Assembly: GCA_017460065.1 (NCBI GenBank)
Contig: JAFUBT010000002.1
Span: 124,001-188,000 of the forward strand
DNA: 64,000 bases
Source of the DNA: Candidatus Saccharimonadota bacterium
GTDB lineage: Bacteria > Patescibacteriota > Saccharimonadia > Saccharimonadales > Saccharimonadaceae
Direction of reading: 5' to 3'
Shown: piece by piece, positions 1 through 64,000 of the stretch
How positions within the stretch are numbered: position 1 is the first letter of the stretch
Layout: each line of letters starts with the position of its first letter
The notes under the pieces: model-generated
Databases searched by the model: none
What the model was told of the DNA's origin: nothing
What the model saw: only the letters and a program-made list of their open reading frames with translations
Translations under genes and position numbers: made by a program

Positions 1-603
1 GCCCATTGTATCGGTCGATGACGCCATGGCCACTACACCATAACGGCTAACCGTGCCATAAGTCGGCTTGATACCATACACGCCGTTGTAGCTTGCTGGT
101 TGGCGAATCGAACCACCTGTATCGCTCCCCAGCGCAAATTCCACAATACCCAGCGCTACCGCTACGGCCGAACCACCGCTTGAGCCACCTGCCACTCGCG
201 TTGGATCGACGGCATTCTTGGTGGGGCCAAAGTAGGAGTTTTCGGTGCTCGAACCGTGCGCGTAGGCGTCCAAATTACTTCGCCCAATCATAATTGCGCC
301 CTCGGCCTCGATGCGCTTGACCGCCGTAGCGGTGATGGGCGCTGGGAAATTATCCAGCATCTTGGCTGCAGCCGTCGTCACACCATCTGGGCTCAGGTAA
401 TTGTCTTTGAGCGCATAAGGCACGCCCGCCAAGCGGCCGACTTCTTCGCCTCGGGCGATCTTCTCGTCGATTTCGCGGGCCTTTTCGAGTGCTCGCGCCT
501 CATTCATCGAAATAAAACAGTGATAATCTTCGAATTTCTTGGCTTTGTCGAGGGCTTCGCGCACCAAATCGACGGCCTTGGTTGTTTGATTTGCTATCCT
601 CAT
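1..603 (-). CDS. gatA: Glu-tRNA(Gln)/Asp-tRNA(Asn) amidotransferase subunit A, partial
   Basis: The first 201 codons of GatA, cut by the window edge. GatA is the amidase subunit of GatCAB, which releases ammonia from glutamine to convert Glu-tRNA(Gln) to Gln-tRNA(Gln). The amidase-signature catalytic set is visible: Lys66 in ALKDN, Ser141 in the GGSSGGS glycine-serine stretch, and the nucleophile Ser165 in DTGGSIRQPAS. The ATG at 603 overlaps the gatC stop by four bases (ATGA), so translation is coupled. gatB is not in the window. The start is well supported by the overlap and by the family N-terminus. Confidence 0.96.
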   Translation of the reverse strand, partial: MRIANQTTKAVDLVREALDKAKKFEDYHCFISMNEARALEKAREIDEKIARGEEVGRLAGVPYALKDNYLSPDGVTTAAAKMLDNFPAPITATAVKRIEAEGAIMIGRSNLDAYAHGSSTENSYFGPTKNAVDPTRVAGGSSGGSAVAVALGIVEFALGSDTGGSIRQPASYNGVYGIKPTYGTVSRYGVVAMASSTDTMG

Positions 604-887
604 AATACTTTTGGCACCTTTATTTGATGGTCTTCGCATTCTTTGGTCAGAGCCAACAAATCCTCACGCTTGGCCTCGAAATCTTCGATTTCGTCCTCGC
701 GCCAGACATTCTTCATATCAAAACATTGGTAAGTTGGTTCGACGCCCTCTGTATCGAGCTCATCCAATTGGGAGATATAGCCCACGATGTCGCCGAGCTT
801 CTGTTTGAGCGGCTCGATTTCATCTTCCGCGATTGAAATATTCGATAATGTAGCTAAATGCAAAACATCTTCGCGTGTAATAGACAT
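600..887 (-). CDS. gatC: Glu-tRNA(Gln) amidotransferase subunit C
   Basis: A 95-residue GatC, the small stabilising subunit that wraps between GatA and GatB. It has the typical N-terminus (Ile-Thr-Arg-Glu-Asp-Val, then HLATLSNISI) and the family motif leading to a TxGVEPT-like stretch (DTEGVEPTYQC). Normal family length is 90-100 residues. It heads the gatCA operon on the minus strand. An extended -10 box (TGCTATAAT) lies ten bases upstream of the ATG, so the leader is very short. UGA is its stop codon, which supports the standard genetic code. Confidence 0.93.
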   Translation of the reverse strand: MSITREDVLHLATLSNISIAEDEIEPLKQKLGDIVGYISQLDELDTEGVEPTYQCFDMKNVWREDEIEDFEAKREDLLALTKECEDHQIKVPKVL

Positions 888-897
888 AATAACCTTA

Positions 898-906
898 ATT
901 ATAGCA
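898..906 (-). promoter_or_regulatory. Extended -10 promoter of gatCA
   Basis: On the minus strand the bases read TGCTATAAT, an extended -10 element, ten bases before the gatC ATG. The same TGCTATAAT word occurs before several other genes in the window. No clear -35 is needed with an extended -10. It lies just past the murA stop, so gatCA has its own promoter. Confidence 0.6.
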
Positions 907-913
907 TCAAAGC

Positions 914-2455
914 TTAGAAGTCGGATAGGGGTTGAATATCGGCGCCCAGCTTGCCAAGTCGTTGTGCAAAATCCTCATAGCCGCGTGCAATCGAATAGAC
1001 GTTACGCAGAATTGACTGCCCTGGGGCGCATAGCATCGCTAGCATCACCACAACGGCTGGTCGCAGTGCTGGCGGCGCCATCATCTCGGCGGGACGCCAA
1101 TTCGTTGGGCCGGTGACGAAGATTCGGTGCGCATCCAGCAGCTCAATGTTAGCGTTCAGTCGGTTCAACTCGGTGCTGTAAATCGCCCGATTCTCAAATA
1201 CCCAGTCGTGAATCATCGTCCGACCTTCGGCACTGGCTGCAATCAACGAGAAGAAAGGCAAACAGTCAATATTCAGACCGGGGAAGGGCATCGGGTGAAT
1301 CTTGTCGACGGGCGCCACTAGCTTGGATTTGCGAATTTTAACATCCACCAGTTTTGTGCGGCCGTTATCCGAGAGATATTCTGTGCTAATGGTGAACTTT
1401 TGCCCCATCGTGCGTAGAATTTCCAGTTCAATTTCGAGAAAATCAATCGGCAGCCGCTTGATGGTAATCTCCGAATGTGTCGCAATGCCGGCCGCCATAA
1501 AGCTCATCGCTTCAATCGGGTCCTCACTCGGTGTGTACTCAATTTCTTTAGCAATCCGCTTGAGGCCATGCACGGTAATCGTGGTCGTCCCCAGGCCCTC
1601 AAACTTCACGCCCAGCTTTTCGAGGTAAAAACAGACGTCCTGTACCATATAGTTCGGGCTAGCCCCCACGATCTTGGTTTTGCCAGGGTAGAGCGCTGCT
1701 GCCATAATCACGTTTTCGGTCACGGTGTCGCCCCGTTCGGTTAGCACAATCTTCTTGTCCCCGGCATTAGTCGACGTCACCTCGGCCATATAGAAACCGG
1801 GGTTTGACACTGCATCGACTTTTAGCCCAAAGCTTGCCAGGCCGTGCATATGTGGCTCCACTGTCCGTGAGCCCAGCGAGCATCCTCCCGCATAGGGTAG
1901 CTGAAAGTTCTTGAATTTGTGCAGCAATGGCCCCAAAAACATGATAATCGTACGTGTACGGCGCGCCGCTGTTAAATCGAGCGTATCGAGGTTTAGCTTC
2001 TTGGGTGGGATGACCTCCAAGTCGCGTCCGTCATTAATCCAGTTCGCGCGTACGCCAATCGACTCCAGCACCTCGATAATCCGGTAAACTTCTTCAATTC
2101 GCGCCAGATGATGGAACACGGATTTTTCCTCGTTCAATAGTGCCGCACAGAGCAGACCGACTGCGGCGTTCTTTGAAGTATTAATCGTGACGCTACCATG
2201 CAACTCCTTGCCACCGTTAATGCGGTAGCCTTGGTTATTAGTGTCGCCAACCGTCACGATGGGGTATTGCAGGGCGCGACTAATTTTGCGGATTATTTCA
2301 AGAGATGCATTTTGTTTGCCGTGCTCAATCCGGTTAATTGCTGATTGGCTCGTGCCGACTTTCTCGCCGAGCTCGGCCTGAGTCATGTCTTGTCTGGTGC
2401 GGGCGGCCGCAATCAGTCGGCCGATTTCCACCATATAATTAGCGCGCTGTTTCAT
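914..2455 (-). CDS. murA: MurA (UDP-GlcNAc enolpyruvyl transferase) with N-terminal XRE helix-turn-helix
   Basis: A 513-residue fusion. Residues about 8-66 are a Cro/C1-type helix-turn-helix (AELGEKVGTSQSAINRIEHG). From about residue 76 onward the protein is MurA, which transfers enolpyruvate from PEP to UDP-GlcNAc in the first committed step of peptidoglycan synthesis. Lys95-Asn96 match the conserved KN of MurA, and Cys192 in AGGCSLGSR matches the fosfomycin-target catalytic Cys (Cys115 in E. coli). MurA alone is about 420 residues, so the extra length equals the HTH. A TATATT box ends six bases before the ATG, predicting a leaderless mRNA. I infer possible autoregulation; the sequence does not prove it. 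Confidence 0.93.
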   Translation of the reverse strand: MKQRANYMVEIGRLIAAARTRQDMTQAELGEKVGTSQSAINRIEHGKQNASLEIIRKISRALQYPIVTVGDTNNQGYRINGGKELHGSVTINTSKNAAVGLLCAALLNEEKSVFHHLARIEEVYRIIEVLESIGVRANWINDGRDLEVIPPKKLNLDTLDLTAARRTRTIIMFLGPLLHKFKNFQLPYAGGCSLGSRTVEPHMHGLASFGLKVDAVSNPGFYMAEVTSTNAGDKKIVLTERGDTVTENVIMAAALYPGKTKIVGASPNYMVQDVCFYLEKLGVKFEGLGTTTITVHGLKRIAKEIEYTPSEDPIEAMSFMAAGIATHSEITIKRLPIDFLEIELEILRTMGQKFTISTEYLSDNGRTKLVDVKIRKSKLVAPVDKIHPMPFPGLNIDCLPFFSLIAASAEGRTMIHDWVFENRAIYSTELNRLNANIELLDAHRIFVTGPTNWRPAEMMAPPALRPAVVVMLAMLCAPGQSILRNVYSIARGYEDFAQRLGKLGADIQPLSDF

Positions 2456-2552
2456 GGTTAAAATATATCATCAAACGCATAAAAATCGCAATATAGCCGT
2501 GAAATATCTGCCAAAAAGTTCGTGAAAATAGCGTTGTAATCCCACCCCTGAT

Positions 2553-2568
2553 ACGCTATATCTAGCGT
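2553..2568. promoter_or_regulatory. Distal NrdR-box-like palindrome
   Basis: The 16-base near-palindrome acgctatatctagcgt resembles the NrdR box. It is 77 bases (centre to centre) upstream of the promoter-proximal box pair and so may be an extra or vestigial site. Confidence 0.5.
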
Positions 2569-2610
2569 GTGGTTATGTGAAAATCGCATATCTGTTCGTT
2601 GTTGTATTAT

Positions 2611-2678
2611 TTACAATTTTGCTTGCAAACCACTATATATAGCGTTACCATAATAACAACGCACGCTAAATGTAGTGC
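2611..2678 (+). promoter_or_regulatory. nrdDG promoter overlapped by a pair of NrdR boxes
   Basis: A possible -35 TTACAA (2611-2616) and -10 TATATA (2634-2639) are separated by 17 bases. Two NrdR-box-like palindromes lie here: ccactatatatagcgt (2630-2645), covering the -10, and acgctaaatgtagtgc (2663-2678). Their centres are 33 bases apart, close to the roughly three-turn spacing known for paired NrdR boxes. NrdR is the ATP/dATP-sensing repressor of ribonucleotide reductase genes. The nrdR gene itself is not in the window. Confidence 0.7.
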
Positions 2679-2736
2679 AAAGTATATTCCAAAACAAACA
2701 GATATTTTTTTAACACCATAAACATACGGAGGTATT

Positions 2737-5085
2737 ATGTTTAAGTCTATTCGCAAACGTGATGGCAAGGTTACTGCATTTAAAGCCGACAAAATCACCG
2801 AGGCCATTGCGAAAGCTGGTGCCGCTACAGGTGAATTTGGCTATGATCGTGCGCAGCACATTTCCGACAAAGTCGTGCGCGTTGCTCAGACCGAAATCAA
2901 GAGCCGTATCCCCACTGTTGAACAGATTCAAGACATCGTCGAGAAGGTCTTGATGGAGTCCGCTTTCAAAAAGACCGCGAAGGCCTACATTGAATACCGT
3001 GGCGAGCGCAACCGCGTCCGTAGTGCCAAAACTAAGCTCATGCAGACTTATAACACTATCTCCGAGGCTGACGCCGAAGAGGACTCCGACGTCAAGCGTG
3101 GCAACGCTAACGTCGACGGTAACTCCGCCATGGGCAAGATGCTCCAGTTTGGCGCCGAAGGCTCCAAGGAGTACGCCAAGGTTTGCATCCTCAAGCCCGA
3201 ATTCTCCCATGCGCACGACAACGGCGACATCCATATTCATGACCTCGATTTCTTGGCCACCGGCACCCTCACTTGCTGCCAGACCGACCCACTCAAGCTG
3301 TTCGAAAAGGGCTTTAACACCGGTCACGGCTTCTTGCGCACGCCACAATCCATTGGTACAGCCGCTGCACTTGCTGCTATTATCTTGCAGGCCAACCAAA
3401 ACGAACAGCACGGCGGTCAGTCTATCCCAAATTTCGACTACGCCATGGCTCCGTCCGTCAACAAAACCTTCCGCAAATCACTCAAAGAAAACCTCAAGAA
3501 ATACGAGGAATTCACCGGCAAAGAATTGAAGGCTAAAATCGCTGACGACACCACTTTTGGTGACGCCCCGAAGTTAAAGAAGGCCAAAGTCCCAGCCAGC
3601 GTCATCAAGGCCGCAACCGAGGATACCGAGCACCAGACACTCCAAGCCATGGAGGGCTTTATCCACAACCTCAACACCATGCACAGCCGCGCCGGTGCCC
3701 AGGTGCCATTTACCAGTATCAACTTTGGCACCGACACCACCCCCGAAGGCCGCCTCGTCAGCAAAATGCTCCTTGAGGCCACGATGAATGGTCTCGGTCA
3801 CCACGAAACGCCGATTTTTCCAATTTCAATCTTCAAGGTCAAAGAGGGCGTCAACTACAACCCAGGCGACCCAAATTATGACCTCTTTAAACGTTCGATG
3901 GAAGTTTCTGCCAAGCGTCTTTTCCCGAACTTTACTTTTATCGATGCGCCATTCAATCTCCAATATTACAAGCCAGGCGATTATCGCACCGAAATTGCCA
4001 CCATGGGCTGCCGCACGCGTGTCTTTAGCTCAATCTTCAAAGAGACCGACGGCATTGTGACCGGTCGTGGCAACTGCTCCTTTACGACTATTAACCTTGT
4101 TCGTATCGGCATCAAGCACGGTATTTGCCTCGGCGAGCGCAAAAAACCCGATTGGGACGGCTTCTACAAAGAACTCGAAGAAAAAATGCAACTTTGTGCC
4201 AACCAGCTGATGGAACGCTACGAATTCCAGGCCAACCAAAAGGTCAAGAACTTCCCATTCTTGATGGGGCAGGGCAACTGGGTCGGCAGCGACAAGCTTG
4301 GCCCCAACGACAAACTCCGCGATGTTATTAAGCATGGTACGCTCTCAATTGGTTTCATTGGCCTCGCCGAAACACTCGTCGCAATGACTGGCAAGCACCA
4401 CGGCGAATCGGCCGAAAGCCAAGAACTTGGCCTCGATATCATTGGTCGGATGCGCGAACTCTGTGACGAATACGCCAAGAAATACAAATTAAACTTCTCG
4501 CTCTTGGCCACTCCGGCCGAGGGTCTCGCTGGCCGCTTTACTCGTATGGACCGCAAAGAATACGGTACCATCCCTGGTGTTACTGATCGCGATTTTTACA
4601 CCAACTCCTTCCATGTGCCGGTGTATTATCCGATTTCTGCTTTCGATAAAATCGACCTCGAGGCGCCATATCACGCCCTCTGCAATGCAGGTCATATCAC
4701 CTATATCGAGATGGACGGCGATCCTAGCGACAATATCGAAGCCTTCGAATCAGTGATTCGCCACATGAAAGAAGCCGGCATCGGCTATGGCTCCGTCAAC
4801 CACCCCGTCGACCGTGACCCTGTCTGCGGTTTTGCTGGCATCATCGAAGGCGATGTGTGTCCTAGCTGCGGCCGCCGCGAAACTGATGGCGAATTTGGCT
4901 TCGAGCGTCTCCGTCGCATTACCGGTTACCTCGTCGGCTCGCTTGAGCGTTGGAATGACGGCAAAAAGGCCGAAGAAGCCGCCCGCGTCAAACACAACGT
5001 CGCCGTCGGCCAGTACGACGTCAAGACCAAAGTCAAACGAGAATCCAAGAAAGCCGCCCAAAAGGCCGCTCTTGGCAAAGCCTAA
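2737..5085 (+). CDS. nrdD: Anaerobic (class III) ribonucleoside-triphosphate reductase
   Basis: A 782-residue oxygen-sensitive reductase making dNTPs with a glycyl radical. Residues 1-90 form an ATP-cone (allosteric) domain starting MFKSIRKRDGKV. The radical site is Gly730 in RRITGYLVG. The zinc site near the C-terminus has Cys697, Cys708 and Cys711 but Asp694 where a fourth Cys (DRCPxCG) is usual. Active-site region motifs TLTCCQTDP and MGCRTRVF are present. The C-terminal tail after the radical Gly is about 52 residues, Lys/Ala-rich and longer than usual. A GGAGG site precedes the ATG. nrdG follows two bases after the stop. Confidence 0.96.
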   Translation: MFKSIRKRDGKVTAFKADKITEAIAKAGAATGEFGYDRAQHISDKVVRVAQTEIKSRIPTVEQIQDIVEKVLMESAFKKTAKAYIEYRGERNRVRSAKTKLMQTYNTISEADAEEDSDVKRGNANVDGNSAMGKMLQFGAEGSKEYAKVCILKPEFSHAHDNGDIHIHDLDFLATGTLTCCQTDPLKLFEKGFNTGHGFLRTPQSIGTAAALAAIILQANQNEQHGGQSIPNFDYAMAPSVNKTFRKSLKENLKKYEEFTGKELKAKIADDTTFGDAPKLKKAKVPASVIKAATEDTEHQTLQAMEGFIHNLNTMHSRAGAQVPFTSINFGTDTTPEGRLVSKMLLEATMNGLGHHETPIFPISIFKVKEGVNYNPGDPNYDLFKRSMEVSAKRLFPNFTFIDAPFNLQYYKPGDYRTEIATMGCRTRVFSSIFKETDGIVTGRGNCSFTTINLVRIGIKHGICLGERKKPDWDGFYKELEEKMQLCANQLMERYEFQANQKVKNFPFLMGQGNWVGSDKLGPNDKLRDVIKHGTLSIGFIGLAETLVAMTGKHHGESAESQELGLDIIGRMRELCDEYAKKYKLNFSLLATPAEGLAGRFTRMDRKEYGTIPGVTDRDFYTNSFHVPVYYPISAFDKIDLEAPYHALCNAGHITYIEMDGDPSDNIEAFESVIRHMKEAGIGYGSVNHPVDRDPVCGFAGIIEGDVCPSCGRRETDGEFGFERLRRITGYLVGSLERWNDGKKAEEAARVKHNVAVGQYDVKTKVKRESKKAAQKAALGKA

Positions 5086-5087
5086 AT

Positions 5088-5630
5088 ATGAAAACCACTC
5101 AAACCAACACACTGTGTGACCCCCAGATGGATGTGCCAGACGGCTACATCCGTCTCTCGGGCGACCTTGAACATGACAGCATCGTTAATGGCCCCGGCCT
5201 GCGTGCTGTGCTCTGGACGCAGGGCTGTCGCCAACATTGTCCCGGCTGCCAGAATCCCGAAACTTGGACCGAAGAAGCTGGCGTTGGCGCCCTCGTCAAA
5301 ATCGATAAAGTCAAAGACGAACTTCGCAAACTCAAGGGGCAGAGTGGCATCACCTTCTGTGGCGGTGAGCCACTTTTGCAGGCCAAAGCTTGCCTCGAAA
5401 TCGCTCGTTTTTGCAAGGCCGAGCTGGGCTGGAATGTTTGGTCCTTCACTGGTTTAATTTTTGAACACCTGCCACACGAAGGCCCGGTTTGGGACTTCGT
5501 CTGCGAACTTGACGCTCTCATCGACGGCCCCTTTATCTTGTCGCAGCGCGATTTAACCATGAAATTCCGTGGTAGCCGCAACCAGCGGATTCTGCACCTT
5601 GACCACGGCCAAATCGTCTCGCAAGAATAA
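5088..5630 (+). CDS. nrdG: Anaerobic ribonucleotide reductase activating protein
   Basis: A 180-residue radical-SAM activase that installs the glycyl radical on NrdD. The [4Fe-4S]-binding CxxxCxxC motif is CRQHCPGC, followed by the family stretch QNPETW and a GGEPLLQ SAM-site motif. It forms a two-gene operon with nrdD. The first 15 or so residues before DGYIRLSG are not obviously conserved, so the start could be slightly downstream. The stop codon directly abuts the stop of the convergent gene at 5631. Confidence 0.94.
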   Translation: MKTTQTNTLCDPQMDVPDGYIRLSGDLEHDSIVNGPGLRAVLWTQGCRQHCPGCQNPETWTEEAGVGALVKIDKVKDELRKLKGQSGITFCGGEPLLQAKACLEIARFCKAELGWNVWSFTGLIFEHLPHEGPVWDFVCELDALIDGPFILSQRDLTMKFRGSRNQRILHLDHGQIVSQE

Positions 5631-6104
5631 CTAGCTAATCAAACCAAACAAGCCAAACGAAATCGCTAGCATAATCGTGCCTGCCAGCAATACGCCACCG
5701 ACTACTGCTGTCATGGTCTTCTTGAACTCCAAGCCCAAGAAGCTCGCCGCCAAAGTCCCCGTCCATGCGCCGGTGCCAGGTATCGGGATGCCGACAAAAA
5801 GCAGCAGAGCCACATATATGCCATGATGCGCCTTGTTTTGCAACTTCTCGCCGCCTTTTTCACCCTTGCTCGCGCAAAATTCGCAGAATTTGCGCAACCA
5901 TTCAACCTTACTAGTAGTGCCACGTTTCAGCAAATCTTGGGCAAACAAGAAGATAAACGGCATCGGAATCAAGTTGCCAATCATCGCTGTGAGTAGCGCC
6001 GGCACCTCTGGCAGATCCATCCCCGCCGCAATCGGAATTGCGCCCCGCAGCTCTACTAACGGCAACATCGAGACAATCAATACGACAAAAAACTTTTGTA
6101 ACAT
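5631..6104 (-). CDS. Small multidrug export family (COG2426-like) membrane protein
   Basis: A 157-residue polytopic membrane protein with the signature of the 'putative small multi-drug export' family: ELRGAIPIAAG after the first membrane segment and GTGAWTGTLAA in the middle. The family is named for export but its substrate is not established. I chose the ATG at 6104 rather than an upstream GTG at 6134 because a TATAAT box (6112-6117) ends seven bases before it, predicting a leaderless mRNA. It is convergent with nrdG. Confidence 0.78.
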   Translation of the reverse strand: MLQKFFVVLIVSMLPLVELRGAIPIAAGMDLPEVPALLTAMIGNLIPMPFIFLFAQDLLKRGTTSKVEWLRKFCEFCASKGEKGGEKLQNKAHHGIYVALLLFVGIPIPGTGAWTGTLAASFLGLEFKKTMTAVVGGVLLAGTIMLAISFGLFGLIS

Positions 6105-6144
6105 TAGCTTTATTATACTAAAGCCTACCGTCACGCGGTCATAG

Positions 6145-6170
6145 AAAAAGCCCCGATTTGCATCGGGGCT
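6145..6170 (-). terminator. Intrinsic terminator for the 6187-6420 gene
   Basis: On the minus strand an AGCCCCGATGC/AAATCGGGGCT hairpin is followed by five T residues. It sits directly after the stop of the small membrane protein gene. Confidence 0.85.
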
Positions 6171-6186
6171 AGGGTTGTACTGGATT

Positions 6187-6420
6187 TTATATCGAGAAGG
6201 TCGTTACGAAATAAACTAACAGCGCAATGATTGTAACGCATAGGACGGACGACAGCGTAACTGCCGAACCGAGCGCGGCTTCTTTGGGGGCCATTCCCAT
6301 AGGGGCCATCTCGATGTTTTCTGCAATGCCGCACGTTGCCAACGCAGAGCCGAACAGTATCCACGCGGCCACCACTACGATAATCGCCCAACTCGTCAGA
6401 TGATCGGTAAAAATACTCAT
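6187..6420 (-). CDS. Small two-helix membrane protein, unknown function
   Basis: A 77-residue protein with two hydrophobic helices (about residues 12-32 and 52-74) joined by a Met/Pro-rich loop containing MAPMGMAPKEAA. I do not recognise the family; the helical-hairpin shape with a glycine/alanine-rich first helix recalls ATP synthase c-like or holin-like proteins, but no diagnostic residue is seen. The start at 6420 is fixed by an AGGAGG site seven to eight bases upstream; a longer reading from 6453 lacks this. An extended -10 at 6521-6529 gives a leader of about 95 bases, so it is regulated differently from the leaderless neighbours. Confidence 0.7.
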   Translation of the reverse strand: MSIFTDHLTSWAIIVVVAAWILFGSALATCGIAENIEMAPMGMAPKEAALGSAVTLSSVLCVTIIALLVYFVTTFSI

Positions 6421-6520
6421 ACTGCGAACCTCCTCAAGACTCTGGGACAGCACCGCTTTGGCGGCGGCAAACCAACTACAACAAAGGGACGACTCAGACT
6501 TTCAACCTGAGCATTTCCTT

Positions 6521-6529
6521 ATTATAGCA
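6521..6529 (-). promoter_or_regulatory. Extended -10 promoter with long leader
   Basis: Minus-strand TGCTATAAT. Transcription would begin near 6514, leaving about 95 bases before the ATG at 6420. The leader contains a short stem (CTCAG...CTGAG) and then an AGGAGG site. Confidence 0.55.
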
Positions 6530-6624
6530 TAAAAGTGCGAAAAACACAAGCATAACATGTATTCTTGAGTTATTTTGCACACAAGGTGGGCTTATTCGAA
6601 TATTTAAGATACAATTATCTCTGC

Positions 6625-7032
6625 ATGCAAGGTAAGAAATCTACAGTTCCAGTATATGTCGATTCTAGAATCAAGAATGTTTTGCCGCACGAAATGCATA
6701 GTGCGCTTGCTCTGGGCAAGGCTGGGTACAAAGTTAAATTCTTGGCCCCGCGTATCGTTTCAAAAACGGCCGATGCGTATGTGAATGGCGTATTATTTGA
6801 ATTTAAATCTCCGGAGGGCTCTTCGAGCCGTTCCATCGAGCATATTCTAAAGAAAGCGGCTAAGCAATCTCCGAATGTCGTAATCGATTCATCCCGTGTA
6901 AAGAATATGCGCGACCGCAGCATTCGAAATTTCCTCATTACCTGGCTCAAATCTAATCGCACCGGAACTAAACGCATTCTCTTTATTAATCGTAATGGCG
7001 ACGTCATTGACATAAACGAATTAGTACGCTAA
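6625..7032 (+). CDS. Orphan nuclease-like protein resembling CdiA C-terminal tRNase domains
   Basis: A 135-residue protein if it starts at the ATG at 6625, nine bases after a TACAAT box (a 155-residue reading from 6565 is possible). The pattern ADAYVNGVLFEFKSPEG, then an Ala-Lys-Gln helix (KKAAKQSPN) and VVIDSS is like the tRNA-nuclease domains found at the C-termini of CdiA and related polymorphic toxins, in which the FEFK acidic-x-Lys pair would be catalytic. That is recognition from memory, not a search. It stands alone: no toxin N-terminal domain and no obvious immunity gene follow. It is followed by a strong terminator. Confidence 0.6.
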   Translation: MQGKKSTVPVYVDSRIKNVLPHEMHSALALGKAGYKVKFLAPRIVSKTADAYVNGVLFEFKSPEGSSSRSIEHILKKAAKQSPNVVIDSSRVKNMRDRSIRNFLITWLKSNRTGTKRILFINRNGDVIDINELVR

Positions 7033-7046
7033 AATTATAGTATCGA

Positions 7047-7092
7047 AGCCCTGGAGGGTGTGCATGCACCAAGCCCGGAGCTTCTTTTTTTA
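7047..7092 (+). terminator. Intrinsic terminator with nested stem
   Basis: Outer stem GAAGC/GCTTC, a second CTGG/CCGG block and an inner GGTG/CACC stem around TGCA, followed by seven T residues. It ends the nuclease-like gene and faces the convergent Ltp gene. Confidence 0.75.
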
Positions 7093-7126
7093 CGGCTTCG
7101 CTCACGCCACTCATTTTTTCTTACGA

Positions 7127-7819
7127 TTAATCCGGCAAATTATCTATCGCGTATTGGGCTTCTTCGGCGGTAAAACCCTCGCCATATTCTGACGTTAGCT
7201 GATCATATATCTTAGACTTCGACATGTGCATATTTTCTTGATACGATTTAGCTTTTGCTAATGCATTAGCTTTGTAGTCGGCGAGCAAATTATCTATCGC
7301 GTATTGAGCGTCTTCTGCGGAAAACCCCTCACCGTATTCAGAGGTTAATTGGCCATATATCTTTGATTTTGACATATGCATATTGTCGGAATAAGACTTT
7401 GCTTTCGTAAGTGCATTTTTCTGACTCATTGTTGGTTCTTTCCCCAGCGAATACGTTACGGTAAGCGTAGTTCCTTTGCAGACTTTTTCTCCGGGATTAA
7501 TGCTCTGAGAAACCATTGCCCCTTGCGCTATCGTGTCTGAATAGCTAGCGTCGCCAACTTTATAGTTTAAGCTATTATCCCTAGCCCATTTTGCTATATC
7601 GTTGGCCCCCATAGAGCTTAAATCTACGATTTCGATTTTTTCATCATCCGAGCATTCAGAAGATACGGAAGGCGAGCCACCATTTGAACTGTTGTTTGTG
7701 CCCGTCTTCGTGGAACCACCTCCAACTCCAATAATCAACACCAATACAACTATTACCCAGAACCACCATTTCTTAAAAATAGGTGTTTTCTCGGTTTTGC
7801 TAGCGTTTTTATCGCTCAT
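7127..7819 (-). CDS. Membrane-anchored PASTA plus double Ltp-repeat surface protein
   Basis: A 230-residue protein: cytoplasmic N-terminus, one membrane helix (about 17-37), a Gly/Ser-rich linker, a PASTA domain (about 62-130) and two near-identical Ltp repeats of about 44 residues (KAKSYxxNMHMSKSKIY...GEGF). Ltp repeats are named for the host cell surface-exposed lipoprotein of a Streptococcus thermophilus phage that blocks DNA injection by other phages; they are common in Actinobacteria and Firmicutes. No lipobox Cys is seen after the helix, so it is anchored by the helix, not lipid. A GGAGG site precedes the ATG and an extended -10 (TGCTATACT) lies about 30 bases further up. Confidence 0.82.
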   Translation of the reverse strand: MSDKNASKTEKTPIFKKWWFWVIVVLVLIIGVGGGSTKTGTNNSSNGGSPSVSSECSDDEKIEIVDLSSMGANDIAKWARDNSLNYKVGDASYSDTIAQGAMVSQSINPGEKVCKGTTLTVTYSLGKEPTMSQKNALTKAKSYSDNMHMSKSKIYGQLTSEYGEGFSAEDAQYAIDNLLADYKANALAKAKSYQENMHMSKSKIYDQLTSEYGEGFTAEEAQYAIDNLPD

Positions 7820-7967
7820 TATTAAACCTCCGCTCCATTTTGTAATAGCACTTAAAGTATAGCATGGCGCATCATAGTAGTACTGTTTTTTACATCAAAG
7901 AAAGAACAAAAAAACACGCTTCAGCGGCGCATTTTTTATAGAAAAGAATTTATTTGCAAATCCGGAA

Positions 7968-8044
7968 TGGTGGACCCTACTGGGCTCGAACCAGTGACCT
8001 TACGAATGTGAATCGTACGCTCTAGCCAACTGAGCTAAGGGTCC
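7968..8044 (-). tRNA. tRNA-Val (CAC)
   Basis: Cloverleaf with acceptor GGACCCT/AGGGTCC, D-arm GCTCAGTTGGCTAGAGC, anticodon stem TACGA/TCGTA with loop TTCACAT (anticodon CAC), T-loop GGTTCGAGCC, and an encoded CCA. Confidence 0.95.
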
Positions 8045-8084
8045 GTAGCAAAATTATAGCATATCTGGCGGCGTCCGAGAGAAG

Positions 8085-9131
8085 ATGTTAGAATATAAAC
8101 AGATGAAGTTAGAACTCGATTTTGATGCACTGCAAAAAGAACGCCAAGAATTGACGGATTTTTTGAGTCAACCGGACGCCTATGCGGATCAGGAGTTCGC
8201 CAGCAAAAACCGCCGCCTCTCAGAGGTGGATGAATTATTGCGACTCGGTAAACAGCGTGAGCAGCTCCGTTCCGACATCAAGGAGGCCGACAACGACCCC
8301 GAGCTATCTATCATGAAGCCAGATTTTGAGCGCGAGCTACAGGAAACCGAGGCTAAGCTGGCCGAGTTATTGATTCCCAAAGACCCCAACGACGACAAAC
8401 CGGCGATTATTGAGATTCGCGCTGGTGCAGGCGGCGACGAGGCCTCTTTGTTTGCGGGCGACCTCTATCGAATGTATCTCCGCTATGCTGAGACTCATGG
8501 CCTTAAAGCCGAACTCCAGGCCGAAAGCGTCAACGATGCCGGCGGCTACAAAGAGGTTATCTTCCGCGTCAGTGGCGACCAAGCTTACGGTAAACTCAAA
8601 TTCGAAGGTGGCGTGCATCGTGTCCAGCGCATCCCCGTGACGGAATCCCAAGGGCGCATCCATACTAGTACCGCCACCGTGGCGGTCTTGCCCGAGGCGG
8701 AAGAGCAAGACATCGAAATTAAGCCAGAGGACCTCCGGATAGATATTTACCGGGCTGGTGGGCACGGTGGACAGGGTGTTAACACTACCGACTCCGCAGT
8801 CCGTATTACGCATTTACCTACCAACACGGTAGTCACCATGCAGGACGAACGCAGCCAGCAACAAAACCGTGAGCGCGCGATGACCGTGTTACGCTCACGT
8901 CTGCTAGAGCAGAAGATTGCTGCTGACCGCGCCCAGGCTTCTGATGCGCGTAAATCCCTCATCGGCACTGGCGACCGTTCCGAAAAAATCCGTACCTATA
9001 ACTATCCACAGGATCGCATTACCGACCATCGGATTCATTATTCGCGCAGCAATATTCCTGCCGCCATGAACGGGGATATTGAGGACATTATCGAGGCGCT
9101 GACCCTACATGAACGTGAGCTCATGGCTTAA
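8085..9131 (+). CDS. prfA: Peptide chain release factor 1
   Basis: A 348-residue class I release factor that terminates at UAA and UAG. The GGQ motif ([17 protein letters not shown]) triggers peptidyl-tRNA hydrolysis; the stop-recognition PxT tripeptide is PVT in [14 protein letters not shown], which marks RF1 rather than RF2 (SPF). Length matches the family (about 355). Its 3' end overlaps the methyltransferase prmC, which modifies the GGQ glutamine. The ATG at 8103 is a possible alternative start. Confidence 0.96.
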
Positions 9132-9969
9132 ACGGGCCAGCAAAACTATCGACCACCTTGATGCTGAATTAATCTTGGCGAAAGGTGTTGAAAAAGAACG
9201 TATATTCTTGCATGGGCATCCAGAATATATTTTGACTCAAAGCGAAGAAGAGAAAGCTAACCAAGATTTGGTGCGACGCCAAAAAGGCGAACCCCTAGCA
9301 TATATTCTAGGGTTCAAGGAATTCTACGGCCGAAAGTTCAAAGTTACGGCAGATGTCCTCATCCCGCGGCCCGAGACCGAAGCTATAATTGAGAATATCA
9401 AGTCACTAGTTACCTCCTTTCCAGATTATCCGTCAGCGCCTTTGACGATTCTCGACGTCGGCACGGGCAGTGGCTGTATCGCAATTACCCTGGCTCTAGA
9501 GCTTGCGAATGCTCGCCTGACCGCCGTTGACAACTCCTCAAAAGCGCTCGACTGCACCCAGTATAATATCGCAGCTTTGGGCGCCTCAAACATAAGTACA
9601 AAGATTTCGGACCTTTTTGCGTCCACCCCTGAAAAATACCATATCATCGTGGCTAATTTACCCTATGTCGACCCCGACTGGGCTTGGCTCGACCGAGCCA
9701 GCTTAGATTACGAGCCGTCCAGCGCGCTCTATGCGCCAGATGGTGGACTCGCCCTTATTAAGCGCCTCATCAAGGAGGCTCCAGATCACTTGCAGCCGGG
9801 TGGTTATCTCGTCATCGAGTCCGACCGTTCGCAACAGCCCGCCGTGCAGACCTTTGCCGCCGCTCACACTTCACTAGAATCTATCGCCGCCCTAGACCGC
9901 CACTCTTTGGTATCGGTCTGGCGTTTGCCTCAAAACGCTGCGCCATCTGCTGCCGTGCCGTCAGATTAG
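9109..9969 (+). CDS. prmC: Release factor glutamine methyltransferase (PrmC/HemK)
   Basis: A 286-residue SAM-dependent methyltransferase that methylates the GGQ glutamine of release factors. It has the N-terminal helical domain, SAM motif [15 protein letters not shown], and the catalytic motif as NLPYVDP, with Leu in place of the first Pro of the usual NPPY; this variant keeps the Asn and Tyr. The start overlaps prfA by 23 bases, consistent with co-transcription. Its 3' end overlaps the opposite-strand gene at 9881. Confidence 0.93.
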
Positions 9970-10312
9970 CTCCCGCCGAACCCTGCTGGGCGGCGAATCG
10001 CGCACTCGCCCCAGTAGCATAACTGCGCTGCGTTGTAGGAGCGGAGTCTATAGAATTGTCTGCCTGTTGCGTCGCAGTATCACGTGCGGGGCAGTCGTTT
10101 GGGCGCCGATTTACCTGCTGCGCCACGCGGGCGTGATGGTAGGCCTGTACAATCTGGCGATTACTGTCGATATGCTGTCGTTTTCGGAAGCTCTGCGAGC
10201 TTACGCTGCCGAAATTACCCGCATTCTGTGCTGTGGCATAACCAGAGCTGTGCATCACGTCTGAGCTTTTGGTGCGACTAAGTCGGCGAATGATTTTGCT
10301 ATTAAGTGCCAT
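9881..10312 (-). CDS. Hypothetical Gln/Ala/Arg-rich protein
   Basis: A 143-residue low-complexity, probably disordered protein with a basic N-terminus (MALNSKIIRRLSRTKSS) and no membrane segment. I do not recognise a domain. I call it because a TATAAT box (10320-10325) ends seven bases before the ATG at 10312, the same leaderless arrangement seen before confirmed genes. The 3' end overlaps prmC by about 90 bases in antisense. It may be a nucleic-acid-binding or scaffold protein, but that is a guess. Confidence 0.5.
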   Translation of the reverse strand: MALNSKIIRRLSRTKSSDVMHSSGYATAQNAGNFGSVSSQSFRKRQHIDSNRQIVQAYHHARVAQQVNRRPNDCPARDTATQQADNSIDSAPTTQRSYATGASARFAAQQGSAGANLTARQQMAQRFEANARPIPKSGGLGRR

Positions 10313-10319
10313 TTCATCT

Positions 10320-10368
10320 ATTATAGCATCTCGTAACACTTGACAAAAATCGCAAAGTTTGATATAAT
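10320..10368. promoter_or_regulatory. Overlapping divergent promoters
   Basis: Plus strand: a perfect consensus promoter, TTGACA (10340-10345), 17-base spacer, TATAAT (10363-10368), for the 10558 surface gene. Minus strand: extended -10 TGCTATAAT (10320-10328) for the 9881-10312 gene. The two -35 regions fall on the same bases, so the polymerases would compete. Confidence 0.85.
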
Positions 10369-10557
10369 AATACTATCTTTGTACAACTTGTGCTAGGCGT
10401 TGTAGGAGGGCAGTTTAACAGAGAAAACCTACTCGTTACTGCGTAAAAAAGACTAATCATACGCAGTGGAGAAGATTTATATAGATTCATTCGTTCGCAG
10501 CAGTATATTATTCGCGGCACAAACCCGATTCTACGTCATAGAAAGGAGTTGTTCTCT

Positions 10558-11862
10558 ATGACGGCAACCATGTATCAAAAAAGGGCAATCATCTCGGCTG
10601 CGGCCCTGATTTTAGTTGTCCTTTTCTGTGCGGTACTGACCGGTTGGTTCAACCATCCGCCCGTATCGCCCGTCAAGGCTTTGACGGCCGCCGTCGTCGA
10701 CGACGGCGAGGAAACGCCCGCAGCCACTCACGACATCCACTATTACGCATACGACGCCGAGAATCCCTATTTCTTTGGCACTAATGCTTATACGGAGAGC
10801 AGTGGTGATGTGGCGCAGATTTTTCGCATCGATGCCAACGGCAACGTGGTCGGTATCCTGCCGACCAGAATGAAGCGCGATCCTGCTTTGGCAGGCGCCG
10901 TAATCACTCACGTTCTCAAGGCCACCAAGGCCGATTGGGTAACGATTCTCGGCGACCGCGCTGCAGAATTTCAGACCGTACCAGCCAATTGCCTGGCAAA
11001 TGATTTGCACGAGGCCTTCCTGGAAGATTACACCTTCTGGGACCGGTCCGTTGACAACACCTTGAACTACCTCAAAGCCAGCTGCTGCTGGGTGCAGGGT
11101 ATTTCGGGATATACATCGTCGATGTATATGATTAAAGACGGCCTTGACGGCGATAAGCCGCTGGTCGTTGTTCGCAATTCCACTAACACTGGTGGTCATG
11201 CCATCGTCTTTGACCTTGGCGCCGCTGGTCGCATTATGTTCCGGCTGGAATGTGGTTTCCAGCCTATTAACCCGCACGAGTATTGGCCACCGTCGTCCAC
11301 TACGACTACGACGCGTCGGACTACCCGCACTACCACTCGCAGAACCACTCGTACCACCACGCGTACGACCACTAACACTACCCGCCCGTCCACCACGTCC
11401 ACTACTACATCGACGACCAAGCCTACTACTCAGCCAACGACTGAACCTACTAAGCCGTCCACCACGCTGAAGCCGAAGAACCCAGACGCAGGTCCGCAGG
11501 CGCAAAGCGGTGGCACGAATCCGGACTACGGTGGTCCAAATTCACAGAACGAAAATCCAGACACCGCGGTGACGCCCGAGCCTACTAGCCCGGAGACTTA
11601 TACGCCGCCCACTCGCCCGACTACCACCACCACGCATGCCGCACCAACTCAGTCGACTAGCGGCAGCGGCAGCGAGACGGTCGACCGCGATAATGGCAAA
11701 ACCGTCACCGCCACCAATGGCAAAACTTATGAGGTCGTCGCAGGGGATAATAAGCTACGCGAAAACCTCGACACCGTTCAGAGTACGGCTTCGGCCGCCA
11801 ACGTAGAGACGCCCGTCCAGAACGACGGCGTCAATACCGGAGACATTGCTGCTCCGGAATAA
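10558..11862 (+). CDS. Secreted Thr/Pro-rich surface protein, paralogue 1
   Basis: A 434-residue exported protein. An N-terminal hydrophobic segment (about 9-31) is followed by a globular domain (about 60-245) shared with the 12795 gene, with blocks HYYAYD, FLEDYTFWD, GYTSSMYMIKDGL and LECGFQPINPHEYWP. Then come a Thr/Arg-rich stalk of TTT/TRRTT units (about 247-310), a second conserved block (NPDYGGPNSQNEN) and a conserved acidic end (VETPVQNDGVNTGD). No LPXTG signal or second membrane helix is seen, so it is anchored by the N-terminal helix or released. Start 10558 is chosen over a TTG at 10549 for its spacing from GGAG. I recognise no family. The leader of about 185 bases includes an ACTGCGT/ACGCAGT hairpin. 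Confidence 0.88.
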   Translation: MTATMYQKRAIISAAALILVVLFCAVLTGWFNHPPVSPVKALTAAVVDDGEETPAATHDIHYYAYDAENPYFFGTNAYTESSGDVAQIFRIDANGNVVGILPTRMKRDPALAGAVITHVLKATKADWVTILGDRAAEFQTVPANCLANDLHEAFLEDYTFWDRSVDNTLNYLKASCCWVQGISGYTSSMYMIKDGLDGDKPLVVVRNSTNTGGHAIVFDLGAAGRIMFRLECGFQPINPHEYWPPSSTTTTTRRTTRTTTRRTTRTTTRTTTNTTRPSTTSTTTSTTKPTTQPTTEPTKPSTTLKPKNPDAGPQAQSGGTNPDYGGPNSQNENPDTAVTPEPTSPETYTPPTRPTTTTTHAAPTQSTSGSGSETVDRDNGKTVTATNGKTYEVVAGDNKLRENLDTVQSTASAANVETPVQNDGVNTGDIAAPE

Positions 11863-11895
11863 ACCATAAATTCTTCTCAGGTCCGCACATTCACC

Positions 11896-11919
11896 GGAGG
11901 GGCCGCTCAAGGCCCCTCC
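11896..11919 (+). terminator. GC-rich hairpin after paralogue 1
   Basis: Perfect nine-base stem GGAGGGGCC/GGCCCCTCC with a six-base loop; the T run (ATTTTT) begins about nine bases downstream, so it may work as a terminator or as a 3' stabiliser. Confidence 0.6.
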
Positions 11920-12018
11920 TCACACCATTTTTACTCAGTAATGATTAGGTTTTTATCAGGGGTAATAACCATAAGCAGATAACAATTTACGCTAATGGTA
12001 AATTATCATAAAATGCTA

Positions 12019-12047
12019 TTGACAAAAATCAAAATATTTGCTATAAT
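12019..12047 (+). promoter_or_regulatory. Consensus promoter of the 12267-13973 operon
   Basis: TTGACA (12019-12024), 17-base spacer, TATAAT (12042-12047), the same as the 10340 promoter and sharing the bases TTGACAAAAATC. The leader is about 215 bases and contains hairpins CTGTGC/GCACAG and AAACC/GGTTT. Confidence 0.85.
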
Positions 12048-12266
12048 AGACTCAGCTAATCGCAGGACTGCGAAAGGCCCTATGAGAGGTGAGCGTTAAA
12101 AATCAGATCATTACTGTGCAAAACGAAGCACAGGAGAGAAACCTTCCCGTCCCAAGGGTTTCCGTTTTTCAGCTCTCAGGCATGGAGCTTATGATATATA
12201 CGCAGCATTGAACAAATCTACGTCGGTACCTTCCCAACGCCGACAACTAATTTAGGAGGTGTTGCT

Positions 12267-12788
12267 ATGAGCAACAACACTGGGAACAAAACGGAAAAAG
12301 TAGTTTATGGTCAGGAGCTTCTTGACCAGGTTATTCTTTCTGCCGAGGCAACTCAGCAGACTGTTAAGATTGCTCACCAGGACAATCTGAAGGCCCATCT
12401 GGCCACTCAGGCCGTCACGAAGGAGGATGGCGACAAAACTCGCGAAGCTTTGGCGACCGTCCAGCAACATTTCGATAGTGGCATTAGCTACATCGAGTCA
12501 CTGCAGGGCCGTAGGCCGCTCTGGTGGCTGATTGTTTGCGTCTTTGGCGCAATCATCACCGCTATCGTGGTTTACTGGTTCCTCATCCTTTCGGGGCAGG
12601 CTCACTTGCCGGCTCTGGGCAGCTTCGAGCCAATTATGGACTCTTTCGGAAACATTGTCGATTACGACAAGACCAAGTGGATCTTAGCCGATGGCGCAAA
12701 GGCCCTGGTTATTTTCGGTGGGGGCGCGGCTAGTGCTGCGTTCTGGGCGATGATTTACAACATCATCCCAATTACGGAAGAGAGGTGA
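12267..12788 (+). CDS. Two-helix membrane protein of the surface operon, unknown
   Basis: A 173-residue protein: a soluble, charged N-terminal helical region (1-85), a membrane helix (about 88-110), a loop of about 40 residues and a second helix (about 143-165). I recognise no family. It has one of the strongest ribosome sites in the window (AGGAGGTG) and is co-transcribed with the secreted paralogue, whose start lies six bases after this stop. The context suggests it helps display or export that protein, which is inference. Confidence 0.8.
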   Translation: MSNNTGNKTEKVVYGQELLDQVILSAEATQQTVKIAHQDNLKAHLATQAVTKEDGDKTREALATVQQHFDSGISYIESLQGRRPLWWLIVCVFGAIITAIVVYWFLILSGQAHLPALGSFEPIMDSFGNIVDYDKTKWILADGAKALVIFGGGAASAAFWAMIYNIIPITEER

Positions 12789-12794
12789 AGCCAC

Positions 12795-13973
12795 ATGGCG
12801 AATACCTATAGGAAACGCAGCATTCTCGCTGCGTGTGCCACCGTCTTGACGGTGGCGCTGTTTGTGTTCTTGCTGAGTGGCGGCCTCGCTAAGGTGAAAG
12901 CCGTTGCTCAGCAGGTGACAGGGTACGAGAGTGTCACGACGAATCCAGACCGTGTGCATTATTATGCATACGACACCTCGGAAGATTTGTGGCACTTTGG
13001 CCCCAATGCCTACGCTGAGGCAAACGGCCAGCTGTCAGCCATCTATCAGGTGGACGACAACGGCAAGGTCACAGGAAGTTTCATTGAGCGTATGCGTCGC
13101 GACCCCGCCCTCACGGCGGCCATCGCGGTCGACATCCTCAATCGAGGCCTCGTTGACGACTGGTCGACGATTCTCGGCACGCGTGCCGCAGAATTCAAGG
13201 ACGTCCCCATCGGGCGTCTGGCCGACCAACTGCATACCGCATTCCTGGAAGATTACACCTTCTGGGATGCAGTCATCGCCAACATCTTCGACTTCCTGAA
13301 GCAGGGTAAAGCCGAAATTGTCGAGCTGGATGGCTATACCTCCAGCATGTATATGTTGAAGGATGGCCTCCAAGGTAATAAACCTTCGGTTGTTGTCCGT
13401 AACACTCAGAATGCTGGCGGACACATGTTGGTGTTCAAGTTTGGTGCCGGAAGCATCATGCTCCGTCTGGAATGTGGCTTCCAGCCTATCAACCCGAGCG
13501 AGTATTGGCCGACGCCAGACTCGCCGGGCACACCGCCCATCCAGGATAACCCGACCCCGCCCAAGGAGGACACGCCTCCGCCTGAGACTCCGCCGCTCGA
13601 GCCCAAAAAGGTCGATGCGGGGCCGCAGGCCGTTACGGGTGGCTCGAATCCAGACTACGGTGGGCCGAATTCTCGTAACGAGAATATCGACACCAGGGTC
13701 ACACCCGAGCCGCAGTCTCCGCCGAGCTATACGGCGCCGCCTGCCCCCACTACTTCTAGTGGCGGCGGTTCCGGTGGTTCCGGTGGTGGTGCCACCACCC
13801 ACAATAGTGGTGGCACCGAAACCTACAACGGCAAGGATTACGAAGTCGTTACCGGAAACACCGACAGCTACACTGACCTCGGTACTGTTCAGGAGAACGC
13901 GTCTCACGAGACCGTTGAGACTCCTGTCCAGAATGACGGGGTCAATACGGGCGATATTGACGCCCCTGAATAA
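12795..13973 (+). CDS. Secreted Pro/Gly-rich surface protein, paralogue 2
   Basis: A 392-residue paralogue of the 10558 protein. After the N-terminal hydrophobic segment (about 9-30) it repeats the same blocks: HYYAYD, a RRDPAL element, FLEDYTFWD, GYTSSMYMLKDGL, LECGFQPINPSEYWP. The stalk differs: Pro/Glu-rich here, Thr-rich in paralogue 1, followed by a Gly/Ser spacer. The C-terminal blocks NPDYGGPNSRNEN and VETPVQNDGVNTGD are kept. The stalk has thus diverged freely while head and tail are conserved, the pattern of a displayed protein with a replaceable spacer. GAGGTGA overlaps the upstream stop and gives the ribosome site. Confidence 0.88.
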   Translation: MANTYRKRSILAACATVLTVALFVFLLSGGLAKVKAVAQQVTGYESVTTNPDRVHYYAYDTSEDLWHFGPNAYAEANGQLSAIYQVDDNGKVTGSFIERMRRDPALTAAIAVDILNRGLVDDWSTILGTRAAEFKDVPIGRLADQLHTAFLEDYTFWDAVIANIFDFLKQGKAEIVELDGYTSSMYMLKDGLQGNKPSVVVRNTQNAGGHMLVFKFGAGSIMLRLECGFQPINPSEYWPTPDSPGTPPIQDNPTPPKEDTPPPETPPLEPKKVDAGPQAVTGGSNPDYGGPNSRNENIDTRVTPEPQSPPSYTAPPAPTTSSGGGSGGSGGGATTHNSGGTETYNGKDYEVVTGNTDSYTDLGTVQENASHETVETPVQNDGVNTGDIDAPE

Positions 13974-14061
13974 TCGGGACGACATCCCGGGGCCATTCTC
14001 TCGGACTCTGCAGGGTTTCTTCGTTAAAACTCTGCGTGAATCCTTTCGATAGTTCTTTTTT

Positions 14062-14084
14062 GGGAGGAGCGTCATGCTCCTCCC
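14062..14084 (+). terminator. GC-rich hairpin after paralogue 2
   Basis: Perfect nine-base stem GGGAGGAGC/GCTCCTCCC, five-base loop, with no T run directly after it. The position matches the hairpin after paralogue 1. Confidence 0.5.
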
Positions 14085-14196
14085 AACCCCCACGTTTTGA
14101 ATAGTAATGATCTGACTTTTTCGCATTTAACAATTTGCGGCTAGTAAAAAGTTAAACTTCCCCGATAAAATTACATTTTAGAAAGGAATTCATCAT

Positions 14197-16296
14197 ATGA
14201 AGAAATACGCTAAGCTTGGCCTCGGCCTCGCCACCGTTGCGGCGATTGCCGGCGTCAGTGCCTTCGTGGCGCTTGCTTGGGGTCCAGAACGTGCTACTTA
14301 CACGATGGCTCACCCAGCTGACCACGTGGTATTTAACTCAATTACAGACAACAACAAAGAAATTGGTGATGAACGTTACTTCGTGAGCGCTTCCGAATAT
14401 ACCGGCAATGCTGCTAACAATAAGTGGACCGACAACACCGCAGCCGAAGACGGCAAAGAATACGTCGTGCGTATGTACGTACACAACAACGCCGCCTCCA
14501 ACCTCAAATTAACGGCAGAAAACACCCGTGCTTACGTGGTGCTGCCGACCAACACCGCTAAATCTATCACGGTGAACGGTAAAATTTCCGCGTCAAACGC
14601 TAACCCGACCACTGTTTGGGATCAGACGACTTTTACGTCTAAGAACGGCGAGGAGTTTAACTTGGCTTACGTGCCTGGTACTGCTAAATACTACAACACC
14701 AAAGACGGCAAAGAGCGCAGCTTCAAGCTCGACACTGCCAGCAACGACCTCTTCACTTCGACGGGCGTCTTGCTTGGTTATGACCAGATGGACGGTAAAA
14801 TCCCTGGCTGTAGTGAATATTCTGGCTACCTCACCTTCCATGTGAAGGCTCAATTCGCCGCCAAGCCAAACCTCGAAATCTCCAAGGAAGTCAAGATTCT
14901 TGGCACCGATAACTGGAGTGAACAGGTTGAGGCCAAGGCTGGCGACACGGTTCGTTACCGCATTCACTTTGTGAACACCGGCAATACGACTATGCAGAAC
15001 GTTGTGATTCGCGACATTTTGCCAACTGGTTTGAACTACGTCAATGGTACTACTCAAATCTTTAACACTGCTCACCCGAAGGGTGTTACTTTGAGCGACA
15101 AAATTGTCACCGATAGCGGTATCAACATTGGTGATTACGCTGCTCAAGGTGGTGCTTGGATCTATTTCAACGCCACTGTTGACAAATCTGTCAGCGACAA
15201 ATGTAATAACAGCCTACTCCGCAACGTCGTTCAAGCTAACGGCGGTAGCGGTACCAAAGAAGATACGGCCGACGTCCTTGTAGACGGCAAGGTTTGTACT
15301 TCTGGCTTCGAACTTGACAAGAAAGTTCAGCTCAAGGGCGGTAGCTCTTGGAGCGAAACCGTGAAGGCTACGGCTGGTAGCGAAATTCGTTACCGCATCG
15401 CCTTTAAGAACACTGGTAACACCACGCTCGAAAACGTTGTTTTACGTGATACCTTGCCGGCTGGCGTCAGCTACCAAGCTGGCACCACGATGCTCGGCGA
15501 CAAGAAACTTGCCGACGGCATCATCAGCGCCAATGGTATCAATATCGGTAGCGTCGAAGCTGGTAAGACGGTTTACGTCTACTTCTACGCCACTGTCGAC
15601 AAAAACCTCGACGAATGTGAGGCCCATACCTTGACGAACGTCGTAAAAGGTAGCTACAACAACGACGACAAGACTACCAAGACCGACACGGCTGTCGTGA
15701 CGATCGATGGCAAGGATTGTTCGGAAGTCGACCACCCAGGCTTCTCCATCGATAAGATGGTCCAGCTTGAGGGCGGTAAGACTTGGAGCGAAACTGTCAC
15801 TGCCAAGGCTGGCGACAAAGTTCGTTACCGCATTCAGTTCAAGAATACTGGTAACGTCACCCTCAAGAACGTTATCATCCGCGATGTCTTGCCAACCAAC
15901 ATGAGTTATGTTGCTGGCACCACCGTGTTGTATAACGCCGCCAATGCCAATGGCAAAACGCTTGACGATGGTCTCGTCTCCAAAGACGGTATCAACATCG
16001 GTGATTACGCCAAAGGCACCGAGGCTACGATTTACTTCTACGCTGTCGTAGATAAGAATCTTGACGAGTGTGCTAACCGCACCTTGACTAATACAGTTAA
16101 GGGTAGCTACAACAAAGACGATAAGACCACCAAGACCGACACCGCTGACGTCACCGTCGATGGTAAGGTCTGTACGCCAGAAAACACTCCTCGTGAGTTG
16201 CCAAAGACTGGCGCTACGTCTATCGTCAGTGGCGCAATCGGCTTAGCCTCGATGGCCACCGCCGCTGCCTACTACATTGCTAGCCGCAAAAAATAA
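14197..16296 (+). CDS. Sortase-type (LPKTG) surface protein with three DUF11 repeats
   Basis: A 699-residue cell-surface protein. Signal-like N-terminus (MKKYAKLGLGLATVAAIAG), a unique domain (about 35-222), then three repeats of about 143 residues (about 225-368, 370-510, 512-662). Each repeat has a DUF11-like core (RYRIxFxNTGNxTLxNVVIRD) and its own Cys pair, probably an internal disulfide. The end is a classic cell-wall sorting signal: LPKTG (668-672), hydrophobic helix, SRKK. No sortase gene is in the window. A GAAAGGA site precedes the ATG. DUF11 repeats act as rods holding a tip away from the wall. Confidence 0.92.
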   Translation: MKKYAKLGLGLATVAAIAGVSAFVALAWGPERATYTMAHPADHVVFNSITDNNKEIGDERYFVSASEYTGNAANNKWTDNTAAEDGKEYVVRMYVHNNAASNLKLTAENTRAYVVLPTNTAKSITVNGKISASNANPTTVWDQTTFTSKNGEEFNLAYVPGTAKYYNTKDGKERSFKLDTASNDLFTSTGVLLGYDQMDGKIPGCSEYSGYLTFHVKAQFAAKPNLEISKEVKILGTDNWSEQVEAKAGDTVRYRIHFVNTGNTTMQNVVIRDILPTGLNYVNGTTQIFNTAHPKGVTLSDKIVTDSGINIGDYAAQGGAWIYFNATVDKSVSDKCNNSLLRNVVQANGGSGTKEDTADVLVDGKVCTSGFELDKKVQLKGGSSWSETVKATAGSEIRYRIAFKNTGNTTLENVVLRDTLPAGVSYQAGTTMLGDKKLADGIISANGINIGSVEAGKTVYVYFYATVDKNLDECEAHTLTNVVKGSYNNDDKTTKTDTAVVTIDGKDCSEVDHPGFSIDKMVQLEGGKTWSETVTAKAGDKVRYRIQFKNTGNVTLKNVIIRDVLPTNMSYVAGTTVLYNAANANGKTLDDGLVSKDGINIGDYAKGTEATIYFYAVVDKNLDECANRTLTNTVKGSYNKDDKTTKTDTADVTVDGKVCTPENTPRELPKTGATSIVSGAIGLASMATAAAYYIASRKK

Positions 16297-16363
16297 GTTG
16301 ACCGCCAGAACATATAGAGCTTTCCCATAAGCTTGCCAGTTTGACGGGAAACTAACATAACAA

Positions 16364-16395
16364 AGAGCGAGACTCCGCATGGGGCCTCGCTTTTT
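16364..16395 (+). terminator. Intrinsic terminator of the DUF11 gene
   Basis: Stem AGCGAG-ACTCC/GGGG-CCTCGCT followed by TTTTT. Confidence 0.88.
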
Positions 16396-16432
16396 GTTGG
16401 CTGTCTGAAATTGTTTATGTTAAAATAAAGCC

Positions 16433-17458
16433 ATGAACGAGGGTGAGCTTTCTAGCGGCCAGAACGATTCCACCATGTCAGCATCAGGGAGGCCGATTTT
16501 TGGTGGCACCAATGACGCCGTCAATGATGCTGCCGCCAACGCCAGCACGCCTATTATGTCCGTTCCCGACACAGACACTCCCACCACGCCCAGGGCAAGC
16601 GCCGCCACGCCAATCATGTCCGGCTCCAGTCCCAGTACGCCGCAATTCTTCAACGACGCCATGGCAGCCATGACCCCCGCACCGGAACCCGCCCGCAAAT
16701 CCAAGCGCGGCCTGATTATCGGAATTATTATCGCGGCCATCGCGTTATTAGTCGTTGGCGGCATTATCTTAGCCATTTTCTTGGGGCAAAGCGACCGCCC
16801 CCGCGCCATCTCCTCCGCTGATCAAGCCAAATTCAACAGCTTTGCCAACTACATTCTCAGTGGCAATGAGAGCACCGAACGTATCCCTGAATACGAATTT
16901 ACGCAGTATCGTATCATGGACATCTATCTATCCGAAAATAGCTCTGAAATCTCCACTTTCTTTGATCACGCTTACGAGCTGTGGAACGCTTTCATCGCAA
17001 CCTATACGGACGCCGATAAAGAGCTGCCGCCACTCGTCGAGGCCTATCAAGACGACCTCGATGCTGCCAGATATGCCATGCTCACAGCCGATATCGACTA
17101 TCGCCAAATTATCAGTAATTATGTTGCTGGCGGCAAAACCAGTGCCGAAGCCTACGTGACAAAGTATTTTAACTCACTTGGCGCCAGCGAAGATCTAGTC
17201 ATCCATGAACGCCGCCAGGCCATGGCTACTAATTACGTCGACATGCTCGAGATTTACGCCGCCAATAATTGTATTGCTGGCGAAACGGTGGACGCTGCCT
17301 GTGTCGAGGCCATCGTCGACCAACAGCTAAACAATTGGTATGCTGCGCAGGAAAAGCTCTATTGGGATGTATCTGACAGTATAACTACGCAAGAAAACAA
17401 TGTAATCACGCGACTCTGGGATGTAGATAAGTTAATTCACGGGGAGCCCGACGAATGA
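16433..17458 (+). CDS. Single-pass membrane protein upstream of VirB6-like gene
   Basis: A 341-residue protein: a disordered Ser/Thr/Pro-rich cytoplasmic N-terminus (1-85) with imperfect repeats of STPIMS/ATPIMS, a basic stretch RKSKRG, one membrane helix (about 92-118) and a helical extracytoplasmic domain with one Cys pair. No known domain is recognised. It overlaps the next gene by four bases (ATGA), so the two are translationally coupled and probably work together. A TAAAAT box ends six bases before the ATG, predicting a leaderless message. Confidence 0.82.
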   Translation: MNEGELSSGQNDSTMSASGRPIFGGTNDAVNDAAANASTPIMSVPDTDTPTTPRASAATPIMSGSSPSTPQFFNDAMAAMTPAPEPARKSKRGLIIGIIIAAIALLVVGGIILAIFLGQSDRPRAISSADQAKFNSFANYILSGNESTERIPEYEFTQYRIMDIYLSENSSEISTFFDHAYELWNAFIATYTDADKELPPLVEAYQDDLDAARYAMLTADIDYRQIISNYVAGGKTSAEAYVTKYFNSLGASEDLVIHERRQAMATNYVDMLEIYAANNCIAGETVDAACVEAIVDQQLNNWYAAQEKLYWDVSDSITTQENNVITRLWDVDKLIHGEPDE

Positions 17459-20400
17459 CACGTAGCGGATTCCTTAAGAAAACTAGCAGCATTTTAGGGT
17501 TAAGCCTTTTTGTTGGTTTATTTTTTACAAATAGCAGCTTTGCCTTCACTCCATCTGATGTCACCAAAAAAGCTTACATGTATGGACTCAAGCAATGCTA
17601 CGACAACGGAGCAATACGCAGCGCATATGCCAGCATTAAAGAATATTCTGGCGGCGCCAGCCTCTACGAGAAGAACGCAGTCAAAAATATACCTCTGCCG
17701 AATGGGTCGGCGTTTAACTCCTCATCTAAAACCGCCGCGGATTGCAAGGCGCTAATACAAGGAAGTGGCAAGCTGCAGAGCGCTTATGCGTTTATGGGGC
17801 ACCCTGCACCAGCCAGCGGCTCGCAGGACGTAGGAACTTTTCTGAAGACTTATGCCGGCTATACGGAAAAATCTGGCTCTGCCGCACAAAATGGTCGATG
17901 TGTCTTCTTTAAATTCCAGCACACTAGCGTTGCCCCGGGCGGAAAGACAACTACTGAGGATGTTAAGACTAATAAAATATGTTTCGAGAAGCTCGAAAAC
18001 GATGTCATAAAAAGCTCGCCCACAATAGTCGAGCATGAGGATGGCAGCGGCGGTTGGCGCGCTGTTGAAAAAACCGGCGGGTATATGGGCTACAAGGTTA
18101 GCACGCCCGCTCTAAAAATAGGCGGCGGAGGCGTTATTGAGATTTCGGGTACTCCAGGCGCTAAAATCAAGACGGCTGGTAGAAAAATCAATGACGTTAT
18201 TAGTGAGTTTGCTGAAAAATGGGAGTCAACCGACTTAAACTGGAACGAAGACTGTAAGAGTTCCGCCAGTAATCTTGGGAATTCCTGCACGAAGCACTCT
18301 ACGACCTATGAAGGTTCCGAAACACCACCCGCTGATAGTCTCGATGCCGCAACCGCAAGCTATTCAAATCCAGACGGGAACAAGGCTATCCGGAATTTAA
18401 TGGGCTGCGAAGAGGGGAAAGAGGACACTTGTATTGGAATCACTCGCGAAGAACGCGTCAGGGTCTATATGAATTATTTGACTAGTGTGCTCGGGGCGAA
18501 AGTTATGTGTAACCTCTCCCAGGAGCAAATTTCTGGCAATAGCTATGATGGCCCAATAAAATGGTTCGAGTCTGGCAAGACAACCTTAACGCAAAACTGC
18601 TACGTCCAGCCAAGTAATACTACGACACAACTCAATGGCATCGGCAACGGCCACTTCCAGTACCAGAGTATAAACTATAACGGCTTAATCGAATTCTTCA
18701 AAAATCCCGATATTACCGAATTAAGCGAACCTTCGGATGGTGGCGAAACGCAGCCCGACGAGGCAGTAAATAATCTAGATGGCGCCGACGCGAGTGGCAA
18801 GGAGCCATCCTGCTACGACAAGACCGGTGCGCTCGGCTGGGTGTTATGCCCAGTAACTATTGCTGCTGGCGAGTTCGTTGAAGCCTTCTACGGTAGTATG
18901 ATTCAGCCTTTCCTGCAAATCGACGTCGGGCTGTTTACGGATAGCAACCAAACGCTGTTTGGTGTCTGGCAAATTTTCCAAGGTTTTGCCAATATCGCCT
19001 TCGTGGCACTCTTCTTATTCGTGATTTTCTCACAGATTACTGGCTACGGTATTGATAATTATGGCATCAAAAAGACTCTCCCTCGCCTTATTCTTGGCGC
19101 CATCATGATAAACGCCTCATTCTTAATCTGTCAGCTGGCGGTTGAAGTTTCAAATATTCTAGGTATTGGCATCAGATCTCTCTTCGAGGGGATTCAGGTC
19201 GGTATTAGCGATATCGCCGTGCGCGGTACATCTGGTTCCGCCTCGACTGTCGGCACGATTGCTAGCGTCTCGCTCGGCGCCGGCGGATTAGCTATTGTCG
19301 TTGCCATTATAGCGGTCTTGATCAAAAACGCGGTTCTTGCACTTGACCGTATCGTTATATCTGTTCTATTAACAATCATCGTAGTGATAGTTGCTCTAAT
19401 TTTCTTGTTCGTGGTACTATCTCTGCGTTACGCGCTCGCAATACTCCTTGTTCTCGTGTCCCCACTTGCCTTTGTCTGTTATATGCTACCAAACACCAAA
19501 AAAGTCTTTGACCGCTGGTTGTCAATGTTCAAAGGCCTATTGCTTGCTTATCCGATTGTTAGTGCATTAGTATTCGGTGGAGAATTTATCGGCAAGCTTC
19601 TCTTAGCCTCGCAGCCCGCCGGAGCGGGTCATCCAGTTGTCCTCTTGCTTGCGGTCGCTATTATGGCAATCGCCCCCGTCTTTATGATCCCGACTGTACT
19701 TATGAAATCGCTTGGTGCTTTAAGTGGGGTTGCCGAACGTATGCGCGGCTATGCTAACAAGCTTAGTAGCAGCGCCGGTAAAGCAACCCAGCATGCCGTC
19801 AATCGCTCAGGCTTTAGTATGACTCAACAGGCGAGGGCGGCTGAACGTAATCGCCTAAAAACTCTTAGTAGAACGCAGTCTGCGATGAGGCGGTTAGAAG
19901 CAAAAAAGGCACGACAAGGTGGCGAATTGTCAAAATACGATCAGGAAGCGCTCAGGAAGCATCGAGCGAGCATCGCATCGTCGGAAGCACAGAATAGACG
20001 ACGCGACCAAGAGGCTTTTGATGATAGGAAGCTGACTTTTGCAGAGCGCTTTAGCAATATGTCTCCGGGCGACATCCTCAGTCTCGCCGACGACTTTAAC
20101 TCAAACTTCGTAGATCAATACGGAAACATTGATATGGCAGCAATTGTAGCGGCCGGAGATACGCTTCCAGATGCTGATCAAAAATATATTTTTACGAAGA
20201 AGCTTCTGGAGTACGACACTTTTACCAATCACCTCAAAGGCAATGCGGAAGATCGTGGCCGTATCGCACAAATGGCCACCAAGGACGATAATCGAAGCCT
20301 CGCAAACTTTGCCTTAGCAAAGCAAATTCGCAAAATAAGCGCAGATAAAAATGCGGAACAGCCTAACGTATTATTCTCCGATGCCTCTATGGCGGACAAG

Positions 20401-21003
20401 ATTGCTGGTATTGGTACGGCAGCGATGGCGAACGCCGATAAGGATATGTATAAGATTCCCGGCATCAGCGATAAGCTCTCGAACGAACAGATCACTACTG
20501 GCCTCGCTAGTGGCTACAGCGGCTCAACCGCTTCTGAATTCAATAATATGTTGAGTAGTATTGACGACGGTAGAAGGATGCAGATTTCTCGTAATATGGG
20601 GACCGACGCAATGGGTGGCCTAACCGCGGATTCTCTTACTGCACTTACTGGTATTGATGCAAGTCAAACCGACGCAAGCGGCAACTATACCCAAGATCAA
20701 ATTGATGCATTTAGGTCGCACTTTGATGAAGCGACACTTGCTCGCTTATCGCAACCGAGCGGTTCAGAAGCATTGTCTAATATGAGCCCACAGGTAATTC
20801 GTGCCCTTGGCCTCAATGTTGTCCAGCCATCTAGTCAGAATGCCAGTGCTAGTCAAACCGATGCCACTGTCCTTAATGTCCGCGAGGCGACACAAGCGTC
20901 CACAAACCCGTCTCCGACCTCGGCTAATCCTGCCAATGCTAACGGTCAAAACCAGCCGCCTCAACCCCCTCGCGATCCCGACGACGCCGCGCCAACTAGC
21001 TAG
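17455..21003 (+). CDS. VirB6/TrbL-like type IV secretion membrane protein
   Basis: An 1182-residue protein. It has a signal peptide (SILGLSLFVGLFFTNSSFAF), a Cys-containing outside domain (to about residue 450), then about seven membrane helices (about 480-760) with the VirB6-like block LRYALAILLVLVSPLAFVCY and a VFDRWLSMF segment, and finally a long soluble tail (about 760-1182) rich in Gln/Ala/Asp and ending in Pro/Asp. VirB6-type proteins form the inner-membrane part of type IV secretion channels. The fusion of a large secreted N-terminus, polytopic core and long cytoplasmic tail is unlike classical VirB6 (about 300 residues). No VirB4/VirD4 ATPase is in the window. Confidence 0.75.
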   Translation: MTRSGFLKKTSSILGLSLFVGLFFTNSSFAFTPSDVTKKAYMYGLKQCYDNGAIRSAYASIKEYSGGASLYEKNAVKNIPLPNGSAFNSSSKTAADCKALIQGSGKLQSAYAFMGHPAPASGSQDVGTFLKTYAGYTEKSGSAAQNGRCVFFKFQHTSVAPGGKTTTEDVKTNKICFEKLENDVIKSSPTIVEHEDGSGGWRAVEKTGGYMGYKVSTPALKIGGGGVIEISGTPGAKIKTAGRKINDVISEFAEKWESTDLNWNEDCKSSASNLGNSCTKHSTTYEGSETPPADSLDAATASYSNPDGNKAIRNLMGCEEGKEDTCIGITREERVRVYMNYLTSVLGAKVMCNLSQEQISGNSYDGPIKWFESGKTTLTQNCYVQPSNTTTQLNGIGNGHFQYQSINYNGLIEFFKNPDITELSEPSDGGETQPDEAVNNLDGADASGKEPSCYDKTGALGWVLCPVTIAAGEFVEAFYGSMIQPFLQIDVGLFTDSNQTLFGVWQIFQGFANIAFVALFLFVIFSQITGYGIDNYGIKKTLPRLILGAIMINASFLICQLAVEVSNILGIGIRSLFEGIQVGISDIAVRGTSGSASTVGTIASVSLGAGGLAIVVAIIAVLIKNAVLALDRIVISVLLTIIVVIVALIFLFVVLSLRYALAILLVLVSPLAFVCYMLPNTKKVFDRWLSMFKGLLLAYPIVSALVFGGEFIGKLLLASQPAGAGHPVVLLLAVAIMAIAPVFMIPTVLMKSLGALSGVAERMRGYANKLSSSAGKATQHAVNRSGFSMTQQARAAERNRLKTLSRTQSAMRRLEAKKARQGGELSKYDQEALRKHRASIASSEAQNRRRDQEAFDDRKLTFAERFSNMSPGDILSLADDFNSNFVDQYGNIDMAAIVAAGDTLPDADQKYIFTKKLLEYDTFTNHLKGNAEDRGRIAQMATKDDNRSLANFALAKQIRKISADKNAEQPNVLFSDASMADKIAGIGTAAMANADKDMYKIPGISDKLSNEQITTGLASGYSGSTASEFNNMLSSIDDGRRMQISRNMGTDAMGGLTADSLTALTGIDASQTDASGNYTQDQIDAFRSHFDEATLARLSQPSGSEALSNMSPQVIRALGLNVVQPSSQNASASQTDATVLNVREATQASTNPSPTSANPANANGQNQPPQPPRDPDDAAPTS

Positions 21004-21778
21004 TTTTGCAAGCGCGTAGTAACTGCTCAAAGAGCATCGCCACGGTTAATGGCCCAACGCCGCCCACGCGTGGCGTTAGGGTTAAATCGTCACGCGTATC
21101 GCGTACGTTTTCGTCCAGGTCACCTCGGATAATGCCATTTTCGCTGGCGGTTCCTGCGTCAACGACAATCGCTCCTTGCTTTAACATTGAGCTCTTGATT
21201 AGCCCAGGCACGCCCGTTGCAGCCACGACTAAATCATAATCTACTAGTGCTGCCAAGTCATCACCCTTGTCGAAGACGGTGACGTCATAATTCGACTCGC
21301 GCCACATCCGCGCTAGCGGCGCGCCGACTAGCTTTCCGTGGCCGACAATTGCGATTTTCTGTTTCGTCAAATCAATATTGTAGCCATTCAGCAGCCAGTG
21401 AATCGCCATGGCGGTCGCCGTGTCACTGTCGCCGCGTAGACCGTCCACGTCCTTTGTCGGCGGGATTAATTCAATAAGTTCATTACTCAAGTTTGTTAGC
21501 GGCAGCTGGATAATCATGCCTTGCGTCGCTTCGTCTGCGGCGGCTTGGCGCAGGGCAGCGGTAGCACTATCTGCTTTAAGTCGCGTCGCTGTTACCTCAA
21601 TCCCGAGGTCGGCACCGTAGTTTTGCTTCAGCTGCATGTATTTGGCAATCACTGGGCTATCGTTATCGTAAAAAATCGCTAAACGCGGAAAAATCTTCCG
21701 TGCGCGCAACTGCCGCACTCGTCGTGCTTGGCCCTCTTTGATATACCCGACTAACTCGCGTCCGCTTAGTTCTTTCAT
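20996..21778 (-). CDS. folD: Methylenetetrahydrofolate dehydrogenase/cyclohydrolase
   Basis: A 260-residue bifunctional enzyme that interconverts 5,10-methylene- and 10-formyl-tetrahydrofolate with NADP. It has the YMQLK element (Tyr and catalytic Lys), QLPL, KDVDGL, the Rossmann motif GHGKLVGAPLARM and the C-terminal PRVGGVGPLTVAML. It is slightly shorter than the usual 280-300 residues. Its start overlaps the murB stop by four bases, and its 3' end overlaps the convergent VirB6-like gene by eight. Confidence 0.94.
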   Translation of the reverse strand: MKELSGRELVGYIKEGQARRVRQLRARKIFPRLAIFYDNDSPVIAKYMQLKQNYGADLGIEVTATRLKADSATAALRQAAADEATQGMIIQLPLTNLSNELIELIPPTKDVDGLRGDSDTATAMAIHWLLNGYNIDLTKQKIAIVGHGKLVGAPLARMWRESNYDVTVFDKGDDLAALVDYDLVVAATGVPGLIKSSMLKQGAIVVDAGTASENGIIRGDLDENVRDTRDDLTLTPRVGGVGPLTVAMLFEQLLRACKTS

Positions 21779-22806
21779 GCGTCGCCCAGCTCCATCGGTT
21801 CCTGCTCAAGCCGGTAGCCGAATTTTGCTTCGACTGCATCAATTACTGCTTGGCGTGCTTTCGCAAGGTCCGCATAGCTGGCGGCGTGGTCGTTGATCAA
21901 GACTAGTGCCGCTTTGTCGGACACGCGCATGCCATAAAATTCTTTACCTTTCAGTCCGGCGTTTTCGATTAGCCAGCCACTTGGTATTTTGCCGCCTTCC
22001 CAGACCGGGATGCCTTTAGCTGCCGCCTCTGCCGCCTTCGCTTCGTCTAGATAGACATTTTTGAAAAACGAACCAGCCGAGGCTTCCTTAGCCGGATTTG
22101 GCAACTTGCTTGCTCGAATTTCTGCTACTGCGTCACGAATCACCTGCGGCGTGAAATTTGTTATTTCACGCTCGTCCAAATAAGTCTGCAGGGAAGTGTA
22201 GAATGGGGGTTGCAGCCAAGTTTTGTTTAGTTCTAGCGTGACGCTACTAATGAAATATCGCCCCACACCATCGCCGCTATTGAAGACGCTGTGTCGATAA
22301 CCTAGATCCAGCTCGTCCGCCATCATGTGCTTAAAACAGTTATCTTGATAGTCGTAAACACAGACCGCATGCAACACTTGCTTCGTTTCTTGTCCGTAGG
22401 CGCCGACATTTTGCACCGGCATTGCCCCAACTGTGCCCGGAATTTTTGACAAGGCCTCAATCCCGGAATAGCCGTAGCTTTCGCCGTTCCATAATTTCAC
22501 ACTGTATTCTACTAAATCGTCCAGCAGTTCGCCGCTTTTGGCGCAGAGTCGGATAGATTGTTCGTCACTATCAATTACATAAATGCCGCGCAATTTATTA
22601 ACCAGTACGGCGCCATTGAAGCCACCATCGCGCCCAATCACGTTGCTGCCGCCACCCAAAATATAAGTCGGCAGATTTTGCTCCCGCGCGAATTTATAAG
22701 CTTCTGCTAAATCCTTATCTTCCTCGATGTCTATTACGTAGCGTGCCGCTCCGCCTAGTCGCATCGTGGTTAATTCTGCTATAGCTATATTTTCGCGAAT
22801 TTTCAT
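21775..22806 (-). CDS. murB: UDP-N-acetylenolpyruvoylglucosamine reductase
   Basis: A 343-residue FAD enzyme reducing the MurA product to UDP-MurNAc. Motifs include TTMRLGGAARY, YILGGGSNVI, the FAD/substrate loop IPGTVGAMPVQNVGAYGQE, the catalytic Ser in ASAGSFFKN and the closing Glu region. Length and C-terminus fit the E. coli-type MurB. A TATAAT box (22813-22818) ends six bases before the ATG, so the murB-folD mRNA should be leaderless. murA is elsewhere in the window, so the pathway is split. Confidence 0.96.
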   Translation of the reverse strand: MKIRENIAIAELTTMRLGGAARYVIDIEEDKDLAEAYKFAREQNLPTYILGGGSNVIGRDGGFNGAVLVNKLRGIYVIDSDEQSIRLCAKSGELLDDLVEYSVKLWNGESYGYSGIEALSKIPGTVGAMPVQNVGAYGQETKQVLHAVCVYDYQDNCFKHMMADELDLGYRHSVFNSGDGVGRYFISSVTLELNKTWLQPPFYTSLQTYLDEREITNFTPQVIRDAVAEIRASKLPNPAKEASAGSFFKNVYLDEAKAAEAAAKGIPVWEGGKIPSGWLIENAGLKGKEFYGMRVSDKAALVLINDHAASYADLAKARQAVIDAVEAKFGYRLEQEPMELGDA

Positions 22807-22812
22807 AACTAA

Positions 22813-22818
22813 ATTATA
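22813..22818 (-). promoter_or_regulatory. -10 box of murB (leaderless)
   Basis: Minus-strand TGGTATAAT followed by six bases (TTAGTT) and the murB ATG; the expected start of transcription is the A of the start codon. Confidence 0.65.
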
Positions 22819-22862
22819 CCATGGGGCGCATATTAATTTTCATGTTAAAATATAAGATACAA

Positions 22863-22939
22863 GCTCCCGTAGCTCAGCTGGATAGAGCGTCAGGTTCCGG
22901 TCCTGAAGGTCGCACGTTCGAATCGTGTCGGGAGTACCA
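22863..22939 (+). tRNA. tRNA-Arg (CCG)
   Basis: Acceptor GCTCCCG/CGGGAGT (G-U at the first pair), anticodon stem CAGG/CCTG with loop TTCCGGT (anticodon CCG), T-loop GTTCGAATC, encoded CCA. Confidence 0.94.
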
Positions 22940-22946
22940 GTTTTTG

Positions 22947-22973
22947 CCCGCAGTCCATACCGCGGGATTTTTT
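22947..22973 (+). terminator. Terminator after tRNA-Arg
   Basis: CCCGC/GCGGG stem followed by ATTTTTT, eight bases after the tRNA CCA. Confidence 0.75.
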
Positions 22974-23020
22974 ATATAGCCCTTTTTGGTCAGGATTCCT
23001 GACCAAAAACACCTATATAG
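22974..23020. repeat. Palindromic repeat element, copy 1
   Basis: Core GGTCAGGA-T-TCCTGACC flanked by TTTTT on the left and AAAAA on the right, inside outer arms TATAG and CTATA. The same core with a central A occurs at 28570-28592. It may be a bidirectional terminator or a small REP/MITE-like element. Confidence 0.7.
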
Positions 23021-23094
23021 AAAAATAATAAGTACCTCGGCGGCCCCCAAAAAAATCTTCCATCTCGTCGACAGGCGACGAGCGGCAGCTGAAA

Positions 23095-25488
23095 TTAACT
23101 CATATCTTCGGCTCGAATCATCGCCGCATTAATATGAATCGTGCCTCCAGCGCTCACCGTACCAGCCAAAACTGCTTTTGCAATAATATTCTCAATCGTA
23201 CTCTGAACCACGCGACGCATCGGCCTTGCCCCCATCTGCGGGTTGTAGCCACGACTTACAAGAATCTGCTTTGCGTCATCATTAACATCGACAGTAATCT
23301 TCTGCGGTTCAAGGGACTTATTGACAGCCTGCAATACTAAATCAAAAATCTGCCCCAAATCTTCCATCGATAACGGCCTAAAAATACAAATTTCATCAAA
23401 ACGGTTCAGGAACTCCGGCTTAAACTCGCCGCTAGCAATCAAGTCGTTCGTCATTTGCTCTTTGAGGTTATCAAAATTATCGCCCCGGTCAATAAACGTT
23501 CGCACTCGGTCGGCCCCCGCATTGCTCGTTGCAACCACAATCGTATCGCGGAAGCTCACCTCGCGGTTCTTAATATCACGCAAAACACCTTCATCGAGTA
23601 GCTGCAACAGGGTAGTTAATACTTTGGGGTGAGCCTTTTCGATTTCATCCAGCAGCACGACTGCAAACGGCCGCTTCATAACCTGCGCCGTTAGGCTATG
23701 TTCGTTTTCGGCGCCGTCGGCAATTAAACGCTCAACGCTATCCTCAGTTACGTACTCGTTCAAATCTATGCGAATCATTGTCCCCTCGCCTTGGAAGTAG
23801 ACATCACTAATCGCTTTCGCGAGCTCGGTTTTGCCTACGCCAGTTGGCCCCAAGAAGAGAAAAGTCCCAATTGGCCGGTTCTCATTGCGCACGCCTGCCG
23901 CCGAGCGTCGCAGTGCATTCGACACCGCCCGCACGGCTTTCTGTTGGCCAATCATTCGTTCATGAATCAAGGCTTCCATATTCAGCAAGCGTTGGCGTTC
24001 GTAGTCGTCTTGCGAGGCTTGCATTTTAATGCCGTAAGTTTTCTCGATAGCGAGTTGTACTGATTCGGCTGTCACCGAGCCGTCTTGCGCAAAACCCGCC
24101 GCTGCTTCGAGTAAGTTCAACGCTCGCCCCGGCATTACCATGTCGTGAATGTATTTTTCGCTCAGGCGATAGGCTTCTTTTAGCGCCCAAATCGTGAAAA
24201 CAACATTGTGTTCGTATTCAAAATATGGCACGCGGTCCTGTAGAATTCGCATGGTCTCGGCCGGTGTGGACGGTGCAACCATGATTTTGTTCAGCGCATT
24301 CGTTAGTTGGCTATTCTTGGCCTCAATTTCCAAAAAGCGTTGCTGCTCCATGGTTAGAATCATCCGTAGTTTGCCGGCTTGAATCACTGGTAGAATCACC
24401 TTTGAAATATCTACCGATCCTACTCCCTCCTCGAAGAACATTTGTGCATTATCTAGCCACAAAATCACATTCTTTGCCGCATAGGCTTCGTTCATAATTT
24501 GCATCACAATCCGTTCGAGCTCACCACGCTCACTCGCCGCACTCACGAGCACTGAAGCATCTAACTTGAATACCTGACGGTATTTTAACTTGCCAGGGAT
24601 TTTGCTGTCCGCATTGAGTAGTTCCGCCGCAAAGGCATTCACGATAGTTTTGCGCCCGCTACCTTCTGCGCCAATCAGTGCAGCGTTTTGACGGCCACCG
24701 TGCGAGAAGATCCGCACCATTTCATCGATTACTTCCTGACTCGAAGCTTGATTAACCATGATATGCGCGCCCTCAATGGTCTGCGAAATATTCTGCGCAA
24801 AACGCTGCAACAGTGGCGTGTAGCCAAAACTCAAATCACGCCCCAGACCACCGGTGCGACGCGGTTGTTTCATGCCTTTGACGACGCCGTGCAGATAATT
24901 GTACCAACGCACGCCATCGTACAAGTCTGCCATCTCGAGCTTCATGGCGCGCAGGATTTCGTCGTGGCGCGGGTTGCATTCAACAATCGCCAAAGCCAGC
25001 ACGCCGCCCGAAATATGTTGCGACTGCGTCAATTCGCGCACTTCGTAGGCTTTTGCAAAGACCTCGTCGGTAGTCAGCTCCACGCCCTTCGCAAAGCCTT
25101 CAATAAATTCTGGCAGCATCCCGTAACGATTCGCTAAGAACCGGCCGCTCACTGTATTGCTGGCCGCTTGCGCGAGGCTCTGCACGGTCGCCTTGCGCGG
25201 AATCCCCGCCAAGCAACGCCGCGAAATTATATTATTGATGTCGTCTTCGTTGCGCGTCGGTAGCGGTAGGAGTTCGTTGCGCACCCAAACCAGGAACATC
25301 CAAATCGTCACTGCTGCCCCAGCAAACAGCCAACCCAGAGCACTACCGCGGTCCAGAATAATGAAAGCGAACACGAAACCCGCCACGACGCATACTCCCA
25401 GCAATAGCCGGAGCGCCTTTTGGTCAAAAACCTGTGCGATGCGCGCTTCTTTTGCTCGGACGTGGTTGTGGTTGAATTTCGTTATCAT
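23095..25488 (-). CDS. Membrane-anchored Clp-family AAA+ ATPase
   Basis: A 797-residue ClpC/ClpB-like unfoldase. The N-terminus has two membrane helices (about 27-70) in place of the usual start. AAA domain 1 has an altered Walker A, GAEGSGRKT, with an extra residue before the Lys-Thr, and Walker B-like ILWLDNAQMF. AAA domain 2 is canonical: GPTGVGKT, VVLLDEIEKAHP, sensor ATSNAG and GARPMRR. Such membrane-tethered Clp proteins occur in Saccharibacteria and relatives; they probably disassemble or deliver membrane substrates. No ClpP tripeptide was identified. It overlaps the upstream membrane gene by four bases. Confidence 0.87.
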   Translation of the reverse strand: MITKFNHNHVRAKEARIAQVFDQKALRLLLGVCVVAGFVFAFIILDRGSALGWLFAGAAVTIWMFLVWVRNELLPLPTRNEDDINNIISRRCLAGIPRKATVQSLAQAASNTVSGRFLANRYGMLPEFIEGFAKGVELTTDEVFAKAYEVRELTQSQHISGGVLALAIVECNPRHDEILRAMKLEMADLYDGVRWYNYLHGVVKGMKQPRRTGGLGRDLSFGYTPLLQRFAQNISQTIEGAHIMVNQASSQEVIDEMVRIFSHGGRQNAALIGAEGSGRKTIVNAFAAELLNADSKIPGKLKYRQVFKLDASVLVSAASERGELERIVMQIMNEAYAAKNVILWLDNAQMFFEEGVGSVDISKVILPVIQAGKLRMILTMEQQRFLEIEAKNSQLTNALNKIMVAPSTPAETMRILQDRVPYFEYEHNVVFTIWALKEAYRLSEKYIHDMVMPGRALNLLEAAAGFAQDGSVTAESVQLAIEKTYGIKMQASQDDYERQRLLNMEALIHERMIGQQKAVRAVSNALRRSAAGVRNENRPIGTFLFLGPTGVGKTELAKAISDVYFQGEGTMIRIDLNEYVTEDSVERLIADGAENEHSLTAQVMKRPFAVVLLDEIEKAHPKVLTTLLQLLDEGVLRDIKNREVSFRDTIVVATSNAGADRVRTFIDRGDNFDNLKEQMTNDLIASGEFKPEFLNRFDEICIFRPLSMEDLGQIFDLVLQAVNKSLEPQKITVDVNDDAKQILVSRGYNPQMGARPMRRVVQSTIENIIAKAVLAGTVSAGGTIHINAAMIRAEDMS

Positions 25489-25868
25489 AGTTTAACTCCC
25501 ATGACGCACAATACGACGCAGACAACTGGTATTAATGGAATGAGTGGCCAAATTAGCACTAGTATCAAGCTTAACGCGGCTTCGGCGACGATAGCGATTG
25601 TGCCGAAGAATAAGATACCCAGCCGGACAATTGCCCCGATGCAGCGCGAGAGCAACCGATCAAAGAAATTCGCCAGCATACTTGCTGGGTCGCTGGCGTC
25701 AGTGCGCTGCGCGGAGATTTGGCGAAACGGCGCAAATAACGTTTTAATGAGTTGTGAAATCGAAAAGAAATCAGCGGCGTTACGCAATTTATCAATCAAC
25801 TTGCGCGCAAACAGTCCCCACCCCCGCGTGTACCACCACTTCAAAAAGTCGACAATCAGCATAAGCAT
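25485..25868 (-). CDS. Small membrane protein coupled to Clp ATPase
   Basis: A 127-residue protein with an amphipathic, basic N-terminal half (FLKWWYTRGWGLFARKL) and two membrane helices in the C-terminal half (about 75-120). I do not know its family. Its stop overlaps the start of the membrane-anchored Clp ATPase (four bases), which implies that the two proteins form one membrane complex; that is inference. The internal ATG two codons downstream is an equal start candidate. Confidence 0.75.
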   Translation of the reverse strand: MLMLIVDFLKWWYTRGWGLFARKLIDKLRNAADFFSISQLIKTLFAPFRQISAQRTDASDPASMLANFFDRLLSRCIGAIVRLGILFFGTIAIVAEAALSLILVLIWPLIPLIPVVCVVLCVMGVKL

Positions 25869-25988
25869 ATTATACCATCCGGTGCTTGTTTGCGCATCCT
25901 GCGCGCCCGCATCGCCTACCAGAACTTAACCCGCATCACCTACCAGAGTTTAACTCGCATCGCCCAAGGTGGTATAATAATCCTAGTT

Positions 25989-26065
25989 GCGCCTGTAGCT
26001 CAGTGGATTAGAGCACTAGTCTTCGGAACTAGGTGTCGCAGGTTCGAATCCTGCCAGGCGTACCA
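25989..26065 (+). tRNA. tRNA-Arg (TCG)
   Basis: Acceptor GCGCCTG/CAGGCGT, anticodon stem CTAGT/ACTAG with loop CTTCGGA (anticodon TCG), T-loop GTTCGAATC, encoded CCA. Confidence 0.94.
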
Positions 26066-26205
26066 GCGAAGGTACGGAGTAGTGGCTCCGTTTTTTTCGT
26101 AGGATTTGCTTATAGTAGCGTAATCACGTAAAATATAAGCGGAATAGTGTGTATTTTGGCCGGGCTCACAGATTTTTCTCTAATACAAAATACCATTTCT
26201 CCGCA

Positions 26206-26871
26206 ATGCCCATTGAAGTCAAAAACATCCATAAAAAACTTGGCAAGAACATCATTCTTGCAGATGCTAGTATCGAAATCGCGGACGGCGATAGGGCTGC
26301 TATTGTAGGGCCAACTGGCTGTGGCAAAAGTACATTTCTCAATCTTCTATCTGGCCTAGATCGGCCCGACTCTGGCATGATTAAGATTGATGAAACGGTG
26401 ATTACTAAGTGTCGACAAAATCAGTTAGCCAGAATACGTGCTGACAAAATCGGTTTTGTTTTTCAATCATATTATTTGCAGCCACATTTGACTGTGCTGG
26501 AGAACGTCAAAATCCCCAGTTTTGTCTCGAAGAAGACCACTCCAGCGGAATACGATAAGCGCGCCCGTCATCTGCTGGAGCTGGTTGGGCTCAAAGACAA
26601 AATTCACGCAATACCGTCCGTGCTATCGGGCGGAGAAACGCAACGCGTTGCAATAGCGCGCGCATTGATCAACTACCCCAAGTATATTTTTGCCGACGAG
26701 CCAACCGGCAGTCTCGACCGAGCGGCTGCGCAAAACGTCCTGGACATCATCACGGGACTACAAGAGCGTTTCGGCTGTACGCTGCTAATCGTTACCCATG
26801 ATCCATTTGTGGCTGGGCAAATGCGCCGCCGTATCACAATAGATAACGGGAGGTTAATTAATGCGGATTAG
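26206..26871 (+). CDS. ABC transporter ATPase, LolD/MacB/FtsE type
   Basis: A 221-residue nucleotide-binding subunit with Walker A GPTGCGKST, Q-loop FVFQSYYLQPHLT, signature LSGGETQ, Walker B YIFADEPT and switch His in VTHD. It overlaps the FtsX-like permease by about ten bases; together they make a MacB/LolCDE-type mechanotransmission exporter. The start is uncertain. MPIEVKN at 26206 fits the family N-terminus, while a GTG at 26149 would add 19 residues and lies 14 bases after a TAAAAT box. No ribosome site is seen at either. Confidence 0.93.
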   Translation: MPIEVKNIHKKLGKNIILADASIEIADGDRAAIVGPTGCGKSTFLNLLSGLDRPDSGMIKIDETVITKCRQNQLARIRADKIGFVFQSYYLQPHLTVLENVKIPSFVSKKTTPAEYDKRARHLLELVGLKDKIHAIPSVLSGGETQRVAIARALINYPKYIFADEPTGSLDRAAAQNVLDIITGLQERFGCTLLIVTHDPFVAGQMRRRITIDNGRLINAD

Positions 26872-28504
26872 ACACGCACTGCTGCTAGCGAAAACAAAAT
26901 TCCGTATTCGCCGGATACGGCTCTCGGTCGGAATTCTGGTTTCGGGACTACTCTTTGGCTTGGCGATTGCGGCCTTATCGGTTTTTGCGAACTTACAGTC
27001 TGGCCTTAAGCCATATTTGGACTACGGTATCAATAGTCGATATCTCGTCACTGCCCAAAATATGCATTTCTCTTATGGAGCAAACGAAGAACGCCTCCAA
27101 GAACTTGCACTAAAATACTATAACGAAAATAAAGCAAAGGGGCTCTATTCTGAGGAGGATTTAGTCTTTGAATACCCAATCGAAAAATATGCAAACGGCG
27201 AAACGGCCGTGAAAATAAACGCAAAAGCAACAGATGCGGCGGTGATTGAGATTGCAAAAGACCAAAATAATTACGACATCAACGACGCTCGCGGTTTAGC
27301 CGAAAAAGTTGGCGCTAAATATCTACATCACTACAGCGCCTATCGTCATCTCAAGGGAGACGGCCGTCTCACTTCTATTATTTCAGATGAAAAAGAAAAT
27401 CTACGACCTTTTGTCGTGCATGATTATTATGACGATGTTGCGATGGCGTTCGGCTCACCAGTCTATGCGATAGACGACGACTTGCACCGCCTATATTTGA
27501 AGCCCGATAACTATGCGGCTAATACGGAAATACCGGTTTTGATAGACGAGAAGACGTGGCAAGACGTCCATCAGGACACAATTGAATTCTGCTATCGCGA
27601 CGCAGAGGCTATAGATTATACAACCAGAGCACTCAATGGCGAGGATGGCTTCAAGCTACAAAATACCGCCTGCACGCATCCAGATGGGCAAAAAGGCCGC
27701 ACCGCAAGAATTAAATTCCGTGTTGTCGGCATCTATCCCACCAGGTCGTACGGAGATAGCGCGGATAATATATCTGACCTTGTCCATAATATTGCGAAGA
27801 GTGGTCTTGGTGGCGGCGTCGTGGTCCTTCTCGACCAACTGACAGCAGAGCAGAAGATATTGCTAGACACTTTCTTCACTGATGAGAAGACCCTGTTTGA
27901 CTATCAATATAATAAAGACTGGTTCATCTTTGAATTTGCGACCCCAGAGCAAGCGAAACAATTCTGGACCGACTTTGGCTGCGAGGAGCCAATTTGTCCA
28001 GCCGATACGCCGTTTTCATTGGACAAATCAAGCAACAACGCTGTGTTGATGTCCGATATTTTCGATAAGCTTCGGGATGCCATTGTATTGGCGCTTGCCG
28101 TAATTATCATGCTAAGCGCAATAATTCTTATGTCGATTCTGAATCGCATTGTTGCGGATTCACAGAAAGAAAATGCTATCTTTACCGCTATTGGCTACAC
28201 GAAAGGTAGCCTCATGAAAGTGTATTTCGTCTATACGCTGATTTACGCACTGCTTGTTGGCGTAATTGCTTGCATAATCGGTGTAGCCTTGCCGCTTGTT
28301 GGTCAAAATCTGGTTGGCGCCAGAATCTCAGAAGCGCTAAACGGACTTTTCCATACCCCGTCAAACTACGCAATTGACCTTGGCGCACCAACCATCTTCG
28401 TGGCATATATGCTAGGCTGCATAATCGCAATCTCAATCGTCTGCGTCGTCCCAGTTCTTGCGCTTAAAATTAACCGCAAAACACTACGGCGCTTGCGCGA
28501 ATAG
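26861..28504 (+). CDS. FtsX-like ABC permease
   Basis: A 547-residue permease: one N-terminal membrane helix (about 22-46), a large outside domain (about 50-395) with several Cys, then three helices (about 400-540) forming the FtsX domain. This one-plus-three layout is that of MacB/LolC-type subunits. The partner ATPase is directly upstream and overlapping. The cargo is unknown. The neighbouring surface-protein modules make export or release of envelope proteins or peptides plausible. A single permease gene implies a homodimer. Confidence 0.88.
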   Translation: MRIRHALLLAKTKFRIRRIRLSVGILVSGLLFGLAIAALSVFANLQSGLKPYLDYGINSRYLVTAQNMHFSYGANEERLQELALKYYNENKAKGLYSEEDLVFEYPIEKYANGETAVKINAKATDAAVIEIAKDQNNYDINDARGLAEKVGAKYLHHYSAYRHLKGDGRLTSIISDEKENLRPFVVHDYYDDVAMAFGSPVYAIDDDLHRLYLKPDNYAANTEIPVLIDEKTWQDVHQDTIEFCYRDAEAIDYTTRALNGEDGFKLQNTACTHPDGQKGRTARIKFRVVGIYPTRSYGDSADNISDLVHNIAKSGLGGGVVVLLDQLTAEQKILLDTFFTDEKTLFDYQYNKDWFIFEFATPEQAKQFWTDFGCEEPICPADTPFSLDKSSNNAVLMSDIFDKLRDAIVLALAVIIMLSAIILMSILNRIVADSQKENAIFTAIGYTKGSLMKVYFVYTLIYALLVGVIACIIGVALPLVGQNLVGARISEALNGLFHTPSNYAIDLGAPTIFVAYMLGCIIAISIVCVVPVLALKINRKTLRRLRE

Positions 28505-28560
28505 CCTATCCATGCATGCTCTTTGCCTTCTGGGCGTCGGCCGAGGCCTTCCTTTTTACA

Positions 28561-28606
28561 CCATAGGTCTTTTTGGTCAGGAATCCTGACCAAACTAACC
28601 TATACT
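28561..28606. repeat. Palindromic repeat element, copy 2
   Basis: Core GGTCAGGA-A-TCCTGACC preceded by TTTTT and flanked by outer arms ATAGGT and ACCTAT. Relative to copy 1 (22974-23020) it is inverted at the central base. Confidence 0.7.
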
Positions 28607-28618
28607 TTCGATTAAACT

Positions 28619-28678
28619 ATGTGCGACCATCCGGTGTTAATCATGAAGTCAACATGCCCACAAGAACGTAAGCGATAG
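28619..28678 (+). CDS. Possible 19-residue small ORF ending in a terminator
   Basis: ATG at 28619, twelve bases after a TATACT box (28601-28606), encodes 19 residues (MCDHPVLIMKST...) and stops inside a hairpin (AAGAAC/GTTCTT, 28662-28690) followed by TTTTT. It could be a tiny peptide gene or simply a short terminated RNA of about 80 bases. Coding is not established. Confidence 0.25.
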   Translation: MCDHPVLIMKSTCPQERKR

Positions 28679-28693
28679 GGCAGGGTTCTTTTT
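28662..28693 (+). terminator. Terminator of the 28.6-kb short transcript
   Basis: AAGAAC/GTTCTT stem with a 17-base loop and TTTTT at its 3' side. Confidence 0.5.
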
Positions 28694-28707
28694 AAAAACC
28701 ATCACAT

Positions 28708-28733
28708 CAAAAAACTCCCCGCAAGGAGAGTTT
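28708..28733 (-). terminator. Terminator of the 31-residue basic protein gene
   Basis: Minus strand ACTCTCC-TTGC-GGGGAGT then TTTTTT, directly after the small gene's stop. Confidence 0.8.
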
Positions 28734-28829
28734 CTAGCGTCCGTCTTTGTGGCGGAGATGTTTGCGTTTTTCGCTGTGCTTGTGGTTGTTGTTGCGGTTC
28801 AACTTCGCAACTTTGACTTTCTTGGCCAT
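28734..28829 (-). CDS. 31-residue highly basic protein, possibly ribosome-associated
   Basis: Encodes MAKKVKVAKLNRNNNHKHSE followed by KRKHLRHKDGR: 31 residues with about half basic, no hydrophobic stretch. It has its own terminator, an ATG start and an upstream -10-like TAGGATAAT. The composition is that of small ribosomal or RNA-binding proteins (compare the short basic bL36, or COX24-type peptides), but I cannot place it in a named family. It is too short for routine gene finders and easily missed. Confidence 0.62.
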   Translation of the reverse strand: MAKKVKVAKLNRNNNHKHSEKRKHLRHKDGR

Positions 28830-28996
28830 TGTCGTCCTTTAGTTTTATCTTTGCAATCTACTAATTATCCTAACATATTTTAGTCCATTGCGCAAAGCAG
28901 CGTGACAAAATTACCCCATATCGCAGCTTGACAAAAGCATAAACAATATGATACAGTACCCCCAAACTAACAAAAATAAAAAGGTCCAAACAAAAT

Positions 28997-29593
28997 ATGA
29001 AAAAACAGAAAAACCTACAAATTGCAACGCTCGCAGTGCTAGCCTTCGCCGTTTTGTTTATGGCAATCGGTTTCGCTGCCTACGCGCAGACACTTAAAAT
29101 TAGCGGTACGGTCAATGTCAAAAAATCTGCCTGGAGCGTCCACTGGGACACGGATAAGTTCACCCTCGAAGATGATAGTGAGGAGGTTACGCATACTCAA
29201 TTTACTGACACTCAACTAACTTTCCAATGTACTCTGCCAGAGCCGGGCAAATATTGTGCCTTTACAATCGACGCCATTAATGAGGGCACCTATGATGCTA
29301 AACTCTCTAGCATCGATATGGGCATCACTGGCGACGCTGATTACGCCAATTATCTCACGTATAAAATCTATTACAATAACGCCACCACTCCATACACTCA
29401 ATCTACGTCGAATATTACCGGTATTACCTTGTCTAAAGCCAGTGGTGATCCTGCTGTCGCCGGTCGTCATCCAGTCCTCGTTCGCGTCGATTACGTAGCA
29501 CCAAACAACGAAACTGGCGAAGGCCTGCCCACGACCGACAAAACCATTACCGTCACGGCAAACTTCCACTACGACCAGGTAACTACCAACTAG
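28997..29593 (+). CDS. TasA/camelysin-like exported protein
   Basis: A 198-residue protein with a basic N-terminus, a hydrophobic segment (about 9-30, ending GFAAYAQTL) and a beta-rich domain with one Cys pair. The layout, a short exported beta-sandwich protein directly upstream of a SipW-like signal peptidase, is that of TasA/CalY proteins, which assemble into extracellular fibres in Bacillus. Sequence similarity is only general, so the call leans on context. The gene is preceded by AAAAAGG and an AT-rich leader and separated from the peptidase by 40 bases. Confidence 0.65.
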   Translation: MKKQKNLQIATLAVLAFAVLFMAIGFAAYAQTLKISGTVNVKKSAWSVHWDTDKFTLEDDSEEVTHTQFTDTQLTFQCTLPEPGKYCAFTIDAINEGTYDAKLSSIDMGITGDADYANYLTYKIYYNNATTPYTQSTSNITGITLSKASGDPAVAGRHPVLVRVDYVAPNNETGEGLPTTDKTITVTANFHYDQVTTN

Positions 29594-29633
29594 AATAACC
29601 ATTAATTGGTCGCAACTAATCTAAAATACTTTC

Positions 29634-30788
29634 ATGCTGGCTAGGCTTCAAAGGAACGAAAGAGTAGTTTTTGGCATTTGCCTTGCTTTTTCGTTCCTTT
29701 TGCTGGCCGCTTTTGGCTTTGGTCGCCACATGAATCCGTTGACGCGGCAATATATCATTGCACTCGTGCTTGCCGCTATTACGCTTGCCGCCTATTATGG
29801 GCTTGGCATCCGTAAAGATCGCAATTATTTACGCGGTGCCGCGACTTTTAGCGTCGTCGCCGTACTGCTCATTTATGCCGTGCTGAGTTTCGCGGCAGGG
29901 ATTTTTCTCGGCTTTAACCGTGGTTATTTCTCGACTGACCTCGGGGTGCTTTTCTCGGCCTTTGTGCCAACGTTGTTACTGGTAGTCGCCGTCGAGCTAT
30001 TACGTTATCTTATCTCCGCCCAATATTTATATAGCCGGCGTTCGCTTGTCGTTTTTACGGCGCTAGCTGCGCTGCTATATATCTTGGTTGAATTGCAGGG
30101 GGCCAACTTGGCTAGCCTCGAGTTAGTTTTTGTGTTCGTTTGCACGACGGTCTTCCCGATTATTGCTAGGGAAGCACTTTGTGCGTACCTGTGCCATCGT
30201 GCTGGCTTACGTCCTACGCTCATCTATAAACTGGCCGTGACGATGTATCCGTTCCTGTTGCCCATTGTGCCGGCATTGGGCGATTATTTGCATTCCGTCG
30301 TGAATGTAATGGTGCCATTCGTCATTTATCTTGTTGTGCTGCGCAGTGCGCGTTTTTATGACCAAGACCGCAAGCGCTTGCGTGGTATGAACTATCGTCT
30401 TGTCGCAATACCACTACTGGTCGTTGCTAGTATTTTGACGGCCCTAATTTCCGGTCTGCTGCCGTATCAGCTAATCGCCATAGCATCGGACTCGATGCGC
30501 CCTGTCTACGCTCGGGGTGATGCGGTGATTTTCGAAAAAGTAAGCGCAACCGAAATCGCAAAGGATGATATACTAGTATTCAGCAAAGACAGGGCAATCA
30601 TGACGCACCGCGTCGTCGCCATCGAGAACCGCGATAATACTTTGTACTTTACAACGCGTGGCGACAACAACGAAAAGCCGGACGGCTTCGAAACCTCCGC
30701 AGAGCAGGTTTTGGGGCGGGTGGTCTCCGTTGGAAAATACATTGGTTTTCCGACCGTTTGGTTAAGCGAGGCTTTTAATAATGGCTAG
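29634..30788 (+). CDS. SipW-like signal peptidase I with polytopic N-terminus
   Basis: A 384-residue S26 peptidase. About eight membrane helices occupy residues 10-275; the catalytic part follows, with Ser287 in ASDSMRP and His325 in MTHRVV. A His in place of the bacterial Lys marks the SipW/endoplasmic-reticulum type of signal peptidase, which in Bacillus processes TasA. A TTRGDNNEKPD element closes the active site. The large polytopic N-terminus is unusual, since SipW alone has about 190 residues. A TAAAAT box ends six bases before the ATG. The stop overlaps the DUF5305 gene by eight bases. Confidence 0.88.
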   Translation: MLARLQRNERVVFGICLAFSFLLLAAFGFGRHMNPLTRQYIIALVLAAITLAAYYGLGIRKDRNYLRGAATFSVVAVLLIYAVLSFAAGIFLGFNRGYFSTDLGVLFSAFVPTLLLVVAVELLRYLISAQYLYSRRSLVVFTALAALLYILVELQGANLASLELVFVFVCTTVFPIIAREALCAYLCHRAGLRPTLIYKLAVTMYPFLLPIVPALGDYLHSVVNVMVPFVIYLVVLRSARFYDQDRKRLRGMNYRLVAIPLLVVASILTALISGLLPYQLIAIASDSMRPVYARGDAVIFEKVSATEIAKDDILVFSKDRAIMTHRVVAIENRDNTLYFTTRGDNNEKPDGFETSAEQVLGRVVSVGKYIGFPTVWLSEAFNNG

Positions 30789-31875
30789 GATTAAAAAAGC
30801 AAAACGACAGAATGACATCGAAGCTCGACACATCTCCAAGTGGTGGCTGGTTTTTGCTGCCGTTGTCGGCCTGATCGGCGCTGCGCTATTAATCTTCGGC
30901 TTGACCGACAAAACCGAACTTACGGTATCGTATAGCGAATCTGGTTCAGGCGTAGATTATCGGGTGTATTTGTTGCCCAACAACAGCTACGCCGAGAGCT
31001 ATATATACGGCACGAGCGACCGCTCATATCCTACTAGCCTCATTAAGTATCTTGACTTAGCTTTCAACTACTCGGTACATTTTGATGCACCGGTCGAAGG
31101 TGAGCTGCGCTATAAAATGGTCGCCCTGACTAGCGCCGATAAAGTCGATAACACCAACAGCGCCCGTCTATGGTCAGACGAGCAGGGGCTCTATCCGGAG
31201 CAGAGCGTCAATATTAACGGTCAGACGCTTTCCATCCGCGAGTCGGCCAAGATCGATTACGACCAATACGCCAACATGATTCGTCGTTTCGAGTCCGAGG
31301 CGCAGGGCGTCAGCGCCAAAGGCAGTCTGAACGTCGCCATGATTATTAGTGGCTCGGTCAAGCCTGAGAACTTCGAAGTGGCCGTTCCGCTTGATTCGCG
31401 CGTAGATTTTATTATTCCAATCGCAAGCAACTCTTCAGTCGAGGCCAAAACCAGTGTGAAAAACGGCGCCGATGCCACTTTAAGAGCTAGCACCGATAAC
31501 CTAGAACGGGCGCATCTCGTCAGCATTATTTCTGGGGCAGTGTTACTGGCCATCGCCGCTGGCGTCGGGATATATTGCTTCGTGACTCATCGCTTGCGAT
31601 TACGCGCACATCCATACGAGACTAAGGTTAAGCACCTGCTCAGTGCCTATGATGGCGTGATTGTCGAAACTAGCCGTATCCCGAGCGCGCGCGACAAGAA
31701 CATCTCCGATGTGGCTGATTTTGATGAATTGCTCGATGTATATAATTCTGTGCACTTACCCATCAACTATTACCACGATCGTAACAAGAGTTATTTTGTT
31801 ATCAGCGGTGACAAAAACACCTGGCGCTACATCATAAAAAAGAGTGATTTTGGCAAGCATGGCCAGAAAGACTAA
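30781..31875 (+). CDS. DUF5305-family membrane protein
   Basis: A 364-residue protein: one N-terminal membrane helix (about 20-42), an outside beta-rich domain (about 45-240), a second helix (about 245-268) and a cytoplasmic C-terminal domain. DUF5305 proteins are known mainly from archaea and some bacteria beside SipW-like peptidases and TasA-like proteins; function is unknown. The overlap with both neighbours (eight and about seventeen bases) shows tight coupling with the peptidase and the Hint protein. Confidence 0.75.
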   Translation: MARIKKAKRQNDIEARHISKWWLVFAAVVGLIGAALLIFGLTDKTELTVSYSESGSGVDYRVYLLPNNSYAESYIYGTSDRSYPTSLIKYLDLAFNYSVHFDAPVEGELRYKMVALTSADKVDNTNSARLWSDEQGLYPEQSVNINGQTLSIRESAKIDYDQYANMIRRFESEAQGVSAKGSLNVAMIISGSVKPENFEVAVPLDSRVDFIIPIASNSSVEAKTSVKNGADATLRASTDNLERAHLVSIISGAVLLAIAAGVGIYCFVTHRLRLRAHPYETKVKHLLSAYDGVIVETSRIPSARDKNISDVADFDELLDVYNSVHLPINYYHDRNKSYFVISGDKNTWRYIIKKSDFGKHGQKD

Positions 31876-34327
31876 AAAACGCTACAAGATGCCGCTTATC
31901 TTGGCGGGATTAGTTTTGTTGCTCCTGTCTGGCATGACTATCGGTTTTGCACGCTACAATCGTATCCTGCAGCTCGGCGGCGATGTCTCGCTCAAAAGTC
32001 AAGGCGATGTTTATATCTCAGACGTGACCTTTACGGGCGGCCAGAACGTGACCAGCAATCCGAGTTTCACCGACACGACGGTCGATTTTAGTTTAGACTT
32101 TTATGGCGGCGAGGACGTGACAGAGTATAGTGCTAACTTTAGTATCACAGTTACCAACGAAACCTTTTATGATCAGATTTTTTCGATGAACGATTGGCGG
32201 CCCACCATTACGGATGGAGATGGCAATGTTGTGGCGGACGTTGATATTAATTACGTGCTAAATGGCATCCAGAACGGTGACACTATTGCCAAAGGTACGA
32301 GCAAAACCTTTACGGTCGCCATTACGATGACGGCGCCACCAGGTGAATATCATGTAGACGGCAGCACGGGTGTTGATTTTACTGACTCTAATACCGGTGT
32401 TGTCTTGGCGGCTGTGTCGAACCCGACCACCGGTGATTTGCGTGGCAGCAATCAGTACGCCGCTTTTACCGTGCACGTCACAAATACCTATGATTACGCC
32501 CAGACTTTCTCGCTTGAACTGCAGGGCAATAGTCATTTTCGGCTGAGCGGCGCCAACGGCGCTAGTCTTGGAACTTTCACGATTGACGCGAATAGTGCCG
32601 CCGATTATGCAGTCTACGTTAGTGCTGTCGACGGCGTAACGTTTAGCAATTCATACGAGCGAGCCAATATCTACCTGAGCTCCGCTGCGTTGGGCGATAT
32701 TAACTGCGGCCGTATTACATTGTTGGTAGACCAGGTGGTGATTCCAACCGACACCGAGGCGCCGGTTATTTCCAACGTTAGGATGCAGATGCTCGACTCA
32801 GTTGGCCAAGCCAAGCTGACGTGGGATGCTGCGGACGAATCGCAAATTGATCACTTTGTCGTGTTGGTTTACACTAGCGGCGATGTGCTCAAGCAGACCA
32901 TCACTACTGAGGACGACGCTACCGAGCTAACGATTTCTGGCCTTGGTGATGGCAATTATTATGTCAAAGTTTACGGTTTTGATACCGCCTCGCCTCAAAA
33001 TTCTGCCAACGAAGACGAAATTGCGGACGCTAGCACGTCGGCCGGACATTGCGCGCGCTCGGCGACAACTTATTTTGATTGGCATTTTACGGTCACTTAC
33101 GATTTAACCGGTTTGTCAACCAATGGCGCCGGTACGGCCACTCGCGGTACAACCTACACGGCAACTTTGTCCACCACGTCTAATCGCACGGCTTTACCGA
33201 CTTCGATTACTGTCGTCATGGGCACTTCTACGCTACGTGTCGGTACTGGCTATACCTACAACTCAGACTCGGGCGCGATTTCCATTCCTAATGTCTCGGG
33301 GGATATTACCATCCGAGGCGAAGCCCGCAGCTGTCTAATTGAGGGCACGGATATCTTGTTGGCTGATGGTAGCACCAAGAAGGTCGAAGATATTAGCTAT
33401 GACGATCTGTTGGCAGTTTGGAACTATGATACCGGCCGTCTTGACGCCGCCTATCCAATCTGGATTGAGCGCGAACATCATACGAAGTCTTATCAATGGG
33501 CACATTTTGCTGACGGCAGCGACCTGCGCACCTCGGCCGAGCATGGTATCTTTAGCGTTGAGCAAAATCAGTTTATATCTGTCAAAAGCGCCGACTTCTT
33601 GCCCGGCACGCATTATTATCGCGTTAATGCGGCCGGCGAGCTAGACTCCGTTGCGCTCGAAAGCGTCGCTAATATCACTGAGTCGCGCAGTTATTATCAT
33701 GTGGTCACGGCCCGCTACTACAACGTTATTGCCAATGGTTTCATTACGACCGATGGTACGGTGGCTTTGTCGAACCTTTATGGCTTTGCCGATAACATTA
33801 GCTGGCCGGCGGTGCGCACGCAGCTGCTCGCCGACCCGGCGAACGTAGTGGATTATGACGCGTTCGCCGACATCGTCCCGCAATACATGTACGTGGGCAT
33901 GCGCATGGGCGAGATTGGTGTCCTAACGCGGATGGGCGCCCTGAGCCTCACCGATTTCCGTAACTACTTGCTCGGTAGCCAGCTTAACCCGCTGATGGCC
34001 GCCAAACCCGAGTTAATGAATTTTGATGTTTCGCATCTGCGCTCGCCTGAAATTTACCAGAACCGGCGACTCTGGCCAGTGTCGTTTGGTGCACTGGATG
34101 CGGCCGCTGAGCGCGCCGAAGCTCCGCAAGATTCGGCATGGTCGGTCGTAGTATCTAGCCAACGAATGGTCGCCGAAGGCCAGCAGATTATTTTGCCAGA
34201 GCAGAGTGGTGTTGCGGCTTGGCATAATTCCGTTGACGGTCAGGATTATCCACCCGGCGCCGCTGTAACAATTTACTGCGGCACGCACTTTACGCCTCTG
34301 CGGTCGTCACCGCTTGTCAAAAAGTGA
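31859..34327 (+). CDS. Exported multidomain protein with self-processing Hint domain
   Basis: An 822-residue protein. N-terminal membrane/signal segment (about 10-28), two TasA-like beta domains (about 35-300), a fibronectin-III-like domain (about 305-395), a small beta domain (about 405-490) and then a Hint domain. Its putative nucleophile is Cys492 in RSCLIEGTDILLADGS, with the block-B Thr-x-x-His motif as TSAEHGIF (His562). Hint domains break the peptide bond before the Cys, as in hedgehog proteins and inteins. The usual C-terminal His-Asn of inteins is absent, so N-side cleavage alone is expected. About 150 residues follow the Hint core. A GTG at 31844 is the alternative start. Confidence 0.82.
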   Translation: MARKTKKRYKMPLILAGLVLLLLSGMTIGFARYNRILQLGGDVSLKSQGDVYISDVTFTGGQNVTSNPSFTDTTVDFSLDFYGGEDVTEYSANFSITVTNETFYDQIFSMNDWRPTITDGDGNVVADVDINYVLNGIQNGDTIAKGTSKTFTVAITMTAPPGEYHVDGSTGVDFTDSNTGVVLAAVSNPTTGDLRGSNQYAAFTVHVTNTYDYAQTFSLELQGNSHFRLSGANGASLGTFTIDANSAADYAVYVSAVDGVTFSNSYERANIYLSSAALGDINCGRITLLVDQVVIPTDTEAPVISNVRMQMLDSVGQAKLTWDAADESQIDHFVVLVYTSGDVLKQTITTEDDATELTISGLGDGNYYVKVYGFDTASPQNSANEDEIADASTSAGHCARSATTYFDWHFTVTYDLTGLSTNGAGTATRGTTYTATLSTTSNRTALPTSITVVMGTSTLRVGTGYTYNSDSGAISIPNVSGDITIRGEARSCLIEGTDILLADGSTKKVEDISYDDLLAVWNYDTGRLDAAYPIWIEREHHTKSYQWAHFADGSDLRTSAEHGIFSVEQNQFISVKSADFLPGTHYYRVNAAGELDSVALESVANITESRSYYHVVTARYYNVIANGFITTDGTVALSNLYGFADNISWPAVRTQLLADPANVVDYDAFADIVPQYMYVGMRMGEIGVLTRMGALSLTDFRNYLLGSQLNPLMAAKPELMNFDVSHLRSPEIYQNRRLWPVSFGALDAAAERAEAPQDSAWSVVVSSQRMVAEGQQIILPEQSGVAAWHNSVDGQDYPPGAAVTIYCGTHFTPLRSSPLVKK

Positions 34328-34373
34328 TTTTCTTGGTATAATTCGTGCAGATTTCGTTACATTACGTGAGCAT

Positions 34374-34450
34374 GGGCCGGTAGCTCAGCTGGTTAGAGCA
34401 CGAGCCTCTTAAGCTTGGTGTCGTGGGTTCGAGTCCCACCCGGCTCACCA
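34374..34450 (+). tRNA. tRNA-Lys (CTT)
   Basis: Acceptor GGGCCGG/CCGGCTC, anticodon stem CGAGC/GCTTG with loop CTCTTAA (anticodon CTT), T-loop GTTCGAGTC, encoded CCA. It stands at the edge of the AT-rich accessory island and could be its insertion site; I did not find a second copy of its 3' end downstream. Confidence 0.94.
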
Positions 34451-34491
34451 ACAGGGGAACCTGTGGAAAACTCAGGTTCGAAGATGAAATT

Positions 34492-34526
34492 AAATGGTGA
34501 TTTACAGATATAAATCACCATTTTTT
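34492..34526 (+). terminator. Terminator downstream of tRNA-Lys
   Basis: Stem AAATGGTGATTTA/TAAATCACCATTT with a six-base loop and a T run. Confidence 0.85.
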
Positions 34527-34635
34527 GTGCATCAATTTCGAGGTTTCAACGAGTGCTACTTGTAGGTTAGGTAAATTTGAATTCTTGTTAAATCTTTGCC
34601 GCTAAATTTAGATAGATCCACAAGATGACTCATTT

Positions 34636-35562
34636 TTATATAATATCTCCGTCTATTATTCTATGCACTTTGTATACCTGGGGCTCTTTAGCCCATTCTT
34701 CAGATAGAAATATTTTTTCGTATGGATTATTAATTAAGATTATTTCGTCTGACTCTCGAATATAGATATAGAGATAATAACTTTCGCCTTTTTCTTTTGC
34801 TATTCTTAATTCGTTGCTAGAAAGATAGAAAGCTTGTTTTTTGTCATAACAGCTTTTAACCTCGATGAACTTATCGAAACAAGTGCTTTCTGGGGATAAG
34901 TAAGAGACTAAATCATATCCAGCGCTCACATCGATATCAGATATTATTTTTGGCGTTTTCAGTATTCCGCGTTCGGATAGTATCTTGATTTCATATTCGT
35001 ATGCTTTTCTTTCGCCGATTTCTCCATGTATTTTCCTTAGCGCAAGTTCGTTTTCGAGCTCTATTAGGCCGATAATTCTTCTCGAATCTGATGGGCCGTG
35101 ATTTGAGGAAACTTCTTTCAACAGACCTTCATCAAATAAATAAATCCTATTCGGCATAACTTGGATAAAAGATAGGTCACTCAACAGCATTATTAAACCA
35201 GAGTAGTTTAAATCTACTTTATTTCTCGAAATATAGAATAGATTTCTATTTTCGTCGTACTTTTTATCTAGCGATAAAACCATTCTGATTTCGTCAGAAT
35301 AAATAATACGAATCATTTTTAGAAGTTCCTTTGAGAACCCATCAATGCTAGATAACTGCTTTGCTTTTGAGAATAACTCATCTCTCTCTGCTATGAGTTC
35401 ACATTTTTCAAGTACCGTTATAGAATTGTCTCTGGATATTGGGTCGTAGCCGCTATTATGCAAATCAATGTCATTATTAATACTATCGCCAATTTTACGA
35501 TAAAGGGAATAAAGGTTGTCTAGGCTTAGCAGTTTTATTAGCTCTTTATTTTCTCGATTCAT
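34636..35562 (-). CDS. DUF3883-domain protein
   Basis: A 308-residue protein and the last gene of the five-gene operon. The C-terminal third matches the DUF3883 pattern: AGYDLVSY, FIEVKSC, SSNELRIAKEKGESYYLY. This domain has the layout of a PD-(D/E)XK nuclease fold (GYD...EVK) and is frequent in defence loci, often next to or fused with helicases. The N-terminal two thirds are helical with no domain I know. It overlaps the SNF2 gene by 17 bases, so a shared function is likely. Confidence 0.82.
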   Translation of the reverse strand: MNRENKELIKLLSLDNLYSLYRKIGDSINNDIDLHNSGYDPISRDNSITVLEKCELIAERDELFSKAKQLSSIDGFSKELLKMIRIIYSDEIRMVLSLDKKYDENRNLFYISRNKVDLNYSGLIMLLSDLSFIQVMPNRIYLFDEGLLKEVSSNHGPSDSRRIIGLIELENELALRKIHGEIGERKAYEYEIKILSERGILKTPKIISDIDVSAGYDLVSYLSPESTCFDKFIEVKSCYDKKQAFYLSSNELRIAKEKGESYYLYIYIRESDEIILINNPYEKIFLSEEWAKEPQVYKVHRIIDGDII

Positions 35563-37489
35563 AATATGCCCTTATTATTGCTTTAATATCATCATCGGTA
35601 TCGTCTATAAAATCGGCATTTTTTGCGAGGAGAGGAATCTCTTCTTTTTCTATAAGGTCCAGCATTTTACTTTCTTTTTGTAGCACTCTAGAGAATATCG
35701 TTTCGTCGACAGTGCCATTTGATTGGATGTAATAGTAATTTGTTGCTGTTCCTTCCGGGAGACCTACGCGATGAATTCTATCTTTTGACTGCATATATGA
35801 TCCGGCGTTAAAGCCTTGTTCTAGATAGATGGCATTATGACATCCTTTATGGAGAGAAATAGATTCGCCAACGGCATGTGGGTTCGCAATTACAACAGAA
35901 AAATCTCGATTATTTGGATTTGCGAATTTTATAATAGTGTCTTCTCTTTCTTCTTGAGGTGTTGCGCCGTATAGAATTCTATGAGGAATGTTAGATTTGC
36001 TAAGATATCCACCAAAATCGTTACATGTTCCGACAAATTCAGCCCACACTATAACTTTGCCATTGTTCGTAAGTATTTTTTCAATAACGTCTTTAGCAAC
36101 AATAAATTTGTTTGGTATTTCAAGTTGTTTGTATTGTCTAACTAGGTCCAGTGTTTCATTTGATAAATCGACGGTATTATCGAGCTTAACTTTCTTAAAG
36201 AAGTCGCCTTCTAAGCTCTCGAAATAGTCATCAAGTGGTTTAACTAATAGAGAAGGGTTTGTTGCGGCTTGACGCATGCGGATAGCTGCGGATCTTGCAA
36301 AGATTTTACCTAACTCTCCTCGTTCGATTTTACGGATTGAATTATATGCTAACTCTTCGTATATCTTTGCTTGTATTGGAGACATTTGAATATTGATTGG
36401 TGGGTTAAAGATTGGTTCAGGTAACCCTAAGTCGCTTTTCTTTACGCGTATAAAGAAAGGCGCAATCCTTCTTGTCAAATCATCGACTCTGTCGTCCGGA
36501 TTCCGGCTCATATTTCCTAATTGGGAAATAGAATAGCCAATTATATTTTTTGATGGCCAAATGAACTTATAGAGGTTAACTAAATCAATATAACTATTGG
36601 CCGCAGGTGTACCTGTTAGAATTACTCTAGCTTTTGCGTACTTTGATAGTTTTAGGGCAGCGAAACTTTGTATGCCATCCTCTGTATTTTTTATCCTATG
36701 CGCTTCGTCAAGAACTACCATTGCTCGGTTATATTTCAAGAATTCTTGCAAAATATCTATTTTTGACGGAACGCTGCCGTAGCTCACTATTACTAGGTCG
36801 TAATCGACATAATCCTTTAACAGTGCATTTTCTACGGCATTATTATTGATTCCGCCGCGAATTTCTAGGACTTTCGGCTTATATCCAAAGCACTGTTCAT
36901 ACTCGCTTTTCCAGGCGACGAAAGCAGCTAGTGGCCCGACGACAAGGAGTTTATCGACATGCTTTGTTTCGTCTGGCGTTTTATTTAAATAATGAAATGC
37001 GGATAATACTGTTGTGGTTTTTCCGGATCCAGGAACGGAAAAATTACAAGCATTTTGAGAAAACGCGAGATGATATGAAGAAAGTAATTGATATGGCATC
37101 AGCGTGCGTTTAAAAACGTTGTCGGATAACTTTTGGACAAAATCATCTAATTCTTCATTACTAATAGCGTTATTGCGTATAGCGTATGCATGATTCGAAA
37201 AAATCGAGAATTTTCTTTCCTCGTTTTCTGCTTCTAATAGCACACCTTTTGAGTTGTCGTCTAGCACGATTTTACACCCTAAGCGTTTCTCCAGAATATC
37301 CGTTATCTTGGAATAAATATTAGTAGCATCAGATTCGTTAATCGGAATATGTGCTTTATTATCGTCCAGCCACGATCCGCTAAAATTACGTAAGTATATT
37401 TTTAATTTTGGTACGGAATTAATATCAAAATCAAGGGGCTCAATAATAAAAGCTTTGCTTGATTCGTTTGTCTTAATTCTCGCCTGCAC
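35546..37489 (-). CDS. SNF2-family DNA translocase/helicase
   Basis: A 647-residue superfamily 2 ATPase. It has Walker A VPGSGKTTTVLSAFHYL, DEAH box VVLDEAHRIKN, motif III LTGTPAAN, and C-terminal helicase motifs IVWAEFVG, HAVGESISLHKGC and QSKDRIHRVG. The N-terminal 140 residues are a separate domain. The start is GTG, two bases after the ParB-like stop, without its own ribosome site, so it depends on coupled translation. SNF2 ATPases in restriction loci (for example the NgoAVII/CglI type) move along DNA to activate a partner nuclease. Confidence 0.9.
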   Translation of the reverse strand: MQARIKTNESSKAFIIEPLDFDINSVPKLKIYLRNFSGSWLDDNKAHIPINESDATNIYSKITDILEKRLGCKIVLDDNSKGVLLEAENEERKFSIFSNHAYAIRNNAISNEELDDFVQKLSDNVFKRTLMPYQLLSSYHLAFSQNACNFSVPGSGKTTTVLSAFHYLNKTPDETKHVDKLLVVGPLAAFVAWKSEYEQCFGYKPKVLEIRGGINNNAVENALLKDYVDYDLVIVSYGSVPSKIDILQEFLKYNRAMVVLDEAHRIKNTEDGIQSFAALKLSKYAKARVILTGTPAANSYIDLVNLYKFIWPSKNIIGYSISQLGNMSRNPDDRVDDLTRRIAPFFIRVKKSDLGLPEPIFNPPINIQMSPIQAKIYEELAYNSIRKIERGELGKIFARSAAIRMRQAATNPSLLVKPLDDYFESLEGDFFKKVKLDNTVDLSNETLDLVRQYKQLEIPNKFIVAKDVIEKILTNNGKVIVWAEFVGTCNDFGGYLSKSNIPHRILYGATPQEEREDTIIKFANPNNRDFSVVIANPHAVGESISLHKGCHNAIYLEQGFNAGSYMQSKDRIHRVGLPEGTATNYYYIQSNGTVDETIFSRVLQKESKMLDLIEKEEIPLLAKNADFIDDTDDDIKAIIRAYYESRK

Positions 37490-37491
37490 TA

Positions 37492-38787
37492 TTAATCAAT
37501 CCTTTGTTTTATTCGCCCTATTTCTTGTTGAATCTGTCTTACGTTGTCAACCAACTCTTCTGGATATTCCTCGTGATGTTCAAGTTCGTCACTAAGTTTT
37601 TTGACTTTTTGAAGAATTTGATTGGAAATGTTTAGTGGCGTCTCTTGTAATTCCTGGTTAACGTATTTTGCGTTAAGTGCTCCATAAATATCGTTGAGAA
37701 CTGCAGCATTCTTGTCTTTATAGTCTCTATTGCGACGTTTCGATAATTCACTTTCGGTTAAATCTTCAAAATCGTCCCTATAGTCTTGGAACGAATCAAC
37801 GCTCTCGAGCTGTTGTTCGACGCTATTATTAAAGCTATGCCAGTCTTTTTCGTCTCTAAATGCTTTTTTGAAAATACGGAAATCATGTGTAGGCTGATCT
37901 TTGCGAATATAGTCGAAGAACCTACATTTCAAATCCGCCAAATCGTTTTCGTCATACGCCCATGTTGCTGCGCTACTGCCGCGGCCATTTTTAAGACTGT
38001 TATAGTCTAGCCTAAGCCTCAGAAATGCCTCTTCTTTGCCTTCAAGGGCCGTAAAGATGCCTTCCTCACCTACATAATCGAGGTACTCTTCCATTAATCC
38101 ATAAACTTCGAGCCATTTTTCAACTTCTTTTGGGTTTCCACCAGTTAGATTGCTGAAATTATCTGCTATCTCTTTAGTAGTAAAGCCTAGCTTTTTCTGG
38201 GTGTCCGCTGCTATATATTTCTGGATAGGATCGTAATCCGCTTTATCTTCTGCGCCATATTGATAGAAAGACTCATAGCGTATAATTCCTTTTTGGTCTA
38301 GCTCCTCGTCGAGGATTGCGGCTTCAAAGTAATCAAGCCCATCTAGATTAGTACGATTTGATTCGTATTTGGATTTATTTCTTGAAATCTCGTTTAGAAG
38401 CCTAAAGCGTCTGTTGCCAGACAGAATAACGCCTTCAATCGTGACTACCCCAGGTATTAGCTGGCCTTCTTTAATGAGAGAATCAATAGTGCTATTATTC
38501 TTGGCTTCTTTTTCTTCCCAGATAAATTCTTCAATTTTTTTTACGTCTTCAGGGTCATCATCACGCAGTTGTCTTCCTAACTTTTTTTCAAGTGTTCTGG
38601 CTTGCGCTAGGAAACGCGTATTGTACGGGTTATAAGAGAGATATTGCAGAGGAATCCTGTACACGTTTTGTACGCCTCTTCCAGGGACTTTAACCGTGCT
38701 AATTATTTTTCCGCTGTCTTTAATCTCTTGGAGTTTTGCTCTGCGAGCTTCTCTTGTTTGTGGAAAATCCTTTCCGATTTCAGCCAT
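37492..38787 (-). CDS. ParB/sulfiredoxin-fold protein of the defence operon
   Basis: A 431-residue protein. Residues about 45-150 have a ParB-like layout: YNPYNTRF, SLIKEGQLIPGVVTIEGVILSGN and GNRRFRLLNEI, the last matching the ParB GxRR box that binds nucleotide. The rest is charged and helical, with a coiled C-terminus ending QQEIGRIKQRID. ParB-fold proteins in defence loci may act as nucleotide-driven switches or as nucleases; which applies here is unknown. It has an AAAGGA site and is 14 bases from the methyltransferase stop. Confidence 0.75.
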   Translation of the reverse strand: MAEIGKDFPQTREARRAKLQEIKDSGKIISTVKVPGRGVQNVYRIPLQYLSYNPYNTRFLAQARTLEKKLGRQLRDDDPEDVKKIEEFIWEEKEAKNNSTIDSLIKEGQLIPGVVTIEGVILSGNRRFRLLNEISRNKSKYESNRTNLDGLDYFEAAILDEELDQKGIIRYESFYQYGAEDKADYDPIQKYIAADTQKKLGFTTKEIADNFSNLTGGNPKEVEKWLEVYGLMEEYLDYVGEEGIFTALEGKEEAFLRLRLDYNSLKNGRGSSAATWAYDENDLADLKCRFFDYIRKDQPTHDFRIFKKAFRDEKDWHSFNNSVEQQLESVDSFQDYRDDFEDLTESELSKRRNRDYKDKNAAVLNDIYGALNAKYVNQELQETPLNISNQILQKVKKLSDELEHHEEYPEELVDNVRQIQQEIGRIKQRID

Positions 38788-38801
38788 ATTAAATCCTTTC
38801 T

Positions 38802-40025
38802 TTAATTAGCCTCGTTTTTAATAATTTCGTCTAAATGTTTTCCCATACGTGTAATCATTGGTACGACTAGTGCGTTTCCCATGCAGAAATAACGCATCCT
38901 TTTTGGCATTCCAGTATCCGTCCAATTGTCATCAAACCCTTGAAGACGCTCCGTCTCTTTCGGCGTCAATATTCTTAGTTTTCCGGTTTTAATGTCTTTG
39001 ATGACATGGCTGCTTCTATTTAGGGTCGACTCGCTAGTCAGCATAGTCCTGCTTGGCAAGTCTAATGAGTCGGGGAACGAAATTGCGCCTTCTGAAAAGA
39101 TATATTTAAACCCTGTTTTCGCTGTTCTCTCGATTTTCTTCGCGCCTTTCATATATTTCCACTTTTCCATTTTGTCTTCTGGTATAAAGAACTCGTCAGA
39201 GACTTTTCCTTTTTCGACAATCTTTTTAAGTAAAATAGGTTTTTCCTCAAGCGCTGAAGCTTTAGTAGTAAAAATGCGCCCACTCTTCATTACTCCAGAA
39301 TTTTGAAAGTCGAACTTAAATCTATCGGATACCGAAGTTATTTTCTCGTATAAATCTGCTTGTTTGTCGAGCTCGGTCTTTTCTATAGGAAATACACTGG
39401 CGAAGAACCCATCCTTTTTCACTGTAGATTCTAATTCATCCTTTTTATGATTCTTTGCATATTTAGTATTGTTTTTGTATGCAAATATGAACGTTCTTCT
39501 ACGCCTTTGGGCGGCCCCGTATTGCGCAGCATTCACGACTCTCCATTCGACTGAGTAACCCAATGAATTGAAGCAGGCTAACATAACAGCGAAATCTCGT
39601 CCTCGTTGTTTGGATGGAGATTTCAATAATCGATCTACATTCTCAAAAAGGCAGAAAGGGGGCTTTTTAATCTTTAAAATTTCATATATTTGCCACCACA
39701 AGACGCCTTTTTTACCGCGAATTCCTTTTTCCGATGAAAGACCATGGGCAACGGAATAGTCTTGGCATGGGAAACCGCCGACTAGTAATGTGTGGTCGGG
39801 GATGTTTTTCTTTTTTACCTCGGCTATATCAATACCAGTTGTGTATTTACCAGCTAAATCTTTTATATCGCCGAAATGCGAAACATAGCAATCGTGAGCC
39901 CACTGTTTGCTTGCTCCAGGCTCCCATTGGCTAAACCATGTCGTCTTCCAGCCGCTGTTTAAGCGTTCCAGGCCCACTCTAAAACCGCCAACTCCAGCAA
40001 ATAATTCACAAACTGTCTTTTTCAT
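38802..40025 (-). CDS. DNA (cytosine-5) methyltransferase
   Basis: A 407-residue C5-methylase with motif I CELFAGVGGFRVG, motif IV VGGFPCQDYSVAHG (catalytic Cys), motif VI FENVDRLL, motif VIII QRRRRTFIFAY and motifs IX-X LTPKETERLQGF with GNALVVPM. It would methylate a specific DNA target and protect the host from the paired nuclease. The target sequence cannot be read from the protein. Its ATG overlaps the stop of the upstream putative restriction gene (ATGA), so nuclease and methylase are made together. Confidence 0.95.
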   Translation of the reverse strand: MKKTVCELFAGVGGFRVGLERLNSGWKTTWFSQWEPGASKQWAHDCYVSHFGDIKDLAGKYTTGIDIAEVKKKNIPDHTLLVGGFPCQDYSVAHGLSSEKGIRGKKGVLWWQIYEILKIKKPPFCLFENVDRLLKSPSKQRGRDFAVMLACFNSLGYSVEWRVVNAAQYGAAQRRRRTFIFAYKNNTKYAKNHKKDELESTVKKDGFFASVFPIEKTELDKQADLYEKITSVSDRFKFDFQNSGVMKSGRIFTTKASALEEKPILLKKIVEKGKVSDEFFIPEDKMEKWKYMKGAKKIERTAKTGFKYIFSEGAISFPDSLDLPSRTMLTSESTLNRSSHVIKDIKTGKLRILTPKETERLQGFDDNWTDTGMPKRMRYFCMGNALVVPMITRMGKHLDEIIKNEAN

Positions 40026-40750
40026 AGGAATGCCTCGCTTAGCAATCTTCTTAAAACATAGTCTCCTCGTAACCAGACAAATTGTTGGTACATATTAATT
40101 CCGGAGATACAGATTGGTTTTACGCTTGAATCGACTCCGCCGCCTCTAATGAATACGATTCCATCAGATGACTTAGGGAAGTTTGGTGCACTCCGTATAG
40201 TACCGGATGGATTAATGACAGGGTCGACATATTTATCTAGTGCCGGGACGTCTTTTAGGTGCCCGCTAAATATAGTGTTACGCATGGCGCTCCAGACTTT
40301 TTCGACCTGAGTCATAATAAATAAATCGTCAAATTCTAGTACTTTAAAACCAAGGAATATACAATCGCCGTTGTTGTAGTTTTTCTTATCTGGAAATTCG
40401 TACATAGCATACACGAACACGTTATATTTAAAGTACTTATAAAATTGTGATTGCCTGAAAGATACTTCTTTATCTAATAGATTGTCGAAATCCACCATAA
40501 AGAGTTTATTGTCGAATTTTTTATTTCCTTCTTTGGTAGAGCCTATCGTCTTTAAAGTGATGCTTTTCCGAGTTTCTTTTTCTGCTATTATGATTGAATT
40601 GCCTATCATCTTTTCTACAACTTTCCGAATGGATGATTTCGAAAACAAAAATAGCTCATCCTCAAATCCAAAAAAATGAGCCAACTCTCCGATGGTTTTC
40701 ATGGAGTATTTGTTAGATAGGGAGCGACATGTTTCGTTTAGGCTTTCCAT
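40022..40750 (-). CDS. Putative type II restriction endonuclease (MutH/Sau3AI-like, tentative)
   Basis: A 242-residue protein, the first gene of the operon. The region KSITLKTIGSTK, then SQFYKYFKYNVFVYAMYE, is laid out like the MutH/Sau3AI family, where an E-x-K motif in ELKTI is followed by the substrate-binding region and a large-scale Tyr/Phe block. Here the motif reads T-L-K, so one catalytic acidic residue is missing or displaced. The call rests on this resemblance and on overlap with the methylase gene. It could instead be an accessory DNA-binding protein. Confidence 0.5.
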   Translation of the reverse strand: MESLNETCRSLSNKYSMKTIGELAHFFGFEDELFLFSKSSIRKVVEKMIGNSIIIAEKETRKSITLKTIGSTKEGNKKFDNKLFMVDFDNLLDKEVSFRQSQFYKYFKYNVFVYAMYEFPDKKNYNNGDCIFLGFKVLEFDDLFIMTQVEKVWSAMRNTIFSGHLKDVPALDKYVDPVINPSGTIRSAPNFPKSSDGIVFIRGGGVDSSVKPICISGINMYQQFVWLRGDYVLRRLLSEAFL

Positions 40751-40844
40751 TGCTATTGTCCTAGTTGCTGCGGTTAAAACGCTCGTAACTTTTTCACAAC
40801 TACTTTCTGGTTCAGACGATTCCTACATGGCAATCCAACAAAAT

Positions 40845-40985
40845 TGGACGCTGTAGCAAGCGTCCAAACTTTTTAACAACAGAGCGATAGCGCCCTATTG
40901 TCCACAGCATCCAACTCTAGACGCTATCAAGACAACAGAGCCTATTCTCTGTGTTATCGTTGTTGTTAAAATAATAAAGTTTGGA
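40845..40985 (-). ncRNA. Structured leader RNA of the restriction-like operon
   Basis: Reading the minus strand: P1 pairs GTCCAAACTT...TTTAACAACA (40985-40960) with TGTTGTTAAAAAGTTTGGAC (40880-40861); inside it are hairpins ACAGAG/CTCTGT (40951-40934) and GATAGCG/CGCTATC (40927-40885), a three-way junction. A following hairpin GGACGC/GCGTCC (40864-40845) shares the bases GGAC with P1, so the two are mutually exclusive. A TATAAT (40992-40997) places the start of transcription at about the first base of P1. The operon ATG is at 40750. Confidence 0.65.
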
Positions 40986-40991
40986 CACCTT

Positions 40992-40997
40992 TATTAT
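40992..40997 (-). promoter_or_regulatory. -10 box of the restriction-like operon
   Basis: Minus-strand TATAAT within an AT-rich tract, seven bases before P1 of the leader RNA. No good -35 is visible, so control by an activator is possible. Confidence 0.5.
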
Positions 40998-41061
40998 AAT
41001 ATAAAAACACCTTAAACGCGATCCGCTAGATGCATAATCTTTTCTATAATCTGGCGAAGTA

Positions 41062-41259
41062 CTATAGCTCTCGCCACTCTGTTGCTTTATTGCTCGGTTT
41101 CGTAATGGCGATTTGTCTGAATTGACATTCGCCGGGATCTAGGACGAATTCGCCTAACTTGTATTTTTGCTCGGCTATTTCATAGGCCTCTTCGGCACTG
41201 TCGGCTTCGATTTCGAAGTATTTAGCGACGGTTTCTTCTATTGTGATCGTATATTTCAT
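41062..41259 (-). CDS. DpnD/PcfM-like small protein
   Basis: A 65-residue protein of the DpnD/PcfM type: MKYTITIEETVAKYFEIEAD, then the SAEEAYEIAEQKYKLGEFVL helix-strand block. The family is named for a gene of the DpnII restriction locus and for PcfM of a conjugative plasmid; its function is unknown. It lies upstream of, and apart from, the restriction-like operon promoter. No ribosome site is seen; an inverted repeat TGATC/GATCA lies just before the start. Confidence 0.72.
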   Translation of the reverse strand: MKYTITIEETVAKYFEIEADSAEEAYEIAEQKYKLGEFVLDPGECQFRQIAITKPSNKATEWREL

Positions 41260-41382
41260 GATCGGAGCTTATGATCATTTTCGGCAAAAGTCCACAATAT
41301 TTCACCGCTCCGTGTCAAGAAAAAATCCCACCCCTATTTTCTGCACAATAACTTTCAAAACCCGATTGTGTCCAAGTGGATG

Positions 41383-41847
41383 CTATCTATTGACTAAATG
41401 GCAGAATGTTTTGTTAGAATCGTTGCCGTAATGGTTGATATCTTCCGGCTCAGCCCAAAGCGAAAGCTTGTGGACGCGCCACTTGCCAATGAAGAACATT
41501 TGAACTATCGCGTCATTCACGTCGCGGTTATTTAGCGCGCGTGGAATGTATGCGAGGGAAAAGTAGTACCATTTGTCGTCTTCGGCGTCCAACCTCGCAA
41601 AAACGCGCTTACCGCGCCCAAAAAGGCGCACATCAAAGCGCTGTGCTAGTGTTTCTAGGGAATAAGTCTTTAATTCATGGATCGCGTCGCGAATAGACGA
41701 TTCCACTAGTTCCATACGTTCAAACTTGTCGTAATCGCGTGAATTAAACCTGCCATTATGTTCGAGCATAAAGCTTTCAAGTCGCCGAGCGGTAACCGGT
41801 ATTGGCTCGCCGGGTTTAGTTTTCTTGAATGGGTGGCGTTTTGCCAT
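41383..41847 (-). CDS. Hypothetical basic protein
   Basis: A 154-residue soluble protein rich in Arg/Lys and aromatic residues. I recognise no family. The start at 41847 (MAKRHPFKKTKPGEP) is chosen over an upstream one at 41919 because GAGG lies five bases before it. It shows a helical N-terminus and a Trp/Tyr-rich C-terminal half (DKWYYFSLAYIPRAL). It is on the same strand as the DpnD-like gene. Confidence 0.6.
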   Translation of the reverse strand: MAKRHPFKKTKPGEPIPVTARRLESFMLEHNGRFNSRDYDKFERMELVESSIRDAIHELKTYSLETLAQRFDVRLFGRGKRVFARLDAEDDKWYYFSLAYIPRALNNRDVNDAIVQMFFIGKWRVHKLSLWAEPEDINHYGNDSNKTFCHLVNR

Positions 41848-41948
41848 AATAGCCTCGTTTCTTTGAGGTTGCGCCTTGTGTCGGCGGTAATGTATAGTTT
41901 CCAAATCTATACTTACCAAAATATTTTTGCGTTCTTACATTATTTTTA

Positions 41949-41963
41949 GTATGTATATACAAT
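41949..41963 (+). promoter_or_regulatory. Probable HxlR operator upstream of the 41993 gene
   Basis: The palindromic GTATGTATATACAAT shares TATGTATATA with a site upstream of the hxlR-like gene (44122-44133). It lies just upstream of a TATTAT -10 region. Confidence 0.5.
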
Positions 41964-41992
41964 TATTATAGCAATTAAACAAAGGAAGAATT

Positions 41993-42775
41993 ATGGAATA
42001 TAAAGAAACTACTCTTGCAACCGGAAAGGTGCGAGTTTATACTTTTGGCGAGTTAAAGCTACATGCTTATGAAACGAGTGATGGCCTTGCTGACGAATGC
42101 TACATTGTCGAGTCAAAGAACGAACTTGTCGGCATTGAGATTCCTACTTTCGAGGCGAACATTAAAGAATATAAGGATTACGCAGAATCTCTCGGTAAGC
42201 CTCTAAATAATATTTTTGTCGATCTTCATCCAGTCGGCGCAAGCTTCTTCGAGGGCGTGAAATTTATCGGCACAAAAGGCGCTAAAGAAGCAATCGCAAG
42301 CGGTTCTACTCGCGGCACCATTAACTTCCTTTCTGGTATGCCAGGCTTTAATGCAGAAGATATTGCTGACATCTCAGAATTCGTTGATGGCAAAACTGTA
42401 ATTGACGGCGTCGAATACGAAATCAAAGATTACGGTGACGAATACGACATCATCATTCCTGCTATGAATGTTGTCTATACTCACATGCTCGGCTCTACCG
42501 TCCATTCTATTGTGGCGGGCGTGGCTGGTGCTGACGCTATGCTTGAAAAACTAAATGGCTATAAGAAAGTCGGCTACGACCTAATTCTTACTTCTCACTT
42601 CGTACCGGAAGGCCAAGAGGCGGTCGACGTAAAAATTGCGTATGTTGAGAACGAAAAGAAAATCGCTAGCGAATCCAATGATGCTGAGGAATTTAAGGCC
42701 AAGATGAAAGAAGCTTACCCAGATTACCTTGGTGAAAACTACTTGGATATGTCTGCAGGCTTCTTCTTCGCCTAG
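41993..42775 (+). CDS. Degenerate metallo-beta-lactamase-fold protein
   Basis: A 260-residue protein that reads like an MBL-fold hydrolase (ECYIVESKNELVGIEIPTFE, HPVGASFFEG, TSHFVPEG) but lacks the HxHxDH zinc motif: the loop is FVDLHPVGAS. It is therefore likely non-hydrolytic, binding a small ligand or acting through another residue. AAAGGAAG precedes the ATG. It is divergently placed from the HxlR regulator's cluster and carries a matching operator, so regulation by that HxlR protein is likely. Confidence 0.65.
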   Translation: MEYKETTLATGKVRVYTFGELKLHAYETSDGLADECYIVESKNELVGIEIPTFEANIKEYKDYAESLGKPLNNIFVDLHPVGASFFEGVKFIGTKGAKEAIASGSTRGTINFLSGMPGFNAEDIADISEFVDGKTVIDGVEYEIKDYGDEYDIIIPAMNVVYTHMLGSTVHSIVAGVAGADAMLEKLNGYKKVGYDLILTSHFVPEGQEAVDVKIAYVENEKKIASESNDAEEFKAKMKEAYPDYLGENYLDMSAGFFFA

Positions 42776-42818
42776 AATAGTTAAACCAAAATACCGAGCT
42801 TTTCTTGCTCGGTATTTT

Positions 42819-43784
42819 TTATGAGTGACGCTCATTATTTAGAAGTGTTTCGAGTGGAGTCTCTTTAGGTGTCTGCTTCTTTTTGCTCCTTAAAGCATTG
42901 TCTTTTCGGACCGTGATAATATCATGTGGAGATAGTTCGCCAATTAGTAGACTTGATTTTGGATTATGGCGATGCATCTGTTCGTTTATCAAATCCTCGT
43001 TGAAATTTGCGTAGCAATATTTGCAGCGATGCCCACAAGTATTATATGCGCCAATATCTATCATTTGTACGCAGTGGCATTTACACTCTTTTCTGGCGGT
43101 CCATTCTGGAAAATCTTTTCCCGTTAGCTCTACGGCCTTAGCGTGAGATATGCATTCTTCGCCACAGAATCCATATTCGACTAAATTTCTGTCCTCGAAA
43201 CAAGTTTGTACGGTCTGACAGTGCTTCTTGGCTGACTTGGAAAAGCCTTTACCGATTGCTTCGTAATCTTCTTCGGTAAATTCACGGAAGCCTAGAGTCG
43301 CTTCATTCTTGCGCACGTTCGCGTATAAGTCGATAAACGAAACGATAAAATGATTAGAAACGCCCTCGAGCTCGGCAGAAAGCTTATCGAAGGCTTTTAG
43401 GTGATAGCCTAACGTATATTTATTGCTTAAGAAAATTGGATCGTAACGGATATAGAGCCTGTCTGGTCCGATTAGCCCAGAAATCTTCTTTAGATTCTCA
43501 ATAGTACGCTTTTTGTCTGGTACGTATGGCTCGATGTCGCTTAGATAACTAGTTAGCGTTACATGAAACAAAAACGGCTGTTTTATTTGTGGCAAAAAAT
43601 CAATAATTGGCTCTGGATTTTTCGTACAAAAAACGAAAGCGTCCACATCTTTAAACATAATGCGGGAAACTTGGTTGAAACTAAAAGGGTTTCTGACGTC
43701 CACGAAACCTTCTTTGTAACGGTTCTCAAACCACTTTTCATAGAAAGCAATAACATCTGTGCGGCCAGAAACGTTTAGAATCAT
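42819..43784 (-). CDS. DUF1848 protein (radical-SAM-like)
   Basis: A 321-residue protein with the DUF1848 pattern: starts MILNVSGRTDVIAFYEKWF, has VRNPFSFNQVSRI, VFCTKNPEPII, RYDPIF and a late Cys cluster (CKCHCVQMIDIGAYNTCGH, then CKYCYAN). The Cys motif is C-terminal, unlike standard radical SAM enzymes; the family's reaction is unknown. Its start overlaps the stop of the HxlR regulator by four bases, so it is in that regulator's operon. Confidence 0.85.
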   Translation of the reverse strand: MILNVSGRTDVIAFYEKWFENRYKEGFVDVRNPFSFNQVSRIMFKDVDAFVFCTKNPEPIIDFLPQIKQPFLFHVTLTSYLSDIEPYVPDKKRTIENLKKISGLIGPDRLYIRYDPIFLSNKYTLGYHLKAFDKLSAELEGVSNHFIVSFIDLYANVRKNEATLGFREFTEEDYEAIGKGFSKSAKKHCQTVQTCFEDRNLVEYGFCGEECISHAKAVELTGKDFPEWTARKECKCHCVQMIDIGAYNTCGHRCKYCYANFNEDLINEQMHRHNPKSSLLIGELSPHDIITVRKDNALRSKKKQTPKETPLETLLNNERHS

Positions 43785-44101
43785 AACTGTTCCTTATAAT
43801 ATTCGCCAAACTTCTGCATTGATTCGATTGTTGGCCAGAGTGATTTTCCGAGCTCAGTCATGCTATATTCTACTTTTGGTGGTATTTCTGGATAAACTTT
43901 GCGAGCTACTAATCTATCGTCTTCTAGCGAACGTAATGCGTCGGTTAGTGATTTCTGTGTAGCACCCAGACTGCGTTGTAGTTCATTAAACCGCCACGGA
44001 CGCGACATAAGATTGCGGATAATTAAAAGCTTCCACTTACTACCAATCAAGCTAACCGTTGTAGCTACTGGACATTCTGGCAAATCCTTGAGTTTCTTCA
44101 T
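43781..44101 (-). CDS. HxlR-family transcriptional regulator
   Basis: A 106-residue winged-helix regulator: CPVATTVSLIGSKWKLLIIRN, FNELQR, GATQKSLTDALRSLE and a beta-wing VEYSMTELG. Cys10 is at the place used for redox sensing by HypR/HxlR members. It is the first gene of an operon with the DUF1848 gene, and a palindrome before it suggests autoregulation. HxlR proteins usually respond to aldehydes, disulfide stress or toxic metabolites. Confidence 0.92.
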   Translation of the reverse strand: MKKLKDLPECPVATTVSLIGSKWKLLIIRNLMSRPWRFNELQRSLGATQKSLTDALRSLEDDRLVARKVYPEIPPKVEYSMTELGKSLWPTIESMQKFGEYYKEQL

Positions 44102-44104
44102 AAT

Positions 44105-44137
44105 ATATACACTTCTTTTGTTATGTATATATTATAT
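44105..44137 (-). promoter_or_regulatory. Operator/promoter region of the hxlR-like gene
   Basis: ATATACAC...GTTATGTATATA forms an imperfect inverted repeat, overlapping the -10 (ATGATATAAT region) of the minus-strand gene. Confidence 0.5.
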
Positions 44138-44291
44138 CATTTTTTCTTAATCTTTAGATTATAATCACTAACCATATCATTGACATTGTATTTCTTTTAT
44201 TTTCTTCATTGTCATTGTTTAAGGCTCCTGTGACTCCAATAAAGCTATATTTTCTTAAAAGTTCGAATCTCTTTGCCTGTATATGTATACC

Positions 44292-44432
44292 TCAGAACTC
44301 GCACGGCATTAGAATAGGGTGATCCTTTTTAGGTATAACCTTGATCTTTGCTGTGTATTCGGGGTGGTCAATACACCAGTCCACAACCATGCAAAGCCGA
44401 GCAACAACGTCTGGTCGCCCCTCACCTTCTAA
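44292..44432 (-). pseudogene. Degenerate copy of a small ORF (copy B)
   Basis: The frame reads EGRPDVVARLCMVVDWCIDH, then PEYTAKIKVIPKKDHPILMP...stop. It aligns with the intact 48-residue ORF at 46278-46424 (PEYNHKTKAIPKKDCPVLVG) but has no start codon at the matching place, only an internal ATG. Similarity also extends past the stop (a TTATTTTCTT-ATTG tract at about 44190). It lies directly after the KAP ATPase stop. Confidence 0.5.
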
Positions 44433-44437
44433 TTAAT

Positions 44438-46123
44438 TTATTTTATAGTCTTCATTTGGTCGTCTGGAAACAATTGGTTAAAAACGTGGACAAATTGTTC
44501 GGCGGGATTCTTCGGCAAATTATCGTATTCAATGCTTTCAAGTACATCAAGGGCGTCGCGTATGGTAAAACCAAATATATCCCATCTCTGTTCCATGAAA
44601 TTAAAAATCCACGGATCTATTATGTCTGAATACTCTTCATCGGAAAACGCTTCGCTAATTCTTATGGGCATATCATGCCCATACTTTCTTTTCATGGCAT
44701 ATATTATGTCTTGAAATCTTTGGATATTATTGTGCTCAGCATCCCAAGTATATCTACCTCCGTAGTCGCTCGTAATAGTGCGCATGGTGGTAGGTGCGTA
44801 TAACAATTGAGACACGGCGTCGTTTGTCTCTTTATCACTTGGGATATGCAGACGCATATCTGAAGTCAGCCATCGATATCTAATAGTCCTATAATTCCTT
44901 GTTTCATCAACCATCTTTTTTGCAAGCATGCCTATAAATATCGCCGCCAGGGCTGGGCGAGCTCCATCATTTTTGTGATTCCGATTATCCTGAGCGTGCA
45001 ACATCTTATTCAGCAATACGCTCTCGGCCATGTCATACCCAGAACGTAATTTTACACTTAATTTCGATGGTAAATATTTTTCGATAAACCTTGTCGCATC
45101 GACTACTTTAGCATTTTCCAATGTTGCGCATATAATTTTCAAATCTGCGGGCACTATAACTCTCACGAAATTTAATTTCCTCAAAATTGAAAGCAACGAC
45201 AGGATATTAATCATATCGTCACCTTGCAATCTATCTATATCGTCGACGATAATATAAATGAGGTTGTGTTTGTTGGATTTCTTATATTGATTATTGAGAT
45301 CGAAAATGAGCTCGGCTGAAGGAACGCTCATTTTTCTATATTTTTTCACAAAACCAGCTAGGGTTTTTTGTGGGCTAGAGTCTAAATTACATATAATGGA
45401 ATTAATGATACTTGCCGCTTCTATCCCGAGTTCTAACATGGTGTCACCTAAGGCGCTTAGTATGTCATTCACGAATTCGTTAGTATTTCCTCCGTATTTA
45501 AATGCGGATTCATAAACGTACCTATTCTCGTTATTTCTATCCGTAAGCTCATCTATCGCAATCAGCAGAGATGTTGTCTTTCCAGCTCCCCACTTAGCGT
45601 CAATATTTAAAATATTTCTGCTATTAGATTTTTCGAAAAACTTTTTGATATTAGCGATATTTTCGTCTATGAGGTTCGCGACCATATCTTGCACTTGTCG
45701 TGGGACTTTTTCTTTGTCGCAGATATCTCTAGCGAGTTCAACCCTGGTGGGGGCGGGACTCCCGTATTTACGTTCTCCACTAAAAAGTCTAAGGATATAG
45801 CTCTTGTCACGAACGGCTACTTTTGGGGCCAGCAAATTACATATTCCGCGAAAAACAAAAAAAGAGAGTATACCCCATATGATGGCAAATATCGTATAGT
45901 ACGCCAATTTGTTCGCAAATGGCCATTCCAGAATTTTCTTCAAATAGGTATTAAGTATTGGGTAGGCTATATCAAAAAGCCTGTTCGCAAAATCAAAAAC
46001 TACATATAGCAACAGAATGCCCACTACGACGCAAATTATGGCCGCACGAACACATTTTATTCGCTTGTTGCGGGTTGGGGGCTTTTCGCAAGATAGTCTC
46101 ACGTTATTATTGTAACGTATCAT
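44438..46123 (-). CDS. Membrane-anchored KAP-family P-loop NTPase
   Basis: A 561-residue ATPase with two N-terminal membrane helices (about 25-50 and 72-95) followed by the KAP domain: Walker A IDAKWGAGKTTSLL, Walker B YIIVDDIDRLQ, and the family block RFIEKYLPSKLSV. KAP NTPases with membrane insertions are found in mobile and defence regions; some are implicated in membrane-linked anti-phage responses. The gene is much richer in A+T than the flanking housekeeping genes. It is bracketed by two related small ORFs (44292-44432 and 46278-46424). Confidence 0.87.
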   Translation of the reverse strand: MIRYNNNVRLSCEKPPTRNKRIKCVRAAIICVVVGILLLYVVFDFANRLFDIAYPILNTYLKKILEWPFANKLAYYTIFAIIWGILSFFVFRGICNLLAPKVAVRDKSYILRLFSGERKYGSPAPTRVELARDICDKEKVPRQVQDMVANLIDENIANIKKFFEKSNSRNILNIDAKWGAGKTTSLLIAIDELTDRNNENRYVYESAFKYGGNTNEFVNDILSALGDTMLELGIEAASIINSIICNLDSSPQKTLAGFVKKYRKMSVPSAELIFDLNNQYKKSNKHNLIYIIVDDIDRLQGDDMINILSLLSILRKLNFVRVIVPADLKIICATLENAKVVDATRFIEKYLPSKLSVKLRSGYDMAESVLLNKMLHAQDNRNHKNDGARPALAAIFIGMLAKKMVDETRNYRTIRYRWLTSDMRLHIPSDKETNDAVSQLLYAPTTMRTITSDYGGRYTWDAEHNNIQRFQDIIYAMKRKYGHDMPIRISEAFSDEEYSDIIDPWIFNFMEQRWDIFGFTIRDALDVLESIEYDNLPKNPAEQFVHVFNQLFPDDQMKTIK

Positions 46124-46277
46124 GCGATTATATTGTTCCTTATTGATATTACGCTTAGATTGCTAAGCTGCACAATAAAAATGCAGTGAGTATTCTTATT
46201 TTATTTTCTTTATTGCCACCGTGGATATAAGCTATTCCTTTACGTTAGTTCAATGTTCGCTTCCTTGTGATTCCTGA

Positions 46278-46424
46278 TTAGAACGTGGCGCCTACTAAAA
46301 CAGGGCAGTCCTTCTTCGGGATGGCCTTTGTCTTATGATTGTATTCCGGGCACGCAGCCAGCCAACCAACTGCCGCGTAGATACGGCACATCTGCCGTCG
46401 GCCTTCACGTCCAGAGTCTTTCAT
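46278..46424 (-). CDS. Small 48-residue protein (copy A)
   Basis: Encodes MKDSGREGRRQMCRIYAAVG, then WLAACPEYNHKTKAIPKKDC and PVLVGATF. No ribosome site is visible. It matters because a degenerate copy is at 44292-44432 and the two bracket the KAP ATPase gene. The Cys-rich middle and the PEYxxKxKxIPKKDxPxL core are conserved between copies. I know no family; it could be a fragment of a larger lost gene. Confidence 0.45.
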   Translation of the reverse strand: MKDSGREGRRQMCRIYAAVGWLAACPEYNHKTKAIPKKDCPVLVGATF

Positions 46425-46489
46425 GATGCACGTTCAGACGCGCAACGTTCACTCCCAAACTCGCCCCCAATCTTTGTTACAATATAAAT

Positions 46490-48271
46490 ATGTCGTCAGC
46501 TGAACTATTTAAAAATATCCCCACCAAAGTAAACGAGCTGTTGATAAACGTCGAGAATGGCCGGATCGGCTTGCCGGATTTGCAGCGGCCGTTCGAGTGG
46601 AATGACTCTAAGGTTAGAGATTTGCTCGATTCTATGATGAAGGGGTATCCTATAGGCTTTATTATGCTCTGGTCTTCGCCAGACAAATATGAGAATGTTG
46701 GGTATATTGGCGAGAACGACAAAACATATGACGCTCCAGAAGATTTGGTGATTGACGGGCAGCAACGTCTTACCGCCTTGTTAGCTGCAATGCACGGAGT
46801 TATCGTTCGAGACAAAAAGTACAAAGAACGCCGCATCCGCATTTCCTATAATCCGATTTCAAAGGAATTCGCCGTTTGGTCTCAGGCGTACGAAAAAAGT
46901 CCAGAGTGGATTAGCGCGATTAGCGACGTATTTATGGCCGACAGGGGGCATAAGATTCCAGAGTTTCGACGGGCCTTCGTCGCTGCTTATAATGAGGGGC
47001 GCACTAAAAACAACTTACCCGAGTTGTCCAGTGAGGAAGAGTACCAGATTGAGCAGAATATTAACGACCTACTGAATCTTAAAGAATATGCCCTACCGGA
47101 AATCAAAATTTTTGATAATGCCAGCGAAGAGGATGTCGCGGATATTTTCGTGAGGGTTAACTCTGGCGGCAAAAAACTGAACGAGACAAACTTTATCGAA
47201 ACGTTGCTCGCCGTATACGATAATGACGCTTACGAAAAGATTGAGACATTCTGTTCTGATTCAAGGATTCCTACGAAGAACACGTCTTATAATAATATTC
47301 TTGAAGTCGACCCAGTACATCTCATTCGCGTCGCAGTCGGCGTTGGTTTTCGTCGAGCAAGGCTGCGTTATGCGTATATGTTGCTCCGCGGTAAAGATTT
47401 AAGGACCGGCGAGACAAACCAGGAGACTCGAGCAGAGAATTTGCGTATCTTCAGAGACGCCCTGGAAAAAGCCACAAAGCTTAATGACTGGCATGCGTTT
47501 TTGAATATGTTTGCACGAGCTGGGTACCTAAACAAGAGTTTTATCGCGTCATCGAACGCTGTCGTGTTCGGTTATGTTCTGTATCTAATCGGAAAATATG
47601 ACTACGATCTATCGTCTTCCGAATTGCAACACATAATTCCGCGTTGGATTTTTATGTCTACGATCACTTCTTTCTATTCCGGTTCGACAGAGTCAGAGGT
47701 CGAAAAACAGTTTGCAGACATGCGGAATATCAACACGAAAGAAGAATATATTACGTATCTTGATGGGGGTATTACCTCTGCGATGACTGAAGATTTCTTC
47801 AATATTACGTTACCGCAACGCATGACGACGTCGGCAGCAACTTCCCCGGAATGGTATGGTTATATTGCGGCAATCAATGTTTTAGGAAAGCCTATGTTCC
47901 TTAGTACCGTGCCTGTAGCTAACCATTTAATTCCTGGGGCAAGTGGCACTAAGAACTCCATTGATAAGCACCACATTTTTCCAAAAAAATACCTTGAGAG
48001 GCTCGGGTATGACAGTAACCGTGACAGGAATCAAATCGCCAACTTCACCTATATCGATTATCAGACGAATATTGAGATAAGCGATGATCCGCCCGCGGAC
48101 TATGTTAAAAAATATCGCCAGCGGCTCGGGGAAAAACGATACAAGGAAACCTGTTTCGAAAACGCGCTACCGCTAAACTTCGAGACGATGGGCTACAAGG
48201 AATTTCTCGATAGGCGGAGAATCCTTATGGCGCAAAAAGTGCGCGAGGCGTATATAGAATTGTCTAAATAG
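46490..48271 (+). CDS. DUF262/HNH protein (GmrSD-like)
   Basis: A 593-residue protein. The N-terminal DUF262 (ParB-like) domain has LPDLQRPFEWNDSKVRDLLD, GYPIGFIMLW and the signature VIDGQQRLTALL. The C-terminus has an HNH-like nuclease motif IDKHHIFPKKYLERLG with NQIANFTYID. This is the layout of single-chain GmrSD and related type IV (modification-dependent) restriction enzymes. A TACAAT box ends six bases before the ATG, so the message is leaderless. It is divergent from the small ORF and KAP gene. Confidence 0.88.
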   Translation: MSSAELFKNIPTKVNELLINVENGRIGLPDLQRPFEWNDSKVRDLLDSMMKGYPIGFIMLWSSPDKYENVGYIGENDKTYDAPEDLVIDGQQRLTALLAAMHGVIVRDKKYKERRIRISYNPISKEFAVWSQAYEKSPEWISAISDVFMADRGHKIPEFRRAFVAAYNEGRTKNNLPELSSEEEYQIEQNINDLLNLKEYALPEIKIFDNASEEDVADIFVRVNSGGKKLNETNFIETLLAVYDNDAYEKIETFCSDSRIPTKNTSYNNILEVDPVHLIRVAVGVGFRRARLRYAYMLLRGKDLRTGETNQETRAENLRIFRDALEKATKLNDWHAFLNMFARAGYLNKSFIASSNAVVFGYVLYLIGKYDYDLSSSELQHIIPRWIFMSTITSFYSGSTESEVEKQFADMRNINTKEEYITYLDGGITSAMTEDFFNITLPQRMTTSAATSPEWYGYIAAINVLGKPMFLSTVPVANHLIPGASGTKNSIDKHHIFPKKYLERLGYDSNRDRNQIANFTYIDYQTNIEISDDPPADYVKKYRQRLGEKRYKETCFENALPLNFETMGYKEFLDRRRILMAQKVREAYIELSK

Positions 48272-48274
48272 CCT

Positions 48275-48649
48275 CTACCCATCCGACAACAAATAACTCT
48301 TCTTAATTAACTCGAACACCAAATCATCCGGCAGGGCGCCGTCCAGCAAAACTGTAATCCAATGATTCTTGTTCATGTGGTAGGCCGGGAAGATGCGGTC
48401 GCTCGTCTCGGCGAAATCGTAGGTCTGATTTTTATCAAACTTTAGATTAATTATCTCCGCATCCGCGTCGTCCGCCAACCCTAAGCTTTTACGTGGCACC
48501 ACGCCAACCAGGGCAAACCATTTGCGATTATTCCCATGACGAAAAATCGCATAATTCGGATAACGTTCTGGCCACAGAAACTCCGGCTCGGCGCCGTATT
48601 CAGCCCGAATATGCTCGATTATTCTATTAGTCTGCTCGCTTTTGTGCAT
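48275..48649 (-). CDS. MmcQ/YjbR-family protein
   Basis: A 124-residue YjbR-fold protein: PEFLWPERYPNYAIFRH, KWFALVG, LKFDKNQT, and the C-terminal HMNKNHWITVLLDGALPDD. The fold resembles a double-wing DNA-binding motif but function is unproven. GGAGG precedes the ATG. Convergent with the DUF262 gene, three bases apart. An extended -10 TGCTATAAT lies about 55 bases upstream. Confidence 0.88.
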   Translation of the reverse strand: MHKSEQTNRIIEHIRAEYGAEPEFLWPERYPNYAIFRHGNNRKWFALVGVVPRKSLGLADDADAEIINLKFDKNQTYDFAETSDRIFPAYHMNKNHWITVLLDGALPDDLVFELIKKSYLLSDG

Positions 48650-48825
48650 CCTATACCTCCGACATAACCCTTTGTGAGAACAAAAATAATCGATATTCTT
48701 CTACAATTATAGCATTCCGCTTACTCGTCCTGTGCGCCGCGGCTTTAATGAACATGTTTTAGCATGCTGCGTCATCCGGCAAACACCCACACGCAAACAA
48801 TGCGCAGGATGGGTCGAAAGAGCAA

Positions 48826-48852
48826 GAAAAAGCCCCGACTAATGCCGGGGCT
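48826..48852 (-). terminator. Terminator of the pgeF-like operon
   Basis: Minus strand AGCCCCG/CGGGGCT stem followed by TTTTT. Confidence 0.88.
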
Positions 48853-48879
48853 TTCGTAATGGTTATTGCTTGGTGCCTG

Positions 48880-49332
48880 CTAGAATCCTTTTGTAATCGT
48901 AACGCCGTCGGGGAAATACCGAACTTCAGTATCGTCGCTATCCTTTTGAGAGTCAGAAGATTTGTCATTTTCGGCTAGAATATAATATTCATGCATTTCG
49001 CCATCCTCGTCCACGACGACAATCTTAGAGCCTTTCTCTCGTGCGTCTGAAATCAGCTCTGATTCTTCTACGCAGCTAAACAGGCTAAAACCTCGCTCTT
49101 GAGCCCAGTTTTCAAGTGCAGCACAGGTCGCTATGAGGCCCCAGGTAATACCGCTAATAGCTAAAATAGCTACAACGACAATCGCGATTCGAGCTAAGAC
49201 TCTTGCCAGCCTATTGGCGATGATTCCAGCTTCATCGAAGGCGACGACAAAGGCATAGAAAAACGTTATCGTGCATAATACAATGTATGTCGCTCCTATT
49301 ACGATCATTAGAACGATTGTCCAGAAAAACAT
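48880..49332 (-). CDS. Two-helix membrane protein with acidic tail
   Basis: A 150-residue protein with two membrane helices (about 1-32 and 44-70), a Cys pair, and an acidic Ser/Asp-rich C-terminal part. I recognise no family. It follows the laccase-domain gene by about a dozen bases and shares its terminator. The ATG at 49332 has AGGTGG seven bases upstream; an ATG two codons earlier is the alternative. Confidence 0.65.
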   Translation of the reverse strand: MFFWTIVLMIVIGATYIVLCTITFFYAFVVAFDEAGIIANRLARVLARIAIVVVAILAISGITWGLIATCAALENWAQERGFSLFSCVEESELISDAREKGSKIVVVDEDGEMHEYYILAENDKSSDSQKDSDDTEVRYFPDGVTITKGF

Positions 49333-49350
49333 AACCATTCCACCTTTCTG

Positions 49351-50427
49351 CTACTTCTTCGTCACGACCAACAAATTAGCGGCGTTTGACCGCGTCATCT
49401 GCGGCGCGTCATCTGCGTCCAGTTCAACGAAGTCATCGGGGCTAATTGTGCAACCTCGTACTTCTCTGTCAGCGGCAAAATACGGATTCTTACATTCAGC
49501 GGGGCGTGCCAGCCGATAGCTTTGCAGCAACGGAGAGTCCGTCGTCAATGACGTCAGGGCGATATTATGCTTTTTGACACCATGACGAATCAGTTCTTTA
49601 ACGACTACCTTCGTCAAGCTGAGATGCTCGCCGTTGATGCAGTCAGAAAAACCCTGCTCGCGCAGCTGCTCCAGCCAAATCTTGCCGGTGCCACCCAGAG
49701 TAAGCGTGCGGCTGCTGATTGCCGGAAACAGTGTTACCGTCAAATCTTCCGGCATGGAGCCGAACTGTTTATTCATCTGCTCAATAGTGGTCGCAATGAT
49801 AGATTTGCCGCCCGCGCAGTTTTCGGAGAGTCCAGTGGCGTTTTTGTAGGCGGCATGGAATACCCCTACCGCGCCGGTTCTCTTGTCCTCAATCCTCGCC
49901 AGGGCGCAATCCGCCGCGTAGGCAATCAAGCTTACGCCAGGAGTGTTGGTAATCATGGCATCAGCGCGCAGCTGCATTGGCTCATTGAATAACCGATAAT
50001 CTTTCGATGCGATAAAGCCATCGTCGTTGCCCGACGCTGGATTTACTAATCGAATCCCCTCCTCGTCCACCAGGATCACCTGATTAGTCATGTAGATTAA
50101 CCGTGTCGAGTAAGAGAGATCCGGTTGCTCCACTGTGGCGTGAAGCAGCATCAAAGTATTTACCGTGTCAGACTCGGCGTTCGCGTAGCTTTGTTTGTAG
50201 AGGTTAAACCCTACATCGGCAGCTATATAACGCGTGCCGTCGCCTTGGTAAAACCGCCCCTCACTCAAAGGCATAAATGCGCACGAAACTTGCGTTTCTG
50301 ACACGAGAGTGCGGACATAGTTCTTGTTGGCTCTAGTTCTCCACAAAGGTGGGACGCTGCCAAACTTAAATGCGCCAAAAGAGCGATTAAGTTCTAGCCA
50401 GCCACTTCGAATATTTGGCCTGTTCAA
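49351..50427 (-). CDS. Laccase-domain protein of the YfiH/PgeF family
   Basis: A 358-residue protein. The C-terminal two thirds have the family pattern DAMITNTPGVSLIAYAADC (catalytic Cys) and GVFHAAYKNATG (catalytic His), with ISSRTL later. Members were called polyphenol oxidases; newer work assigns purine nucleoside phosphorylase/deaminase or peptidoglycan-editing roles. The N-terminal 130 residues are longer than usual. The start appears to be TTG at 50427, seven bases after GGAGG; an ATG four bases earlier is in another frame and gives only a 14-residue peptide. A consensus promoter and attenuator-like leader precede it. Confidence 0.75.
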   Translation of the reverse strand: MNRPNIRSGWLELNRSFGAFKFGSVPPLWRTRANKNYVRTLVSETQVSCAFMPLSEGRFYQGDGTRYIAADVGFNLYKQSYANAESDTVNTLMLLHATVEQPDLSYSTRLIYMTNQVILVDEEGIRLVNPASGNDDGFIASKDYRLFNEPMQLRADAMITNTPGVSLIAYAADCALARIEDKRTGAVGVFHAAYKNATGLSENCAGGKSIIATTIEQMNKQFGSMPEDLTVTLFPAISSRTLTLGGTGKIWLEQLREQGFSDCINGEHLSLTKVVVKELIRHGVKKHNIALTSLTTDSPLLQSYRLARPAECKNPYFAADREVRGCTISPDDFVELDADDAPQMTRSNAANLLVVTKK

Positions 50428-50468
50428 ACATATTCCTCCTCAGATATTTTTCAATATGTATTTAGCGA

Positions 50469-50546
50469 ACCTATCTGCGGAAAAACAATAACTGCCACAG
50501 ATAGGTAGAAGCCTGAAAAAATCAGACGCCTGTCTATCTGTGGCAG
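50469..50546 (-). promoter_or_regulatory. Attenuator-like leader of the laccase-domain gene
   Basis: On the minus strand a 13-base stem CTGCCACAGATAG/CTATCTGTGGCAG is followed by TTATTGTTTTT, resembling an intrinsic terminator. A downstream CAGATAGGT (50477-50469) can pair with ACCTATCTG (50506-50498) of the same stem, giving an alternative structure that would disrupt it. Confidence 0.6.
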
Positions 50547-50597
50547 CGCAATAGCCATATTAAGGACCTATTCCCATTCCTACGTGAATCACCTTTT

Positions 50598-50626
50598 ATT
50601 ATAGCACAAGTAAGACTAAATGTCAA
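50598..50626 (-). promoter_or_regulatory. Consensus promoter of the laccase-domain operon
   Basis: Minus strand TTGACA (50626-50621), 17-base spacer, TATAAT (50603-50598), with an extended TGC before the -10. Transcription would start near 50590, giving a leader of about 160 bases. Confidence 0.85.
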
Positions 50627-50667
50627 GAAAACAGGCGCAAACTCGCAAAATCTCGACCATCTTGCCG

Positions 50668-50856
50668 CTAGGCGCCATAGACCGTCGCGTCAGCACTATC
50701 AATTTGACCTACGAGCTCTTTAAGGCTAATGCGCGTTTCGAGTGAAGGTGACTTTTCCATTGGCTCTATCGTATCAGCCCGCGTAGAGTAATGGAAGATT
50801 TTATGCCTGTGCGGCAGCCCGTCGTCGCATTTTTTTCTTGCCAAAACCACAAGCAT
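50668..50856 (-). CDS. Possible small hypothetical protein
   Basis: A 62-residue open frame without a recognised domain. A TACAAT abuts the ATG directly, closer than elsewhere, and there is no ribosome site. The stretch 50628-50954 otherwise holds no gene I can support; this frame may be chance. Confidence 0.25.
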   Translation of the reverse strand: MLVVLARKKCDDGLPHRHKIFHYSTRADTIEPMEKSPSLETRISLKELVGQIDSADATVYGA

Positions 50857-50954
50857 ATTGTATATTCAAGGGTAGTGTAGAGTTAAAACAAACATTATTT
50901 TTTAACAACTTGGGCTAGGAAAAAACATAAAGGGGAACAAGCGTTAAAGGTCAA

Positions 50955-53054
50955 ATGCTGAAGTTTTTTCACCGCCTCAAGCAACAAAAGGGTCAAATAG
51001 GAATGGGTCTACAAAAACATCAGCTCCGGGGGAGGGTATATTATAAGTTTTTAACGCTTGGCATACTCAGTGTCATCGGTCTTGGATTATTTAACTCATC
51101 AAGTGCTTCTGCGCTAGATGGGTTTTCGTTTTCAGATATTCTTAACCAGCAACAAGCACAAAGAGAACAGCTACTGTCTTATCTTGCCAATCCGTTCGGC
51201 ATGAGTTCGGGCTGTGAATCCACAAATCCGGACAGCACCATCAGTTGCAATGAAAGCCTGTTCCCAGAGCTTCTGTATAACCGCATCACTGACGGCACGA
51301 AACTTTATGGCCATGATGGTAAGGGTACCATATTTGCGGATAATAACGTAATTGTCGGTGGTAATCCCCAAATTGGGGTGATTAAACCAGGAGAAGTTCT
51401 TCGATTCTCTGCTGAGCTATTGCCGGAACGTTATATGGATGACGCTCCTGATAGGCCCATTGTCTCATACCAAATAATGACGACATTCTCACAGGGGCTT
51501 CAGCCAGATTTGACGTCGCTGTCAATCAAAGTAGGCGACAAAGAGCTTTCATCTGAAGATTATTCTGTCGAAGTGCTCGAGTTTTCCGGCGATGAAGCAC
51601 TATTGTTTGGCATAAGCTCTGCATTTGAAATAAAAATCGATTGGGGACAATACGATGAAGATAATCATGCAATTGAATCCTTCTTATACCCCGAAGATGC
51701 GCCGATCCTAATCACATATTCTGCCAAAGTGGCTCCTGAGGCTCCCGCAAAGGTGCATAGCGCAAATATATACGCACCCACATATTACGACTCTGGGCAA
51801 GAGAAGACTGACGACAGCAGCGAATCTGATCTATTCTCTCCGACCTATAAAGCTACCGCTTATACCAGAGGCGGAATAATCATACGCAGAGTTGACGTTA
51901 ACGGTAATCCCGTGAGGGGCGCTAAGTACACTGTTGACGGAGTAAGTGCCAGCAAGAGTTCTACTCGGGAGGCGTATGAATACAACCCTAAGGGCGGCAT
52001 TAAGGAATTCACGACCAACGAGAAAGGGGAAATTATAATCATTGGTGTGCCGGAAGGTGTGTATGAGGCTCGCGAATTATATTCGCCCGACGGTAGTTCT
52101 CCCGGCGAATCGAGCATCTCAAGAACCGTTGATTTGCTTAGTTCTGATGTTGCTCAGTATAGTAGTGCAACTGTCAGAAGTATGTTTGGCATTGATTCTA
52201 CTGACACTGCAAAATCTTACGAAGACGGGACGATACTATCATCGGGTCTTGCTATGGAAAGAATAGCCCTTCAATGGGACGAAGCGCTTGAAGCTTACAA
52301 GTATGGCGACGGTGAAATACTAGTCCGTAAAGAGGGTGATTCGTATAAGATAAGTGTAAGTAGCTCTTACGAGAACTACGAGGTTAACACTAAATACGAC
52401 GAGAATAACGCCGAGCATTATGGCCTCACGTGGATTTCGGACGACCAGCAGCGATTTGAACCCCTGAAAGACAGAACCAATATAACACTTAGTGATGATG
52501 GAAAAACGGCGATCGTAAAATTTGATGCAGAGTATGAGTTTACCTATGATGCGGCGGATGGCTGTTACCATGGGAGTCTACCTATCTGGTCCAATCAGCC
52601 GCTCGAAATCCTCTGTAAAAACGGAGATTATTATCATTTAAAAGGTTCTACAGAAGGTAATGACCTGTATTCTATAACACATTATTTAACCTACAAATAT
52701 AACGAGACTGCTGGACACTATATCGTGGACGCACCCCAAGCAATTTATACCATCTCCCAAGATGACGGCGACACAATATCTTTGTCAATGGACCTGGCCA
52801 TATTGTATGTTCCTAGCGAGCAAACTACTCTCACTTTAGGACCGAGTGACGGGGTTAGCCGATTTGGCTTCAAGTCTTCAATCGTAGAAAACTTCGTGCC
52901 CGCTACGCTCTTCCTCTTTCGTACTGGCGATAATACCCCTGAAGATACTCCAAATCCGCAAACCAGTGACGTGGTCCTTGAGACGGTAGTCATCGCCGGC
53001 ATAGGTCTCGCGCCAGCCTTCGTCCTACGCAAACGACTAGCCAAAAGGCCATAA
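50955..53054 (+). CDS. Sortase-type (NPQTS) surface protein with SpaA-like domain
   Basis: A 699-residue surface protein. The signal peptide is about residues 28-53 (FLTLGILSVIGLGLF then SSASALDG); with the alternative start at 51003 it would have normal length. A large unique region (about 55-300) precedes a SpaA/prealbumin-like domain (about 308-400; GGIIIRRVDVNGNPVRGAKY, GVPEGVYEARE), then an unknown repeat-like part and a sorting signal NPQTS (667-671), hydrophobic helix and Arg/Lys tail. NPQT-type signals are used by class B and related sortases. Co-directional with the pilin-like gene after it. Confidence 0.82.
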   Translation: MLKFFHRLKQQKGQIGMGLQKHQLRGRVYYKFLTLGILSVIGLGLFNSSSASALDGFSFSDILNQQQAQREQLLSYLANPFGMSSGCESTNPDSTISCNESLFPELLYNRITDGTKLYGHDGKGTIFADNNVIVGGNPQIGVIKPGEVLRFSAELLPERYMDDAPDRPIVSYQIMTTFSQGLQPDLTSLSIKVGDKELSSEDYSVEVLEFSGDEALLFGISSAFEIKIDWGQYDEDNHAIESFLYPEDAPILITYSAKVAPEAPAKVHSANIYAPTYYDSGQEKTDDSSESDLFSPTYKATAYTRGGIIIRRVDVNGNPVRGAKYTVDGVSASKSSTREAYEYNPKGGIKEFTTNEKGEIIIIGVPEGVYEARELYSPDGSSPGESSISRTVDLLSSDVAQYSSATVRSMFGIDSTDTAKSYEDGTILSSGLAMERIALQWDEALEAYKYGDGEILVRKEGDSYKISVSSSYENYEVNTKYDENNAEHYGLTWISDDQQRFEPLKDRTNITLSDDGKTAIVKFDAEYEFTYDAADGCYHGSLPIWSNQPLEILCKNGDYYHLKGSTEGNDLYSITHYLTYKYNETAGHYIVDAPQAIYTISQDDGDTISLSMDLAILYVPSEQTTLTLGPSDGVSRFGFKSSIVENFVPATLFLFRTGDNTPEDTPNPQTSDVVLETVVIAGIGLAPAFVLRKRLAKRP

Positions 53055-53152
53055 CGTATGCGGGGGCTGAAACCGCCGAGAAAAAGGTGCGCTAAAGTTC
53101 AATGCGAATCGCTTAGCGATATTAAACAATAAAAACAAAAAGGAGAAAAACA

Positions 53153-54403
53153 ATGGCAGAGGTCCGACCTGAATATATTAACAACTTGAGCGGTCTTGAA
53201 ATTAGTGCTCGCATCAAGAAAGTCGCCGACGACGGCGAGTCGATTTTGGATGGAGCCCATTTCGTGCTTTCTTCGGTTGACGGAGAAGTAAAAGCGCCTA
53301 TTAGTCGTCAGTCAACGGACAGCGGGGTCACTTCTCTCGTAGGCCAACCAAGTCTAAATAACTATCTCAAGTTATTGCCGCGCAATATCAGAGACAAAAT
53401 TTCAGCAGTCAGGACCTATGACGACGTCATATCATTCGCGAAGGGTATATCGGGAAATGATTTTACCTATATCGAGTATGCGAACAGCTACCACACAATA
53501 TTAGCGACGGGAAACCGCAGCGTCATGGTAGAAATGGATGTCCCAATTCTGCTCGAAGAAGAAAGGTCGCCCGCTGGATACCAAAAAACGAATGTCGTTT
53601 TAACAGTCGATGCTCGGATTTATTTCGATATTCAAGATAATTCCGAAAATATCAGCGAAGTGAAGGCGTCCTATTCTATATTCCCTGAAAACAATATGTA
53701 TAAGTTTAATAAAAACATCGATTACGACAATATAGTGACCTCATCAAATACGATGTCGGAGCTATTGCGAGGCGATTTACTTTCTTATGATGACGACCAG
53801 GAGAAGTGCTCTAGTTCCAGTAGTGCGGGGACTCTATGTGAACCTGTTTTTTACGTTGTCGATGAAGAAGGGGATGTAGTTCTTGAGACCAACAACACGG
53901 TCAACGATGAGCATCGAGTACTGGCTAAGAAGAACGCCGAGCTCCCAGCCAAGACAACTGTCGTCAACTCTGGCAATGCTTCGTCTGGGAATAATATTAT
54001 TACGACCATTATCCCAGACGGATTTCGCGTAGAAGCGGAAACCGTGGAGGCTGGAGGCAGGTATGACGAATCTACTAATACAATTACCTGGACTCTGTCG
54101 TACCTCGATCCAGAAAGTGAAGCCGAATTCTCGTATAGTATTATCGTGCCAGAGGCAGTCGGGGGAGGAGATTACGTGTTTAGGTCCTCCGCACGGAGCG
54201 ATCAATTTAACGCGGAATCAAAAGCTTCCGAATTAATACTAACTGTCGAAAATGATTCTGCACCCAAACACGAGGATGCGTCGAATGCCGGGATAGCCAA
54301 TAACCCCGCCACTGGCGACATCTTCACTATTATCGCCACGGCCGTAATAGCCTGCACGTTCGTGGGGGCTTGTCTCTTCCGCAAACTGAAGCATGTACGC
54401 TAG
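53153..54403 (+). CDS. Pilin-like protein with NPATG sorting signal but no signal peptide
   Basis: A 416-residue protein with a SpaA-like domain (about 15-160: ISARIKKVADDGESILDGAH, then the isopeptide-type closing LLEEERSPAGYQKT), a middle region with one Cys pair, a DUF11-like domain (about 270-370) and a sorting signal NPATG (384-388), helix and HVR tail. The N-terminus MAEVRPEYINNLSGLEIS has no hydrophobic segment, which is unusual for a wall-sorted protein. The AAGGAG site eight bases upstream fixes the start. It may have lost its signal or be a fusion partner of the preceding protein. Confidence 0.8.
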   Translation: MAEVRPEYINNLSGLEISARIKKVADDGESILDGAHFVLSSVDGEVKAPISRQSTDSGVTSLVGQPSLNNYLKLLPRNIRDKISAVRTYDDVISFAKGISGNDFTYIEYANSYHTILATGNRSVMVEMDVPILLEEERSPAGYQKTNVVLTVDARIYFDIQDNSENISEVKASYSIFPENNMYKFNKNIDYDNIVTSSNTMSELLRGDLLSYDDDQEKCSSSSSAGTLCEPVFYVVDEEGDVVLETNNTVNDEHRVLAKKNAELPAKTTVVNSGNASSGNNIITTIIPDGFRVEAETVEAGGRYDESTNTITWTLSYLDPESEAEFSYSIIVPEAVGGGDYVFRSSARSDQFNAESKASELILTVENDSAPKHEDASNAGIANNPATGDIFTIIATAVIACTFVGACLFRKLKHVR

Positions 54404-54412
54404 AATAGCAAT

Positions 54413-54976
54413 ATGGCTCGGGAGACTAACAATAGCAGCATTGAGTATCGTCCAGCAACATCCGAGGATGGCGAAAATGTCATGCGATTGGTCATTTCTA
54501 GCGCCTTGGCGGTAAACGGCAAGACTCTCCACGGCATGCCAGACTACGAAGAAACTTTGACACGCGAAGCCGAGCTTTTTCGCTCAGATTTAAAACGCGG
54601 CGTGGAGTGTCTGGTTGCGACAGACGGTTCAAAGATTGTTGGTACGATTCAATACGAACTCCTGAAAGACGGCAGATGGTCGGGTTGTGGCAGCATCAGT
54701 AACTTCTTCGTCGATGAGGCCTATCGCAGTCAGGGTATCGGAACAGAGCTGTTTATTCGAGTTTGTCGCACCTTGGACTCTCAAGGAGTGCAAGGCATGC
54801 ACTTCTTCGGTATCAACAGCAAGCGTTCATTAAAGTTTTACGGTCGCTATCGACCACGCGTGCTCAGTCGACAGATATACCCCAGTTTCGGCGGCTTCAA
54901 GCGTGACACGCTAGAGTTATTTTTTCCGGATCTTAGAGTCGTGCTTCAGAAATACGAAACCGCTCAATCAAAATAG
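54413..54976 (+). CDS. GNAT-family N-acetyltransferase
   Basis: A 187-residue acetyltransferase with the acetyl-CoA motif DEAYRSQGIGTELFIRVCRT and the usual N-terminal SIEYRPATSEDGENVMRL. The substrate is unknown. The stop of the preceding gene (TAG, 54401-54403) is the first half of a TAGAAT box that ends six bases before the ATG, so the promoter lies inside the upstream stop codon and predicts a leaderless mRNA. Confidence 0.85.
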   Translation: MARETNNSSIEYRPATSEDGENVMRLVISSALAVNGKTLHGMPDYEETLTREAELFRSDLKRGVECLVATDGSKIVGTIQYELLKDGRWSGCGSISNFFVDEAYRSQGIGTELFIRVCRTLDSQGVQGMHFFGINSKRSLKFYGRYRPRVLSRQIYPSFGGFKRDTLELFFPDLRVVLQKYETAQSK

Positions 54977-54984
54977 GCAGAGAA

Positions 54985-55008
54985 AGAACCCGACACGTGT
55001 CGGGTTCT
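54985..55008. terminator. Bidirectional terminator
   Basis: A perfect 24-base palindrome, AGAACCCGACAC/GTGTCGGGTTCT, between convergent genes, with a T-rich stretch on the minus strand. Confidence 0.75.
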
Positions 55009-55037
55009 GCTTGTTATATGTGAGGTTCCTAGTCTCC

Positions 55038-55415
55038 TTAACTCGCGTCCTGCGAACTCTTTTTCTCTTGAATTTTCGCTTTTACCTCAGCCTTCTTTTG
55101 CTCCCACTCCTCGTCGGTCATATTGGCCGGTTTTTCGCGTCGGCTGGCGTCGCGTTTGCCCATCTTGTGGGCCTGCTTCCAGGCTTCTTTCTCTTCCTCG
55201 GTCATGTTTTCGAGTTTTGCCTTAATTTCAGCTTTCTTTTCCTCGCTCAGTTCTGGTTTTTGGCGCTTCTCCTGGGTCGTTTGTTGCTGGCTGTCTTGGC
55301 TTTGCTCGCTAGCGGCACTGGCCGGTTGATGCGCAACGATTGCTGCGCCGCCCGTTACTGCGCCCGCCAGCAGGGCGGAGGCGACTAAGATTTTCTTGCG
55401 GTGCTTATTTCGCAT
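55038..55415 (-). CDS. Secreted highly charged protein
   Basis: A 125-residue protein with a signal peptide (KKILVASALLAGAVTGGAAI, cleavage after SAA), then a Gln/Ser-rich linker and a Lys/Glu-rich helical domain with repeats of the EEKxAxxxA and NMTxEEWEQKKAE type. It resembles generic exported calcium-binding or spy-like helical proteins but no family can be named. The AAAGGG site six bases upstream supports the start. The opposite-strand reading is a shadow of this composition. Confidence 0.8.
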   Translation of the reverse strand: MRNKHRKKILVASALLAGAVTGGAAIVAHQPASAASEQSQDSQQQTTQEKRQKPELSEEKKAEIKAKLENMTEEEKEAWKQAHKMGKRDASRREKPANMTDEEWEQKKAEVKAKIQEKKSSQDAS

Positions 55416-55535
55416 ACTATACCCTTTCGATTAGTGTGCTATCCATTTTATTGGCTCGAGCTGAAAGTAATTTAAAAAACATACTACAAGCAGGATGCAT
55501 GCTATGGCTCCAGCGCATATTTGCGGCAGGGCGCG

Positions 55536-56651
55536 CTAATCGCTCACGTCCACGTCCAGGGTAATATCTAGTTCAAAATCCGGGTATTCCTGACGGACCT
55601 CTTTGCGGATTTGGCGATACAGTGCTTCGCGGTCCGGCACGGCAAAATCAAGGATGATATCAAAACTCAGATTCTTGGTTGCAAAATCTACGTAAAAACC
55701 GTGCATCTGCAATACGCCGTCATGTGCGAGTATCAGCTCTTCAATTCTCTCGTGCATTTTGATAGCGGTTTTATCTTTTGTGTTAACGGAATAAACCCCG
55801 ATTGTGTGCAAAATTACGCCGTATTTTTCTGCTACGCGTTTTGAGATGCGCCGCGAAATTGCATCGACTTCCGCCACGGACATAGTGTCGGCTAGCTCAA
55901 TATGAATTGAACCAAGATATGCATCTGGGCCATAATTGTTCAGTACTAAATCGAAGGCGCCTTGGACTGCGGGTTCCTTCATTACCTCGTGCTTGATTGC
56001 CTTCGTTAAGTCACTCGACGCTCGCGACTCCAAAATATCATCGGCCGATTCTCTGATGAGCTCGATGCCGGACTTAATAATCACTATCGCCACCAAAACC
56101 CCCACATAGGCTTCCAGGCTGACTTGCCAAATTAGATATACGATTGCCGAGCCCAGCACCGAAATCGATAATAATGCATCATTGAAGGCATCTTGCCCAC
56201 TCGCGACCAGGGAACTGGAATTGACCGCGTGCCCCTTCTTCTTGACATAAAGCCCAAGTAGGAATTTCACGACAATCGCCGCCGACATTACTGCGAGACT
56301 TAAGGTGTCATACTCGGCATTTTCTGGTTGGATGATTTTCTTCACGGATTCCACCATGGCCGTTAAGCCGGCGTACAGCACGACGGCCGAAACAATAAAA
56401 GCCGTCATGTACTCAATACGCCCATGTCCATATGGATGGTCGCGGTCGGGCGCTCGCCCAGCTAACTTAGTCCCTACAATCGTAATTATGCTTGACAGGG
56501 CATCGCTCAAGTTATTGATGGCGTCAGAGATGATCGCAATTGAATTCGCGGCTGTCCCAACTAAGGCTTTGAATCCAGCTAGTAATATATTCGCCACGAT
56601 ACTAATTAAGCTAGTTCTGACGACAATTTTCTCGCGGGTCGCTTTCTTCAT
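55536..56651 (-). CDS. Cation diffusion facilitator transporter
   Basis: A 371-residue CDF metal/proton antiporter with six membrane helices (about 15-215) and a cytoplasmic domain. Metal-site motifs are DAINNLSDALSS on helix 2 and DHPYGHGRIEYM; the second D-x-x-x-D site on helix 5 is VASGQDAFNDALL. The His of the usual HxxxD is Asn here, typical of Mn or Zn/Fe-type members, so the metal is uncertain. A TACAAT box directly abuts an ATG at 56660, so the ATG at 56651, nine bases further, is chosen as the leaderless start. Confidence 0.9.
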   Translation of the reverse strand: MKKATREKIVVRTSLISIVANILLAGFKALVGTAANSIAIISDAINNLSDALSSIITIVGTKLAGRAPDRDHPYGHGRIEYMTAFIVSAVVLYAGLTAMVESVKKIIQPENAEYDTLSLAVMSAAIVVKFLLGLYVKKKGHAVNSSSLVASGQDAFNDALLSISVLGSAIVYLIWQVSLEAYVGVLVAIVIIKSGIELIRESADDILESRASSDLTKAIKHEVMKEPAVQGAFDLVLNNYGPDAYLGSIHIELADTMSVAEVDAISRRISKRVAEKYGVILHTIGVYSVNTKDKTAIKMHERIEELILAHDGVLQMHGFYVDFATKNLSFDIILDFAVPDREALYRQIRKEVRQEYPDFELDITLDVDVSD

Positions 56652-56710
56652 GTCTTTCATATTGTAGCATCTTTATGGCTGGACTCTGCGCAGTGCTATA
56701 CTAGTGCCAT

Positions 56711-57673
56711 ATGAAGGTCGCAGAAAATACTCACGAGTCAAAACCAAAATCTACATCAATTTCCACTAAAACATCGATGCTTACCCGATTGTTCGGTGGT
56801 CTCAACCTCAGCTGGCCGCGCCTGATTATCGCCGCCATCGTCATCGGCGCCTTAGTCGGCATTTTAATGACGATTCCCGCGTTTAAGGACACTTCTGTCA
56901 CGCGCATCGGCGTAATCTTTTATTGGTGGGTGTTATTCGGCACGATTATTATTGCAAACAGCAAAAGCAACATCGATTCTGCGCTAAAATGTTTTGTTTT
57001 CTTCCTGATTTCTCAGCCTCTAATTTACCTCATCCAGGTGCCTTATGCCGAGATGGGTTGGGGGATTTTTGGCTATTATCGCTACTGGTTTTATTGGACA
57101 GTCGCCACCTTGCCAATGGGCTATATCGGTTACTGGATTAAGTGCCAAAATATCTGGTCGGCAGTAATTTTAGCGCCCGTCATCGCTTTGGTCTTGCTTG
57201 AGGCACTCGGCGAGTTCAATTATGCACTAAATCACTTTCCCAAATATCTGCTGAGTGGTGTATTCTGCCTAATTATTGTCGCGATTATGATTTTCGGAGT
57301 TTTGCGCCAGGCGCAGTTACGTATAGTGACTTTAGCGCTTGCGGTCGTGTTTGCGGCAATCATTGCCTTTTTTAACCGTGCGACGCCTGAGGATCGTGCT
57401 TTTGGCCTTAGCTACGATTTGACCGAATACGGCGTTACGACTGCGCAAGAATGGGCGATAAAATCGCCTCTCGGCGAGCGTGCTCAGCTGTCGATCGAGG
57501 ATAGTTACGACGAAAACGGCACGCCTACTGGTGAAACTTTCTATCAGTTATATATCAATGGCAACGGCAACGATTACGGTCAGTATGACATTAAGCTATC
57601 TAGTCCCAGTGAGACTAAGCACTGTCACTTCGAAATAAGCGAAAAAGATAATAGCTTTACTTGTGCGGAATAA
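56711..57673 (+). CDS. Polytopic membrane protein, unknown
   Basis: A 320-residue protein: Ser/Thr-rich N-terminus (1-35), seven or so membrane helices (about 38-235) and a C-terminal outside domain with two Cys (near the end HCHFEI...TCAE). No family is recognised. The TGCTATACT extended -10 ends eight bases before the ATG, giving a leaderless mRNA and overlapping the divergent CDF gene's region. Confidence 0.8.
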   Translation: MKVAENTHESKPKSTSISTKTSMLTRLFGGLNLSWPRLIIAAIVIGALVGILMTIPAFKDTSVTRIGVIFYWWVLFGTIIIANSKSNIDSALKCFVFFLISQPLIYLIQVPYAEMGWGIFGYYRYWFYWTVATLPMGYIGYWIKCQNIWSAVILAPVIALVLLEALGEFNYALNHFPKYLLSGVFCLIIVAIMIFGVLRQAQLRIVTLALAVVFAAIIAFFNRATPEDRAFGLSYDLTEYGVTTAQEWAIKSPLGERAQLSIEDSYDENGTPTGETFYQLYINGNGNDYGQYDIKLSSPSETKHCHFEISEKDNSFTCAE

Positions 57674-57696
57674 AAAACGCCTCTGCGGCGTAAAAA

Positions 57697-57771
57697 TGGT
57701 CGGGGCTACCAGGATCGAACTGGCGACCTCACGTCCCCCAGACGTGCGCGCTACCGCTGCGCCAAGCCCCG
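57697..57771 (-). tRNA. tRNA-Pro (GGG)
   Basis: Acceptor CGGGGCT/AGCCCCG, the C1-G72 pair typical of tRNA-Pro, anticodon stem CACGT/ACGTG with loop CTGGGGG (anticodon GGG), T-loop GTTCGATCC, encoded CCA. Confidence 0.95.
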
Positions 57772-57801
57772 CCACTCATATATTATACTATAATACATAT
57801 C

Positions 57802-58479
57802 ATGAAACTCCTGCTTCACACTTGTTGCGCGCCCTGCAGCGTGTATTGCATTAAGTCGCTCCGTGCCGAAGGCATCGAGCCGACGCTCTATTGGTATAAT
57901 CCCAATATTCACCCCTACGCAGAATATCAAGCCCGACGCGATTGCCTGAAGGCTTACGCCGAGTTAGTCGGTGTCGATTTAGTAATCGAAGACGCCTATG
58001 GGCTCGACGAGTTCGTTTGTAATGTTTCGGACAAGCTTGACCGTCGTTGTGAAGAATACTGCTATCCGCTCCGCTTGCGCAAAGCCATGCAATACGCCAA
58101 GCAACATGGCTTTGATACAGTCTCGACTACGTTATTGTATAGCATCTACCAAAAACACGACTACATCGAAGAACTCATGTATGGCCTCGCCAATGAGCTC
58201 GGTCTGGACTTTCTCTATCGCGACTTCCGCACCGGCTGGCAGGAAGGGCAAGACGAGGCGCGCCGTGTGGGGCTGTATCTGCAAAAATATTGCGGCTGTA
58301 TTTTTTCGGAAGAAGAATCAGCGCTCGGGCGTAAGATTGGTCGCAAAATGCAAAAGCGCGGTGTTTCTCCGACTAACGCCAACGTCCGCCAAGTCATTGA
58401 GCAGAGCAAGGCAGAGGGGATTTTACTACCCGAGCGTCTTAGTGATGCCGTTGTGGCGGCTTTCCCAACAAAAGACTAA
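57802..58479 (+). CDS. queH: Epoxyqueuosine reductase QueH
   Basis: A 225-residue QueH (DUF208), the cobalamin-independent enzyme making queuosine from epoxyqueuosine in tRNA. The Cys clusters TCCAPCSVYC, RRCEEYCYPLRL and KYCGCIFSEEE are those that hold its iron-sulfur/iron centre. No other queuosine gene is in the window, so the cell probably salvages the precursor. TATAAT (57789-57794) ends seven bases before the ATG. Confidence 0.93.
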   Translation: MKLLLHTCCAPCSVYCIKSLRAEGIEPTLYWYNPNIHPYAEYQARRDCLKAYAELVGVDLVIEDAYGLDEFVCNVSDKLDRRCEEYCYPLRLRKAMQYAKQHGFDTVSTTLLYSIYQKHDYIEELMYGLANELGLDFLYRDFRTGWQEGQDEARRVGLYLQKYCGCIFSEEESALGRKIGRKMQKRGVSPTNANVRQVIEQSKAEGILLPERLSDAVVAAFPTKD

Positions 58480-58491
58480 GAATTTAGCCTA

Positions 58492-58518
58492 AAAAATATC
58501 CCCCAGCGGGGATATTTT
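58492..58518. terminator. Bidirectional terminator between queH and rpmE
   Basis: AAAATATCCCC/GGGGATATTTT stem with a CAGC loop and T/A runs on both sides. Confidence 0.88.
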
Positions 58519-58861
58519 ATTTTTTGGCTTCAGACTTGTCGTCGGACTTTTCTTTCTTCTCGGCCTCTTTGGCGGCTTTCTTGGCCTTATTGGCTAATGC
58601 AGCCTTCATCGCGGCGGCCTTCTTGGCGCGCGCCTTGAAGCGGTCCACGCGACCCTCGGTATCGATAATCTTTTCTTCGCCCGTGAAGAATGGATGCGAT
58701 GCGCTCGAAATCTGAATTTTTACGAGCGGGTATTCTTTGCCGTCCGTCCACTTGATCGTCTCTTCCGACTTTGCAGTGGAGCGCGTCAGGAAGGAAAACT
58801 TTGCCTGCTCGTCGGCAAACACTACAAAACGATAGTCTTTAGGTTGGATTGATTGTTTCAT
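58517..58861 (-). CDS. rpmE: Ribosomal protein bL31 type B with basic tail
   Basis: A 114-residue bL31, zinc-free type [36 protein letters not shown] and [23 protein letters not shown]. From about residue 78 a Lys/Ala-rich tail of 35 residues extends the usual 80-90 residue protein. The ATG at 58861 is chosen over a TTG/GTG-type start four codons upstream, since a TATAAT box ends eleven bases before it. Confidence 0.94.
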
Positions 58862-58929
58862 AATTACTGGCAATTATACCAGATTAAAAACCCAAAGTAA
58901 AGCCTAAAGCCCCCTAGGCTCCGTTGCGC

Positions 58930-59304
58930 CTACTTCTTGCGGTAATAATCGTGTCCGTGTAGCTTGCTAGTGTATTCTTCTAACTTTTGCGTGCCGTTTT
59001 CGAGTTGGTAGTAGTGTCGCACGTAAAATAAGGTCACGATAAGTAAAACTATCGTCAGGCCACCGCAGCAAGCAAGTACTAATTTGCCGCTCGGGCCGTT
59101 ACTGAGTTCACTTAAGCCAAGCACCAGGAACAAGATAAAGAAAATCACCATAAACAGAGCAAAAAACATTGTGACAATCAGATGTATGAAGCGTTCATGT
59201 TGAAATTGGCGTAGCTCATCGCGGTGAAAATTCAGTAATTCTTTGTTGGGGTGTTTGGCGGCCTTGTCAATATAAGAGAGATAGCACTTGAGTTTTTTAT
59301 CCAT
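58930..59304 (-). CDS. Small membrane protein, unknown
   Basis: A 124-residue protein with a charged N-terminus (MDKKLKCYLSYIDKAA), two membrane helices (about 40-65 and 75-98) and a short C-terminal helix ending YRKK. I recognise no family. The ATG at 59304 is six bases from a TATAAT box (59311-59316), which overrules an upstream start at 59331. Divergent from serS. Confidence 0.75.
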   Translation of the reverse strand: MDKKLKCYLSYIDKAAKHPNKELLNFHRDELRQFQHERFIHLIVTMFFALFMVIFFILFLVLGLSELSNGPSGKLVLACCGGLTIVLLIVTLFYVRHYYQLENGTQKLEEYTSKLHGHDYYRKK

Positions 59305-59359
59305 AAGCTTATTATAACATTTTACTAACACCTTAGAAGAGTGTTAGAATAAAACTACT

Positions 59360-60667
59360 ATGTTAGATATTAATTTTATGCGCGCGCATCGGCAACGAGT
59401 GGAGGATGCTATCCGCAATAAGGGCTATGCGGATGAGATTGACCTCAATCACATCCTTGAGCTTGACGACCAGCGCCGTGAATTATCTGGCCAAGCCGAT
59501 ACTTTGCGCCAAGAGCGCAACCAAATCGCCGCCCAAATGAAAAACGGCCGTCCCGAGCCTGCGCTCATCGAGCGAGGTAAAGCGCTCAAGCAAGAACTCA
59601 GCGCACTTGAATCTCAACTAACCGCCGTAGAAGGCGATTATATTCAGCAACTCAAAGCTGTACCGAATGTTTACGAAGACGACGTCCCCGTTGGTTTGTC
59701 CGAGGATGATAATGAAGTCGCCGAGATTGTCGGCGAGCTGCCAAAGTTCGACTTTGAGCCCAAGAACCATTACGAAATTGGTCTACAACGTGATTGGATC
59801 GACAAAGAACGCGCCGCCAAGGTCACCGGTGCACGCTTTGCTTACATTAAGGGTGACCTCGTCAAGCTGCAGATGGCGATTGTGAATTTCGTCATGAACA
59901 GCTTGTCTAACGAAGATATAATAAAGGAGATTATCGCCAAAAATCACCTCGATGGCTTATCAAGTAAGCCCTTTATGCCTGTCTTACCGCCGCTCATGTT
60001 GCGTACCGAAATGTACGATGCCATGGATCGGCTCGAACCGCGCGAAGACCGCTACAAGATTGACGGCGAAGAGCTCTGGCTACAGGGCAGCGCCGAACAT
60101 GTGTTGGGCTCGATGCACGCCAACGAAATCTTCGACGAAGCTCAGCTGCCAGTCCGTTACCTCGGTTATGCCACAAGCTTCCGTCAAGAGGCTGGTACTT
60201 ACGGCAAAGATATGGAAGGCATCATCCGCATGCATCAGTTTGATAAACTTGAAATGGAGAGTTTCACGACCAAGGAAACTAGCCGCCAAGAACACGAGCT
60301 CTTTGTCGCTATCCAGCGCTGGATGGTCGAACAACTCGTCTTGCCATATCGCGTGATTCGTAAGTGTACTTATGATATTGGCAAACCTGACGCTCGCGGT
60401 ATCGACATTGAAGTCTGGCTGCCAGGGCAGAACAAATACCGCGAAACTCATACCGCAGATTACATGACCGATTATCAGTCCCGCCGCCTCAATACACGGG
60501 TACGTCGCGATACTGGCGAGCTTGAGCTTGTCCACACCAATGACGCTACCGCATTTGCTTTGGGGCGCATCATGATTGCTATTATTGAAAATTACCAAAA
60601 GGCCGACGGGACCATCCGTATTCCCGAGGTTTTACGCAAATATTTAGACGGAAAGGAAACTCTTTAA
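59360..60667 (+). CDS. serS: Seryl-tRNA synthetase
   Basis: A 435-residue class II synthetase. The N-terminal coiled-coil arm (about 28-105) that grips tRNA-Ser is followed by motif 2 YATSFRQEAGTYGKDMEG and motif 3 ATAFALGRIMIAIIENYQ. A TAGAAT box ends nine bases before the ATG. hpf starts directly after the stop. Family length and motifs are standard. Confidence 0.97.
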   Translation: MLDINFMRAHRQRVEDAIRNKGYADEIDLNHILELDDQRRELSGQADTLRQERNQIAAQMKNGRPEPALIERGKALKQELSALESQLTAVEGDYIQQLKAVPNVYEDDVPVGLSEDDNEVAEIVGELPKFDFEPKNHYEIGLQRDWIDKERAAKVTGARFAYIKGDLVKLQMAIVNFVMNSLSNEDIIKEIIAKNHLDGLSSKPFMPVLPPLMLRTEMYDAMDRLEPREDRYKIDGEELWLQGSAEHVLGSMHANEIFDEAQLPVRYLGYATSFRQEAGTYGKDMEGIIRMHQFDKLEMESFTTKETSRQEHELFVAIQRWMVEQLVLPYRVIRKCTYDIGKPDARGIDIEVWLPGQNKYRETHTADYMTDYQSRRLNTRVRRDTGELELVHTNDATAFALGRIMIAIIENYQKADGTIRIPEVLRKYLDGKETL

Positions 60668-61024
60668 ATGATCGAAAAGATTGACATTAGCGGCTCTAAT
60701 TTCAAGGTAGAAGAGAGCTTCAAAAAATACGTCGAAAAACGCATCGGTAAACTCGACCGCTATTTGCCGCGCCAACACCGCAAAGACGTTGTCGCCAAGG
60801 TGGTTGTGACGCAAGTCGATCGTGATCATGGTAACAAGTATGAACTTTCCGTTTCTCTTAACATCCCTGGTGGCAAGGTACTAGCCGCTAAAGATGAAGC
60901 GTCCAATATTTTTGCTGGCATTGATATTATCGAGGCTAAATTGACCGGCCAGATTCGCCGTTACAAAACAGAGAATACTAACTACGACAAGAAAGGGTTC
61001 TTGAAGCGCTTTTTGCAACGCTAA
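60668..61024 (+). CDS. hpf: Ribosome hibernation promoting factor (short HPF/RaiA)
   Basis: A 118-residue HPF with the beta-alpha-beta-beta-beta-alpha fold: KIDISGSNFKVEESFKKYVE, KRIGKLDRYLP, the central strand KVVVTQVDRDHGNKYELSVS and the helix AAKDEASNIFAGIDIIEAKL with a basic end. It blocks the decoding centre in resting cells. It lacks the long-form dimerisation domain. It starts at the base after the serS stop and is followed closely by secA. Confidence 0.94.
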   Translation: MIEKIDISGSNFKVEESFKKYVEKRIGKLDRYLPRQHRKDVVAKVVVTQVDRDHGNKYELSVSLNIPGGKVLAAKDEASNIFAGIDIIEAKLTGQIRRYKTENTNYDKKGFLKRFLQR

Positions 61025-61043
61025 GGTGCTATACTGAAATATT

Positions 61044-63968
<2,925 letters not shown>

Positions 63969-63983
63969 GACGCCCATTCCTCT

Positions 63984-63992
63984 ATTATAGCA
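63984..63992 (-). promoter_or_regulatory. Extended -10 element reading leftwards
   Basis: Minus-strand TGCTATAAT just after the secA stop. It points into secA, so it may drive an antisense RNA or belong to a rearranged gene; the context continues beyond the window. Confidence 0.35.
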
Positions 63993-64000
63993 CAAAATGC

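Follow-up and report, generated by a model that had tools for sequence, protein, structure and literature searches.

Does a run of four genes in a small gut Saccharibacterium encode a surface fibre that processes itself, and would such a system be peculiar to an episymbiotic way of life? The question arises from a stretch of 64,000 nucleotides, the whole of which we call the window, in which a preliminary description placed a TasA-like protein, a SipW-like signal peptidase, a DUF5305 protein and an exported protein with a Hint domain in the genome of a CPR bacterium. The bacterium was correctly assigned, its nearest named relatives being Candidatus Saccharibacteria. The four-gene set, which probably builds TasA-like surface fibres, is real and conserved, yet not special to episymbionts.

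Organization of the locus

The ORF list of the window contains four tightly packed open reading frames between positions 28997 and 34327, all on the + strand. The features are the following:

28928..28957, + strand: promoter-like site TTGACA-18-TACAGT with extended TG (consensus scan; weak)
28997..29593, + strand: candidate TasA-like secreted fibre subunit, 198 aa; SipW-type signal, beta-sandwich 48-198
29634..30788, + strand: SipW-like ER-type signal peptidase, 384 aa; polytopic part 1-255, catalytic part 256-384 with Ser287/His325
30781..31875, + strand: DUF5305 membrane protein, 364 aa; PF17231, TM segments 23-41 and 246-264 (hydropathy)
31859..34327, + strand: Hint protein, 822 aa from the ATG (827 aa from an upstream GTG at 31844)
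33332..33787, + strand: Hint domain, codons 492-643; Cys492, His562, Asn622, and Asp632 where a terminal Asn would stand

The SipW-like and DUF5305 genes overlap by 8 nt, and the DUF5305 and Hint genes by 17 nt with the ATG at 31859 as start; the order, single direction and overlaps are as previously described, and the numbering of Cys492 and His562 is right when counted from this ATG. The promoter-like site lies 40 bp upstream of the first gene of the operon, in a scan that returned 20 sites in the region against 7.1 expected.

The small secreted protein and the SipW-like peptidase

The signal of the 198-aa protein is predicted to be cut between A27 and A28, with the aromatic Y29 at P2', and across the aligned TasA-like family the Ala at P1 is invariant while P2' is aromatic or Met. 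Sites with Ala at P1 and an aromatic residue at P2' are poor substrates for LepB and are cut by SipW (PMC10269814). The window proteins do not match the NCBIfam SipW-substrate model, which counts against the reading of the locus as a fibre operon. Of the claim that the small protein is TasA-like, the homology held and the family match did not: the protein has no match to Pfam PF12389 (TasA/camelysin, Peptidase_M73), and its family profile found nothing meaningful among PDB sequences. A bridging sequence, L126, scores above the PF12389 cut-off and also matches the TasA-like profile (E 2e-27), and a profile-profile comparison of the TasA-like family with camelysin/TasA, from which L126 was excluded, gives 91% and E 1e-6 (hhalign). 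At the sequence level, the protein is thus linked to TasA/camelysin by the bridging sequence and the profile comparison. Its structural model superposes on the TasA fibre 8aur with Z 6.7 (rmsd 3.1, 130 residues), a value that unrelated beta-sandwiches tie, which likewise counts against the fibre-operon reading; the match to the archaeal bundling pili/thread filament 7pnb, whose fibres are built by donor strands, reaches Z 7.0 with rmsd 8.0, no better than unrelated folds.

The second gene encodes, as proposed, an ER-type Ser/His peptidase with a polytopic N-terminus. It scores 78 bits against TIGR02228 (archaeal/ER-type signal peptidase; cut-off 51.85), matches SEC11A/C with E 1e-20, and retains Ser287 and His325 in all 16 homologues, while its first ~255 residues contain about 7-8 hydrophobic segments by hydropathy. 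Its score against the NCBIfam SipW equivalog NF046067 is 54 bits against the 190 asked for, the protein being enlarged by the polytopic domain. The identity of the third product as DUF5305 is established by PF17231 (49 bits against a curated cut-off of 29, E 7e-13), and we found no paper on this family in the open-access literature.

In common with tapA-sipW-tasA of Bacillus subtilis, the locus has a SipW-type peptidase, a TasA-like beta-sandwich subunit with an aromatic P2' signal, and probable donor-strand assembly (PMC9674648, PMC10151520). It differs in lacking TapA, in its additional DUF5305 and Hint genes, in the 255-residue polytopic domain of the peptidase, and in a TasA-like protein that falls below the PF12389 cut-off. 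SipW-dependent filaments with accessory secreted proteins are also known from sipW-bsaABCRSD of Clostridium perfringens and from sipW-tasA/calY with CapP of Bacillus cereus (PMC7395162, PMC13082335); searching these papers, we found no intein or Hint feature.

The Hint protein

The fourth product was described as an 822-residue exported protein with TasA-like, FN3-like and Hint domains, and all three were recovered. A SipW-type signal, predicted to be cut between A31 and R32 with Y33 at P2', is followed by a TasA-like domain (~34-200), a beta domain (201-296), FN3 (297-409), a second beta domain (410-488), the Hint domain (492-643), a helical segment (644-715) and a variable C-terminal beta domain. 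In the eight aligned Hint proteins the Ala at P1 and the Tyr at P2' are invariant. The TasA-like N-domain matches the family of the small protein with 99.2% probability and E 1e-19 in a profile-profile comparison; the FN3 domain has a structural match with Z 11 and Pfam fn3 in 5/8 homologues, and Ig/FN3 chains dominate the Foldseek matches of the whole protein.

The match of the Hint domain to Hint models is very weak, with none in Pfam over the cut-off, whereas profile searches match BIL and intein structures. The modelled domain superposes on BIL, intein and hedgehog structures at ~2 Å with Z 13.7, 13.4 and 13.2 (13.7 for BIL 6y75, 13.2 for hedgehog 1at0); the matched part begins exactly at Cys492, and the best match has rmsd 2.0 over 122 residues. 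The confidence of this part of the model is middling, and that of the last strands, 616-649, is low, which counts against the fibre-operon reading. Cys492 and His562, whose loss in homologues had been set in advance as a refuting result, are each present in 30/30 Hint homologues, and Asn622 is likewise invariant in this otherwise highly divergent set. In block B, the expected Thr-x-x-His is replaced by a Thr at -4 from the His (21/30 homologues), a further point against the fibre-operon reading; we therefore class the domain as BIL-like in its Hint fold and do not count it among the BIL domains proper. A domain that has lost its catalysis and survives in a structural or binding role would agree with the atypical block B, the missing C-terminal Asn and the very weak sequence match, but we hold this to be improbable given the invariance of Cys, His and Asn622 across such divergent homologues.

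At its C-terminal end the domain lacks the His-Asn pair, as in type B: Asp632 occupies the position in 25/30 homologues with no penultimate His, and the splicing motif of inteins (His-Asn followed by Cys/Ser/Thr) is replaced by Thr-Asp-Gly. Judging from these residues, splicing and ordinary C-terminal cleavage are unlikely, and only N-terminal cleavage or transfer at the junction of Ser491 and Cys492 is expected, like that of B-type BIL domains and Hog proteins. The proposal that the protein cuts itself is supported as to active-site residues and modelled fold, and narrows to a predicted N-terminal reaction. With both families the domain shares the HINT fold, the N-terminal Cys, the invariant His, the absence of C-terminal His-Asn and, by prediction, N-terminal cleavage only; it differs in its setting within a SipW operon, where TasA-like, FN3 and beta domains precede it in the same chain. 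Furthermore, it has the Thr four, not three, residues before the His, and no known sterol link; the Hedge signalling domain found upstream in Hedgehog is absent, its place being taken by the TasA-like, beta and FN3 domains.

Two outcomes of this reaction have to be weighed. The Hint domain may only hydrolyse, so that a large ectodomain resembling an adhesin is shed or the fibres are cut loose from the cell. B-type BIL domains, likewise without the C-terminal motif, cleave their N-terminal junction (PMC7765530), and in L020/L021 the ectodomain is followed by the Hint domain and this in turn by a TM-like segment at the C-terminus, as expected of a device that cuts from an anchor. The window protein has no TM segment downstream of its Hint domain, so that cleavage would not free it from the membrane, and the retained segment 644-715 points to a site for a partner or an adduct more than to simple hydrolysis; we regard release as possible, though on the unlikely side. 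Alternatively, the Hint thioester might be attacked by an amine or hydroxyl of the wall, a lipid, another subunit or the surface of a partner cell, which by analogy with Hog and cholesterol would make the domain a cis-acting, sortase-like ligation device. Consistent with this, the fold matches hedgehog with equal Z, and the segment 644-715, kept after the Hint domain in Saccharibacteria and in a stand-alone Hint protein (L083_1), sits where Hog proteins carry their sterol-recognition region (PMC7765530). However, the analysis pointed to no acceptor and the segment is poorly conserved across phyla (14% identity in Bacillota), and covalent attachment is in our estimate unlikely.

Distribution and genomic context

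The full order TasA-SipW-DUF5305-Hint is found in 9 Saccharibacteria and 9 gut Bacillota genomes, the latter belonging to Bacilli and Clostridia, and 2 further loci are cut off by contig ends. That 18 genomes from two phyla share this order excludes chance. The co-occurrence of Hint and SipW genes, proposed earlier as a check, is borne out by this order and by L108, which unites a camelysin (PF12389), a 171-aa SipW and a Hint protein; L109/L110 combine a prepilin N_methyl domain with Hint. Two independent links thus join Hint proteins to a camelysin-SipW pair of the canonical kind and to the prepilins of type IV pili, and their occurrence with fibre or adhesin proteins of three kinds is a point in favour of covalent attachment.

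Nevertheless, among congeneric core operons the Hint gene is present in 7/22 and absent in 15/22, which counts against the fibre-operon reading and indicates that the Hint protein is accessory to the fibre and does not constitute it. The Bacillota loci L104 and L105, with Hint proteins that adjoin no SipW, count against it likewise. The frequency of core operons without Hint would suit a protein that is simply another SipW substrate, an independent adhesin sharing the operon and lying outside the fibre. We consider this quite unlikely, since its N-domain is homologous to the candidate fibre subunit and since every full-length Hint protein with complete flanks follows DUF5305, save in L104/L105.

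Within Patescibacteria, the polytopic SipW occurs in 4/380 genomes of the phylum, all of the window's own family, and we rejected a CPR-wide system. A role specific to CPR episymbionts, suggested earlier, finds no support, the same four genes being present in gut Bacilli and Clostridia; with the system occurring beyond CPR, the specific claim of host-contact fibres lacks support. In the best tree Bacillota and Saccharibacteria are interleaved, but a tree with monophyletic Bacillota is not rejected (AU p = 0.153), so we assign no direction to a putative transfer between phyla. A phage origin was rejected: the Hint protein has no match among 50,697 phage records, and one distant Hint-only match lies in a 190-kb viral contig. 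The plasmid search with SipW returned just short signal peptidases covering <=29% of the query.

A model for the four-gene set

Homologies, the conserved operon, the invariant active-site residues and the modelled Hint fold argue, with somewhat better than even confidence, for an operon that makes a surface fibre of TasA type and, as an accessory to it, a subunit that processes itself; polymerisation, processing, chemistry and outcome are the parts of this reading that we infer. Both the 198-aa and the Hint protein would be exported through SipW-type signal peptides and, given their shared Ala P1/aromatic P2' site, trimmed by the dedicated ER-type peptidase whose gene lies between theirs. The small protein would then offer its exposed N-terminus as donor strand and polymerise as its homologue TasA does, with DUF5305, from its conserved adjacency and topology, as a putative membrane-bound assembly or anchoring partner. 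With a TasA-like N-domain of its own, the Hint protein may enter the fibre as a rare subunit at one end, either base or tip. The Hint domain would activate the Ser491-Cys492 bond through an N-S acyl shift, and the fibre-bound residues 32-491 would be parted from the Hint and C-terminal part: released if the bond is hydrolysed, covalently attached if a nucleophile accepts them. A more specific version, in which a conserved four-gene system of gut Patescibacteria and gut Bacillota has a fibre-terminal TasA-like subunit whose own hedgehog-like Hint domain ligates it covalently to an acceptor, we put forward as doubtful; if true, it would be a sortase-independent, self-catalysed anchoring of donor-strand fibres to cell wall, lipid or partner cell.

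Both TasA-type fibres and Hint/BIL domains have been described, but we found no paper in the open-access literature that joins them. With a fibre subunit and a dedicated peptidase in one fixed operon, a secreted Hint domain would have a physiological partner that can be tested, and DUF5305 gains a context. In Saccharibacteria, type IV pili are known surface fibres that drive host contact (PMC12206443), with subunits and assembly machinery unrelated to those of the operon in the window; the latter proposes a second possible surface fibre beside them for some members of the group.

Organization of the locus

Four open reading frames on the + strand make up the system, and they are laid out as the preliminary description had placed them, with a gap of 40 nt after the first gene followed by overlaps of 8 nt and 17 nt. 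The third product is a DUF5305 protein according to the Pfam search.

28997-29593, + strand: TasA-like protein gene (198 aa)
29634-30788, + strand: SipW-like peptidase gene
30781-31875, + strand: DUF5305 gene
31859-34327 from the ATG, + strand: gene of the protein with a Hint (intein/hedgehog-type) domain; a GTG at 31844 adds 5 residues

The assembly comprises 9 contigs (0.65 Mb), and its named relatives are Candidatus Saccharibacteria, several of them from goat or buffalo gut. In many congeners, the fibre operon is flanked by divergently oriented genes for a small membrane protein and an AAA+ ATPase of the Clp type (23095-25868); in the window, an ABC transporter/FtsX pair intervenes. Directly downstream of the Hint gene, a convergent gene (34636-35562) opens a stretch (34636-48271) with a GC content of about 39-41%, against 47-52% in its surroundings. 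This stretch looks like a defence island and encodes a NOV_C protein, an SNF2 helicase, a C5 DNA methylase that also matches a type II restriction enzyme, a KAP NTPase and a GmrSD-like protein, as well as a DUF1848 protein (42819-43784) that appears in PADLOC as a reverse-transcriptase-associated DRT partner.

The fibre subunit and its peptidase

The peptidase passes the TIGR02228 cut-off, also matches SEC11 structures, and has Ser287 and His325 invariant in the homologue alignment. Its residues 1-255 contain about 7-8 hydrophobic segments, over which no Pfam model exceeded its cut-off, and this N-terminus is common to all operon homologues, including those of Bacillota. The Ser/His signal peptidase with a polytopic N-terminus is confirmed.

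The 198-aa protein shares with the Hint protein a leader of the SipW type; in the 198-aa protein, the predicted cut is GFA|AYAQTL. In 21 homologues, Ala27 is invariant, and the second residue past this cut is aromatic (Tyr or Phe) in all but one, which has Met; TasA has Phe at this position, and such aromatic sites are cleaved by SipW and poorly by LepB (PMC10269814). The AlphaFold model (pLDDT 84.8) is a beta-sandwich from residue 48 and leaves about 20 residues behind the predicted cut unpacked, as expected of a donor strand. Although it matches the TasA fibre 8aur (Z 6.7, rmsd 3.1, 130 residues), unrelated sandwiches tie with this match, so the fold alone is no proof of TasA family membership. 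Homology to TasA/camelysin is better supported by sequence comparison: a Bacilli protein above the Pfam camelysin cut-off (L126; 28.1 vs 22.5 bits) matches the profile of the 198-aa family at E 2e-27, and the profile-profile comparison with camelysins gives 91% (E 1e-6).

The Hint protein

The Hint protein consists of a TasA-like N-domain homologous to the 198-aa subunit (hhalign 99.2%, E 1.4e-19), a beta domain, an FN3 domain (structural match Z 11), a second beta domain, the Hint domain, a helical segment and a variable C-terminus. The Hint model superposes on the bacterial intein-like (BIL) domain BIL2 6y75 (Z 13.7, rmsd 2.0, 122 residues), the Mtu RecA intein (Z 13.4) and hedgehog 1at0 (Z 13.2), each starting at residue 492; sequence profiles agree weakly with this assignment. 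Cys492 and His562, whose conservation had been set as a check, are identical, as is Asn622, in 30/30 homologues drawn from Saccharibacteria, Bacilli, Clostridia and Hint proteins on other scaffolds. Block B is atypical, with Thr at -4 in 21 of the 30. Most homologues have Thr-Asp at the site of the intein's terminal His-Asn, which the window's domain lacks as B-type BIL and hedgehog C-terminal (Hog) domains do. Such a domain falls, in the published classification, with B-type BIL or Hog domains, for which N-terminal cleavage without splicing is described (PMC7765530, PMC7664689), and the same activity is predicted here.

Several relatives differ in arrangement. At L104:6176-8540, the protein is encoded by two genes, split just ahead of the Hint domain and adjoining a TasA-like gene, with no SipW or DUF5305 gene adjacent. 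At L083:3-4000, the fibre operon is preceded by a stand-alone Hint gene (241 aa), and this gene in turn by that of a large VWA/TSP3-repeat surface protein containing a VPNTG-like motif. Two relatives away from any SipW gene (L020:9190-12462, L021:7932-11210) differ at the N-terminus and carry, behind the Hint domain, a C-terminal segment that is TM-like.

Phylogenetic distribution

The polytopic SipW is present in 22/45 genomes of the genus and about 50/394 of the family, and in a 380-genome sample of the phylum it occurs only in that family. The Hint gene is found in 7/45 genomes of the genus, each time inside the SipW operon; the core operon usually occurs without it. In the congener G120 (L062:7582-11644, L025:8373-9903), a second core operon comprises three TasA-like genes and lacks Hint, and two more divergent TasA-like genes lie elsewhere.

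The complete order TasA-SipW-DUF5305-Hint occurs in nine Saccharibacteria genomes and in nine of Bacillota, so the system is not a CPR feature; contig ends cut two more. In one Bacilli family, a minority of 193 genomes has the full-length Hint protein. Tree tests singled out neither phylum as the first holder of the system. The link of Hint domains with fibre-forming proteins probably arose more than once, because at L108 the Hint module has a canonical camelysin and a SipW of 171 aa as neighbours, and in gut Bacillota proteins with type IV prepilin-like N-termini carry the same Hint domain as a fusion (L109:5890-7890, L110:5469-6815).

Proposed mechanism

We consider it moderately probable that the operon specifies a TasA-type fibre with a self-processing Hint subunit. 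SipW would cut the leaders off both proteins, the 198-aa protein would polymerise through donor-strand exchange in the manner of TasA (PMC9674648), and the Hint protein may enter the fibre as terminal subunit. The Ser491-Cys492 bond would then be converted to a thioester. It may then be either hydrolysed, which would mean release, or transferred to an acceptor, which would attach Ser491 covalently. The TM-like segment behind the Hint domain in L020 and L021 speaks for separation from an anchor; the conserved segment behind the Hint domain speaks for an acceptor site, although this segment is poorly conserved between phyla.

The role in host contact suggested for an episymbiont is conceivable but lacks specific support, and type IV pili already serve this purpose in Saccharibacteria (PMC12206443). 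The open-access literature searched contains no description of the four-gene system. The system is real and conserved, and it combines two known kinds of components, fibres of the TasA type and Hint domains resembling B-type BIL or Hog.
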